A DNA stretch of 64,000 nucleotides from Diplosphaera chodatii (Eukaryota; Chlorophyta; Trebouxiophyceae; Prasiolales; Stichococcaceae), in the NCBI GenBank assembly GCA_032358165.1, contig JAALGY010000018.1:1-64000 (forward strand). The letters are read 5' to 3'. A program made the position numbers and the translations under genes. Positions 1 through 64,000 of this stretch are shown piece by piece. The stretch's first letter is position 1. Each line of letters starts with the position of its first letter. The notes beneath the pieces were generated by a model that saw only the letters and a list, made by a program, of their open reading frames with translations, did no database searches and had not been told where the DNA came from.

Positions 1-480
1 GGCAGCACCCTGGTGTTGGCGGCGGCGGCAGGCGGCGGGCGGCACTCAGACCAGGGTGCAGCAGGTGGCAGGCTGTGGGTGGTGTGGGTGGTGGTGAGGA
101 TGGCAGGCTGGCGTTGGCGGCGGCGGCAGGCGGCGGGCAGCACTCAGATCAGGGTGCAGCAGGTGGCAGGCTGAGGGTGGTGTGGGTGGTGGTGAGGATG
201 GCAGGCTGGTGTTGGCGGCGGCGGCAGGCAGCGGGCAGCACCCAGGTCAGGGCGCAGCAGGTGGCAGGCTGAGGATGGTGTGGGTGGTGGTGAGGATGGC
301 AGGCTGGTGTTGGCGGCGGCGGCAGGCAGTGGGCAGCACCCAGGTCAGGGCGCAGCAGGTGGCAGGCTGAGGGTGGTGTGGATGGTGGTGAGGATGGCAG
401 GCTGGTGTTGGCGGCGGCGGCAGGCGGCGGGCAGCCCTCAGACCAGGGTGCAGCGGGTGGCAGGCTGGGGTGGTGTGGAT
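1..480. repeat. 98-bp GC-rich minisatellite
   Basis: A tandem repeat with a period of 98 bp. The phrase GATGGCAGGCTGG recurs at 99, 197, 295 and 393, exactly 98 bp apart, and partial units extend to the window's left edge and to about 480. Each unit contains a GGCGGCGGCGGCAGGC core. Long open frames exist on both strands only because the unit is stop-poor; I do not regard them as genes. The array probably continues to the left of the window. Confidence 0.93.
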
Positions 481-854
481 GCTGGTGGCAGGCTGATGTT
501 GGGAGCTGGCACTGCTGATGTGGGCAGTGCAGCACCACTGGAAGGTGGCACGTGCAGGCACGTGCCGCTGACAGCGATCGACAGAGGGGGGCTGTAAACC
601 GGGGTAGCTGATGCTGACGTGGCAGTGGCAACACGTGCAAGCACGTGCCGCTGGCGCTGGGGATGACGGGGACGGTGGGGGCTTCAGTGGGTGCCTGCAG
701 CAAAGCGGAGGACAACCGACAGCAGCTGCTAAAGCCTGGCGACGGGCGATGCCGGCGCGTAACGCGGCTGACGCACAGCTGAAGCCGGTACGGGTGGCTG
801 GCCGGGGTGTGGTTGGTATTCTCAAGCTGCCGGGGGTGGGTGGGGGTGGGGGTA
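481..854. other. G-rich non-coding stretch after the minisatellite
   Basis: This stretch continues the base composition of the minisatellite without a clear period. It contains two near-copies of a GCACGTGC-bearing phrase (near 548 and 630) and ends in a GGGTGGGTGGGGGTGGGGGT run (about 833-851) of a kind that could form a G-quadruplex. No gene is recognised. Confidence 0.5.
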
Positions 855-928
855 CCTAAACCCTAAACCCTAATTCCAAATTTCCAAGATAGCTTCTCGG
901 ATATTTTTGGATTTTAGGGTTTAGGGTC
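855..928. repeat. Telomere-like repeats in inverted orientation (short hairpin)
   Basis: About three units of CCCTAAA (857-873) are followed 40 bp later by about two units of TTTAGGG (913-927). The arms pair imperfectly over roughly 25-30 bp, including the adjoining TTCCAAA / TTTGGA bases, so the whole 74 bp is an inverted repeat. CCCTAAA/TTTAGGG is the Arabidopsis-type telomere repeat also used by many green algae. The orientation (C-rich first, G-rich second) is the reverse of a head-to-head telomere fusion. Confidence 0.8.
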
Positions 929-1130
929 TAGTAGCTGGCGGGAGATGGGGGCAGCAGGAAGTAGCGACGATAGGTGACGGGAAGCAGGCAGCAGGTGAGG
1001 GGAGGCTGGTGGCAGGAAGCTGCAAGGGTAGACGGCAGGAAGCAGGCAGCTGAAAGGCGGGGGTGGCCGGAAGTAGCGACGGCAGGCGGTAGGAAGCAGG
1101 CAGCAAGCGGATGCCCGTGTGCGGCACAAA
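929..1130. repeat. Degenerate purine-rich repeats (GGCAGGAAGCAGGCAGC-like)
   Basis: Variants of GGCAGGAAGCAGGCAGC and GGAAGTAGCGACGGCAGG recur irregularly here. The top strand is strongly purine-rich, which produces proline/serine/leucine-rich pseudo-frames on the bottom strand. No coding signal is convincing. Confidence 0.7.
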
Positions 1131-1425
1131 GGCTCACGCTAGGCCGGCCTCGAGGCCGCCCGGCGGGGCGCGCGGACAAGATGGTCGACGGATCTAGGAG
1201 CAAGGGTGTAGATGAGGCACTCTACGTGGTTGCGTCCAGGATGGAGGCGGCGTTTGGGAGGGGCGCGGCGCGCAAGGTCGACGGAGGGCTCAGCTGTGCA
1301 CGGGGCTGCTGGGCGCTCACGGCGGCTGCTGGGCACGCGGCTCTCGCGGACTGCTCGTCTCACTGTGGTGAATCACCGTGTGCAATGCTGCAGAGGGCGA
1401 TTTTGAGAGTGAAAACGAGAAGTGA
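1131..1425. other. Unassigned GC-rich stretch
   Basis: Non-repetitive GC-rich sequence between the purine-rich repeats and the first LINE copy. It includes a small palindromic GGCCGGCCTCGAGGCCG segment near 1142. I see no gene, RNA or known element. Confidence 0.4.
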
Positions 1426-2072
1426 ACCCATCGTTGACGGCGTGCCGCAGCGCAATTGACACTTCGGTTGTCAGTGCACACCTGCAGCGCCGCACATTCG
1501 ATGCTGCGAATGGCAGCGACTTGCGCAAAGTGCGTGAGTGGCTGGGAGTCAGGGGCCCTGTGAACGGTGACAACTACCAGCTGGCCGGCTACTTGCAGGC
1601 AGTCGCCTCCAAGACCGGTCGTCGGCGGTTAGCACAGTTCCGGATGGGCAGTCACATGCTGGGGGTGGAAACAGGGAGGTGGCAGCGTCTGCCGCGGGCA
1701 GAGCGGCTGTGTCAGCGGTGTAGCTGCGGCGTGGTGGATGATGAGGCGCACATGGTCTGGGGGTGTCCAGCTCTAGTAGATCAGAGGGTGCAGCATTCTG
1801 AGCTGTTTCAGGACAGCGACATCACCTCAGTGGCGGACTTTATGCAGCAAGATGCCGGGCAACTGGCAGCCTTTTTGCGGGTTTGTCATGATCATTGTGC
1901 AGAGTTGGAGGGGTGTACATCCAACCGGGCTTGAGTGGAACCATCCTGTCAGCGGGGAGTGAACGGTTTCGGACACGACTCGTTGTGCATGTTGCTCTGG
2001 GTTATTCCGCCAGAGCCTGTGGCTAGGCCAAAATGGCCCACCACCAGTATGTAATCAATGTCAATGTCAATG
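1426..2072 (+). mobile_element. LINE-A copy 1, 5'-truncated 3' end with hexamer tail
   Basis: This is the 3' end of a non-LTR retrotransposon. The reading frame (to the stop near 1934) encodes the C-terminal domain with a Cys/His knuckle: RLCQRCSCGVVDDEAHMVWG followed by CP, that is C-x2-C...H...C, as in the C-terminal zinc-binding region of many LINE polymerases. A roughly 135-bp 3' untranslated region follows and ends in a CAATGT-type hexamer repeat instead of poly(A). One extra A near 1456 breaks the upstream frame compared with the copy at 6906. It abuts LINE-B directly at 2072. Defective fragment. Confidence 0.85.
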
Positions 2073-3082
2073 ATGTCGAGAGTGGATGCCATGATGGCAG
2101 GCCCGAGGCCCCAACGGTGAAGGGCTCGGGCTGGCGCGTCGGTGTGGGCAATGGAGGATGCCGGAGCTCGCATGAGGTGAAAGCCGTGAATGGACTTCCA
2201 CACTGCTGGCGTCGGCTGGAACAGGCGGAACGCTCGCTTCGCTGCCAGGGCGGTGGCGAAGAGCTCAAGGGAGGGGGCGCCAGCGCCACCAGCTCGTCGG
2301 GAGAGGCCGCACACAAGTCGCTTCGGGTTGCAGTTGGCGGAGAGGGGGTCGGTGTTGTAGCAATTGCGACTGATGTAGCCGTAGATGAGGGTGTTGAGCT
2401 TCGCCAGTTGGGTGGCTGTGAGGGAGTCGAAGCTGAGGCATTGACATTGACATTGACATTGATTACATACTGGTGGTGGGCCATTTTGGCCTAGCCACAG
2501 GCTCTGGCGGAATAACCCAGAGCAACATGCACAACGAGTCGTGAGGAGGTGCACCAGCTGCGACTGCAGGTTCTGCTTGCCGACGTACGCCCGTCCAAAG
2601 AAGGAGATGGCGTGCTTGGACCACTGCAGGACCGCCTTGCCGATAAGGCCGATCCGGGAGTTGATCTTGTGCTGGCGAGCGTCGATAGCGTCGCTGCCGC
2701 AGCCGACGATGACGCCCAAGTGGTTGACATATGTGTGGTGTGGGGTATATGTGATGCCGGTGGCGGCACTGGTGTGGGCGGGTTGCCGGGCAGCCGAGCC
2801 GAACAACAGGGACTTGGTCTTGGTGGGGTTGAGCTGGGCGCCCGAGGCGGCAGCGAAGGCAGCAACAGGTCCTTCGATGACCTTGTCGCAGTCCGCTGCG
2901 GAGGCGGCGTGGATGGTGGTGTCGTCGGCGTGCATGTGGCAAGGGGGAGCAGCTCCGCCAAAGGGGAGGGCGATGGGTTGCACGGCACCAGCGGCGACCA
3001 TGCGTCGAGTGAGGGCGGCAAGAGTCTGGAGCTGCAGGATGTAGAGCAGTGACGAGGGGGGGCTGCCCTGGAGTGCGCCGCT
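2073..3082 (-). mobile_element. LINE-B fragment: reverse transcriptase palm to C-terminal region
   Basis: On the minus strand this encodes a second non-LTR reverse transcriptase. Visible motifs are LQGSPPSSLLYILQLQTLAA (the VRQGxPLSPLL region), MHADDTTIHA (the catalytic xxADD box, here HADD), and LNPTKTKSLLFG, followed by the thumb/connection region (NTLIYGYISR...). The frame runs on through an inserted LINE-A tail at 2439-2543. The 5' end is cut off at about 3082, where it meets the (TTTG)n end of another element. It is a fragment, and whether this lineage is active elsewhere cannot be told from here. Confidence 0.75.
2439..2543 (-). mobile_element. LINE-A copy 2, 3' tail only, inserted inside LINE-B
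   Basis: The last ~105 bp of LINE-A in minus orientation: it begins with CATTGA hexamers (complement of the tail) and ends at CAACGAGTCG. It interrupts LINE-B, and a possible 5-bp target duplication TGAGG flanks it (2434-2438 and about 2542-2546). The host frame stays open across the insertion. Confidence 0.8.
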
Positions 3083-3313
3083 GTTTGTTTGTTTGTTTGT
3101 TTGTTTGTTTTTTACAAAGGGCGTCCAGACCAGAATCAAGCTCAAGAACAAGGCTCTGCGGCACAATGCGGCGTCTCACGTGTGAACGTGAGGGCGGCGA
3201 AAAGAATGTGATATCACACAACAAGTGTCGAAGTGTGCAGATGGAGGACACTGAAACCGCAGGGGAATGCAGGGCCCATGAGACCAGCGCAAGGCAATAG
3301 TCCCGATGAGGAA
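3083..3313 (-). mobile_element. (CAAA)n-tailed short element, minus copy
   Basis: A short non-coding element whose other copies lie at 9018-12,430. Read on the minus strand it runs from the CTTCCTCATCGGGACTATTG head, through GGTCTCATGGGCCCTGCATT and the ACGTGTGAACGTGAG hairpin-like segment, to TGGTCTGGACGCCC and a (CAAA)n tail (here about seven units at 3083-3110). No protein is encoded; peptides such as NKQTNKQT are just the tail translated. I infer a SINE-like retroelement because of the simple-repeat 3' tail. Confidence 0.7.
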
Positions 3314-3945
3314 GTATAAACCGCATGGATGCAAATGGGCTGCAAAGGCTAAGAAGCGCGAGATCAGCAACGCCAACAACGCGGTCCAATCACCCAGGCC
3401 ACAAATGCAATGTCTATATCTATGTGAGTCCATGCGACTCTACGTGATGCTGTCAAGCTGCTGGATTGCTATGACCGCCGCTGATGCGGCCGGAGCTAGC
3501 GGCAGACTGCGGCAGTGGCAGCTGCGGCAAGCGGCGGCCGCGGCAGCTGGCGATGGTGAAGCTGCGCGGCTGAGGAGGCAGCACACGCCGATATGACAAT
3601 GTGACACAGCCGCGGGTATGTGCATCTGCAGTCTGAGAAGAATGGTCTGTGAGTGTCGGCTGTCGATGGCAAGGCGGCGCAGCTGATGCCAGACGCCAGT
3701 CTAGAGCAGGCTCCCCCAAACCGCTGCAAACCGGATCTGTAAAGAGCCAAGGCGCTGCTGGAGCTGCGTAGATGGATGCTGTGCGCCGCTGAACGCCAGA
3801 TGTGCGCCTAGCCGCTACAGGGTGACCAAGCCTGCAGCAGCGCAGTCGCGCATGCGGCGCAGGCGGCTGAAGCGGCTGCTGTGAAGGCTGATGGCGGGCT
3901 AGGCTGATGGCGGGCTGTGCGCCGCTGTTGATGGGAATGGGTCGG
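3314..3945. other. Unassigned GC-rich stretch with short GCTGATGGCGGGCT repeats
   Basis: Mostly single-copy sequence. A 17-bp unit built on GCTGATGGCGGGCT is repeated in tandem near 3886-3920. No convincing coding frame, splice structure or known element was found; it may be 5' sequence of LINE-B, which follows at 3946. Confidence 0.35.
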
Positions 3946-4200
3946 TGGGGGCGCCGTTGACGCGGATGCGCCCAAGGGTGTCGGTCATGAAGAGGGCAGC
4001 CCAGCGCTGGGCGGCGCTCAGTCCCTTTGGGTTTGGTTGCTTTCACCAGCATGCAGGGCGCCTCGCGGCGTATCCGGTCCCAGCGGGCCCAGAGCTCGGC
4101 GTACTTGTACGCAACCGGTCCCTGCATGTCTGCGCGGGGTTTTCTGGGTTTACCTGCGGGTGCCGTGGCACGTGGACAGACAGACGTTACGAATTTTTTA
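3946..4200 (-). mobile_element. LINE-B upstream reverse-transcriptase fragment, copy 1
   Basis: The minus strand encodes AYKYAELWARWDRIRREAPC and, after a frame change near 4020, RWAALFMTDTLGRIRVNGAP followed by TDPF. The last part resembles the conserved palm segment F/W...R(V/I)xVNGxxxxPF that precedes VRQGxPLSP in LINE polymerases, so I assign it to LINE-B by inference. About 190 bp (4010-4200) are repeated almost exactly at 6148-6336, again just before a LINE-A tail. Confidence 0.5.
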
Positions 4201-4280
4201 GGGTCATTGACATTGACTACATACTGGTGGTGGGCCATTTTGGCCTAGCCACAGGCTCTGGCGGAATAACCCAGAGCATC
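4201..4280 (-). mobile_element. LINE-A copy 3, 3' tail only
   Basis: Contains only the CATTGA hexamers and the ATACTGGTGGTGGGCCATTT...GGCGGAATAACCCAGAGCA end of LINE-A in minus orientation. It joins directly to the LINE-B fragment on its left and to a minisatellite unit on its right. Confidence 0.85.
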
Positions 4281-4382
4281 TAGCTTCACCTACACCCTCC
4301 ACACCTCGCCTTCCAGCACCCGCCGTCGCCTTCACCTCCACCTTCGGTCCCATCTTGGACTCCCACCACCACTCACCTTCGC
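4281..4382. repeat. ~95-bp CT-rich minisatellite unit (single copy)
   Basis: The segment TTCACCTACACCCTCCACAC ... TTGGACTCCCACCACCACTC is one unit of a minisatellite that occurs again as about two units at 5740-5935. Confidence 0.75.
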
Positions 4383-5739
4383 CTGGACCTGGTGTCCACA
4401 TCCGTATGCGGCCTGCAGGCGCAGCTCGACCTGCTGGAGTCGTACTGCAAATGCTGGCGCCTCACCGTCAACGTGAAGAAGACTAAGGTCGTGGTGTACG
4501 CAGCCCAGGCTGCGGCACCACCGGTTCTCACCTACATGCATGCTCCCATCGAAGTGCTGGACTCGTTTACATATTTGGGGGTTGACATCTCCAGTCGTAG
4601 TTCTTTTGCTGCCGCTAGCATCGGCAGAGCGGCCTCCGCCCAGCGCGCCGCACTTGCATTGCAGCATCGTTGCCATGGCCTGAGCTTGCATGACCCAGCA
4701 CTGCAGCTGCACTTGTTCGATGCACTAGTACGTCCTGTTATGCTTTATGGTGTCGAAACATGGGGTCCTGGGGCGTTGTGCGGTAGTGGCATGGACACTT
4801 GTGAGCTTGTCCATCGGAAGTTTCTTCGGTCTGTTCTTGGTGTGCGCACAGGCACTCCCAACGTGGCGGTGTTGGGGGAGCTTGGGCGATTCCCGGTGGC
4901 ACACACGGCAACGCTGGCCATCTGCCGGTTCAAACGAAAAAAATCTGCCGGTTCTGGAATCGGCTGGTCGCGATGCCGGACACACGCCTCACCAAGCAGG
5001 CATTCCTGGAGAACTGTGCTCTGGCCACCCGGCCGGGGCGCAACAAGACCAGCTCAGCATGCTGGGCTGCCCAGGTGTGCTCGTTCTTGCACTTCATGTC
5101 ACCCATCGTTGACGGCGTGCCGCAGCGCAATTGACACTTCGGTTGTCAGTGCACACCTGCAGCGCCGCACATTCGATGCTGTGAATGGCAGCGACTTGCG
5201 CAAAGTGCGTGAGTGGCTGGGAGTCAGGGGCCCTGTGAACGGTGACAACTACCAGCTGGCCGGCTACTTGTAGGCAGTCGCCTCCAAGACCGGTCGTCGG
5301 CGGTTAGCACAGTTCCGGATGGGCAGTCACATGCTGGGGGTGGAAACAGGGAGGTGGCAGCGTCTGCCGCGGGCAGAGCGGCTATGTCAGCGGTGTAGCT
5401 GCGGCGTGGTGGATGATGAGGCACACATGGTCTGGGGGTGTCCAGCTCTAGTAGATCAGCGGGTGCAGCATTCTGAGCTGTTTCAGGACAGCGACATCAC
5501 CACAGTGGCAGACTTTATGCAGCAGGATGCCGGGCAACTGGCAGCCTTTTTGCGGGTTTGTCATGATCATTGTGCAGAGTTGGAGGGGTGTACATCCAAC
5601 CGGGATTGAGTGGACCCATTCTGTCAGCGGGGAGTGAACGATTTCGGACACGACTCGTTGTGCATGTTGCTCTGGGTTATTCCGCCAGAGCCTGTGGCTA
5701 GGCCAAAATGGCCCACCACCAGTATGTAATCAATGTCAA
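4383..5739 (+). mobile_element. LINE-A copy 4, 5'-truncated, degenerate
   Basis: The longest plus-strand LINE-A copy. It starts just after the YADD box and continues through the thumb region (KKTKVVVY; DSFTYLGVDIS; DALVRPVMLYGVETWGP; HRKFLRSVLGVRTGTPNVAV), the C-terminal Cys/His knuckle and the hexamer tail. Damage is visible: a ~23-bp insertion near 4932 containing an A-run, a one-base insertion near 5130 (CGCAATTGAC versus CGCATTGAC in the copy at 6906), and a TAG at about 5271. It cannot encode a full protein. Confidence 0.9.
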
Positions 5740-5935
5740 ATGCCTACACCCTCACACCTCACCTGCCGGCACCCGCCGTCACCTTCGCCTTCACATTCAG
5801 TCCCATCCTGGACTCCCACCGCCACTCACCTTCACCTACACCCTCCACACCTCGCCTACCAGCACCCGTCGTCGCCTTCACCTTCACCTTCGGTCCCATC
5901 TTGGACTCCCACCACCACTCACCCTCACCTATACA
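5740..5935. repeat. ~97-bp CT-rich minisatellite, two units
   Basis: Two diverged tandem units of the same minisatellite as at 4281, built from CACCTACACCCTC...CACC and TCCCATCTTGGACTCCCACC. It begins immediately at the hexamer tail of the LINE-A copy. It is open in all three forward frames, giving proline/threonine-rich pseudo-proteins that I do not call. Confidence 0.85.
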
Positions 5936-6147
5936 CCCGTACCTCACCTGCCCAGTCCGCACTGGACCAAGATCAAGAACAAGAGCAAGACCAAGACCTT
6001 AGTAGCATGACAACACCTAGCAGCGGCCACCCGCGGAGCCCCCGCGGATGGGAGCACCTGCCTCAGAAGACCCTGGTGCCCGGTGTTGTGCATATCGGAC
6101 AGCTTGCGGCGTCAGCCGCCAGCCCTCTGTTGTTTGCTAGCGCCGGC
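5936..6147. other. Unassigned sequence between minisatellite and LINE-B fragment
   Basis: Short unique sequence with an AAGATCAAGAACAAGAGCAAGA run near 5970 and a GC-rich CCGCGGAGCCCCCGCGG palindrome near 6033. Nothing recognisable. Confidence 0.4.
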
Positions 6148-6336
6148 CCTCAGTCCCTTTGGGTTTGGTTGCTTTCACCAGCATGCAGGGCGCCTCGCGG
6201 CGTATCCGGTCCCAGCGGGCCCAGAGCTCGGCGTACTTGTACGCGACCGGTCCCTGCATGTCTGCGCGGGGTTTTCTGGGTTAACCCGCGGGTGCCGTGG
6301 CACGTGGACAGACAGACGTTACGACATTTCTAGAGT
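6148..6336 (-). mobile_element. LINE-B upstream fragment, copy 2
   Basis: Near-identical to 4010-4200 with only a few substitutions, and like that copy it is followed directly by a minus-strand LINE-A tail. The shared junction implies that the composite was duplicated as one block and not formed twice. Confidence 0.7.
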
Positions 6337-6905
6337 CATTGACATTGACATTGATTACATACTGGTGGTGGGCCATTTTGGCCTAGCCACAGGCTCTGGC
6401 GGAATAACCCAGAGCAACATGCACAACGAGTCGTGTCCGAAACCGTTCACTCCCCGCTGACAGAATGGGTCCACTCAATCCCGGTTGGATGTACACCCCT
6501 CCAACTCTGCACAATGATCATGACAAACACGCAAAAAGGCTGCCAGTTGCCCGGCATCCTGCTGCATAAAGTCCGCCACTGAGGTGATGTCGCTGTCCTG
6601 AGACAGCTCAGAATGCTGCACCCTCTGATCTACTAGAGCAGGACACCCCCAGACCATGTGCGCCTCATCATCCACCACGCCGCAGCTACACCGCTGACAC
6701 AGCCGCTCTGCCCGCGGCAGACGCTGCCACCTCCCTGTTTCCACCCCCAGCATGTGACTGCCCATCCGAAACTGTGCTAACCGCCGACGACCGGTCTTGG
6801 AGGCGACTGCCTGCAAGTAGCCGGCCAGCTGGTAGTTGTCACCGTTCACAGGGCCCCTGACTCCCAGCCACTCACGCACTTTGCGCAGGTCGCTGCCATT
6901 CACAG
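6337..6905 (-). mobile_element. LINE-A copy 5 (left arm of inverted pair)
   Basis: Minus-strand LINE-A 3' end including hexamer tail, 3' untranslated region and the C-terminal Cys/His-knuckle coding region up to the AVNGSDLRKV segment. Its 5' truncation point meets the truncated 5' end of the plus-strand copy at 6906, so two copies sit head to head. Confidence 0.88.
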
Positions 6906-7797
6906 CTGTTCTTGGAGTGCGTACAGGCACTCCCAACGTGGCGGTGTTGGGGGAGCTTGGGCGATTCCCGGTGGCACACACGGCAACGCTGGCCATCTGC
7001 CGGTTCTGGAATCGGCTGGTCGCGATGCCGGACACACGCCTCACCAAGCAGGCATTCCTGGAGAACTGTGCTCTGGCCACCCGGCCGGGGCGCAGCAAGA
7101 CCAGCTCAGCATGCTGGGCTGCCCAGGTGTGCTCGTTCCTGCACTTCATGTCACCCATCGTTGACGGCGTGCCGCAGCGCATTGACACTTCGGTTGTCAG
7201 TGCACACCTGCAGCGCCGCACATTCGATGCTGTGAATGGCAGCGACCTGCGCAAAGTGCGTGAGTGGCTGGGAGTCAGGGGCCCTGTGAACGGTGACAAC
7301 TACCAGCTGGCCGGCTACTTGCAGGCAGTCGCCTCCAAGACCGGTCGTCGGCGGTTAGCACAGTTTCGGATGGGCAGTCACATGCTGGGGGTGGAAACAG
7401 GGAGGTGGCAGCGTCTGCCGCGGGCAGAGCGGCTGTGTCAGCGGTGTAGCTGCGGCGTGGTGGATGATGAGGCGCATATGGTCTGGGGTTGTCCAGCTCT
7501 AGTAGATCAGAGGGTGCAGCATTCTGAGCTGTTTGAGGACAGCGACATCACCTCAGTGGCGGACTTTATGCAGCAAGATGCCGGGCAACTGGCAGCCTTT
7601 TTGCGGGTTTGTCATGATCATTGTGCGGAGTTGGAGGGGTGTACATCCAACCGGGCTTGAGTGGAACCATCCTGTCAGCGGGGAGTGAACGGTTTCGGAC
7701 ACGACTCGTTGTGCATGTTGCTCTGGGTTATTCCGCCAGAGCCTGTGGCTAGGCCAAAATGGCCCACCACCAGTATGTAATCAATGTCAATGTCAAT
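6906..7797 (+). mobile_element. LINE-A copy 6 (right arm of inverted pair), least damaged 3' half
   Basis: The coding region is open from about 6908 to the stop near 7660 without the frameshifts of the 4383 copy. It contains VLGVRTGTPNVAVLGELGRF, the segment through RPGRSKTSSACWAAQVCSF and the zinc-knuckle. It carries the complete 3' untranslated region and the CAATGT hexamer tail ending at 7797. It lacks the catalytic palm, so it is a dead 5'-truncated copy. Confidence 0.88.
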
Positions 7798-9017
7798 CGA
7801 ATGTGCGGCGCTGCAGGTGTGCACTGACAACCGAAGTGTCAATGCGCTGCGGCACGCCGTCAACGATGGGTGACATGAAGTGCAGGAACGAGCACACCTG
7901 GGCAGCCCAGCATGCTGAGCTGGTCTTGCTGCGCCCCGGCCGGGTGGCCAGAGCACAGTTCTCCAGGAATGCCTGCTTGGTGAGGCGTGTGTCCGGCATT
8001 GCGACCAGCCGGTTCCAGAACCGGCAGATGGCCAGCGTTGCCGTGTGTGCCACCGGGAATCGCCCAAGCTCCCCCAACACCGCCACGTTGGGAGTGCCTG
8101 TACGCACTCCAAGAACAGACCGAAGAAACTTCCGATGGGCAAGCTCACAAGTGTCCATGCCACTACCGCACAACGCCCCCGGTCCCCATGTTTCGACACC
8201 ATAAAGCATAACAGGACGTACTAGTGCATCGAACAAGTGCAGCTGCAGTGCTGGGTCATGCAAGCTCAGGTCATGGCAACGATGCTGCAATGCAAGTGCG
8301 GCGCGCTGGGCGGAGGCCGCTCTGCCGATGCTAGCGGCAGCAAAAGAACTACGACCGGAAATGTCAACCCCCAAATATGTAAACGAGTCCAGCATTTCGA
8401 TGGGAGCATGCATGTAGGTGAGAACCGGTGGTGCAGCAGCCTGGGCTCCGTACACCACGACCTTAGTCTTCTTCACGTTGACGGTGGATAGCGGTAAGGG
8501 AAGTGCAAATAGCGATGGAAAAGGACCTTTGACCGGAAGGCTGTTTGTGTATTGCGTTTTTCAACGACTTATATACACAAACCATGGAGGGCAGATTGCC
8601 GAAGCAACCACTTGCATAGGGTGGGGTGGGTTGGTCCCACACGGAACTAGACCCGAAACTTCCGCCACCGCCAGGGATCGAACCCGGTCCCTGAACGGTG
8701 TCCAATGAATGGATAGCATGAGGCGCCACCGCTTGCAGTACGACTCCAGCAGGTCGAGCTGCGCCTGCAGGCCGCGTACGGATGTGGACACCAGGTCCAG
8801 ATCATCTGCATAGAAGAGGGCAGGTGCCTGCACACCACACAGGGTGGGCAGGTCCAGGTCCGCGCCGGCAGCCTCCAGCTCCGCTTGGAAATCGTCAATG
8901 TAAATCCCGAAAAGGGTTGGAGATAGTGGACATCCCTGCTTAACCCCCAGAGTGCTCTGAAATGTGTCGGACATTCCCCCCTCAAACTGCAGTGCCATGG
9001 GTGATAGACCCGCAGCG
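7798..9017 (-). mobile_element. LINE-A copy 7: reverse transcriptase palm with YADD, interrupted by a SINE
   Basis: The most 5' LINE-A sequence in the window, on the minus strand. From high to low coordinate it encodes QSTLGVKQGCPLSPTLFGIY, then PALFYADDLDLVSTS (catalytic YADD near 8800), LLESYCKRWRL, then (after the SINE at 8488-8718) VNVKKTKVVVYGAQ and the thumb region down to HLQRRTFD. Its 3' part is missing because it abuts the tail of the copy ending at 7797. Motif order and spacing are those of a standard non-LTR reverse transcriptase. Confidence 0.88.
8488..8718 (-). mobile_element. tRNA-derived SINE inserted in LINE-A
   Basis: On the minus strand a consensus-like RNA polymerase III B box, GGGTTCGATCCCTGG, lies near 8667-8681, followed by about 180 bp of non-coding sequence with the TATA-like GTGTATATAAGTCG (near 8570). 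The element is bounded by direct repeats of GCTATCCA (complement TGGATAGC at 8487 and 8711), which fit a target-site duplication. It splits the LINE-A frame between CKRWRL and VNVKKTK. The 3' half of the same sequence recurs at 10,471, 11,181 and 12,091. No clear A box was found. Confidence 0.65.
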
Positions 9018-9312
9018 GTGCGACTTCTCCGCGTGTGCGTGGCATTGCTGCCGCCGCCGCTAGGTCCCCGCACTTGTGCGACCATTAGGTAGCCTTCCTC
9101 ATCGGGACTACTGCCTTTCGCTGGTCTCATGGGCCCTGTATTCCCTTGTGGTTTCAGTGTCCTCCATCGACATATTTCGAACATGACGTTTTGATGACAT
9201 ACTCAGCCGCCCTCACGTTCACACGTGAGAAGCCGCATTGTGCCGCAGAGCCTTGTTCTTGAGCTTGGTTCTGGTCTGGACGCCCTTTGTAAAAAACAAA
9301 CAAACAAGTAAA
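9018..9312 (+). mobile_element. (CAAA)n-tailed short element, near-complete copy
   Basis: Runs from GTGCGTGGCATTGCTGCCGC through CCTTCCTCATCGGGACTACT, GGTCTCATGGGCCCTG, the CTCACGTTCACACGTGAG palindrome and TGGTCTGGACGCCCTTTGTA to a short (CAAA) tail. About 290 bp, the longest version of the element in the window. Non-coding. Confidence 0.7.
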
Positions 9313-9757
9313 AAAACCCAGAGCAACGTGCACATCGAGTCGTGTCCGAAACCGTTCACTCCCCGCTGACAGAATGGGTCCACTCAATCCCGGTTGGATG
9401 TACACCCCTCCAACTCTGCACCATGATCATGACAAACCCGCAAAAAGGCTGCCAGTTGCCCGGCATCCTGCTGCATAAAGTCTGCCACTGAGGTGATGTC
9501 GCTGTCCTGAAACAGCTCAGAATGCTGTACCCTCTGATCTACTAGAGCTGGACACCCCCAGACCATATGTGCCTCATCATCCACCACGCCGCAGCTACAC
9601 CGCTGACACAGCCGCTCTGCCCGCGGCAGACGCTGCCACCTCCCTGTTTCCACCCCCAGCTTGTGACTGCCCATCCGGAACTGTGCTAAGCGCCGACGAC
9701 CGGTCTTGGAGGCGACTGCCTGCAAGTAGCCGGCCAGCTGGTAGTTGTCACCGTTAG
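9313..9757 (-). mobile_element. LINE-A copy 8
   Basis: Minus-strand LINE-A 3' end from within the 3' untranslated region (the hexamer tail is missing) up to the GDNYQLAGYLQ segment. Its 5' truncation, ending TTGTCACCGTTA, is the same as in the copy at 11,224 and is followed by the same element head. Confidence 0.85.
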
Positions 9758-9865
9758 AGGCGAGTGCGTGGCATTGCTGCTGCCGCCGCCGCCAGGTCCC
9801 CCCACTTGTACGACCATTAGGTAGCCTTCCTCATCGGGACTATTGCCTCTCGGGACTATTGCCTG
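9758..9865 (+). mobile_element. Head fragment of the (CAAA)n-tailed element
   Basis: Only the first ~90 bp of the short element (GCGAGTGCGTGGCATTGCTG to CGGGACTATTGCCTCTC), with the GGGACTATTGCCT phrase duplicated at the right edge where a LINE-A fragment begins. Confidence 0.65.
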
Positions 9866-10198
9866 ATGAGGCGCATATGGTCTGGGGGTGTCCAGCCCTA
9901 GTAGATCAGAGGGTGCAGCATTCGGAGCTGTTTGAGGACAGCAACATCACATCAGTGGCGGACTTTATGCAGCAGGATGCCGGGCAACTGGCAGCCTTTT
10001 TGCGGGGTTGTCATGATCAATGTGCAGAGTTGGAGGGGTGTGCATCCAACCGGGATTGAGTGGAACCATTCTGTCAGCGGGGAGTGAACGGTTTCGTACA
10101 CGACTCGTTGTGCATGTTGCTCTGGGTTTTTCCGCCAGAGCCTGTGGCTAGGCCAAAATGGCCCACCACCAGTATGTAATCAATGTCAATGTCAATGT
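9866..10198 (+). mobile_element. LINE-A copy 9, short 3' fragment
   Basis: Plus-strand LINE-A from the DEAHMVWGCPAL part of the zinc-knuckle through the stop, 3' untranslated region and CAATGT tail. It has one substitution in the conserved CHDHC segment (CHDQC). Confidence 0.85.
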
Positions 10199-10600
10199 CT
10201 CTCGCTGGTCTCATGGGCCCTGCATTCCCTTGTGGTTTCAGTGTCCTCCATCGACATATTTCGAACATGACGTTTTGATGACATACTCAGCCGCCCTCAC
10301 GTTCACACGTGAGAAGCCGCATTGTGCCGCAGAGCCTTGTTCTTGAGCTTGGTTCTGGTCTGGACGCCCTTTGTAACAAACAAACAAACAAACAAACAAA
10401 CAAACAAACAAACAAACAAACAAACAAACAAACAAACAAACAAACAAACAAACAAACAAACAAACAAACGCTTGCTTCGGCAATCTGCCTTCCATGGTTT
10501 GTGTATATAAGTCGTTGAAAAACGCAATACACAAACAGCCTTCCGGTCAAAGGTCCTCTTTTCCATCACTATTTGCACTTCCCTTACCGCTATCCATCCT
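10199..10600 (+). repeat. Composite repeat unit 1: (CAAA)n element plus SINE 3' half
   Basis: A unit of about 402 bp: the (CAAA)n-tailed element (10,199-10,376), a (CAAA)n tract of about 94 bp (10,377-10,470), and the TATA-containing 3' half of the SINE (10,471-10,600). The same composite occurs at 11,827-12,228 with the same 402-bp spacing. Confidence 0.75.
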
Positions 10601-10801
10601 TGCGCTGGTCTCATGGGCCCTGCATTCCCTTGTGGTTTCAGTGTCCTCCATCGACATATCTCGAACAGAAACTTTTTGGTGATCTACTCAGCCGCCCTCA
10701 CGTTCACACGTGAGACGCCGCATTGTGCCGCAGAGCCTTGTTCTTGAGCTTGGTTCTGGTCTGGACGCCCTGTGTAAAAACCAAACAAACAAACAAACAA
10801 A
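10601..10801 (+). mobile_element. (CAAA)n-tailed element copy
   Basis: Copy of the short element starting at TGCGCTGGTCTCATGGGCCC, with a very short (CAAA) tail of about five units. It differs from its neighbours at the ATCTCGAACAGAAAC segment. Confidence 0.7.
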
Positions 10802-11223
10802 TGGGACTATTGCCTCTCGCTGGTCTCATGGGCCCTGCATTCCCTTGTGGTTTCAGTGTCCTCCATCGACATATTTCGAACATGACGTTTTGATGACATA
10901 CTCAGCCGCCCTCACGTTCACACGTGAGAAGCCGCATTGTGCCGCAGAGCCTTGTTCCTGAGCTTGGTTCTGGTCTGGACGCCCTTTGTAAAAAACAAAC
11001 AAACAAACAAACAAACAAACAAACAAACAAACAAACAAACAAACACACAAACAAACAAACAAACACACAAACAAACAAACAAACAAACAAACAAATAAAC
11101 AAACAAACAAACAAACAAACAAACAAACAAACAAACAAACAAACAAACAAACAAACAAACAAACAAACAAACAAACAAAAGGTTGCTTCGGCAATCTGCC
11201 TTCCATGGTTTGTGTATATAAGT
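10802..11223 (+). repeat. Composite repeat unit with a ~190-bp (CAAA)n tract
   Basis: Element body 10,802-10,985, then a CAAA microsatellite of roughly 48 units (10,986-11,178) with a few CACA and ATAA interruptions near 11,045, 11,069 and 11,095, then the first ~43 bp of the SINE 3' half (to GTGTATATAAGTC), cut by the next LINE-A tail. The tract gives the pseudo-peptides NKQTNKQT and VCLFVCLF; these are not genes. Confidence 0.8.
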
Positions 11224-11735
11224 CATTGACATTGACATTGATTACATACTGGTGGTGGGCCATTTTGGCCTAGCCACAGGCTCTGGAGGAATAACCCAGA
11301 GCAACATGCACAACGAGTCGTGTCCGAAACCGTTCACTCCCCGCTGACAGAATGGGTCCACTCAATCCCGGTTGGATGTACACCCCTCCAACTCTGCACA
11401 ATGATCATGACAAACCCGCAAAAAGGCTGCCAATTGCCCGGCATCCTGCTGCATAAAGTCCGCCACTGTGGTGATGTCGCTGTCCTGAAACAGCTCAAAA
11501 TGCTGCACCCTCTGATCTACTAGAGCTGGACAACCCCAGACCATGTGTGCCTCATCATCCACCACGCCGCAGCTACACCGCTGACACAGCCGCTCTGCCC
11601 GCGGCAGACGCTGCCACCTCCCTGTTTCCACCCCCAGCTTGTGACTGCCCATCCGGAACTGTGCAACCGCCGACGACCGGTCAAGGAGGCGACTGCCTGC
11701 AAGTAGCCGGCCAGCTGATAGTTGTCACCGTTAGC
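11224..11735 (-). mobile_element. LINE-A copy 10
   Basis: Minus-strand LINE-A 3' end with complete hexamer tail at the left and the truncation point TTGTCACCGTTA at the right. The coding region has a small deletion near 11,664 relative to other copies. Confidence 0.85.
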
Positions 11736-12430
11736 CGCGAGTGCGTGGCATTGCTGCTGCCGCCGCCGCCAGGTCCCCCCACTTGTACGACCATTAGGTA
11801 GCCTTCCTCATCGGGACTATTGCCTCTCGCTGGTCTCATGGGCCCTGCATTCCCTTGTGGTTTCAGTGTCCTCCATCGACATATTTCGAACAGAAACGTT
11901 TTGGTGATCTACTCAGCCGCCCTCACGTTCACACGTGAGACGCCGCATTGTGCCGCAGAGCCTTGTTCTTGAGCTTGGTTCTGGTCTGGACGCCCTTTGT
12001 AAAAAACAAACAAACAAACAAACAAACAAACAAACAAACAAACAAACAAACAAACAAACAAACAAACAAACAAACAAACAAACAAACAAAAGGTTGCTTC
12101 GGCAATCTGCCTTCCATGGTTTGTGTATATAAGTCGTTGAAAAACGCAATACACAAACAGCCTTCCGGTCACAGGTCCTCTTTTCCATCACTATTTGCAC
12201 TTCCCTTACCGCTATCCATCCTTGCGCTGGTCTCATGGGCCCTGCATTCCCTTGTGGTTTCAGTGTCCTCCATCGACATATCTCGAGCAGACCGTTCTGA
12301 TGATATACTCAGCCGCCCTCACGTTCACACATGAGACGCCGCATTGTGCCGCAGCGCCTTGTTCTACAGCTTGGTTCTGGTCTGGACGCCCTTCGTAAAA
12401 GACAAACAAACAAAAACCAACAAACAAACC
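11736..12430 (+). repeat. Composite array: element head, (CAAA)n element, SINE half, second element
   Basis: Contains the element head (11,736-11,826), body (11,827-12,005), a (CAAA)n tract of about 85 bp (12,006-12,090), the SINE 3' half (12,091-12,228), and another element copy (12,229-12,430) whose (CAAA) tail is short and irregular. Confidence 0.75.
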
Positions 12431-12892
12431 TACGACGCCGGTCCGTGACGGTGCCAGGCCTCGCAGACATGCGCGACTGGCTATTATTGGTACCCAGCAA
12501 GATCAACTCTGTGTTCAGCCGGGTGTCGACAGACTGTGTCGGCCGTAGGGCGCCGTGCTCTGTTCCGAAAATCTTTACCAAAGGTTTGGACTCGGTACAC
12601 CGCTTAACCGCAAAGGTTTGGACCATACTGAAATTGCATGAAATTTAGATGATCCTTTTCAGTAGCTTTCAGGATATATTTTCAAGAAGGAAATAAACAA
12701 AACACATCAAACGTAGAAAAAGGAAGGAGGCCTACGTGTATGCACTGGCAAACCCTCATGGCCATGCAGGGGCCTCAGCGGAGGCGACATGCACGAACAA
12801 ACGGAATAAAACACAGGAACAAAAACACAGGAACAGGAACAAAATCAAAATCAAAGTCAAACCAAAACAAAAAGTAGAACCATGACCTGCTT
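12431..12892. other. Unassigned, A-rich in its second half
   Basis: Starts with about 200 bp of unremarkable sequence and passes into A-rich DNA with low-complexity phrases (AGGAACAAAAACACAGGAAC; AAAATCAAAATCAAAGTC) near 12,810-12,875. No gene seen. Confidence 0.4.
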
Positions 12893-13020
12893 TGTTTGTT
12901 TGTTTGTTTGTCTGTTTGTTTGTTTTTACAAAGGCGTCCAAGGCCAGAACGAAGCTGAAGAACAAGGCTCTGCGGCAGTGCGGCGTCTCACGTGTGAACG
13001 TGGGGGCGGCTGAGGACACG
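12893..13020 (-). mobile_element. (CAAA)n-tailed element, minus copy, diverged
   Basis: The minus strand shows GGACGCC...TTTGTAAAAACAAAC with one interrupting CAGA unit, and the CTCACGTTCACACGTGAG-like segment (diverged to CCCACGTTCACACGTGAG). It is the last copy of the repeat family before gene space begins. Confidence 0.7.
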
Positions 13021-14237
13021 GGGTGACCTGGTGCTGGCAAACGAAGGGCCGGAAAACACAAGCAACAAGCAAGGCAGACGTCTGACATGATACATGTGCC
13101 ACAGCACCCGCGGGCAAAACCCCCCGCAAAAGAAAAGAAATCTGGTGGCATTGTGTGCATGGGGTTGACATCGGGCGTTTTCAACGCTCTGCATATCTGC
13201 AGTTTGGTCGCAACAGTTCCGTCCACCAATGGCATGATGCCATGAGTACGAGTGCTGGTACCGGTACTCGTGAAAAACCTGCTCGAGTGTCATTGCATTC
13301 AGTGACTTGCTAGACACACATCCAAATATTACTGTCAAGAACTATGCAACTTGGATAACGACCAGCAGAAGACTTTGTTCGGACTTGAAACACGAAAACA
13401 ACCTACTAAAACGTTGAATATGTGACGTTGCGAAGCCTAGTCAAACCCTCGAGACATGGGCAGCAACATGCCAAAGCACAAGCCTATGGAAAGCTCGCAA
13501 AATTGCAGTTGCTGTTGCTATGGTATGCTGCACTATATCGAGGCCACCCAGCAATCTAATACACGGCAGTCATGGTCTGCTTGCAATAAACGTGACAGGA
13601 GCAAGAGTCGGCAGCAATAGCCTCCCGACAGAAACATTGCACGGTCCATCTTGCTGGACAATCTGCACTGCTACGCTGGGCTACGACAACAGCCCACGAG
13701 AAGCGCTGATGTTGATGCGACCAGCTTTATCCTACAAGCAGCCCAGCGTGTCTGTCAGAGGTGCGTGCAAATGCTCATCCACCGCACAACAGGTGGTCAT
13801 GCTCAACATTCCCTTGAGGAGGTCCCACTTAAATCAATCACATCCACAGACTGTATGGCATGAGACACACTAGTCAGCACGCACACACCTGGTGGAAGCC
13901 ATTTTTCATGCCATTCTGCCGGAGTACCACATGTGCAGTAGCAGTGGCCCTGGAACCGCTGTTGACCTGGCTGTCCTCTGTTGCCTGCTGCTGACGACGC
14001 CGCAGCTGTCGTGGCTCAGACGGTGGCAACTGCTGAGGCGGGCTGCTGCGTGGTGCAGGTGCAGCCTGCAGGCGGGGACCGCACGATGTGTCTGACTGAT
14101 ATATCACTATTCAAGTTCCTTTTGGTCTGCACTAGCTAGTGTTGCAACTCATGCCTTTAGCTGGCATGCACCCAGAGTGCTGTGTCTGCAGTTTGTGTGT
14201 AGCACAAGTCACCGCTAACATACATGAAAGCTCAACC
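13021..14237. other. Non-coding stretch left of the TLC gene; nothing recognised
   Basis: About 1.2 kb without repeats matching the left-hand region. Several open frames exist on both strands, but none has a recognisable domain or a consistent splice structure. The part next to 14,238 is probably 3' untranslated sequence of the minus-strand TLC-domain gene. Confidence 0.4.
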
Positions 14238-15136
14238 CTATTGCACCTGCTGCCAGTGCTGCTGCCGTCGCTGCCGCCACCAGCCAGACAAACTTCGGTG
14301 CACCATGCCAAGATTGAAGACGCACAAGAAGGCCTGCATTGCAGGGATGCACATCAGTCTGAACGTTTGCGGATCGCATGTCTCGAATCAAGTGTAACAT
14401 ATTACCACAATTGCAGGGTGAATGTGGTTGGCAGGTGATGTTGCTGTTCAGAGCACCCACCTGGCAATACCAGATAACCTGCCGTTCCCATGCTGGAATG
14501 CTGCTCGGCAAGCGGGTGGCAAACACCACCAGCAGGTATGGAAACAGCATCAGTCGGATTGGGATGAAAGTGGCCCAGTAGATGATCGTCAGCGGCATGC
14601 GCTGCAAGGAATACAAGCACGAGTGAGCACGAGCTGCTCCCACGGCCCACATGTCAGTATATTCGCACTGGCCCTGAACTCCAACATCAGTACGCCTTGC
14701 CTGCGCCTTGAACTGCCGCCGTGCGATGAGGAAGAAGGTGTTGACCTCCGTGAGCCCGTCAAGGCACGCGAAAATGGCTGTCTCCTTCCTCACCTGTGAA
14801 TGATGTGCAAGCGTCACACTTTTAGGCGTGAACTGCCTGTAGGTCGATCCTGCGCAACCTGCACCTCGAACAATGTGCGCCAGCATGACAGCTCACCAGT
14901 GGGAAGATGCAAAGCAGCAGCGTCACGACGTGATGTATCCTGATGGCCGTGATTGCTGAGGGCACTGCTTCGGGCTGAGCCATAACCCAAACAGTGTCGA
15001 GCGCAACGTACCAAAAGATAAACCAGGCAAAGACTGTAGGCTCCACAATGCCACACAGGCCAGCCAGGGCCACGCTACACAGGATTGGAAGGCATATCAG
15101 GTTTGCCCAGTCGTGCACGATTGCAGCCCGTTTCAT
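14238..15136 (-). CDS. TLC-domain (TRAM/LAG1/CLN8) integral membrane protein
   Basis: Four exons in one consistent frame: 15,136-14,897, 14,793-14,701, 14,601-14,461 and 14,333-14,238, giving about 190 residues. Seen in the protein: several hydrophobic helices (LICLPILCSVALAGL; VFAWFIFWYVALDTVW), the paired histidines RIHHVVTLLLC, LTEVNTFFLIARRQ, and a basic C-terminal tail (RSLSGWWRQRRQQ). The HH pair followed by an E-x-N/S-T-x-F-L segment is the hallmark of the TLC fold (family knowledge), so I expect a lipid-related ER or plastid membrane protein, perhaps TLCD/TMEM56-like and not a ceramide synthase, because no Hox or long catalytic loop is present. The second intron begins with GC (GCAAGG). 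The ATG has an in-frame hydrophobic start; an upstream exon is not excluded. Confidence 0.72.
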
Positions 15137-15665
15137 GGCTGTTGATGACTGTCCGCCTCAGGCCGCCTACAGCGACTGGCTGCCTGTGCGCTGCGTCGAT
15201 CACAGCAGGTGATGACGAGTTGAAAGTGTACAAAGAGACTTGCGCTACGGCTCCAAGCTGGGTTTGCGCGTGCTAGGCTCATCAACGAGGCACACACGCC
15301 AGCCGTGGGGGTGTGTGCGAAGCTTTCCAGCAGTCCTGCACCTTGCGAATATGCTGTGCCAACAGGGGGCGTATGCAAGGTAACCTCTCGGACCCATCCA
15401 AGACGACTTGTCCCTGCTTAGCTGAGGCCTGTAAGACAATTGATCGTGCCTATACAGCTGTTGCAGGTGTTCGGCTGTACCTTAAAACAAGCTGCACCAT
15501 AAAGCCCCCTGTGCTGAATGCACTGGACTCGTTTTGTAAACCTCGATCCCTCTGGTGCATACAAAGCATTCCAACCTATTGCCTGCCGTGTCGTGCGTTC
15601 CGAGCTTGGTCATTTGGCACCTTGTCTGCCAGGGCTGGTTGTCTACCAGTGATATGCACACATAT
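15137..15665. other. Intergenic between TLC gene and kinase 3' end
   Basis: About 530 bp between two minus-strand genes. It should hold the promoter of the TLC-domain gene and the 3' untranslated region of the kinase gene. I see no further gene. Confidence 0.5.
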
Positions 15666-18600
15666 TCACGCAAAGTCGCTCTTCAGAATATCCAGTATCT
15701 GTGGAAAGGTTGGTCTGACCAGTGGGTCTGAGTGCATGCACTTGGCCGCCAGTTCCTGCATGGAGGCGTGAGGAGGATGCCTCACATTCTGATCCAAGCA
15801 TACTAGCTCGACCTACACATCAATATGCATGCTGGTGACAAGGCAATGTCCCAGTACCCGGAATTGAAGAGGTGTGTCTGCAGGGAACTCCAGCTGCTTT
15901 TTCTGTACCGTTATGTTGAATATGATCTGCACCACATAAGAGGTCAATGAGTGACAGTGCTGCACTTCGCTTGAAAACTTGATTGGCATCTGCGAGCGCG
16001 AATGACATGTCCGACACAACTGCTGCAAGTAGCACCTGCATCTGCAGCATGCCGGCCCAGGGGCGCTGCCCAGTGTACATCTCCCACAGCAGCACACCAA
16101 ATGCATATGTGTCAGCAGCCTTTGACAAGCGGCCCTGCAGCAGGAACAGCACAGCCTACAGTGCCTCCGGTGGTCAGTAGCTTGCAACCACTGACGCGAT
16201 TGACACGGAGTCTGGCAAGCTGTTCGCGGCACGCACACAAAAGGTGGGACGCACCGAGGTCAGCAGCTCAGGCGGCATGTGGGTGACAGTGCCATACGTG
16301 CCCGTGCTGATGGATGTCTCCACCATCACACGCGAAAGCCCAAAGTCTGCAATCTGTAGCGCACCACAGCAAGCAGTCGAATGCAGTGGCTAGGTGCATA
16401 AAGCATCGCAGGGGCGTTGTTTGCAAGGTGACCCTTGGCGATGCCCACCTTCGCGGAGAACTGACGACGGTCCTTAGGGTTGGACACCAGTAGGATGTTG
16501 CCCGCAGTGAGATCTCCATGGAGGATGTTGTCTCCATGCAGATACGACATGCCGGCTGCAATCTCTTGTGCCGTCAGGAGTATTGCCTCCACATCCGCCT
16601 GTGACAAGAGTGTGCAAGCTCTGGTGGTGGCTAACAGTCACCATCACATATCATACAGCAGCCACCCCCTGACGGCCCTTTGACAGCTGTTGTAGAGCAG
16701 GTACCTTGGACTCGTCTGCGCCGAGCCGCACAGCACGGAAAAAGCCACGGTCCATCGCATCCTGCAGGCTGCCGCGGTCGCAGAACTCCAGCAGCAGCCA
16801 GGTCTCCTGGTATGCCCGGCCCTCAGTCTGCACAGCAGATATGTGCACAAGTGTGAACCGGTCAAGCCCGCAAGCAACCCACCGCATGTTGGACACTGGG
16901 CCTACTTCCATCGTTCAGTCAGTTGGTTGCTTTGCACCTTTGAGATGGTTGAACTGGACTTGTAGGTTTGCACGATGTTGGGGTGGCTCAGGCCAGCGCC
17001 CTTGTCCGCCTCAAACAGTGGCACCGGCTCATCATCCTCGCCCCTGTCGCACGGCGTCTCAATTACCTGCAGCACGCTCAAAGCTCACCTTGTCGAAAGC
17101 AGCTAGACGTCCGGTCGACTGCAGCCCCAAGCACATGGTCCGGCATGACCCGGGCACTGTCTGACAAGGAGCACACCTTCACGGCGACGAGGATGCCATT
17201 CCACATGGCCCTGTATACCCTGCCATAGCTGCCCTTGCCTAGCAGCGGGCCTAGCTGCACATCTTCAAACGGCTCGTTCCGGCCGGTGGCAATGACCTGC
17301 GGCCGCCACCGCTGGCCACTGGAACCAAGTGCCGAGCTGCACGCATCCCAACAGGTCACTTTGAAGGGGGGAAGTGCACACGACAGCAAGGCCTCACAAT
17401 GTACATGTGCGTGCCGGGTATGCGTATGCTGTGTTCGTTGGTGACCCACAGAAGTGCAGGTAAAGGGTGTGAGCATGGTGAAGCCCAGGCGCACCCATTT
17501 GGCGAGCTGCCAATCGCGAGCTCGCCGCTGCCCATGTTGTTCAGCATCACGCTGTCCAGCATCCGATCAAGACTGGACGTGGTCTGCATCACCAGCACAC
17601 ACACAGACATGTGATTTCTAAGCTCCCAGATACAAGCAGGAGGGATCAAGTCTGCCAGCGCTGAACGCATTGCACGATCTTAATCAGGCTGCCATTGTCC
17701 TGTGTGTGTGATGATGCCAACAGTGTGCCAATGCGCACATGTTCAGCCACAGATGCTGAAAGTGCAGCGGTTGGGTGGTGCCCCACCTTCAATGAGATGG
17801 TCGCGAAGAAGTAGTTGGGCATCTTGTTCTGCCATGGCACAAACCCAGGAATGCCGATGGCTGGCGTGCCCTCTGCCAGCGTCTCAGTCGCTGCAGGCCG
17901 GAACCTAGCCATGACTCGCTGCAAGCCAGCTGTCGCCCTTGCATCGGGAAATGCCAGCTCCAGTGCAAACTCCTGCATGTTGCCACCATGTGTGCACGCG
18001 AATCAGAAGCCTGCTCTGTGAAGTCAGGCGCGTGTAAGCTCGGCACAGGTCTCAAAAGGTCGGTGGTCACAGCTTCTGGTGGTGATCAACACACACACAC
18101 CTGCTTCTGGTCAATCATTTTCCGCACAGCCTGCATTGTGGCGTCTCGCCGCTGATCTGGCTGCTGGAAGACAGTCCAGAGATCTGCACCCACTGCCTTG
18201 TCCCTCGTCAAGTCTGCGTGCACGGCAAATCAGGTTAGCGCTTGCAGATTGAGTCGTGTCACCTTACATCCCCTGCAGTGCAGATGTTGCTCCTGGGGTG
18301 CGACCCCTAGTCATGTAACTCTGCAGATCAAAGCGCACTCATAATGCGCAGCCAGGCATCGTTGGTGAACATGATGGTCCAACGCTCGAGGTCCATGTCG
18401 ACCAGCATGATGGCCTCGTTGAATGCATCCATTGCACGCATCAGGCTGCTCGTCTGGCTCTGCAGCTTCACACTCTCGCTGACCTGAAGGCAAGACGAGT
18501 GCGCCCAGTTGATGTTCGGGTCAATTGGCTTGCATACCGAGGACAAGCTGCTGATCACATGCTGCACATGGTCTCACCAGCAACAACTCGGGCTGCAGAC

Positions 18601-20689
18601 AAGCTGCAGACACACAGCTCAGGTACTGAGCACATGTCCTCACAGGGTAATGCCGTCAGAGGATGCGCACCCGTGTCTTCTCCTTCTCAATCTCCCGCAC
18701 GACCATCTCAGCGAAATTACACAGCAAGTTTGCTGACTCCGCGTCAAACTTGCGCGACTCCCGGTCAATGACGCACAGCGAGCCGAGGCGATAACCCTCT
18801 GATGTGACCAGCGGCGCGCCCGCATAGAAGCGGATGTGCGGTGGACCTGTGACGAGCGGGTTGTCCCGGAACCTGCAGAGGCGGTACACAACATTCTGAA
18901 GACAACTGAAACAACGAGACACTGCAGGAATGGGGCTGTGGCCGACACCGGACGCCAGCGCGTGCCGCAGCTCTGAGCTGACATGAAGGTGCATGTAGCT
19001 GCAAGCACCTGGGGTCCTGGGTGGCATCCTCCACCACCAGCACTTCTGGGTTGACTGGGATGAGTGTCCATGCGCAGAAGGATGTGGCTCGAGATGTCTC
19101 TGTCACCTGCAAACATGAGCATGGCTGGTACCAGCTGAAGTATCAGCTTTACTGACACAAATGACATTACAGCGCAAGCAGTGTCAGCATAGTGTGCACT
19201 CTGTGCAAACATGCAGCTCACCTGCAGCCCGACCACTGACTTGAACCACTGCCGCTCCTTCTCGACCAGGCTGACCAAAGCGATTGGCACCTTGAAGATG
19301 GTGCAAACCTGCGCACCAACTCCTGGGCTGAGCAAGCAAGCAGATGGAATCTGGTGGGCCAGATATCCAGAGCTGTGGCAGTCTCGATCCAGTGTGTCAT
19401 CCTCCTTTGTGCTGAAGGAGCAGCTCACCAGGCGCGTGATGTCATCAAAGCGCGGGTCTGCGTCAGTATCAATAACTCCAAGCGAGCACAGGTGCGTAAG
19501 ACGCGCCTCCTCATCAGCCAGGATGGGCGCACCCTGGGGGTCGTTAGGGTCTGCAGCATCAATAGGACAGACGAGTCAGCAGAGGTAGAAGAACAGCTGA
19601 TCGGCACAATGTGCACAAGAAAAACCGTGAGCAGCAAATTATGTCCCCATGCAGGGTCCCACCTGGCTCCCCAGGGAACTGCCCAAAGGGAGTGAAGCCG
19701 CCGACTGGCTCTGGTCCTGGCAGCACCACAGGGTCTGCCACGGCTGGCGCGCTGGACTTACTGTCCACCTCCGCCAATGCACCGTCTGGCAGGCCGAAGG
19801 CGGCCCCTGGTTTGTTTGAATCCAGTGTCGCCGGCGGCAACTCGTGGAGGTTTTCTGAGGGGATTTGCCTACAGGCAAGGGCGCATGCGCTGTAGGTTAT
19901 GCTGACGTCAACACATTCGCCATCTGCACTGCTGGTCCCAACTAAGATCGGTCGGCACATGCTTTCAGTCTCACCTGCTGATCTCGAAGCTCTTCGTGGC
20001 AACGCCATCGCGTGTGCCACGCACACCAGAGCCTGCTGTTGGGGACCAGCTGGTGCTGCGCTGCCCTGCACTTGCATCCCCATACTGCCCTGCAAAGGCA
20101 GGTCTTTGCGAATGGCAACCTGTTGGTGCACGTGCTGTTGCGAGTGAGCAACATTTGTCCGTGGGAAGGCCAGTGTCATGCAGACTGCCCCATGCCAGCA
20201 CGAGGCAACAGGCCCACCTCCGCCAACATTCGACTGGGCAGCAATTGCATGAGCACGTCGTTGCCCACTGACGGTTGGCAGGCCCGCGACCTTGTCTGCC
20301 TTGTCTGCATTGGGCCTTGCTCGCGGCATCCTCCGCTCGCCATCAAGCGGCATGATGACGTCCTGCGCCTCTCCCTTGGCAGGGGCCTGCACAGGCACGG
20401 CACCTGCTGCTGGAGCTGCGGCTGAGGCTGCTGGCTGCTGGACCCCGTGATCAGTGCCCGTGAGCCCGTTCGCTGGCTTTGCGGCAGGTGCAGCTGTGAG
20501 GGGGCCGTCTTCGGCTGTGCTGGCTGACTGTTTGTGCCCTGGGAGCACATCTGCGCCCTGCTGCACAGCTGCTGGCCGTGCTGCGGCACCAGGCGCGCTG
20601 TCGTCCTTGGTGGCGCTGGCATTTCCGCAGCAGCCACCCTTCGCCTGCGGGCAAGCCAAGATGCCTGTGAATGCTCCCCTGATTATCTG
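15666..20689 (-). CDS. GAF-PAS protein kinase (tyrosine-kinase-like)
   Basis: A multi-exon gene; 5' start unresolved. From the N-terminus: a short IIRGAFTGILACPQ segment; a long Ala/Pro-rich linker; a GAF domain beginning ADEEARLTHLCSLGVID, DPRFDDITRL, VPIALVSLVEKERQWFKS, TSFCAWTLI, DNPLVTGPPHIRFYAGAPL, LGSLCVIDRESRKF; a coiled segment with a PAS domain (AMDAFNEAIMLVDMDLERW); and a C-terminal kinase. Kinase motifs: glycine loop LGKGSYGRVYRAMWNG, VAVKV lysine, LHGDLTAGNILL catalytic loop (HGD replaces HRD), IADFGLSRV, MPPELL, DTYAFGVLLWEMYTGQRPW, and RPTFPQILDIL before the stop at 15,666. Known family: expanded green-algal sensors of the MAP3K/CTR1-like group. The ligand of the GAF domain is unknown. 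The first coding exon probably lies between 20,690 and 21,300. Confidence 0.85.
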
Positions 20690-21535
20690 CCGCACATGGC
20701 AGCGGAAGTAAGGAACTGTGGCAAGGATGCAGTGAGACTCATTAAGCGGTGGTTATGGACGAAATCATGTACGTTGTCTCATGCCGGAGCGAGCAGCACT
20801 GCTTGTGTGCCAACAGCAAAAACTGTGAGCAGCAGATGGGCGAGTATTGGCTTCCGGTGACCTTGCTGACAACGCAATATCGCGGCGAACAAGGCGGTAT
20901 AGCACAAGTGCTCATGGACTGTTGATGATCGACACATGGCGTATGCGCTGCAGGCCTTTGTAGTGTGTACACACTTACGACCTGCTAGCTCGCTGGAGTC
21001 CCCTTTTGCAGCGCGCACCCCTTCGACTGGGTGCAGATGCGTAGGCACTGCAGGACTGAGTGGTGCCCACCTCCTTGGAAGACGCGGAGCCCATCGCCCA
21101 GGGGCCGGAGCGTACTCCCACAACCTTCCGAAATCTACGGATTGCCCGCCATGCTCGGCTGACTCCGTGCTAGGGTGTCGACGCCGCACCAGCAGGCCGA
21201 CAGGAACGTATCACAGTATCACGTCCAGGCGCAATCCGCACATGCAGGGTGCCGATCAACGCTGCGGCAGGCTGTGGGGCCGTGCCAAGGGTGGCACACT
21301 GGCAAGCGAGTCTTTCGAGAGCCTCGACTGAGCGCATCTTACTGTTCGCCCATTATTGTCAGCCCATCTTCCGCGGGTACCCAGTGGCTAGTGTCCACCT
21401 CCTCCGTGCACATCTGGTCTGTTGTTCCAGTGAACATCGCTTGGTCAACAACAGGAACAGCTGCACTCCGAGTGTTGCTCGCTGACAGAGTCAGCGGCCG
21501 TGCCAATGCTGACCTGATTGTAAACAGGACCTAAA
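20690..21535. other. Upstream region of the kinase gene
   Basis: Probably holds the kinase promoter and unlocated first exon(s). The candidate start at 20,687-20,689 (ATGTGCGGCAG) runs into a stop when read straight through, so the kinase coding frame needs an exon further upstream. No separate gene is convincing. Confidence 0.4.
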
Positions 21536-21900
21536 GCTACGCCGGGAGCCAGCGACGCCGTTCTCCAAGCCAGCGGTCCAGCAGAAGGTTGTCGACTGCT
21601 GCGAGCACACAAATCAGTATGGCGGAGGTGGAGAGCGCCGCTGGGTAAGGGTCATTGCATGATAAGCACCGCACCGGCGGGGTGCGCTGTGTATGATAGA
21701 CCACCACAGAACAACGCGACAGCTGCAGTCACGTTGATCCCAATCCACAGCACGCTCCTGTTCGGATGCACAGTGCGGTTGAATGCCATGACCCACACGG
21801 AAAGTGCAGTGTGCCAGAGCGCGCCACACCCCAACATTGCATTCATAATATGACATGTGTAGTCAAATACAGCATGCACACTTGGTGCTGTATCAACGCC
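21536..21900 (-). CDS. Possible small multi-helix membrane protein, unrecognised
   Basis: Two hydrophobic minus-strand segments may be exons of one gene: one at about 21,879-21,652 with MLGCGALWHTALSVWVMAF, RSVLWIGINVTAAVALF and GGLSYTAHPAGAVLIM, and one at about 21,633-21,536 with LSTSAILICVLAAVDNLLL followed by a basic tail (RWLGERRRW) and a stop. The frames differ by one and the gap is too short for a normal intron, so the junction is not solved. I do not recognise a family. It may instead be the 3' part of a longer gene whose 5' part I could not find between here and the V-ATPase gene. Confidence 0.3.
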
Positions 21901-22105
21901 TGTGTGGCGTCAAAGTGTTCTGTCGCCTTCGCTCCTGCTGCAGAAGCACCTCAAGCGTGCTGGACACACCCGCATGACCATGTACAGCGTTGCTTTCTAG
22001 ACTGTGCACATATGGAGCATGTCACACGCAAGGATCGTGCCTGCTGTCAAGCAGGCCGCATTCCAGCGGACTGTGCAACTCACCGTGTCCGTGTCGTGCA
22101 CGCAG

Positions 22106-25682
<3,577 letters not shown>

Positions 25683-26475
25683 AGTACAACACGCTGGACT
25701 ACTTAGCCTTTATAGCTGCCCCGCAAAGGCAGATGTCGCCATGCTGTTGCCTCGACGTCCTAGTCGTGCACGATGGCTGCTGCGCTCAAAGGCTGTTGCT
25801 CATCATGGGAAGAACGTGCGACTGCAATTGCCTGCAATGGTGCTAAATGTATGCGAGGGGCTGAGAGCGGTAGTGCAATACAGTCTCCCATGGCAGAGCC
25901 TTGAGCTCTTATTCTAGTGCTGTAACAGTAGGTCCATCATGCCGTTGTGCACGTCAGCTGACATCGGTGCAGCAGTGTCTCTGCATGCGAGCTTATCAGG
26001 GCAGCCCTCTACGCAGCGCGAGTACGTACCCACAAGCAGCTTCTTGATGCTTGCACAGTGGCTGCTTGCTCGATGCCACCAGCAGAGGTACCCCTGCCAT
26101 CCTGTTTTTACCATCACTGTTGGGAATAGACATATACAGCAGCCTCATCACTTTCCAACCAGAGTTACCGCCACCGCTGCCACCGCCGCCACAGGACTGC
26201 CCCAACATCAGCAGAGCATGCACCGTCAGTACTGAGTTTGTGAACTTCCCACCCGATGTTTGCTGCCTAACGACACAGCGGACTGCTCTTCAACCAGAAA
26301 GTGGGTGCAAGCAGTACAAGCACAGAGCAAACCCTGTGGAGAAGTTAGTAATCCGCCAACTGACAACCGCTCCACAATCGGCTTGAGCCTCAGGCCGCAG
26401 CGACCCTCTCCGGGTGTAGACGGCGACCTCAATCCGGCACATGGAGTTGTACTGAGGCATGCAGAGCTGTTACAC
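25683..26475. other. Intergenic between V-ATPase A and GT92 gene
   Basis: About 790 bp between two plus-strand genes, holding the V-ATPase 3' untranslated region and the promoter of the next gene. Open frames here show no domain. No repeat of the left-hand families is present. Confidence 0.5.
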
Positions 26476-28795
26476 ATGAGGGTCGACCACCAAACGGTTC
26501 GCACTGCTGCCGTGCTGCTAACCTGCGTCTGCTTCTTGGCCCTCACGGGCAATTTGGCGTCGGTGAGCAACTCGCAAGGCTGTCGCGTCACCATACCCAT
26601 CGTCAACAATTGGGTAAGCAGGACAGCATCGCGCCCCCGGTTCGAGCAGCTCCCGTCCTTCTCTGTTGATCCTAGCCATTGCACATGCAGTGTCTGTATC
26701 ACGGTGTCCAACTGCTTCCGAGCATGCTCACTGGCCCTTCGCATTGTCCATCTGCAACGGAGTAGAGGCCTGTGCATCGCTGCACGACGTGCTGCCGACC
26801 ATGTGTCCATGCATCTCTGCCACAGACGCAGCAGCGGCGGGTGGCACAGCACTCATGGGACAAGCGCGGCCGGGACATGCTGGCCATGTGCCTGATCATA
26901 GCGGTACGTGGTGCAAAGCCTGCTCGGCGTCATGTCCTTCTTGACCCGACGCATTGAGCATCTACTGCAACGTCGGTATGAGTTGCCGCATGATGCTCAA
27001 TACGTGTTGCATTTTTGTGCCGCAGAACCAACACAAGGATGTTCGCGAATGGGTTGGCCACCATCATGCAATCGGTCAGTGCACCCGCGATGTCCCAGAT
27101 GTGGCTGTTGTCCGACGGTTATGTGCAGACACAGGACACTCGCGTTGACAGGCCTTGACCAGCTTCCGACTGCACCTCAGGTGCCAACACGATCTACCTG
27201 CACGACCATCGCAGCGAGCCGCCGCTGCGGGAGCTGCTGACAGACTACATTGATGCGGGCATTGTACGGTACACTTGGTGGAACCGCAGTTGGGACAACT
27301 GGAACTACACGCAGGACGAGAACCCACAGATGGTATGGCGCAGTGTTGTGTATGTCGCAGACGCCATGCAGCATATGATTCATCTGGAACTGCATGGAAG
27401 TTGCATTTGGATGACATGTGCGTGGCGGTGCAGGACGTCTATGCGACGTGCATGCGGAAGTATAGGGACCGCCACCAGTTCATTGGATTCCTAGATTCAG
27501 ACGAGGTGGGGTTACTGCAGCATCTGCAGGGGCTGCTGGAAAAGTAGTTTGACAGCATGAACTTGCAGATAGTCTGGTGTTGTATGCCGTCGCTCACTGT
27601 GCCGTTAGGTGTTTCCCTGACTTTGGCACATGACTGTGCTTGTGCAGTTTCTGGTTTTGCAAGACAAGAGCATACCCAGCGTGCCGCACCTGCTGCGGGG
27701 CATGCTGGCGCAGCGCGACTTCGGCGGGCTGGCGGTGCACTGGCGAGTGTTTGGCTCATCGGGGCATGTCGACCCGCCACAGCAGGGCGTGCTGCAGGTG
27801 ATCATGCAACGCTGTGCAGCAGGGCCTGTGATACACAGTGCTCAAATGGGCACTCCTGCAGGCAGAGGACCCTGCGGCAGGTTGCCGCGGTGCATAGCTT
27901 GCTGAGGCATGCTGTCTGCAACCTTGGCAACAGCAGACGGCTCCCAGCACTATAAATTTGCTGAATGTGCATGTCCTGCATGCCAGTTCACCTGGTTGTC
28001 TGCATGCAGGCGTTCACGCACTGTTCCTACCTACAGTGGGGCACAAACAATTTGCTCAAGACGCTGGTCAACACCGACTATGCCCTCCGGCCTGTGGCGT
28101 GAGATTCTATGCTAGTTGCTTGGCATGTGCAGATGTGCCTCAAGTATTGCATAGCAGGGGCGACCCTGTAATATATTATATATATATATATATATCTGCT
28201 GATACCATGGCTGTGAAGCCCTGCGCTCCCTGCCATGCAGGCATATATGGGAGCTCAACACCGACAGGGTTGACCTAGTGAAGGAGAACTGGCAAGTGGT
28301 CAATGCGTCCAAGTGCCCGCCAACCGTCCAGGTGCATCGACAGTCCTGTAGCTGCCTTCATCTTATCTGTGATTCAGAACTGCACCCGTCTGCAGCAGCT
28401 ACCTGTGCCTGTTCGCATCTGCCATGCCGCAGACCGGCTGTCCTATGCCAACGTGTGCTCTCGTGTGCAACCTTCACGTGATCTGACGCAGGACAAAATA
28501 GCAATCCATCATTATATGGTCAAGAGCAAATCGGTGTGTGACAATGCCGCACCTTGTTCCAGCTGTCATGTTGCCAGTACGCATGCATCATGGTGCCATG
28601 CCGCACTGCTGGCAGTGCCCCGCCATGGCACGGCCTTTCCCCAGCGGAGTCCTCGTTGTTCAGGAGTTCAACCAGAAGATGGCACGCGGAGGTGGCTCGG
28701 GCAGGCACAGAAAAGCAGGGTGGCTGAGGAAGGTGGACAAAGCCTGCAACGAGACGTGCCTGGCAGCAGTCGATCTTGGACCCTACATAAGGTAG
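26476..28795 (+). CDS. GT92 (DUF23)-type glycosyltransferase, copy a
   Basis: The start at 26,476 gives a short cytosolic head and a hydrophobic anchor (AAVLLTCVCFLALTGNLASV), as in a type II Golgi protein. Later exons read MLAMCLIIA, NQHKDVREWVGHHHAIGA, TIYLHDHRSEPPLRELL, RYTWWNRSWDNWNYTQDENP, RKYRDRHQFIGFLDSDEF (DSD as the metal-binding DxD), GLAVHWRVFGSSGHVDPPQQ (20 residues), LQWGTNNLLKTLVNTDYA, IAIHHYMVKSK, and a final exon with EFNQKMARGGGSGRH and GPYIR before the stop at 28,793-28,795. Order and motifs match GT92 (family knowledge: galactosyl transfer to glycans in animals and plants). Exons 26,476-26,613, 26,826-26,903 and 27,026-27,074 are clear; the exon near 26,690 is not solved. 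Substrate is unknown. A (TA)n run lies in a late intron. Confidence 0.85.
28170..28196. repeat. (TA)n microsatellite in an intron
   Basis: About 27 bp of ATATATTATATATATATATA-type sequence inside an intron of the GT92 gene. Confidence 0.9.
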
Positions 28796-29421
28796 CTAGC
28801 TGTGGCGGCTAGGTATGCGGCTGCCTGCAGGGAACGCAACTTGCAGCATTGCTGGCCCTTCGTGCTCCTAGACTATCATGGTTTGACGGGGGCTCTTATA
28901 GGCGCTCTTTTCCTAGAGCTAGTAGCTGACCGGTGGGTGTGAGCTTGAGCCCATAACCAGACGCAGCAGCATCTGCAGGATTGTTGTGCACTTGTTGGAA
29001 TGCACTGATGACTACATGTGAGATTTGACATCGTGACGTTGAACTGGAGTGGCTCTCTGAAGTGAGTGCGGTAATCATCCAGCGCAGCTGTAAGCGCCAG
29101 CAATGTGACGGAAATAACTATGATGCTCAGCTGCCAGACCGATTAATTTTGAGCACAGCCGATGCGGACAGCACAGTGCTGTGTACGAACAAGTGCTCGC
29201 CAAATTGCATGCTTGGATGCATAAACATAGCTGGCAGTTCGTGTTGCACAATGCACTCAAGATGCTGCTGCACATGGGTGTCGAGCGTCTGAGCACAGCA
29301 CCAACTTGCTGTACAACATGCACACACATCCTGAATCAACATCTTTCAGAAGTTTCGACTCGCACCCTCTGTCAGTCCCCAGTACTGCTGGCAATCTACA
29401 ACAATTTCTGCCATGGCTGCT
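28796..29421. other. Intergenic between convergent GT92 and MFS genes
   Basis: About 625 bp between two genes whose 3' ends face each other. Two or more 3' untranslated regions are expected; nothing else is recognised. Confidence 0.5.
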
Positions 29422-32400
29422 TCAGCAGGGGGACCGAAGCGGCACCAGCTGCAGGCCGCCATCAGAACGCATCTCCGCTTTTGCATCCTGCGATACTCTG
29501 CTGTGCTGGCTGCTGGCCGTCTTTGACCTGCCACCTGCCTCTTCAGCCCCAGGGCTGGCGCTGCTGCTGCCCTCGCGTCTCAGCAGCAGTGTGGAGTCAG
29601 GTGATATCAACGGCAGCACCACGCATGCAAATGCGGCGCCCAGCGCCATGACAGCCGCCAACACTAGCGTTGCTGATGTGTAGTTGCCGCTGCTGTGCTT
29701 CAGCGCCCCAACCAAAAATGGCCCCGCCAGACCTGAATTCCCCAGCAAGCTCACCATGTTACTCACCGATCACGCCGAGCATCATGCAATTTCGCGTTGG
29801 CAGCGGCAGGAAGCGAGTACAGCCTGGAAGACCCACCGCCGATCAGCGCGCCAAAGGCATTGACGACGGCCCAGCCTGATGCGGCAGCGGGACCACTGAG
29901 GTAGCTGCTTGGGTACGCGGACAGTATGCCGCCAGGGGCCCATGCCAGCACTGCAGACCACACCACAATGTTGCCTTTGGTGTGCCGCAGTGCACATCAT
30001 ACTTGGGCCACACGGTGCCTCTGCTGGCGTCACACCTGTATTGGTCCCGCATATGCGGTGCGAATGAGCCATGGCATGCACACGAAATACAGGGCGAGCA
30101 AATGGTGCAGGCCAAGAAACCCAGTCAAGAGAAAGTGGAGCGGGGCACCTGTGACCATCAGCGCCGCAAATGCCAGCCCTGCATGGGAGCCCATGAAGGC
30201 CGCGAGCGCACACATCGCCAGCGAGGACAGCACCAGCGGCACCACGACATGCCAACGCCGCTCAGCTGCAGCACATGCAGGAAGCTGGGACTCGGGACGC
30301 CTTCTAGCAAGCAGCCTGTGGCCTGGTGTGACTGGAGCATGCTGACCACAGCAGTCCCAGTGGCTGTGCCCACTTGCCCGTGAGTATGCGTGGTATGCGT
30401 GTTTGCAACAGCGTGACCATTTTGAAAGTACTGACAATGAGGCACCTGACCGCTTGGAGTGCCAGGCGTTGCCCACTGTCGAGAAGGCCGCGACCGCGAA
30501 CGGCAGCGCTGTCAGCAATGCAACCAGCACCTGCAGGGTTTCAACTCTGCACTCGGCCGACCACTTCCTCCAGACTGGTCATCCGCTGGCGCCCTCAGGC
30601 ACAGTGCAGGCAAAGGTGCATGCCAGGATCAGGCGCCTGTATGCTTTCATGGGCGCCTGTATTCTTTCATGCTCACAATACACAACAGCGGCACCTCGCT
30701 CGGGCCCTCGCCCTCGCCGCCAAACTCGTCAAAGTCGCCATGACTGCGGTGTGCCTCGTGCTCTCCGTCGCCACCACCCTGGGCATACCAGTTTGGGTTG
30801 TGGTGGCACATGTGCAGGCTCCGGGTATCCCGCATTGCAACTGGCGGGATGTGGGAATCAGGTACAGCATGCTGATGTTCACATGTGAATCCAGCTCAGT
30901 GGCAGGGAGGCTCATTGCACCTTGGCTGCCTGTGCGCGCTCAGCTTGCAACCCCAAAATGTTGTAGATGATGAGCGGTGTAAAGTACTGCAGTGCACAAC
31001 GACTCGGGTGATAGACAGCCAACATCACAGCTTGCAGACTGCAGTGCCGAGAGAGGGTCTGGTTCATGAGGCTGACAGCGAAGGACAGGCCAGAGGAGTG
31101 CCGACACACCCACCAGCAATGCGTATCTGCAATGGCACGGGGGAACAAGCGTGATAGTGTGACCACCAGCTCCAATGTACACTAGGCCAGTGATGTGCAA
31201 CATGCAGCAGACCATGTATGCATCGCTCAGCCTGCGCACTTGGTCGTGGAGATGCAGCAGTCGAGAGACGCCAGCGCCCACGTCTTCCAGTGCAGGATGC
31301 CCTCCCACTCGACCTCTGCCAAGCTCCCGCCCATCGCCTGGAGGCAGCAAAGGACATCAGGGACTCAGCATCCCATGGCCATCGGCGCCCGGGTCGGTGC
31401 GCAGCAGATCACCTTGCAAGCAGTGCATAAACAGTACTGGCATCCACACGGCCTGTCATGTGCAGCTCGGGCTGCCACCAAGCCTTTGTACTGCAAGATA
31501 AAGAACACACTTCAAAGCGCTGGTAGCATGTCTCACCTTGTGGGCTTCATTGCGCTGCGTCAGCCAGGTGCGCTCCTCGGGGCGCAGGAACCTTGCCGTC
31601 GCCGGCGCCTCTGCAAGTGAGTAGCGCAGCCACAGGCCAAACGCTATCGTCGGCAGACCTTCCGCCAAGAAAAGCCACTGCCAGCCGTCCTGCAAGACAT
31701 ACAATGCAGGACCTGGTGAAGACCCGTCAATCCCTGCACAGGAGTGGTACACGGGATACCCATGCACGTCGCAACATGCAAGGAGCTGGAACGGCACTCA
31801 AAAGCTTCACGAGTGTGCAACTGAGGGCGCACCAGGCCCAGGATGCCATCCATTGCCAGCAATGCTGCAGCCAGGGGTGCGCCAAACACCTGCGGAAGCA
31901 CAACAGGAGTTGGCTGCAAATGCTTGGCGGCCGTGTGCTGCACCTGCAGCGGGCGCAGCCGAGCTACGATCAGCAGCTGGCGTCATACGCCGTGAGCAGC
32001 AGTGAACGAGACGTAGACTCCACAGGTTGCTAAGGACACCTGACTGATGACGCTGCCTGCCTGGCATATTGCATAGGCAACTGCCACCTGCGTCAAAGCG
32101 TTGTGGCATCAGTACGCAATAGTCAGGGGACACGCACAGGCTCATTGCGCTTCCAGTGACGCGCAGCTCGTGTTTGACAGCTTCGACAAGCATGACACCT
32201 TTCGTCATCAAAGTCGCAACCTCTACAGCATTGCAACAAACCTCTGAGGTTGTATAAAACTGCGTGAGCATCCACCAGAGGCCTGGGAATGTTCCCGCCT
32301 CCATCAGGCCAAGCAGCAGGCGCAGCACGTAAAACCTGCAACACCCGACCAAGGCTCAGCGCACGCCGGACAGCATGCGACTTCCAACGCTGTGCACTGC

Positions 32401-34393
32401 TGACCGTCCATGCCTGCGCCTCCCTTGCCTCATGGCTCGAGGTCACGGCAGATGTGACCATATGATGCAGAGCTGGATACTGGGGATAAGGCAGTTGAGC
32501 TGTTGAATGTTGAACTCGTGTCATACAAACCACTCACATGGTTGCTGATGACAGTCCGGCGAAGCATGTGGCGACAATGCCCCAGAGAGTCACTATGAGT
32601 CCAAGCCACAGCGCCCCGCCCACACGCACCAGAGCCATGTTGCTGGGCACCTGCGGCCAGGCAGCACAGCCTCTGACAGTCAGCGGAAGCTGGTTGCATC
32701 CAGCTTCCACAAGGTTTGACAAACCAGGTGTGCGTGTGTGTGGTGGTTGTTCACCTGCGCGAGTGCGTACGTGATGAAGAAAATGGATGAGCCCTGCAGG
32801 GAACAGCGCACATGAACTGTGACGTGTCAAGGCATGTCTTATGCTGCATGTGCCTTTGATGCATGCTTTCGGATCTGCAGCGCACCAGACCGTACACATA
32901 CTCCGAGAAACCCAAGTCTCTGTTGAGCTGCAGTGCTGCAAATGCCAAATTTGTGCGGTCCTGCATTCACCACAGCAGCGAGTCCCTATCAGATGCGCCT
33001 CAACCTCGTTCGTGTGCCTACAGCCTGCTCCTGATGAGCACATGACACAGCATGTCATTCAGTCAGACAACGCACAGATTGCGCAACACACCAGATAGCA
33101 CAGCATTGTCAGCATGAGGAAGCGCGACAGCAGGTGGCGGTTGACCTTCCGCATCACATCCTCCTCGCAGATCTTGTATCCGCCTGTTGCAGGGGCACAA
33201 TAGTGAAACTGCTGCACACTCTCCTGGCATTGCAGACGACAGTCGTACGACAGCCAAATGCCGCACAGATGGCCAGCTGTCTTGTCTTTCTGCTTTCTTC
33301 CCCTGCACTGGGTCAAACCGCTTGATCGAGCACCAACCTGGCAGGCGGCCATCTGCATCTGGCGACAGGTGGACATCCTGCCGCTCCCGGTATTGCAGTA
33401 GGCTGAGGATGGTCTCTGGCAGCATCCGGCGCGCCTGCAAAGGGAGCGCCCCAAGCCCAGCCAGCAGAAGCTGCATGGCGCAGCATGGCATGTCAGGTCG
33501 CCACAAAGGCGAGCAAGGCGGTCGACAAAGAGTCTGTATGATGCAGCATGCCACTCTGTGCAACGCGGCTGAGCCACAGGTCAGTCGCCCACCTGTTGGC
33601 CCTTGGAACTGCGTGGCTGAACTGATGGCTGATCTGCCTGCGTGTCCCGCAGCATGCCATGAATCTCCCAGTATGGGTTGGCCATGGTGGCGGCGCTGCA
33701 GTCCGGGGGCCGCCCCGCTGCTGGGCTGTCCAACGACACGGAATCGCCATCGCTGGCACCCTGGGCATGATCCTGCAAAGTGCTTCCCAGGTGCGTCACG
33801 CTGCTGTTGTTCATGAGTCCTGGCTCTCCTGAGTCAGTGTCACGCTGTGGCAGCAGCGTGTGCGCCTCGCTGACATCTGCGTCATCCTCAGCTGCTGGAT
33901 GGGCTGCTGGCTGTGCTGCCACACTGTGCACCGTGCCGCCGGTGTTAAGAGCGGGCTCTCCCGAGTCAGTGTCACCCTGTGGCAGGAGCGCATGCGCCTC
34001 ACCGACGTCTGCACCATCATCAGCTGGTGGATGGGCTGCCGACTGCGCCGCCAGACTGTGTGCCATGCTGCCTGTGTCCAGAGCGGCTGGCGCCCCTGTG
34101 TACGCATGACGCTGTGGCAGGAGTGCATGCGCTTTGCTGACATCTGCATCATGGTCTGCAAGTGGCTGGGCCGCCGATTGTGCCGCTGCCAAAGTGGCAG
34201 CATGCGGCTGAGCTTGTGACCACCCTACAGGAGGGTCTCGAGTTGCTGCCGTACTGTCTGGTACAGCTGCAGCACCACGTGCTGCGGCAGGCAGGGGATT
34301 TATGAAGATATCCTGCGCCTGCGCCTCACTGGTGCTGCTGCCGACAGCTGTAGTGGTTTCATTCTGGGCTGAGGAGTCCTCTGCTGGGTTCAT
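29422..34393 (-). CDS. MFS transporter of the anion:cation symporter (ACS) type with repeat-built N-terminus
   Basis: The first exon (34,393-33,590) encodes a ~265-residue hydrophilic acidic N-terminus containing three imperfect ~43-residue repeats (see the repeat entry). The transporter core follows in many exons: VMRKVNRHLLSRFLMLTMLC, DRTNLAFAALQLNRDLGFSE (the family signature after helix 1), GSSIFFITYALAQ, VPSNMALVRVGGALWLGL, FYVLRLLLGLMEAGTFPGLW, VFGAPLAAALLAMDG, GWQWLFLAEGLPTIAFGLWL, then a loop ending in RFLRPEERTWLTQRNEAHK and the six C-terminal helices, with GNSGLAGPFLVGALKHSSGN near the end. ACS members carry organic anions, nicotinate, allantoate or phosphate with protons or sodium; the substrate cannot be inferred. 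The ATG at 34,393 is the first in frame. It is divergent from the aldo-keto reductase gene. Confidence 0.82.
33830..34190 (-). repeat. Three ~129-bp coding repeats in the MFS N-terminus
   Basis: Units of about 43 codons, each with the pattern AAQxAAHPxAxDxADVxEAHxLLPQxxxxSGxP. Two units contain EAHALL and EAHTLL, which fit the acidic di-leucine sorting signal [DE]xxxL[LI]; the N-terminal unit has KAHALL and lacks the acidic residue. Confidence 0.85.
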
Positions 34394-35169
34394 GTTGTCC
34401 ACAATTAGTGCCTGCGATGCATGCCAAGCATATCGTGAAATAAGTTGTGCACGGCCATTACGCTGTTAGTTTGATGTAGTCCCTGCTGCGCTCGCAGACT
34501 GCAGCTGGACCGGCGCACGATCCATGTGTTGGAGCATGCCCGCAACCATGCCGTGGGCCCGCAAGAGCAAAAATCCTAATGTGGACCCAGGATGCGTCTG
34601 CACATGCTTCAGCATGGTCTCAACACGTCAAGACAGCACCTGCCTATGCTATGGCTGGCCAGCGGCCAGCCACATCTGCTGCTGGCAGTTCAAAGCAGCG
34701 CGAGGTCCTGGCGCATGCTGATGGCCTCCTGAGGCTGAAAACTATTGAAATGAACGCGACAGCTGAGCCAAGCCGTAGGCTTGCTGGCTGATGATTCACG
34801 ACCCAGTCCTTCCTGTGTTCAGCGTTACATCATTCGAGGGTGTCAAGACCGCACAAGGCAGAGGTAAGTGACCCTGACAATGCATGCAATCATGCACAGT
34901 TGCGCCCGCTTCGCTGCCGAGGGCCTGTTGGCACTGTCAAGACAGCTGCTTATCTGCAAGATTGATCGGCCAAAAACGGACAGCTGCTCAGAGCATCGAA
35001 GGAGTTGCAGCGTTGCTGAGCTGGCGCCAGCTGGCATGCTGCAACAGATGTCTAGGTGCAGCGTACCATGTTGCAAGCTTGCACTTTAGGCCACGTCATT
35101 GTAGCGCTGATGTTTGCTGCCTTTGCCGCTACACCATCATTCTGTCGGTGTGTGCAAACCTCGAGGATC
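34394..35169. promoter_or_regulatory. Divergent promoter region between MFS and aldo-keto reductase genes
   Basis: About 775 bp between two start codons pointing away from each other, so both promoters should lie here. I could not identify a convincing TATA box or known operator. Short open frames show no domain. Confidence 0.45.
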
Positions 35170-37428
35170 ATGTCAGCAGACGGCTGCCAGCAACCGGCAT
35201 GGACGGGCCAGGCCTTCAGTTACCTGATGCACCATCCTAGCGCATCAGCAGGTGAGCAGATCGAATGTAGTTTGCAAACGTAGGCCCTTATGCCCAGCCT
35301 CTTGGTCCACGAAATGAATTTGCACGTTGTTTCCCTGTTGCAGCGCAACCGCTGACGGTGGCCAGCGCAGGGGACGTTGCTCCTGCTCCAGGGAACCAGG
35401 TACTGTACTTCCTGAGCTGGGCACTGCAGTTTGCCAGCAACTTGGTGCAAACCATAGCTCATTCAACTATTGAGAAACGCTGTGAAGTGTCTGGAAACCT
35501 AACACGCCTGTCGCACATGGACATGATGCAGGCGGCCACTGGAGTATGGAATGGCCCTGCACCCCGCGGCCACGCGCAGGTACGACCATCAGTGATGAGG
35601 CTGTCGATGATGTGGTGTGATTCGCCAGTGCCATCCTACTTATCTGTGCATGCATGTGCAACAGGCCGGCGCGGCGCCCTCTGGGCCTGGTCCAACGGCA
35701 GACGGACCAGCAGCGAGGCAAAGTGACACAGTACCATTGCCTGGCGGGATTCACATGCCGCTGATTGGTTTTGGCACCTACAAGGTCGACAGCGTCGATG
35801 CTGTAAAGTGAGCCTGCCTGGATATGCCACATCAAGGCAACAGCATGCCTTCATGACTTGCTGCACTTGCTGCTATCGTGAACCTGCGTGCGACATCGCC
35901 GTGCAAGTGCGATTTCATGTCTATTTGCCAGGCGCGCCTTGGAGGCGGGGTATCGCCACCTCGACTGTGCACCGGTGTATGACAATGAGCCATTAGTGGG
36001 GGAGGCCATCAAGCCGTGGATCCAGCAGCATGGCCGCAACTCGCTGTTCATTACCAGCAAAATTTGGAACGATGCACACCGGCCGGACCTACTGCGGTGC
36101 GTATGTACTGCACGCAAATGTGGTGCTGCTCTGCAGTACCATATTTGCATATTTGCGAGCTCATCGCAGGCATGCCAACCTGCCAGAGTACTCTGCCATC
36201 GTCTGAGAATAATTGGTATGGCAATCACCCTTGGCATTAATGCATCGTGTGATCCATTATATAGTCCCGTTTCACTTCAGGGAGTCTGCAAAGAAGACAC
36301 TACAGGACCTGGGTGTGCAGCAGCTTGATCTGCTGCTCATGCATTGGCCGGACGCCTGGGTGCCTGGCAGTGACAAGCAGCGCGACGACACCGTCTCGCT
36401 GGAGGAAACCTGGTGAGTTGTCCAGTGGCAGTGCCAGAGCGAGGTCCCAGACTGTGCTGACAATTTCTTGCTTATGCTGTCCACTGCCTGGGACTGGGCT
36501 GTTGGGCCACGTTCGGCCAGCCCGTGACCACCCGGCTGCCAATGATGCTCCTGCCATACCGACAGGCAGGCAATGGAGCAGCTGGTGGACGAGGGCGCTG
36601 CCAAGGCGATAGGCGTGTCCAACTTCAGCGAGCGGCTGCTGGGCCGGCTGTGCAGCGCTGCGCGCACCAGGCCCGTGGTCAACCAGGTGGAGCTGCACCC
36701 GCTCCTGTCGCAGCGGCGCCTCGTCGGCGCCTGCGCCCGCAAGGTGTGGCGCCATCTCGAACCTTTCCTCAAGCCATGCAGTACTCTAGAGCGATTTAAT
36801 ATGCTGACAGTCTCTCTGGTGTGCCGGACGCCAGCTGATGTTGCATCAGCATAGTATATCAGCGTCTGCACATGGCTATGCAGCCGGCTCTCTGTCGCAG
36901 CATGCACCTAACACAGCACATTCTGCCGCAGGGAATCACCTGCGTGGCGTATGGCCCGCTTGGGCACAGCAAAACAGACCTGCTTGCCCACCCTGAGGTG
37001 GTCGCTGTCGCGGAGGAGACTGGCCACTCGGCAGCACAGGTTCGTGGCCACGACAAGCAAGCCTGCCTGTCACGCTGCCCGTCTCATCTGCTGCACTCCA
37101 ATACCCTTTCTGCCGGCCCATATCACTCATATCACGTTGCGCAACTGCTGCAGGTGCTGCTGCGGTGGAATGTGCAGCGCGGTGTGGCGGTCCTGCCGAA
37201 GGCTTCTTCCCAATCACACATGAAAGACAACATCGAGGGGCTTTGGGACTGGTCCCTCACCTACGAGCAGAAGGTCAACGTAATTGCATGCCCGTCAGCA
37301 TGACTGTACACCGTCCGTTGTTCAGAGCTCTCGCCCTCAGCGTCTGCACCCTGCTGCAGGCTCGCCTAGATGCGCTGGATCAGGGCAAACGCTTCGTCAA
37401 CCCCGACTGGCACGATTTTGAGGACTAA
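35170..37428 (+). CDS. Aldo-keto reductase
   Basis: Ten exons in one frame: 35,170-35,251; 35,344-35,399; 35,532-35,579; 35,665-35,807; 35,932-36,096; 36,281-36,412; 36,566-36,743; 36,932-37,039; 37,154-37,273; 37,360-37,428. The first three and part of the fourth give an ~85-residue Ala/Pro/Gly-rich extension before the barrel starts at [13 protein letters not shown]. The catalytic tetrad is visible: Asp and Tyr in [13 protein letters not shown], Lys in FITSKIWND, His in [12 protein letters not shown]. Cofactor and structural segments follow: [48 protein letters not shown] and the C-terminal NPDWHDFED. Expected to reduce aldehydes or ketones with NADPH; substrate unknown. The extension may be a plastid or mitochondrial transit peptide, but it is low in Arg and I would not insist. 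Confidence 0.9.
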
Positions 37429-38206
37429 GGCGACACCAGTGGGAATCTGGCCAATGAGCCACCCACTGTGCAGTACTGCAGTCAGTGTGTCAGTAGAATC
37501 TGGATGCATGCTGTTTGGTGTGCTCCATGAGAAGCTGGATTCAGCTGCGCCAGAGCTCACCAATCAACATCACGGTAGCAAGACAGTAGTGTGGGTATGC
37601 TCCATCCGTGACCCTCACGTGCCTTCACTCATGCGTAACGCCTGTGCAGCAGTCGTCGGAGCACAAGGGTAGATGCCACCCATGTCCATGCAAGCATCGT
37701 TGCGCCAGGCACAATTAGACCTGATAGCAAAGCTGGTGCTGAACATACAGTGTTCAGAGTTGTAGTGTACATCAGTGCATCACAAGCTCACCTGAGTCAC
37801 CAGCTTACATCACCACCACAGCAAGAGTGGCCAGATGCTCAGCGGCAGTCCTGCTGGATTGCTGGACCACAGTCGGTACAGGGTGGCTGCTGTTGCTGAG
37901 CTTTCGGTCTGACACTTGGTGCTGCACAGATTAACATGGCCTCATTAGCCATACATCTGCTGCATGCGTCACAGTTGTCATGGAACTTGCAGATTGCCAA
38001 TCAGCCGTCGTCATCAAAGCTTCAGCAGCTTAGCAGTGTCCACCTTCCACCACTGCGCCACTTGTACCGGGCCATTCCACTGCACGGGTGCCTGGACCGA
38101 CTGATGCACATATGTAGTGTCGCACTGCATTGCGTGTCTTCATATACGGCGTAAGTGGGGGTACCCAACCCCGGTGGGCCCCGCATAGTTATCGCACACC
38201 AGCAAT
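37429..38206. other. Intergenic upstream of the cyclophilin gene
   Basis: About 780 bp between two plus-strand genes. The region should contain the reductase terminator region and the cyclophilin promoter. No gene seen. Confidence 0.5.
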
Positions 38207-41200
38207 ATGGGGCGCAAATCCAAGGCCAAAGACAGAGGTTACATGACGGTGACCGAGTGGAAGACGGAGGGAGGCGGCTACAAGGAGGCGTCGAAAACCG
38301 ACTACAGGCGGCTGCCGTTCTACTGCTGCGCCATCTCCTTCTTGCCGTTTGAGGATGCGGTGCGGTCATGTTGGGCAAGCATGCTGGCCACCAGCAGGCT
38401 GATGCTGTCATACGCAACTGCCAGGGATTTGGCGTCGTGGTGTGTTCAGGGGTGATGCAGCACCAGTAAGCAACGAAGCAGCACACCGACTGTGTCAGCC
38501 GCTGTGCTTTGCAGGCGTGCACGCCGGACGGCACCGTGTATGACATCGTCAATGTCGTCTCGTACATTCAGAAGTTCAAGCGGCACCCGGTGACAGGCGA
38601 GCCGCTAGCGCTGCGCGACATTATCACCCTCAACTTTGCAAAGAACAGTGAGGGCGAGTACCACTGCCCAGTGCTGCACAAGGTGGGGATGCAGCTGCCC
38701 TGTCATGGTGTGAGTCCCATTCAACCATGCTGCTGCTGAGGCGAGGTCGACTGCAGGTAAACTGAGTCAAGATGTGCTATGCTCAGGCCATGTGCCTTGT
38801 CCCGCAGGTGTTCACGGAAAGCACTCATATCGTCGCAGTGCGTACAACAGGGAATGTGTACTGTTATGAGGCAAGCCTGCCAGCGCCGGACACTACAAGC
38901 TTGTCGTCAGCGATGCTCACTGGCCACCATGGCAATGAAGGTTTCACGAGTGCCCTGCTGGTGCCATGCAGGCAGTGCAGGAGTTGAACATCAAGCCGCG
39001 TTTTTGGAAGGACCTCCTCACAGATGAGCCGTTCACCCGCAAGGACATCATACACTTGCAGGTCGGGGCGCCACAGCTTGTTAACATACCTGATGACATT
39101 CGAGGGCAATTATTTATAGACAGCAGCAGTATAGCTTTTGTGCGTAGGTGCAAGTGTCCTTACGCTGCCATCAATGTTCCGAGCCGTATTCTGCAGGACC
39201 CAACGCAGTTAGACCGCCACAACATCGTGGCATTTGACCACGTAAAAAAGGACCTGAAACTCATGTCCGACGAGGAGAAGGCAGCACAGGAGGTCAGGCT
39301 GTGCCTTGGCATCACCTCGATGGCATGCAATGTATACACTGTACAGATGCGCATCATGCAGACCCTCACCTGCAGGAAGCTTGATGTTGCTGCACGGTCA
39401 CAGACATGGCTCCTTATGTCCTAAACCCTACACCCTGCTTGTAGGCGGACCCGGAGCATGTGCTCCGCTTCCGCAGCGAGGATGCGCAACGGGTGCTGTC
39501 ATCGCTGGCAGCCACCACATCGGGGACTGCACTGCAGGTGAGGCAAGGATGCCGCGGCTGTTGCCACCACAGCAATTGTGCAGCAGAGGGTGTAGTGGCG
39601 CCTTTGGCAGTCACGCCCTGGCTGCTTGCTGTGCCGTCAGTGAGCCACGGTAACAGTTTGCACGCCTGTGCTGCACGACAGGCGGGTGGTGGAGGAGCAA
39701 AGGCGCAGGCCCAAAACCTGTTGGCAGACGCACGGGCTGCAGCCAAGGCTGGCAAGGCGAATGGTGCCGCCGCCGCCGAACATGCAGCAGACAAAGCAGC
39801 GGCAGGCAATGGCAGTGTGGATGCAGCGCCCTCAGGAGTAGACCCGCGGCTGCAGGCACCAAAGCGGCAACCAGTTACGGTGCGTGCGGACAACGGCACG
39901 TTTTCGGCGGCTGCCTGCAATTGCTGCTGATGGCAGGTGCACTTGTGTGGCGTGCAGCATGCCATGCACACCATTGAGTGCTACCAGTGCAGCACATTCC
40001 GTTGCATGCACGCCCCTGCAGGCAGCCTTCAAGCCGGGCACATCAACCTGGAACACAGACGACCCGGAGCAGCAGCCCTGGCTGGCACGGCAGGCAAAGA
40101 AGCAGAAGCGCGATGGCTTGGACACAATAGGTGCAGCGCCCACACCGGATGCCGGCCCAACGCCGCTGCCATACACCAGCAGCGCCAAGCTGGTGCAGCG
40201 GCATCAGACAACAGGTGCTTGACTGGCATGATCCAAATATGATTACCTAATATGTTTTCTTCACTGCTGTCAAAGAGCATTACCGATCGATCGCTGCACG
40301 GACAGCTCTGTTCACAATGTCGTCATCAAGCAATTGCAGTGGCTAGACTGACATTGCGTCTTGATTGCTGCAATGCAGGAGCGGCATCGAGGTCGTTCAC
40401 CAGCACAGCTCAGGAAGTTGTGACGAAGAACCACCGGGTCATCGAGCGAATAGAGCGGTGTCCAAAGAAGAAGGCATACAGTCGTTTGTCCACGACCCAT
40501 GGTGCGTGTACGCTGACTGTGGCAGGCGTGGCGCACAAGAGCCGGCGTGTATTGCTTTGCTGTGCCATGCTGGTCCTTGCACGCAACAAGTCAGCAGCAG
40601 TTCCGAAGTGTCACTTTCCTGAACTGTGTGTCCTGCAGGCGACCTGAACATTGAGCTGCACTCGGACTTGGCGCCACGCGCCTCTGAGAACTTCCTGGTG
40701 CTCGCGGACAAGGGCTACTACACCGGCACCAAGTTCCACCGCAGCATCAAAAACTTTATGATTCAGGTGGGCCTGCATTGCTTACCTGACATGTCTGATA
40801 TGCAGGCCCCCAGGCGGCCACGGTGTGGCATGCGCAATATATGCGAGCTGTTCTACAGTCGAAGAGATGGGGATGTTGCTTACCATGCAGGGCGGTGATC
40901 CGACAGGCAGCGGGACGGGGGGTCAGTCCATTTATGGCGGCCATTTCCGGGACGAGTGTGATAACCGCCTGTTGCACTCCGGTGAACAACTGGCAGTGTG
41001 CTCCTCAGCTCAAATCTCGAAAGACTCTATGTGTTGTCTGCCAGGAAAAGGGGGTCTGCGGCTGCTCACATCCCAGGGCATTATATGCATGCAGGGCGGG
41101 GCGTGCTTGCCATGGCTAACAGCGGGCCGCACACCAACGGCAGCCAGTTCTACATCCTGTACAAATCCGCGCACCACCTGGACTACAAGCACACCGTGTT

Positions 41201-42305
41201 TGGGCGCGTGGTGGGCGGGCTGCAGACGCTCACAGCCATGGAGCGGGTGCCCGTGGACGAGGATGACCGGCCCAAGGAGGTAAGTCCGGCAGGCCGCACA
41301 ACTAAATCCCAAGCCGCAATAGGAATAGCGACCATGCATCTTTTGCCGATGGGCGGAAATATCGCCATTAGTGGACGGCAGCCGGGTGTCTGAGGCAGTT
41401 GCTGAGCTAAAAGCTGTCAGGTCTGGATCTGATCGTCAGCAAGGCACACCACTGACACCTCGTGCCTCGAGTTGCGGGTGGCGTGGCATCTGGCCAACAA
41501 CATTTTGAACCGATGGCAGACATATGGCCACCACCAAGCAGAGCATCCTTCAGAGGAGATGCTCAATCCAGCTTATGCAGGAGACGGCAACTTTATTCAC
41601 AAGCTGCAGTCCCGGTGCTGCTCCTTGCGTTGGGAGGTGTGGCCATTCGTCTGAACCTGTGTGAATACAGGCTGCTCATGTTTCGCCGCAGGATATCAAG
41701 ATCACGGGCTGCACCGTGTTTGTCGATCCCTACAAGGAAGAGGTGGAGGCAGAGGCAAAAGAGGAGGCTGAGGCCGCCGCTAAGGTGATGCGAACCACCG
41801 TGCCCTCACGTACCGCTGCAGCACAACAGTAGATGCAGTGGATTTGCACCGTGCTGCGCAGCATGCTTACGACTGGCACATTGGTTGCTCCTCATTTGGC
41901 GGACAATACCCTGCAGGCGGAGCGGGAGTTGCACCCGCCGGGGGTGGACGACGATGTGGGTGCCTGGTTCAGCAACCCTTCAGGCAGCTCAGCGCCCTCG
42001 CAGCAGGTGCTTCAGCCAGCATGCGAAAGCGGGGTCGTCGCTCACGTCCCTGATTTGGCGGCAGGCACCGTCAGCACTGTGTGCTGCCGTCACCTGCTGT
42101 CATGTGCTGGGCCTTTCCCCTGCAGGTTCGGACGGGAGTGGGCAAGTACCTCCCGGCTGCTTTGCCAGGCGCAGCATCAGAGCACAGCGTGGGAGTGGCT
42201 GGCACCGCGGCGGCACCTGCAGCGGCAGCGGCGCAGCCGCCTGGGAAGCAGGCTGCCAAGCCCAGGCCACCACAGCAGCTGGCAATGAACTTTGATGCAT
42301 GGTGA
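38207..42305 (+). CDS. U-box cyclophilin (PPIL2 / CYP65 type), peptidyl-prolyl isomerase and ubiquitin ligase
   Basis: Fifteen exons: 38,207-38,359; 38,515-38,682; 38,809-38,870; 38,972-39,061; 39,197-39,292; 39,445-39,537; 39,682-39,879; 40,022-40,214; 40,379-40,501; 40,639-40,766; 40,891-40,981; 41,095-41,279; 41,692-41,784; 41,917-42,006; 42,126-42,305. The protein opens [20 protein letters not shown], then the U-box region ([40 protein letters not shown]), [19 protein letters not shown], an Ala-rich linker, the cyclophilin domain ([69 protein letters not shown]) and a charged tail. Known orthologues are nuclear and linked to spliceosomes and transcription. The intron after 38,870 starts with GC. 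In place of the usual GPxTN the segment reads [10 protein letters not shown], a mild change. Confidence 0.93.
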
Positions 42306-42760
42306 TCAGCCTTGACAACTCTGTCTATTGGCAAAACTGGTTGATGGAAGGAAACCCAATCCAAGCAGCAGCACTAAAGTCAGCTCGCACACGGGAAGCT
42401 GAGTGCGATTCACCGTCAACATGAAGTCACGGCCAAGGCATGGAGTCAAGGCATGGAGCCAAAGTGAGGAACTTTACTGATGTGAGCAACACTGCGGTGT
42501 GTCCAGGGCAAAATTTTGGTGAGGGGGGCCATAACCGGTTAATTTGGGGTTAATTAACCCATAACCCCGAAAACCCTTCGGGTGAACAGACCATCCCTTT
42601 TGAACAAGTCGCCGAAAGCCGCCCGGCCAGGCACACAGCCATGCCGCCTCATCGCTGATGTGCTGAGCGTTTCGCATGAACGGCTAGGGGTTTGCCCTGA
42701 GGAGTACACAATCGGAATCACGCTGCGGGACGGCCGCGAGCAACCAACAGCTGTGACAGC
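42306..42760. promoter_or_regulatory. Intergenic with an AT-rich palindrome upstream of the methyltransferase gene
   Basis: GGGTTAATTAACCC at 42,547-42,560 is a perfect 14-bp palindrome, with CCATAACC repeated on either side (about 42,529 and 42,559). It lies about 200 bp before the next start codon in otherwise GC-rich DNA. A regulatory role is inference only. Confidence 0.4.
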
Positions 42761-45387
42761 ATGCAGCAGCAGACCGTGACGCTGCGCGCGCCCGTGGCGG
42801 TGGTGGTGGCAACATGCCTGGTCGCCCTCGGCGCATTCTTGGTATTGTCACCAGATCGATCGCATGTTGGCATCGCGCCTGCATTCTCAGGATAGCCTGC
42901 ACTTGGGATTGGTGATCTGCATGATGGGCGCACCTGTCCAGCGGCAAGACCAATCGCATATGCCTCTCATGAATCTTACATCCTTGTGCTCAGGTGCTGA
43001 AAAAGGCAAAAGCGTTCATTGATTCATCAGGCAAGTGCATTGTGAGGTTGCCGTGCGCAGGTGGTGTTCTGGCAGGGCGACAGCCGCACGAGCCTTAGAT
43101 CACTGACGCTCATGACGCCACCGTCTTCAAAGCGGGTTCGTGCAGCTGCGTCGCCATGAGCCCAGGCCATATGCTTGTACTATTGTACTATTGCATGACA
43201 CAGTGGAGTCCGATGGTAGCACAAGAGCCATACATGTCACATCTCTTCTGCAAGCTGGATGAGTGGAGAGGTGCCACATCCGTACAGTGCTGCTCGCAGT
43301 TGGCGCTGACGTAGTCCTCATTGCATGCTATCGCAGGGCGGCAGCGGCTGCAGAGGCAGCAAAGACAGCAGTAGCTGGGATGGGCCCCCGCGGATCATGA
43401 TTGGTGACGACGCTCCGGGCTCAAATCCGCTGTGGGATTACTTCTTGAGCGTCGAGAACGGCCCAGTCGTTGACAAGTGGCACCCTTACTTCGATGTCTA
43501 CCATCGGTAAGCTTCCTCCGAGAGCTGCAACACTGCGCAGACAGCACGCCTCTGGCCGTACCCTTGAGCAAGGTTGCCCAGCTAAAACGTCAGCCTTCTG
43601 AAGTACTCTGCAACGGATGGAGTGCGTGGCATGGGCGAGATGCAAGTTGACAGGAGTGGCGTTCTGGATGCAGATATTTCCACCGCTTTTGCGGCCGAAA
43701 GTTGAAGATGCTGGAGATCGGTGTGCAGGTAGGACCTGCATGAGTTCAGCGTGATGCAACAACAGTCGAGAATCCTGCAGGTCACTCAGCCGCTTTGACG
43801 CCCCTTATGCCGTCTGGCTGTCTGACACGTGCTGAAAGTCCCGCTGCAGTCCGGTGGCTCCATCCGGATGTGGCAGCACTATTTTGGCGTCAATGACCTG
43901 ACACACATCGGCGTTGACATCGACGTGTATGCACAGTGAGCCTCTTCTGCCCTTGTGCTTGGACGCTGCAGCTCAGCAGCTACTCGGATTTGGGGTGTCC
44001 GCCATGCAAGGCTGCAGCCGGTCGCGCTGCTCCCGCATTGATGGTCGTTTTGCCAAGCGCAGGGCGCTGTTCTCAGACCCGCCGCGCGTGACCATCCTGC
44101 TGGGCGATCAGGCAGACGCGGACTTTTGGGCCACCGTCGCCAAGGAGCACCCCGATGGGTTCGACATCATTCTGGATGACGGCGGTACGCAGACCCCTCT
44201 GCCATGAGACAACTACTGGATCCTGTCAGATGTACGGTGCCACAGCCTCCGGGAGAGCACCGGCGGCTATGCCAGACCCACCAGCTCGAAGGAAGTGTGG
44301 CTCTGTCTGCACAGCAAGGCCTGAGACCGCTTGCTGGCCTGCGCCTTGCAGGCCACAGAATGGAGCAGCAGATCAACACGTTCGATTCCACATGGAACAT
44401 GCTGAAGCCAGGAGGCGTGTACATCTGTGAGGTGAGCCGGGGCACTCGTGCAGTCTTACCAACTCAAAGAGCACGACTCTGCACTCCCTGTGTGTGCAGT
44501 CCTGTGGACACTACCCAGGTAGTTGCATGCAAGCGCTGCATTGGCGCGCTGGGCACCTGCCCGTCATCTAGTTTCTGGTCTCGTACAAATGGTCAGCTCA
44601 TCCATGCGATGTAGGATACGGCAACTTCGATGGACTTTGTGGGCCTCAAGAGCAACATCCACAAAAACCCTTTCGGAGGTATTGCTCCGAGCCAGGCTGT
44701 CGCATGTTTTACTTGCTGGGACTGGGTCCGCACAATGGAGTCCTGATGTGGCATGGCGTGCATACTTGTCGCAAATCCAACGCATCATATGCTGACATGC
44801 TGATGCAGGTGGTTATGGCAAGAATGGCACCTGGCATGAGTATGCCAAGGGTCTGACCGACTATGTCCAGGGTACGTGTCAAGCACCGGCTGTTGGCTCG
44901 ATCACCTGTTGCTCTCGTTGACACCAGGTTTCTTGCACTCAGCAGCTGTTGGGTGGCCACCCCTGCAGGGCACTACGTAGCCAAGGAGCTGCACCCAGAC
45001 TTTGATCCGGCCGGGTGGAGCAAGTCCGTGATGTCAGTCGCATTCTATGATCAGATGGTTGTCCTGGTGAGATGCGCCAGCTCCCTCTACACGTTTTGCT
45101 GCATTGCACCGCCACTCTTAGTCGCCGGCAGCCTGAGCAAGCCACCTGGCGACAGTCACTGCGCGCTGCCATGGGCGCTCATGCCCATCTTGGACAGTGG
45201 CCATCAACGTCCCGTGCCATAGGCCACCCTCGTGAGATGTGTTGCTGTGCAGGAGAAGGGGGTCCATCACCAGGCTAAGTCTTCCCGCCATGGCACCTTC
45301 AGGATCCCGTACGGCTCAAGGAAGTTGGACCCAAAGAAGCTGGAGACATTCCAGCAGCAGCTGGATGACTCTCTGAAGACACAATAG
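42761..45387 (+). CDS. SAM-dependent methyltransferase (TylF/CmcI-like) with N-terminal membrane anchor
   Basis: The ATG at 42,761 gives MQQQTVTLRAPVAVVVATCL and a continuing hydrophobic stretch, a good type II anchor. The catalytic exons are 43,337-43,506; 43,674-43,728; 43,850-43,935; 44,063-44,184; 44,352-44,431; 44,615-44,678; 44,809-44,871; 44,969-45,066; 45,253-45,387; one or more exons between the anchor and 43,337 are unresolved. Seen: KWHPYFDVYHRYFHRFCGRK, SAM motif LEIGVQSGGSIRMW, GVDIDVYAQ, LLGDQADADFW, FDIILDDGGH (paired Asp for metal), LKPGGVYICEDTATS. The arrangement matches metal-dependent O-methyltransferases acting on sugars, such as the macrolide-sugar enzymes (family knowledge). 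With an anchor and glycosyltransferase neighbours, glycan O-methylation is a reasonable inference. Confidence 0.82.
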
Positions 45388-45638
45388 TTGCAAGGGGCTG
45401 CTGAGCATTTAGTTGTAGCGCTGTATGTCATGCCAGCTGGGTTGGCAGAGGTCTCTGTACCGTGCATCGTGATGTCACCAGTTGTTCACAGGTCTCTTGC
45501 CGCTGGGTTGGCAGCAGCTGTTGCCATATTCCTAGTATACGTACAGTTGCTGACGAAGTGACAGAGGCAGACCGATATAACTTAGAACAAGTGCCAAAGG
45601 CTGGCTCTATGGACCAGGCTTGACGTAGTGCCAACTCA
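45388..45638. other. Short convergent intergenic region
   Basis: About 250 bp between the stop codons of the methyltransferase (+) and the GT2-like gene (-); must contain both 3' untranslated regions. No recognisable terminator motif. Confidence 0.5.
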
Positions 45639-48207
45639 TCATTGTCTCTGTTGCGGCTTGGCCTTTGCTGCTTGCTGTTGGGACTCGGCCTTTGCTTGCC
45701 TCTGCTGCGCCTTAGCCTCTGCTGCTGCAGCGGCATTCTCTGTAGGAATCTGCCACTTGGTGCGGTCGCCACCCATCGGGATTGTCCCTCCCTTCCAGTG
45801 CCACACAAATGTGCCCATGTGCATGCACACCTTGGCCGGCTTGCCCCGGCTGGGGTGCTGGCTCCTGGTGTACAAATCCTGCATGACGATGGCTCCACGC
45901 TGAGAATGCAAAATTACTAAGCTGGTATTCAGCACTGGTTCCTGTTTCAGATGCTGCATTGCCTGTGCTGGATCACGTGCTCACTGATTCCTGCTTGAAC
46001 AGCCGGTTTGAGGGGTCAAACAGGTGGTCTGCGTCATATGCCCAGTGCTGTATAGCTCGCCGCACGCCAAAGAAAAACCCTGCAAAGGTTTGCAACTTGA
46101 CACGGTGGTGCTTAAACTCGGCAATGTGAAATGGTGCACTTCTTTGCATCGTTTGGCAGTCGGGTGTGAAGTCCACCTGAGAAGCCTGGCTTCTTTTCGT
46201 GGATCTCCTTCTCCTCCATCACAGCCGATGCTCCCACACACCCTGCCGTCGTCAAGGCATCCTGGGCATGAACACAAGGTGTTTCACTGTTACGCACCCT
46301 CGCATGCATGTCAGCAGGCTGTGCATCCATTACTAGGTGCAGTGAGGTATGCGAATGAAACGTGCAACACAGCCTGCGAGCAATGCACCTGCACACGGCG
46401 GTAGTTGAGCGGCCTGTTGACGAATGTGTCGCCGGCCTTGGTGAGGTTGAGCAGCGCCTCGAAGCCCTCAACATCGCCCCAGTAGCCCTTGCCCTTGACC
46501 GTGGACTGCGGTGTGATCAGGTCACAGTCGCCACCTGCAGGCATGTACGTATTTGAGTCTGGGTGAAAGGTGTCAAATGCCGGCATATCATGGAAAAGGG
46601 TGTTTGCAGCTAGGTCGAGTACAAAGGAGTGTCTACAGCTGGGGCAACACGACAGGAGATGTTCGACGGCATAACAAAGGCCACGCCAAATGACCCACCC
46701 TCTGCTGTCATGGCGTGCGCAAGCGCATCTATGACGCCGTCCGGCACCAGGACATCGTTGTTGACAAAGAAGAGCCACTCGTGCTCCGTCTTCAGCCACA
46801 GCCTGTATGCCTGCAGGTTGCCACGCGGCTGTCATGAAGCTGTGGCATGTGCAAACTCAGATCGCATCTTGTCAGCCACACCCAGCAGACTGTCCACAGA
46901 TTGACTTGCGTGTGAAGCATGCCAAACGACAGCGGCAATGCCCCACCAGATTCCAGTTGTACGTCACTCCCAGCCGTTCTGGCGGTGCCGTCATCCAGAT
47001 GCCATACTCCCGCAGCAGCTTTTGCGTGGAGTCGGTGCTCAGCTCGTCCACAAACTGCATTGCACCGGGCTGCTGTAGAGCCAAGCACCAACCCGGTTGC
47101 TGACTTCAGGGTCAAGAGGACAGGTCATGGCACATTCTGCCCAGCGCACACTCAAAAGTGGGCCGCCCGCCATGGCTGCATGGCCAGCACACTCACCAGC
47201 AACTCAGTGGCGTCTCTGTTGGCGGTGAGCGACTGCAGCATCAGCTCCGTCTTCGGCCAGACGTTGGCCGTGGCGACGGCGAGCAGTGAGCTCGCCGTCG
47301 TCTTGCCCTGCTGCTGCGTGCTGCTGCCGCCGCCGGGCCCGCCCTGGTCATGCGCACCGCTGCCTGTACTATCGTCCGCCTGCAGTAGACCACCATCACA
47401 TGTACGAACAAGCACTGAAGCGGTGGACCAACTGTCGAGGTTGCTGCGGGCTGCCTGAGATGGCTATGAGGGGCGGAGTCCATGACATGCACAGGGCAGC
47501 AGGCACCAGGGGCAACGCACCTGCAGCGACCGCCGGGTGCCATTCACGGCAGCCTTCTGCTGCGCTGCGGCGCGCCTAGTGAGGGCGAGGCGCTGCTTCC
47601 GCAGCTTGATATCTGCTGCCGCCATCGCCTCTATCCTTTCTCGCACCTGCACGCGATCATGCGACGTTTGTACTGTGTATCACAGGCGCTGGGTCTTGTG
47701 GCATGCAGGCCTCTGGCACTGCATTGCCGCAGGGATACACAGTACCAACTTGCGCTGCCCCTGATGCACAATGCACACAGCTGAATTGCCTGCATGTGAA
47801 ACCCACATTGGCTGCGCAGGCTGGCCAGCCCACGTCCAGGGACGGGGATGTCGTGGCTGCATCATCTGTGGCGTCCCCTACATCCTCCGAGGGGGCTGCC
47901 ACCGCAGGCGTATTCTGCGGCAGGCTGGCGGACGATGCAGCAGAGGCCCGTCTGGGCCGTAGGGAGCCGCTTGCCTGCACTCAGACCCAAGACCGTCATC
48001 GGCTGTCTGATCCTGTTGAACACAAAGCAGGGCCTCGTGCTGCGCTGCCAATTTTGCAGGACCAACCTGCGAAAGATTGACGATTGCGAGCCTGGGCGGG
48101 TCCAGCGACAGCCGCAGCAGCAGCCCCGCCGCGAATGCGAGGCACAGCAGCATGGACCACATGACGACGGGCGGCAGCAGTGGCCCACGGTCGCCACTCG
48201 GCCGCAT
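45639..48207 (-). CDS. GT2-like (GT-A fold) glycosyltransferase, copy a
   Basis: Start chosen at 48,207 because it gives a basic head followed by a hydrophobic anchor (MWSMLLCLAFAAGLLLRLSL), as in its paralogue. Next come a low-complexity stem, a coiled segment (RERIEAMAAADIKLRKQRLA), then the catalytic part: LLAVATANVWPKTELMLQSL, FVDELSTDSTQKLLREYGIW, RLGVTYNWN, YRLWLKTEHEWLFFVNNDVL with the NND as DxD-like motif, VPDGVIDALAHAM, GGDCDLITPQSTVKGKGYWG, LNLTKAGDTFVNRPLNYRRV, GCVGASAVMEEKEIHEKKPG, FFFGVRRAIQHWAYD. After the domain there is VCMHMGTFVWHWKGGTIP and a Gln/Ala/Lys-rich tail to the stop at 45,639. A Golgi inverting transferase is expected; donor and acceptor are unknown. Confidence 0.8.
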
Positions 48208-49193
48208 CCTTTCGCTGGTCACTTGGCAAATATGCACTTGGCAGGCATGCACTTGGCTGCTGTGCACTGCCAGATCTCATCCATGAGTCATGACCGGCGC
48301 CCTGCACACGGTTCGGACACCGTCTTCAGAGTTGCATGAGTGTGCAGGCACACTCTTGCAGATGTATATAGCGCGCGACTGACATGCGACCATGCGGGTG
48401 GCCGCCCAGTTGCACATGCTGGAGCGTTGCAAGTGCATTCAACAACGTTTGCAGTTGCTTGAGTGTACCTGACCGCCACTACTGTTGGTAAGAACTGTAC
48501 ATGGGCGGCCCGCTGCCTGCAGTTCTGTTCAAAAGCAGATGGTGGCCCTGTCACAGATCAACGTCCATTACCGTCTGCAGCTGTCGACCAGATCAAGCCT
48601 GTATCAACACCAAAGCAAGTGTTGCGTCACGCCTGTCACAGTGGTTGAAGGTGCAGACCGTTGCCTCTACTCATCAACCAACAAGCTTGTCCGATCTCCA
48701 CGGCCTCAATCGCACGTCTGGTGGACCTGATCGTCAAACGGTGAAGCTGCAGATGATCTGCTATCTGCCATCCGATCAGAGCGTCACACCCGTCCGAACA
48801 ACGGCTTGAGAGTGTGTACCTGGGACTACAGTGTACACAGGGTTGCATAGTACCAAACCCTGAATCGTGACATGTTCATACCGTGTCGTACAGGCCGAAT
48901 GCCTCCCGCCGATGTCCCGCCGTTACACATTTGTGCGACAGTTCAGCGCTCACTGAAAGGCGCCCAGAGTGCCGCGTTGCCCAACGCTACTGCTGGATCC
49001 TCAGAAAGCTGACTTGTGACCTCATTGCTTTGTAGCAGTGCTTTTCGCCGCGACAGCTGCTGAGCGTTTCCCCCGCAACGGCAGCCAGTGGCATGCCGCA
49101 GGTCCTGCTTGGTGGCAAATTGCGTCGCACCAGCTCCCTCAGAAGCCACGTAGTCCTGATCACTCTCGCAGTAGATGGACGGCGGTCTCAGTG
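48208..49193. promoter_or_regulatory. Divergent promoter region between GT2-like a and O-FucT-like a genes
   Basis: About 985 bp between two start codons pointing outward, so the two glycosylation genes may be co-regulated. No TATA box or repeated operator is clear. A repeated CTTGGCAxxxATGCACTTGG phrase near 48,220-48,255 is upstream of the minus-strand gene. Confidence 0.5.
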
Positions 49194-52100
49194 ATGGTTC
49201 ACAAGGCAGCGACCATGCATCAGCATTACCTGCCTGGTGCCTGTCAGCGGTGGAGCTCGCCGGTGCAGCTGACCGTGGTGCTCGGAATGCTGGCCATCAT
49301 TGGCTCCATGCTGGCAGCTCTTGCGTCGCGTGGGCGGCCCCAGCTCAACTGGAGCACAACAGTGTCGCTGCCCACGGGTAATGAATGCGCAACAGCTCGG
49401 TCCAATAGACACAGAGAAGACTGTAGACTCTTATGCGGGATGGCAGCGAGCACACTACACGTTGTACTCGCTGAGGGTGCCGCGCTGCAAGCTGCATGTT
49501 GTGCATGTCACGTCGCTGTAGCACTGCCAAACCTGCGCCATTCTCAGCACGCGTCTGATGCTTCACAGGCTCGCACAGGCATACTGCAGTATGCGGCGGG
49601 GGGAGGTGCCACCCACAGCTGCTGCAAGATCCAGTCACAGCCCCGGGGCACTACCTTCAGGTAGCAGGCGGCCTGCTGGCAGCGGTGGCTGGTGATGTCG
49701 CCGCCGCCGGCGGCGCCGACGCAGCAGAGCCCGAGCTCCACATCTGCTATGCGGCAGAAGGAGGTGAGGCTGCAGTATGCAAGGGGCAAGAGGAGACAAA
49801 CAAGCCTCCCTGTCCTGTCCGATTGGATGAGCGCACTGTGCATGTGCACAGCTGACTGCAGGTTGCCATTGACATTGCCAGTTCACTGGGTGCCAGGCCT
49901 CATCAACCAGCACAGCTGCCACTGGACTGCACTCGCGATGGCAGTGGCGTTGGGTGCCAAGCGGCTGGTACTCATGTCATGCTGCAACCCTGCTGCTTGA
50001 GCCACAAAATGATGACCAGCGTGCCAGTGCTCCTGATGCAAGCCTGTAGTAGACAGATCACTATAAGGCTTCCCCCTTGCGCATCTGCAGATCATGCCGC
50101 CAGCAAGGCAACGAGCCAACTGGGCAGCTCAGGTGAGCCACGTGGCCTTGCTTTCAGCACCTGTGGCATTGCTGGAGTGAGCCAAGTGTGGGCAGTGTTA
50201 TGGTTTGCAGCAGTGATGATGCTCGTCCATGGCTGACGCCCTTAACCTTGCTTGCGCCCCACAGCAAAACACTACCTGGGAGCATGACCCGCTGGATGGC
50301 ACCTGGGACATTGCACTTTTGCGGCGCTATGCTGCCAGTGAGCTCCTTGCTGCTTGCATGCGGATTCAATACCGGCCTTTGTGATCAGGCTGGCAGCATT
50401 CCTTCCTGTCTGGTCAACTCCCCCTTCGAGGAATCTTCTACCCGCTTGGTACCATGTCAGTCGGTTGTGTTGCAGGGAGACAATTTCAGGTAGAAGTGAC
50501 GCCGGCAACGTTGCCGATCAACCGGAATCCGCGGGGCACACATAAACCCTGCACACGTGACAGCTTCGAGTCACTCGGCTTCCAGGAGTCCGAGGTGTGA
50601 GTGTGCTGCCGTGCTCACTGAGCACTGGATGCACCACTGGTGAAGTCGAGCTCAGGTGCCGTGACATCATGTGACTCATAAGATATTTGCGTGTCATTCA
50701 GGTGGTATACATCCCACCCATCTCCAGGAAGTTGCGATCGCCGTCATACTTTGTACGGGTCGTGCAGCAAAGCGTCCAGAAACACTTGGTGCGCTTGGTG
50801 GGCTATGCAACTTAGGATGATCGCCTGCTTGAAGCTGTTGACCCTCAAACTCAATGGTTGGTCGTCAGATGAGCTGCTGTCCATGGGCAGCCCATGGGCA
50901 GCCGCTACAACACTGTTGACATCAGGATCGACTCGGCTTCCCATGTCCATTGCTTCCTCAGGAAAATCTCGCTGCAAACGGCACCCAGCAAGCGCCGAAT
51001 GCACCGAAGGATGCAAAAACAGCGGCAAAAGCCAAGCCAAAGCCGAAGGCGAGAGCAAAGGCACGTGCCAACGGGGGTCCAGAGCCGAAGGCCATCACGC
51101 GGCGGCTGGCGGCAGCCGGCAAAGCCTCAGCGGCTGACAAACCGCCAGTGCCCAAGAAGCTGCTGCTGGCGATGCCAACGACCCTGCTGGCCCTGCACAG
51201 CATCGGGGAGCCTGTGATGACAGAGGTGAGGGCCGCAAGAGGGAGGCACACGCCGTTGAGCATGCCGTTGAGCACTTGCTGTGCATCAGATCCGTTGCTC
51301 ACTTGCACGCAGGCAGCCATGAACCTGCAGTTTGCCCCTTATCTGCGGCTCATCGCGGACCGTGTGATCGGTACATGGCATCATTGCTTGCATGGCTCAA
51401 CAGATGCTGCATCCTGCAAGTACACTGTTACCGCCCCTGCACTCGGGTTGCATTTGCTGGTGCTGCAATGTGGATCTGTGATGTACGCCACCAAACATTT
51501 TGCAGAGGACTTTCTGGAGCAGCACTCTGCAACACGCTTCAATGGCATGCATCTGCGCATCGAGGCTGATGCCATCCAAGTGTAAGTGACCCAGCTGCAG
51601 GCAACCATGCAGTGCAACCGGTGTTGTGGGCTTGCTCTGATGCGTGTGCTCACCTGGTCAAATGCTCCATGTCACAGAGGTTTCACGCACGATGCAGGGG
51701 TTGGGTGCAGCACCATGGTGGCCTCAAAGCACTATGGAAAGCCTATTCGGAGGCCCTGGCGAGGACAACAGGGAGCGCCGATATCCCCTTGGTGCACATT
51801 TCCTGCCCTGTAGCACCGCTTTGCTCGCAGCATAGCTGAGCCACTCTCAGGGGATGCCATGCTCGCGTGAAGGACAGCACAACCGTGTAGAGGCCTTTGG
51901 ACCTTGCTGCAGTTCGTGGCGTCGGGCATCTTTGCCGACAACGACTCGTCTGTCGTGCGAGAGAGCCTGGCAGGCGACATTGGACCGGTGGTGGAGAAGA
52001 CACCCTACCTCAGTGCGTGTGCTGTGCAAAAGTGCCATGCGTGCTCTGGGTGCTCGCATCAGCACCCATTGTCGCCTCCTTCTGTGCGCTGACGCCTGCC

Positions 52101-52690
52101 ATTTTCGGTGGAACAGCTGAGGAGGAGCTGAGGTGGTTGCGCCCCGAACAGCTGGGAGCAGTTGACTTTCTGATCCTGGCCCAGTCCCAGGTATGTGCGA
52201 GTGACGTTCGCCAGTGACGTCGGAGCGCAGGCCCTCACATATAGCCTAGCTGCATAAGCACACTGACGGCAGCTGCTATCTCCCCTGCAGACTTTCGTGG
52301 CCTTTGACCACAGCACGTTCTCGGCAAGTCGGCCAGCTCCACCTGAATGAACCCTAAATGAACGTGTTCCGCACATCATGTTTGCTGTACCAGTGCCGGG
52401 TCTGATCCAAACAACGCCTGCTGCATTCAGGTGTTTGTGCCAGAATTCCAGAAACTTAATAGGATACCTGCCGAGCCTCCGCAGTGCGTATTTGGCCATG
52501 CCTTATGTGCAGAGGCCAACACGACGGTGAGACGTTGGCAGTTTGAGTGTCCGGGAAACTTCGTTGACATGCACACACACTCTATGCTGTCAAATCAATG
52601 ACTCAACCAAGCAACAGCCCTTGCATCCTCCTGCAGGAGGACATGATCAGCGCAGGGTTCATGTTTGATAATTATCCGAGGCAGACATGA
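49194..52690 (+). CDS. O-fucosyltransferase-like protein, copy a
   Basis: Start at 49,194 gives MVHKAATMHQHYLPGACQRW and an anchor (VQLTVVLGMLAIIGSMLAAL). Following exons read GHYLQVAGGLLAAVAGDVAA, VPGLINQHSCHWTALAMAVA (the G-x-x-NQ region that starts the GDP-fucose transferase fold), TTWEHDPLDGTWDIALLRRY, VVYIPPISRKLRSPSYFVRV, a Lys/Ala/Pro-rich insert (50,961-51,100), AAMNLQFAPYLRLIADRVI, FNGMHLRIEADAIQV (the HxRxE-type donor-binding motif), FVASGIFADNDSS, VVEKTPYLS, LRWLRPEQLGAVDFLILAQS, TFVAFDHSTFS, VFVPEFQKLNR and a C-terminal DMISAGFMFDNYPRQT ending at 52,690. Order and motifs fit the plant/algal O-FucT family (GT65/68/106-like). The first intron's phase is not settled. A paralogue lies on the minus strand at 61,036. 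Confidence 0.78.
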
Positions 52691-53534
52691 TGCACAGGGC
52701 AGGCGGCTGGCTGCACATCTCAGTATGGCGGTTGCTGTGCTGCCCAAGCGGCAGCAAGCCATTGAAGTATGTGTATGTGTATGTGCACGCTCGTCTGCGC
52801 GGTCGGTGGCAGCCGATAGATGCATGTGTGCAGCAGCTTGCGGAACAGCCAATCTGTGCTCCATGCACTGGCTGTCGTGATTCGAGACCTCGTTTAGTGT
52901 CTTGGGTTTTATGAACAGGGGGGTCTGAAAGCTGCTGTTTCAACAGGCTGGGCGGTGAGGACTCATTTGTCCTTGGCAAGCAGTATGCACACTACACTGT
53001 CTGCATCATCAGAGTTGCGTGATTCGAGCATCCTGAAGTTGGTGCATACACATCTTCAGTCCGAGCATTGCGTGCTGCTGCCCTGGACTCTACATCATGA
53101 GCAGCGGTGCTGCGGTGGGTGCCCAAAGGGAGCTCGTGATGCGGTATTGGAACATGTTTGATCGGACCGGAAGGTTTCCCCCATTCCCATCTGGTGCATG
53201 CATTCTTCGATGCATTGTGCGGACACGCACTGCGAGTTCTGTATTGTTGCACGTCAGGCAAGCTAGCTGTTGTATACTGAAAGGCATCCGGGCGCGCTCG
53301 GCGTGCGCTGGCGGCAATGCGGTGAACTGCCGATCGGCTCAACAGCTACTGACATTTGAGAGGTGATTGCGATCAGTTGAGCCGCGGAGTTCAGTGTTGC
53401 AGCAGCTCCGACCTTGGATGTACCCGCGTTCGCATCCTGAAAGTGGCTGCTGACTGGCGTTTGCGGCTGCGGCCAGACCCTTGCTGAGAGCTGTACAGTG
53501 GGGGCGCCCTGGGCTGTCCGCCGCTGGCACAGCC
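52691..53534. other. Intergenic between O-FucT-like a and GT92 b
   Basis: About 840 bp between two plus-strand genes. No frame with recognisable content; no repeats of the subtelomeric families. Confidence 0.5.
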
Positions 53535-55871
53535 ATGCCAGGCGGTAGGGCCGGTGGAATTAGTGTGGGAGGCCGTACCGTGATGGTCGTCAGCTTCGCA
53601 GCAGCCACAATCCTCGCACTGATCAGCGTTAGTCGCATTGACACTGGATGGTGCGCTGCGCCACATGCACCATGCCGGCTTGGACTGTGCATCGCACCAC
53701 CCAAGCAGATGCTTCCAGTACGATGAATCCATCGGTATCGTGGATGGTGCATGCTGTGTGGCCGTATTATTGGCTCATCGTGCACGCAGGGCCAGGCATT
53801 CGGACTGGGTGCCCAGTCGCAGTGTACAGCAAGAAGATCACAGCCTCGGCAGCATGTCAAAACTCCCCAGAACCGCAAGGTCACTGAAAGTGGACACCAC
53901 AGCCAGCGGCAGATGCGGCTCTCAGTACTTTGCCTTATGCTTAGCAGTGAAGAACAACCATATGTACATCAGGGAGTGGATCGCACATCATCATGCAGTA
54001 GGCGCAGGTATGGGTGTGCTTCTGCTGCTGGGCATGCCACTGCTGCTGGAGCTGCATGTGCCTCTGACCTGGCTTGACGGGCAGCTGCAATGCAAGCAGG
54101 CAAGATGTATATATACGACACAGGCAGCTTCGTTCCTCTGAATGATACAGTGCAGGTGCGGAACAAACTCCGCACAGTGTCATGGTGCTGTTGGTGGTGC
54201 CCTGTTCGGGTTATCTCAGCATGTGCATAGCAGGTGGGAGCTGTGCACCTTTGGTGCACTGCAGGATCACATTGATTCGGGGCTTGTGGAATACATCTAT
54301 TGGCAGCCCGACTTTGGCAACGGCACCGTTAGGTAAGCGTATGTTTCCAGGCCCAGCTGGATGGCTTGTAGCCGCTGGCTGCATGCTGCCCAACGTAGTA
54401 GACTCATAGGATATGGACCATCTACTGCAAAACTCACGGCACATGTGCCGCGCTGCAGGAGGTTCCCTCAGCAGGATATCTACAGAAACTGCCTGAAGCA
54501 CTACCGGGAGCGGCATCAGTTCATTGGCTTCATTGACGCTGATGAGGTGCTCCCTCCATCGCGCAGGCATCCTCACACGAGACATTAGTGCTGCTTTGCC
54601 GTGACATCACATGGCACGCATCGTGCAGGCATTGCATGCAATGGCTATCCACACAATGTACCTGAGCGTGCTCATTCCACGGTGCAGTTTCTCATCCCCA
54701 AGTGGGGCAATGACAGCGTGGCGGGTTACTTGAGGCACATGCAGGTGGGCACCTGCGTATTGTCCACATCGAGTGCACACTTTTCGTACGCTTCACCTGC
54801 GCATGTCTGCATGCTCCATCGTGCTGTTTTACACCTATCTGCTTTGTTTGGTGGCTTCCAGGCATTCGGTCCGATTGGTGGTCTGGTCGTGAACTGGTGG
54901 GTCAGCATGTGCACGTGCCAGATCTGCGCTGTGTGCTCAGCAGATGGACACTTGTTCACGATTGCATATTCGATGTACCGTGCATTGGTCAAAAGCAAAC
55001 TCTCGTTTCCACACTCCAGGGTCATCTTTGGGCCGTCAGGACACAAGACACGACCCAACCAGGGAGTCTTGCAGGTGTGCGGCAACAGATGGCTGCTGTA
55101 ATACGCACCCACAACATTGCAGCATGTGTTTGAAATCTTGGCTGTGAGCGCAGACATGTGTGATCAAAATGTTGACCATACCTTGTGCCTTGCAGTCGTA
55201 CACACAGTGCTGGAACCGCACCAACATGCATGCGATCCACATAAAGAGCATCGTCAACACCGATCTGGTGGCAGATGCTGGCAGGTGCGGACTCATACTA
55301 CAGCTTGCAAGGGCCCATTCTCAGCAGGTTCAGCTCCTCAGCACCATTCGCATGGTTTCTGACCAGGTTTGTGCCGGCTTCTGCCTTTGCAGCACGCCTC
55401 ACGAGTTCAGCTACGAAAACGGCACGTATCCTGTCAATGAGCACCACTATCGCTGTGGCGGCCCAAGGTGTCTCGCGTCAACTACAGACAACATCGCTCT
55501 GCACCACTATGTGACAAAAAGCGAGGAGGTGAGGCGCTGCCGCTGCTGCTGCTGCTGTTGCGCAACCTCTCAGGCTGGGCTGCAGCTGCTGTGATAGTGT
55601 TGCACAGCTTTTCAGCTGAAGCAAGTTGCTGCTGCAGGATTACCGGGCGAAAATGGCTCTGGGCAGGTAATCATTTGATGTTGATGACCCCAGCCCCTGA
55701 CTTGAGCCAGCAGGCATGTTGGCTGCGTGTTCACTGTTGCTGTTAGCAAGGTCTGGCTTCTCTCCGTGCAGTGCGATGGGCAATCACAAGAACTTCACGT
55801 TCTTCACGATGATCAACGAAGGGGCGACAGAAGAGTGCACAGACGGCCTGCGATGGGGACCCTATACATGA
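53535..55871 (+). CDS. GT92 (DUF23)-type glycosyltransferase, copy b
   Basis: Start at 53,535: MPGGRAGGISVGGRTVMVVS and a hydrophobic anchor (SFAAATILALISV). Exons in order read YFALCLAVKNNHMYIREWIA, HHHAVGAGKMYIYDTGSFVP, DHIDSGLVEYIYWQPDFGNG, YRNCLKHYRERHQFIGFIDA followed by DE (DxD motif), FLIPKWGNDSVAGYLRHMQ, AFGPIGGLVVNWW, VIFGPSGHKTRPNQGVLQ, SYTQCWNRTNMHAIHIKSIV, TPHEFSYENGTYPVNEHHYR, NIALHHYVTKSEE, LKQVAAAGLPGENGSGQ and a last exon AMGNHKNFTFFTMINEGATE to the stop at 55,871. Motif order is that of GT92 and of copy a at 26,476, with similar intron placement around the HHHAVG and DxDE motifs. Secreted/Golgi lumen location is inferred from the anchor. Substrate unknown. Confidence 0.87.
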
Positions 55872-56717
55872 TGTGCAGTGGTGATTGGGAGTCGGTAGGG
55901 TCAGGCTGACCACCTGATGAAGTATCCAAGTGACCCGGGGAGTGGTGCCAGTTGGCGCTCCTGCTGCTTGTCGCTCTCCACATTTGGACCGCAGGTGCCA
56001 CACGTCAGTAACCGTGACGGCGTGATGCGATGAACTGTGCATCTGTGGTGGCCACTGCAGGGGCTGCTTGCTCAGGATGGCATCTTGTTGATGTCTGCTG
56101 TGGTTTACGTTTGTTCGAAGCTTAGGAGGTGATGACGGTGAATGCGTGTGTTATGTATGTTCAGAGCCTGATGTCTCAAATGCTGTTGTACCAGGGTTCG
56201 TGCGGTACATCATCTAATCAACCGTCAGGGCGCTCTGCTCGGGCCACGAAAGCTAAGCACATGCGTCCCAGCAATGATTCAACGTCACTTCCAGCGTCAC
56301 TTCCATAGCTACCATATCTCATCTAGCGGAAGGGAGCTGCCCACAGCATCAGGCCTGCCACATCTTGGGCCCTGCTCCCCTCATTGCTGGCCACTGGCCT
56401 CAGGCGACGCAGAATGGCGCCGGTTCTCAAAAGCAGATACAGAGCGCTCAATAGCTGCATGCCGCAGTAGAGGAAGACCAGAGCCTGCTCACGTCAAAAC
56501 AGCGGAGACCTGGCGGCGGGACTGCCCACATGGCTGCAGTGGGACCCGCGGGGTGGTGCCGCATCATGTCTCGACCTGCTCCACATCCGCTGATGCTTGG
56601 GCAGTTTTGGGCGCCAGGTGCCATGCCGCACGCCCCCCGGCGTCTGCATACTCGCAGATGTGCATCGGTTAGCAGCGAGAAGGCCACCAGCATGTGCGTG
56701 TGCAGCCGAGAGTGATA
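55872..56717. other. Convergent intergenic region
   Basis: About 845 bp between the 3' ends of GT92 b (+) and GT2-like b (-). A duplicated CAACGTCACTTCCAGCGTCACTTCC phrase (only the 10-bp CGTCACTTCC unit repeats) is near 56,281. No gene recognised. Confidence 0.45.
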
Positions 56718-59700
56718 TCACAAAGTCAGCAGCAAGCAGCACGGAATGGCAGCGGCTGGGGCGCACGGCACCAAAACTGCGGGTACAATAGCCACACCTG
56801 TCGGCAGGGTGGAGCCCTTAAAGTGGTACACGAAGACGCCGGTGTGCATGCACAGCTTTGCACGGTGGCTGAGTGTGGGGTCCGTGCTGCGATCCAGCAG
56901 GTCCTGGATCACACGGAAGATGACGTCAGCAGGCGAGACCCTCAGCAGGCGGGAGCGCTCGTTTGAGGGGAGTGGTCACGATGTCATTAGGTGGTGAATA
57001 CAGATATAGACAGGCAAATGGCCGAATCAAGCAGCATCCACGGAAGGCAACTACAGCAAAGCTCACCTGCTCCTGCCCGAAATTCCGATAGAACTCTGTC
57101 GTGTTGAACAGGTTGTGTTTGTCATACGCCCACTCCTGAATGCTGCGACGGACGCCGAAAAAGAAACCTGCACCGCAGCACGGCATGTGCTGTCCGACTC
57201 CACATAGCGATCATTCGATCGTTCTGGCGAGCACGGCAGAGCGTTGCACTGTTGCCACAGCCCAGCCCTGCTATCGGTCCTGCAGGGTCAGCATTACGCC
57301 ACCTGAGAAGCCTGGACGGTCTTCATGCAGCCAGCTCTCCTCCTTGACCGCCAGCTTCCCCACACACCCGCCCTGCTGCAGAGCCTCCTGCGGCACCAAC
57401 AAGCGCAGGCTGGGGAGCAGGCAGTGGGGGATGCCGCCCAGGGGGGAGCGTCAGCGGGATAGGATGTGCACACTGACAGGTGTAACAAAGTAGCGATATG
57501 ATGCACAGCTGGGACTTCAGCAGTGTTAGTTATGAGGCTGCGCTTGTTGTATCTGAACAGCTGCTGCACCATGCACCCCATTTCTCCCCTGGAGGTGTGC
57601 CTCTCCACCTGCACACGGCGAAAGTTGAGCGGGCTGTTGACAAAGGCGCTGCCGGCGTCGCTGAGGTTTAGCATCAGCTCCAGGCCTTCCACTGGGCCCC
57701 AGTAGCCCTTGCCCTTCACAGTGGACTGCGGCGTGACCAGGTCGCAGTCGCCTCCTGGACAGTCGGACACACGCGCAGTTTCCAGAGCCCGATCTTGGAC
57801 ACCGACAGTATCTCTCCGTGATGCAGGACCCTGAAGCAGCAGCCAGCACATGACACAATAGGCTCCTGACGAATGCACTGCCCAGGCCTGCGTCACAGCT
57901 TGGTGATGGCCTCCATGCACACCAAGCACACCGGACTGTGCCACGATACACGCATCTCGCTCACGTTTTGGCGACATGGCCTGCGAAAGGGCATCAATCG
58001 CGCCGTCCGGCACCAGCACATCGTTGTTCACGTAGAACAGGTACTCGTGGTCCGACTGCAGCCACAGCCTGTAGGCCTGCGCGCCAGATGTGCACCACTT
58101 CAAACGTTTGTGTGACCAACGGGAATCAGCAGCAGAGTGGCGGTGCATGGTAGGTGCTGGGCACATGTGCTGTGCCAGGTACGCATCCTGCTGTGTTGCA
58201 AATTTCAGATTTCGGCGGCGCGTTCTGGAGGCCACCGTGATCCAGGTCGGCGTGCAAATTGACTGGGGCTGTCAAGGGTGAGCTTGGCTGAGGGTGCGGG
58301 TGGCGGCAGGGTCATGAGCAGCTCACGATGTTCCAGTTGTAGGTGACGCCCATGCGCTCCGGCGGGGTCACAAGGCGGACGCCATACTGGTGCAGCCGCT
58401 GCGGCGTCTCGTCGTCGCTCAGCTCGTCGATCACCTGCAGGCACCCGATAGTATATGGCTGATAGGCAGCATTCTGATGGGTTGTCTGCATTTGAAGATC
58501 GAAGCCTCTGACCGCTACCCGATCAAGATGTGAAGCCCCTGCCAGGCTGCCCTCCGGCGAGGGCACGCGACACAGCATGCCCAACTCTGGAGGCAGTATG
58601 GTCGTGCTGCTTCAGGGGAGGTGCACGGGAGCACAACGGTAGCAGCAGCAGCGCCCACCAGCACTTCGAAGGCGTCGCGGTTGGCCGTCAGCGACTGCAG
58701 CAGCAGCTCCGTCTTGGTCCAGACGTTGGCCGTCACCACCGCTATGAGAGCAGAGGGCCCTGACCTGCGTCGCTGCCGCCGCTTCTCGACGTGCTCCTGC
58801 CACGTGTCCATAGTCGCGATGCCCTGCGCAATGGCGGCAGCATTTGATTGATTGGACACGCTTCTATATCGGAATCCTGGTGAAACTAGGCCCGGGGAGC
58901 TGAACATCCTGCCTTCCACGTCTCAACAATGCCACATCGCGGTCGGGAAGCGCAGAAAGCAACAGAAATGCAGCCTCGACTCTCTGGAAGGAACACGGTG
59001 CAACAGCGCATGCAGCCTCACAGGTGGCTCTGGAGCAATTTTTGGTCGCCGCTTTGGCCGCTTTGCCTGCGCCTTTGCACTTTTGCGCCCCTTCTTACTG
59101 CCCTTGGCAGCGCTGCCAGCCTTGCGGCTGCTGCCACCATCAGCAGCGGCCGCGGGCTGACCGCCAGCTGCCTCCACCTTGCTGTCGCCTTTGGTACTGC
59201 CGCCGCTGCTGTCGCTGTTGCTGAGTAGCTGTGCGGCTCTGCTGCCGCCGCTGCCATCTGCTGCCCCGCTGCTGCGCTCCTTCCACCCTCCGCCGCTGTC
59301 CTGCCCGTCTGCTTCTGTCTGCACACAGTGCAATCGTCCGGTGTGGGCTCATGCCCGAATGCACTGTGCACACGCCTTCGCAGGCGACCACCCTCTGCTG
59401 TTCTACATGCCTGGCTGAGTGCACTGCCAGTGCAGCCTCCTGCAATGCAGCAATGTTGAACCCAAGAAGCTGCAGCTGTTACCTGCAGAAGGTGCCGCCG
59501 CCGTCGCTGCTCCTCGCCAGCGCGCCAGCCTGTGAGCGCCTCGTCAAGCCTGGCCATGTCCTCTATCCGGGCCCGCGCCTGCCAGCAGCGCTGGAGCCTC
59601 AGTCTACTTGCGGCACTTCCAAGAGCAGCTCAATGAGCCATCTGGAGGCAAGGGACGAAAGAAGCCGCTGCGCAATGGACGCGTCCTCTCACCCCTTGGA

Positions 59701-60047
59701 TGCAGTCTGGCCATCCGACCGCCGAGGCGCCGTCGATCTGCAGCATGTCACACGCCAGCAGGCTTAGACTTGTCCTGCTGCGGGCATGTCGTACAATAGT
59801 GGCCATGCAGACGGATGTGATCATGACTGATGTCACAGCTGTGGCAGTTGGCATCCTGGAGCCCACACAGAAGCTGGCGCTGACTCACATGCAGGGGGCT
59901 GCGCAGTATGACCCGCTGGGAGCCCTGCGACCAGTGCACCGTCAGCGCCAGGCCGACGGCCAGGGACAGGACCAGGATCCAGCGCAGCGCCACGGGCGTC
60001 GCTCTGTAGGCCGCACCGGGCGACAGGCCTTTGGCTTCGCATCGCAT
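56718..60047 (-). CDS. GT2-like (GT-A fold) glycosyltransferase, copy b
   Basis: Start at 60,047 gives MRCEAKGLSPGAAYRATPVA and an anchor (LRWILVLSLAVGLALTV). A stem exon (RARIEDMARLDEALTGWRAG) and a very basic Gly/Ala/Lys-rich linker (59,320-59,020; SKKGRKSAKAQAKRPKRRPK) precede the catalytic domain: VVTANVWTKTELLLQSLTAN, VIDELSDDETPQRLHQYGVR, ERMGVTYNWN, YRLWLQSDHEYLFYVNNDVL, VPDGAIDALSQAM, GGDCDLVTPQSTVKGKGYWG, SAFVNSPLNFRRVQ, GGCVGKLAVKEESWLHEDRP, FFFGVRRSIQEWAYD, then SPADVIFRVIQDLLDRSTDP and the end VFVYHFKGSTLP. It is clearly paralogous to copy a at 45,639 with conserved exon edges, but its linker is unrelated and it lacks copy a's Gln/Ala/Lys tail. Expected Golgi transferase; specificity unknown. 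Confidence 0.82.
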
Positions 60048-61035
60048 GTCACCGCCGCGTGCGGCCCCCAGCGTGGCCAACCCCGCTGGCCGTTCGGCCG
60101 CCCCCCGCCAGCGGGCACAGTATGAAAGGGTTGTTGTGCTGAATACCTGCGTGTGCAATGCAGCAAGCGCCTGGGCAGGGTGTCTGCAACGACCCAGGCA
60201 AACATGCAGCATGCATGTGGGAGTAGCAGCCATTTGCATGGCTTCCGGTGCCCACCCTTGCCCAGGCGATCCCTGATCAGGATCGGCAGCGAAAGAAGGT
60301 GTCCACGCCCCACCCGTCCGCCCTGCTGCGACGGTCTGTCTTGCACGATCTGGGTGCTACTGATGGCTGTCCGCTGGCATCGTGTGCAGCCAGCAAACAC
60401 GATGATGTTCGCCGTGTGCGTGTCCAGTGGATCGACCTATCGCAAGCTACAACGACCACAGAGCTGCGTCCGGCCGTATGGCAAGACCGGCGGGCTGCAG
60501 CCGTTGCACTGCAGCATTGTATTGTCGGTTGGCTCCCAGTGATTCAGAGATCCGACCCCTTTTCGCGAGGGTCTAAACCCCAGTATCTAATGCCGCCACC
60601 ACTACCCAGCACTGGGCCTCAGGCTGAAACGTATAGTATGACTTAGTCGACCAGAGGATGAAGGCAGATGACTTATACATCGCATGACTGCTAGTGTCAT
60701 GCTACCAAGCTGCGTAGCTGCCCCACCAGCCAGAGGCAATAATGCAAATTAACTGGCGGATCTGTTGCTTCGCCTTGCCATGGTAGGCACTTCGCTGTCC
60801 AACAGAATCATGCAAAGCAGCTGCAATTGCAAGGCACCACGCCCATGCTGAGTCTTCCCAAAGCTCCTGTTCTGTGTTCTGACGAAGCCCGCGAAGCACC
60901 ATAGTGGCTATGAAACAATAGTTCAAACGATAGACACTACGCCGCCTTGATACGGTATGGTGGAGATAGCATCCCATGCTGACGCTGAATACAGCCATCG
61001 TAATCCGCCACGTGCTTATCGCAGGCTGCGGCAGC
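60048..61035. other. Intergenic between GT2-like b and O-FucT-like b
   Basis: About 990 bp between two minus-strand genes; expected to hold the GT2-like promoter and the 3' untranslated region of the O-FucT-like gene. No gene recognised. Confidence 0.5.
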
Positions 61036-64000
61036 TCACGTGTCTCCACGCTCGAACGCGTCGAAGATGACCCCCTTGAACAGGTAAGGCCCCTGCACAT
61101 GGAGCAGGATAACATACCCTGCCGTTTGTGAGGGCCCATTTCGAACTGTTCACCTTGGCACTTCTGCTTGCAGAGACCACCGTCAAAGGGTGCACTGTCG
61201 CAGCCAGCAGCACAGCGCTGTGTTGGTTCAAGCTGGGAGCTGAAGTTTGGTTGGCTCACGATCGGGATGAGCTGCGAGCAGGGTAAGTCGCCGAACACGC
61301 AGATTGCCTCCTTGACGGGGAGGTGGTGCAGCTTCCGGAACTGGTGCAGGAAGATGGAGAAGGACGACCGGTTGAAGAGCACCAGGCGCTGCAAACGGCA
61401 CACACCGCCCAAGTCAGTTGGGACATCGTCGGCACATATTAGGCACAGACCACAGGGTCACCAAGCAGGGTGCCCAGTGGCTGTGGTCGCAAGCAGATGG
61501 TCGGCTTCCATGACTGGTAGGTGCGCTGACCACGCTAGCAGAGCTGCACATGGTGCATACATGCGCATGCACTTGCACCATGGCAACTAATCCCTCCACG
61601 GCGTGAGGATATCACAGGCGACTGAGCGCACGACAGGTGCGACCTGGTTTACTCTCAACAAGCGCCAGTGGCAGCAGTCTCACTCCGGCCGGCGTGCTCA
61701 TTCAGACGCTCACCTTGGCCCGTGCAAGCACTAGGAAGTCGATCACTGCCAGCTGCCCCAGACTGAGCGCCCTTCGCTCCTTCTTCCCTGCAATGCCAGC
61801 AATTGTGCGAGCATGGATGTGAAATGTGGATGACTGCGGCCGAGGAGGCCGGCTGGCACCCGCCACATGCATGTCTGAAGATGCAGCGATGCACGGGCGT
61901 GAACGTGCATGTCTGCCATGCAAATGCATGTCTGCCATAAGCAGCAGGGGTCGTGCAGTGCGAGGCCTGGACCTCGGCTGGCGTCTGTCCGGCTGCAATA
62001 CCGTGTGCGCCAGGGAGATCAGACTGGTTGCTGTGGGTGCAGCCCTGGACCGACTCACGTAGGAAGGGCGTCTTCTCTACGATGTTGGATGCCGCGTCAT
62101 GGCCGAGGCGCCCCAACCGCTGCCGCTGGTCTGTTGCGTCCGCATCGTTGAAGATGCCTGATGCCACATACTGCAAGCAGGGCAACGCACGGTCGTGAGG
62201 TGAGCTAGTCTTCGAGGCACACTGCTGGGCTGGTGCCCTCCCTAGATATATTCCTCAGGTCTGCTACGGTTGATGAAGGTTGCTTGATGCCATGTGAAGT
62301 GCTATGACAGCACAAGGGCATCCTTTGCCTGTGCACGTACCAGTGGCACCGATGCGTTGAACCCGGCGCGCACAGTGGCATTCGCATATGCCTCCCAGAC
62401 CATGTCAGCGCCACCTCGCTCCTTGAACCAGCCCCTGCAGCACAGGAGCGTTTGAGATGCACTCTGTCCAGGAGTGCAAGCTCGCAGAGGCGCCCGTGCA
62501 TGCCACTTGACAAGGGCTTCAACACCTCTCGTCCCCCAGCAATTGGGTTGATGGGTGCAGCAAGCCTGGTGACTGGGTCACGGACTGCTGCTGAAGGCCA
62601 AACAAAACAGATCAGGGCCCACTCACACTTTCTGCGCGTCCACTTCAACGCGCAGATGCATGCCGTTGAAGTGGGACACTCTGTGCTTCTGAAGAATGTT
62701 GGCTGCAGGCGCATAACAAGGGTCGTTATCGCGGTGGACATGATGGTGCGATGCTCAGGGTTCAAGGCGGTGGACCCTCATCTGACCATCCATGCACGAC
62801 GTCTGCGGGCCACCAACAGGCGCACAGCCACCGCACTGTGTTGTTTGCACGTCTGCGGCGGATTCTTTGCTCACCTGCCACACGCGCAGCTGTTGTCCGG
62901 AGCATGGGCGAAAAGTGCAAGTTCATGGCCACCTGCAAGTCATGGCACACGAAATCGTCCGCGGTGGCACATCACCTCGTTGTTGATGATGCACCTGCAT
63001 GAATATCACCATTATTATGCTTTGCATTGGCGACATCATCATCAGCGTGTGTCCGAAGCAGTGGGGCAGGCCGTGCTATTGCCCTGGTGCATATTTGATG
63101 TGCTGCTGCACAATGCATGCTGATGTGGCGGACAGCAACCGTGCAAGTCTAACGCCAAGCACACCGAGGACACAGGCGGCTTTCAGGTGCAGCCAGCGCC
63201 AGCGACGTCTGAAGCCTGCTTCAACGCGTGGTGAAGTCTGGGCTGGTAAGGCGAGCACCTCCCTCCAGCTGACGCAGCCCCAGCAACAGCGCTTCATGAC
63301 GCTGGTCTGTCAGACCATCAATGGTGCCGCAGCAGGGTTTTGGAACACCCACCTCTGTCATGAGGGGCTCCCCCCGGCTTTTCAGGGCCATCAGGTTGGA
63401 CGCCAGGCTGAGCAGCAGCTGGCGCGGCGGCGGCGTGTTCTTCGGCGCGGGCTTGCCCGCCTTTTTGGCCGCCCGCTGCCGTCGCTTGTCCTGCTTGGCG
63501 ACCCGCACCTGCATGCAGGGGACCTGGCAACTTGAAGTCCCCCTTGCATCACAGGAGCCCTGTGAGCTCCCTCGTAAGGACCTCCCACAGACCTGCCGAC
63601 CCTAAGGAGCCTGGCATGAGGCTGTGATTCAGTCGTGTCAGTCTGCTCAGGGGCCAAGCGGCTGCAGGTGCTGCTGCAGTCTTCCAGAGCGGGGCAATGG
63701 CAGCCAAGGGTTTAGGTCTGGACACCGCACCGCATGGTATTCGATTTGCTCCCGGACCAGCTCGCCCCAGCTGGGCAGGCTCAGGAACCTGTACTGGACG
63801 TGCGGCATGCTGACCACCTGCGCACTGGCACTACAGTCAGTCTACCGCTGTCACTGCAGGCTGTGTCAGTAGCCAGTGCAACAAGATCAGTAGCCGGTGC
63901 ACTGGGTTGCAACAGGGAGTTCGCAGAGCAGCTGGCATGCTTGCCTCGGAGCGGGTGAAGCCCTGGGGGTTGTAACCGCTGCCGAAGCACTGCTGCGTCG
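61036..64000 (-). CDS. O-fucosyltransferase-like protein, copy b (5' end beyond the window)
   Basis: Partial gene running off the right edge. Read from high to low coordinate: TQQCFGSGYNPQGFTRSE (matching FESLGFQESE in copy a), VVSMPHVQYRFLSLPSWGEL, a Lys/Pro-rich insert (QDKRRQRAAKKAGKPAPKN, about 63,490-63,430), LLLSLASNLMALKSRGEPLM, AMNLHFSPMLRTTAARV, an exon with FNGMHLRVEVDAQKV (about 62,665-62,620), YVASGIFNDADATDQRQRLG, SNIVEKTPFL, ALSLGQLAVIDFLVLARAKV, LVLFNRSSFSIFLHQFRKLH, and the end GVIFDAFERGDT at the stop 61,036. Each block has a counterpart in copy a in the same order, so they are paralogues. The exon ending at about 63,954 is followed by a GC-type donor. The anchor and G-x-x-NQ region should lie beyond 64,000. 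Confidence 0.75.

Follow-up and report, generated by a model that had tools for sequence, protein, structure and literature searches.

The window, the whole stretch of 64,000 nucleotides analysed here (C16:1-64000 of the 85.57 Mb genome of Diplosphaera chodatii, 55 contigs), harbours six consecutive glycan genes that were assembled by hand splicing and run from position 42761 to past the window end in the order methyltransferase, GT2a, O-FucT-a, GT92, GT2b and O-FucT-b. The start of O-FucT-b is found at contig position 65060, 1.06 kb beyond the window end, and two more glycan genes follow there, a GT49 (LARGE-like) gene and then another GT92. The first-pass annotation had described six such genes in a row over 21 kb; all of them were recovered as contiguous, and the cluster turns out to be larger, with eight glycan genes in an unbroken row over 29 kb, six in or overlapping the window and two beyond it. 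The features are as follows.

26476-28753, plus strand: further GT92, of the same subfamily as the GT92 at contig 69818-71998
42761-45387, plus strand: methyltransferase, Methyltransf_24 (PF13578); 10 exons, 317 aa, N-terminal hydrophobic anchor
48207-45639, minus strand: GT2-like glycosyltransferase a (PF00535); 9 exons, 418 aa, N-terminal anchor
49194-~52323, plus strand: O-FucT-a (PF10250); 14 exons modelled, model without stop codon, N-terminal anchor
53535-~55844, plus strand: GT92 (PF01697); 12 exons modelled, model without stop codon, N-terminal anchor
60047-56564, minus strand: GT2-like glycosyltransferase b (PF00535); N-terminal anchor
65060-~61287, minus strand: O-FucT-b (PF10250); N-terminal anchor, model without C-terminal end
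~C16:68924-67009, beyond the window: GT49-like (PF13896); partial model
C16:69818-71998, beyond the window: second GT92 (PF01697); above the Pfam gathering score

Neighbouring models among the six genes are separated by 0.25-1.24 kb, and the window genes hold 9-14 exons each in the hand models, which were spliced from peptide cores with the help of a splice matrix. A self-trained gene finder was dropped because it called exons nearly everywhere. For genes 3-8, whose models lie outside the training of the splice matrix, 50 of 57 introns scored above the 90th percentile of random GT/AG pairs, a comparison that is flattered by each intron having been chosen as the best among several candidates. 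Across the six genes, the highest hydropathy over 19 residues in the N-terminal 60 residues ranged from 1.89 to 2.37, in line with the single hydrophobic anchor originally described for every protein whose N-terminus could be read; O-FucT-b features a second, slightly stronger window (2.13) at 115, in a poorly resolved region.

No nucleotide-sugar synthesis genes were recognised in the cluster. In the open reading frame after the GT92 ending at 71998, the 196 residues tested resemble a right-handed beta helix, slightly under the Pfam cut-off. Upstream of the methyltransferase lie parts of a cyclophilin-like gene (by eye), an aldo-keto reductase, V-type ATPase subunit A and a protein kinase. 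The further GT92 at 26.5-28.8 kb sits among these non-glycan genes, which also separate it from the main cluster, and is 48-89% identical per matched stretch to the GT92 at 69818-71998. The contig end itself (window 1-12600) is packed on both strands with highly similar repeats, many at 90-100% at the protein level, and one open reading frame therein, judged by eye, resembles a reverse transcriptase in its zinc-knuckle tail; the repeats probably constitute a LINE array.

Enzyme families and the putative sugar O-methyltransferase

Pfam searches placed all six genes above the gathering scores of the families to which they had been assigned from motifs, O-FucT-a only after revision of its model. 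GT2a and GT2b reached 32.1 and 32.0 bits against PF00535 (gathering score 23.3; the latter for the hand-revised model only), the GT92 of the window 50.1 bits against PF01697 (gathering score 23; hand-revised model only) and O-FucT-b 34.6 bits against PF10250 (gathering score 31.5). The first model of O-FucT-a stayed below this score with 29.0 bits and rose to 40.6 bits after a hand revision in which exon ends were changed and a last exon was added. Beyond the window, the GT49-like gene scored 44.4 bits against PF13896 (cut-off 27, partial model) and the second GT92 48.3 bits against PF01697 (cut-off 23). As the exon-by-exon search with PF13578 missed the methyltransferase, its spliced protein was used as query and gave 35.8 bits at a gathering score of 26.3.

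The two GT2-like proteins are paralogues with 61% amino acid identity over 265 aligned positions, and O-FucT-a and O-FucT-b are paralogues as well, so the cluster arose in part by local duplication. Groups of several GT92 matches at C28:138-158 kb and C30:1556-1571 kb are apparently tandem arrays. In the GT2 type of the window, NND replaces the DxD motif in all seven genomic copies and in 8 of 8 aligned homologues, with only the last Asp matching. The protein search with GT2a, restricted to the 7994 candidates sharing most words with the query, returned one match, and nine when residues 112-375 only were used. The structure model of one GT2 homologue, P0120, has a mean pLDDT of 68.8 and matches mannosyl-, rhamnosyl-, fucosyl- and GalNAc-transferases, among others, so that a single donor is not assignable to this type. 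For the O-FucT genes, fucose would be only one candidate donor sugar, since PF10250 includes plant enzymes with donors other than GDP-fucose.

For the methyltransferase, the only PDB sequences found at E ≤ 1 were MycE (3ssm, 2e-13) and SpnK (8ia9, 2.3e-11), with the similarity to MycE beginning at chain residue 200 and the first ~200 residues remaining without match. Equivalents of MycE D275, H278, E303 and D304 (alignment; chain numbers minus 20) are present in the window protein and invariant in 30 aligned homologues out of 118 found, Glu303 being a residue that we take to be part of the MycE-type conserved set. According to the excerpted text of PMC9275233, the conserved site of ThnM1 consists of Tyr208, Asp275, His278 and Asp304, and in MycE Asp275 and Asp304 hold the Mg. 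Tyr208 falls into an alignment gap in the window methyltransferase, which is therefore classed only as a relative of MycE and not as its orthologue.

A homologue with 55% identity, P0001, was folded as a stand-in for the spliced window protein and gave a model with a pLDDT of 85.1, consisting of an N-terminal helix (10-26) and a SAM domain. Its top 13 PDB fold matches are all MycE or SpnK chains, with E values of 1.7e-17 to 7.3e-14 and TM-scores of 0.46-0.55, followed after a gap by the next match at 2.3e-7; the more remote matches include enzymes acting on other substrates. Because of these MycE/SpnK matches in sequence and predicted fold, together with the retained site residues, metal-dependent O-methylation of a sugar hydroxyl is the best-supported chemistry for this enzyme, and its initial labelling as a sugar-type O-methyltransferase is supported. 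The methyltransferase might instead be unrelated to the neighbouring glycosyltransferases and methylate a small molecule, a lipid or a carboxyl group in the secretory lumen. Such a role would fit the breadth of the PF13578 family, the distant matches with other substrates and the nearest homologues, which bear no functional name. We nevertheless consider it unlikely, given that the top structural matches are sugar O-methyltransferases, that the metal ligands and the catalytic His are retained, and that six of 11 copies of the family lie near glycosyltransferases of four families, as described below.

Recurrence and re-pairing of mixed glycan neighbourhoods

The interest in the locus started from the premise that eukaryotic glycosyltransferase genes are usually dispersed, which does not hold in this genome for the families tested. 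Protein searches, Pfam searches (GT92, O-FucT, GT2, GT49) and two tblastn finds, merged by eye, yielded 89 loci of five families that were picked because they are present in the window cluster. These loci form seven mixed components within 10 kb, compared to a mean of 0.74 and a maximum of 5 in 2000 random placements, a model that takes neither gene density nor contig ends into account. The later inclusion of GT47 raised the number of loci to 106 and that of mixed components to 12 (random mean 1.06, maximum 6 in 5000), and without the component of the window itself six (five families) and 11 (with GT47) are left. The locus lists include weak exon matches, with E values of 0.1 to 1 among GT92 and O-FucT, and the components on C37 and at C10:1142 kb rest on weak GT49 matches (E 0.007 and 0.019). 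As a control, none of the 89 glycan loci lies within 10 kb of 71 mitochondrial carrier loci among the matches listed (1.48 expected), and one lies within 25 kb of the same carrier loci (3.69 expected), figures that speak to glycan-carrier adjacency only and not to the clustering of other pathways.

By protein search, the GT2 type of the window occurs at seven loci and the methyltransferase family at 11, of which the partial one on C47 matches only ~residues 4-110; a PF13578 locus on C38 was excluded from this count because the window protein did not find it. Six of the 11 methyltransferase loci have a GT2, GT92, O-FucT or GT47 gene at most 10 kb away, and around the other five (C13, C22, C26, C27, C47) the tested glycosyltransferase families are absent over that distance. 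At C45:290-303 kb a methyltransferase, a GT92, a GT2 and a GT92 follow each other consecutively, C9 and C31 each carry a divergent methyltransferase-GT2 pair, C17 carries GT2-GT92, and C3 and C10 each carry methyltransferase-GT47. The C3 methyltransferase (match 466818-467912 in L047, C3:463001-473000) is a single open frame of 397 aa. Its C10 partner is 80% identical and, like the other copies, matches exon by exon; the C3 copy may be the product of either intron loss or retrocopying.

That mixed glycan neighbourhoods recur within one genome is what is new here. Our main reading, to which we assign a probability of roughly 0.55, is that the eight anchored enzymes of the secretory pathway act jointly on one O-methylated secreted or surface glycan. 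The GT2, GT92, O-FucT and GT49 enzymes would add sugars in turn to this glycan in the Golgi, while the methyltransferase would cap one of its sugars by O-methylation dependent on S-adenosylmethionine and metal. Clustering may be maintained, or repeatedly formed, because the enzymes work on the same glycan or share regulation, and the window cluster would then be one of several modular sets whose members are copied and re-paired.

Alternatively, the clustering could be a by-product of genome history, in which tandem and segmental duplication, along with dynamic regions that retain rapidly evolving surface-glycan genes, bring together enzymes that share no pathway and each act on a glycan of their own. 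The paralogy of the GT2 and O-FucT pairs argues in this direction, as does the identity of up to 89% per exon between the GT92 genes at 26.5 and 69.8 kb. Compared with random positions, the methyltransferase loci are, moreover, shifted towards contig ends (mean relative distance 0.245, p 0.001 for 11 loci; 0.236, p 0.007 for seven points after averaging segment pairs), and many of the neighbourhoods lie in duplicated segments. The homologous segment pairs C9/C31, C13/C22, C26/C27, C17/C45 and part of C16/C45 show 74-78% identity in alignable DNA, and C3/C10 align over just 1.0 kb with 86% identity; C7/C18 and C10/C37 were taken as pairs from their positions only. The number of independent cases behind the 12 components is therefore smaller, and we estimate about eight if pairs are counted once.

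Duplication alone would not readily account for the varying composition of these blocks. Tandem duplication unites like genes and does not assemble five unrelated families, the excess of mixed components is large (12 versus 1.06), and the pairings of methyltransferase and GT2 vary between blocks, as seen in outgroup-rooted trees built from exon matches with some read-through at exon ends and with C47 dropped. In the methyltransferase tree, C45 falls into a clade with C9/C31, C13/C22 and C26/C27 (support 100) that leaves C16 outside, its position directly beside C9/C31 having a support of only 52. In the GT2 tree, C45 groups with C16 (support 99) and C9/C31 fall outside. The methyltransferase and GT2 clades are combined in at least three ways, namely A1 (C16), B1 (C45) and B2 (C9, C31). 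These combinations call for re-pairing or for sorting out of an older array; losses from an ancestral array that contained several copies of both genes could also have produced them. One block duplication as the sole origin of all methyltransferase-GT2 neighbours was ruled out, as the rooted trees disagree. We regard a mere by-product of genome history as possible, though we would bet against it.

The reading as a local glycan pathway, already put forward in the first-pass annotation, remains plausible and is strengthened but unproven: it gains from the recurrence of mixed neighbourhoods and the re-paired methyltransferase and GT2 genes, while joint action, sugar identities and product are what we infer.

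Several light-harvesting matches, out of 30 chlorophyll a/b-binding matches in the genome, and several mitochondrial carrier matches also occur in contig pairs with near-equal scores. The chlorophyll a/b-binding matches mark the host as a photosynthetic eukaryote and, taken with the intron-rich genes, fit a green alga. The paired contigs suggest an old duplication, either of the whole genome or of large segments, or a hybrid genome.

Algal, bacterial and viral counterparts

Among the 8 to 15 best-ranked papers listed per search of the open-access literature, none was recognisable by its title or the start of its abstract as describing this cluster, most subscription journals being outside that scope. 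The kind of cluster is already known; here it comes as a variant that is mixed, recurring, rich in introns and equipped with a MycE-related enzyme. The closest algal counterpart is chromosome 19 of Ostreococcus tauri, which, according to PMC5082852, groups glycosyltransferases, including GT92, with methyltransferases and also with sugar-modification genes. Its genes differ in expression in virus-resistant lines, and the authors speculate that the clustered genes belong to the same pathway. There, the genes sit on one small outlier chromosome, some are putatively foreign and their expression is linked to viruses (PMC5082852), whereas the sets described here are intron-rich, spread over several contigs, and include a MycE-related methyltransferase, GT2, O-FucT and GT49. 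With MycE and SpnK (ThnM1-type) the window methyltransferase shares the Class I SAM domain and the Asp/His/Glu/Asp active-site residues; it differs from both in its N-terminal anchor, secretory topology, introns and eukaryotic host, and from MycE in lacking counterparts to Tyr208 and to the first ~200 chain residues.

Besides N-glycans, some wall glycans of algae also bear methylated sugars. O-methylated mannose is established on algal N-glycans (PMC6344472, PMC7773692, both in excerpt). The excerpt of PMC6344472 (2019) leaves the identification of the responsible O-methyltransferase to future work, that of the review PMC7773692 (2020) still describes it as pending, and a 2025 overview (PMC12507850) does not use the word methyltransferase in its main text. 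For the N-glycans of Chlorella and Chlamydomonas a luminal sugar O-methyltransferase would be expected, a description that the window enzyme may fit; its family is a candidate only, and the excerpts of PMC6344472 and PMC7773692 name no gene. With its 11 loci (one partial), six of them beside glycosyltransferases, this family supplies named candidates and likely partners for the methylation of algal sugar chains.

Surface-glycan clusters of bacteria and phages also combine GT92-like and GT2-like genes near a methyltransferase, as on the phage-like contig L130, where apparent sugar-activation genes were recognised by eye; unlike the window cluster, they are intronless and co-directional and include nucleotide-sugar synthesis genes. 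A rival reading is an acquisition of the cluster as a unit from a bacterium or giant virus. Relatives of the methyltransferase are widespread in viral contigs, being encoded in 555 of the 600 pattern matches listed, and GT92-like and GT2-like genes adjoin on L130 together with the apparent sugar-activation genes. The window genes, however, have 9-14 modelled exons and N-terminal anchors, and their viral relatives are remote, with 25-31% identity for GT2 (three loci) and 31-46% for the best 80 methyltransferases. None of 83 examined viral loci carries both a methyltransferase and a GT2 of the window type, and no relatives of GT2a, GT92 or O-FucT-b were found at E ≤ 1e-4 in the 80 viral loci with a methyltransferase. 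We hold such an acquisition to be very improbable.

Beyond the joint action of the eight enzymes, a wider proposal can be put forward tentatively, and we rate it as doubtful rather than probable. Modular, re-assorting Golgi glycan clusters may be eukaryotic counterparts of bacterial surface-glycan loci. In them, cassettes of glycosyltransferases and a capping O-methyltransferase related to MycE would be shuffled, partly towards chromosome ends, and so create variety in a methylated glycan of the cell surface; viruses, bacteria or a fungal partner may exert the pressure behind this. The O-methyltransferases still missing for algal glycans might then belong to this methyltransferase family. Should gene clusters indicate pathways in eukaryotes as in bacteria, gene order would allow the glycan pathways of algae outside the model species to be read. 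At 5211-6726 of L130, the GT92-like open reading frame is followed directly by the GT2-like one, which is related to the window GT2, and the pair lies in a run of genes that appear by eye to be sugar genes of the sialic-acid type.
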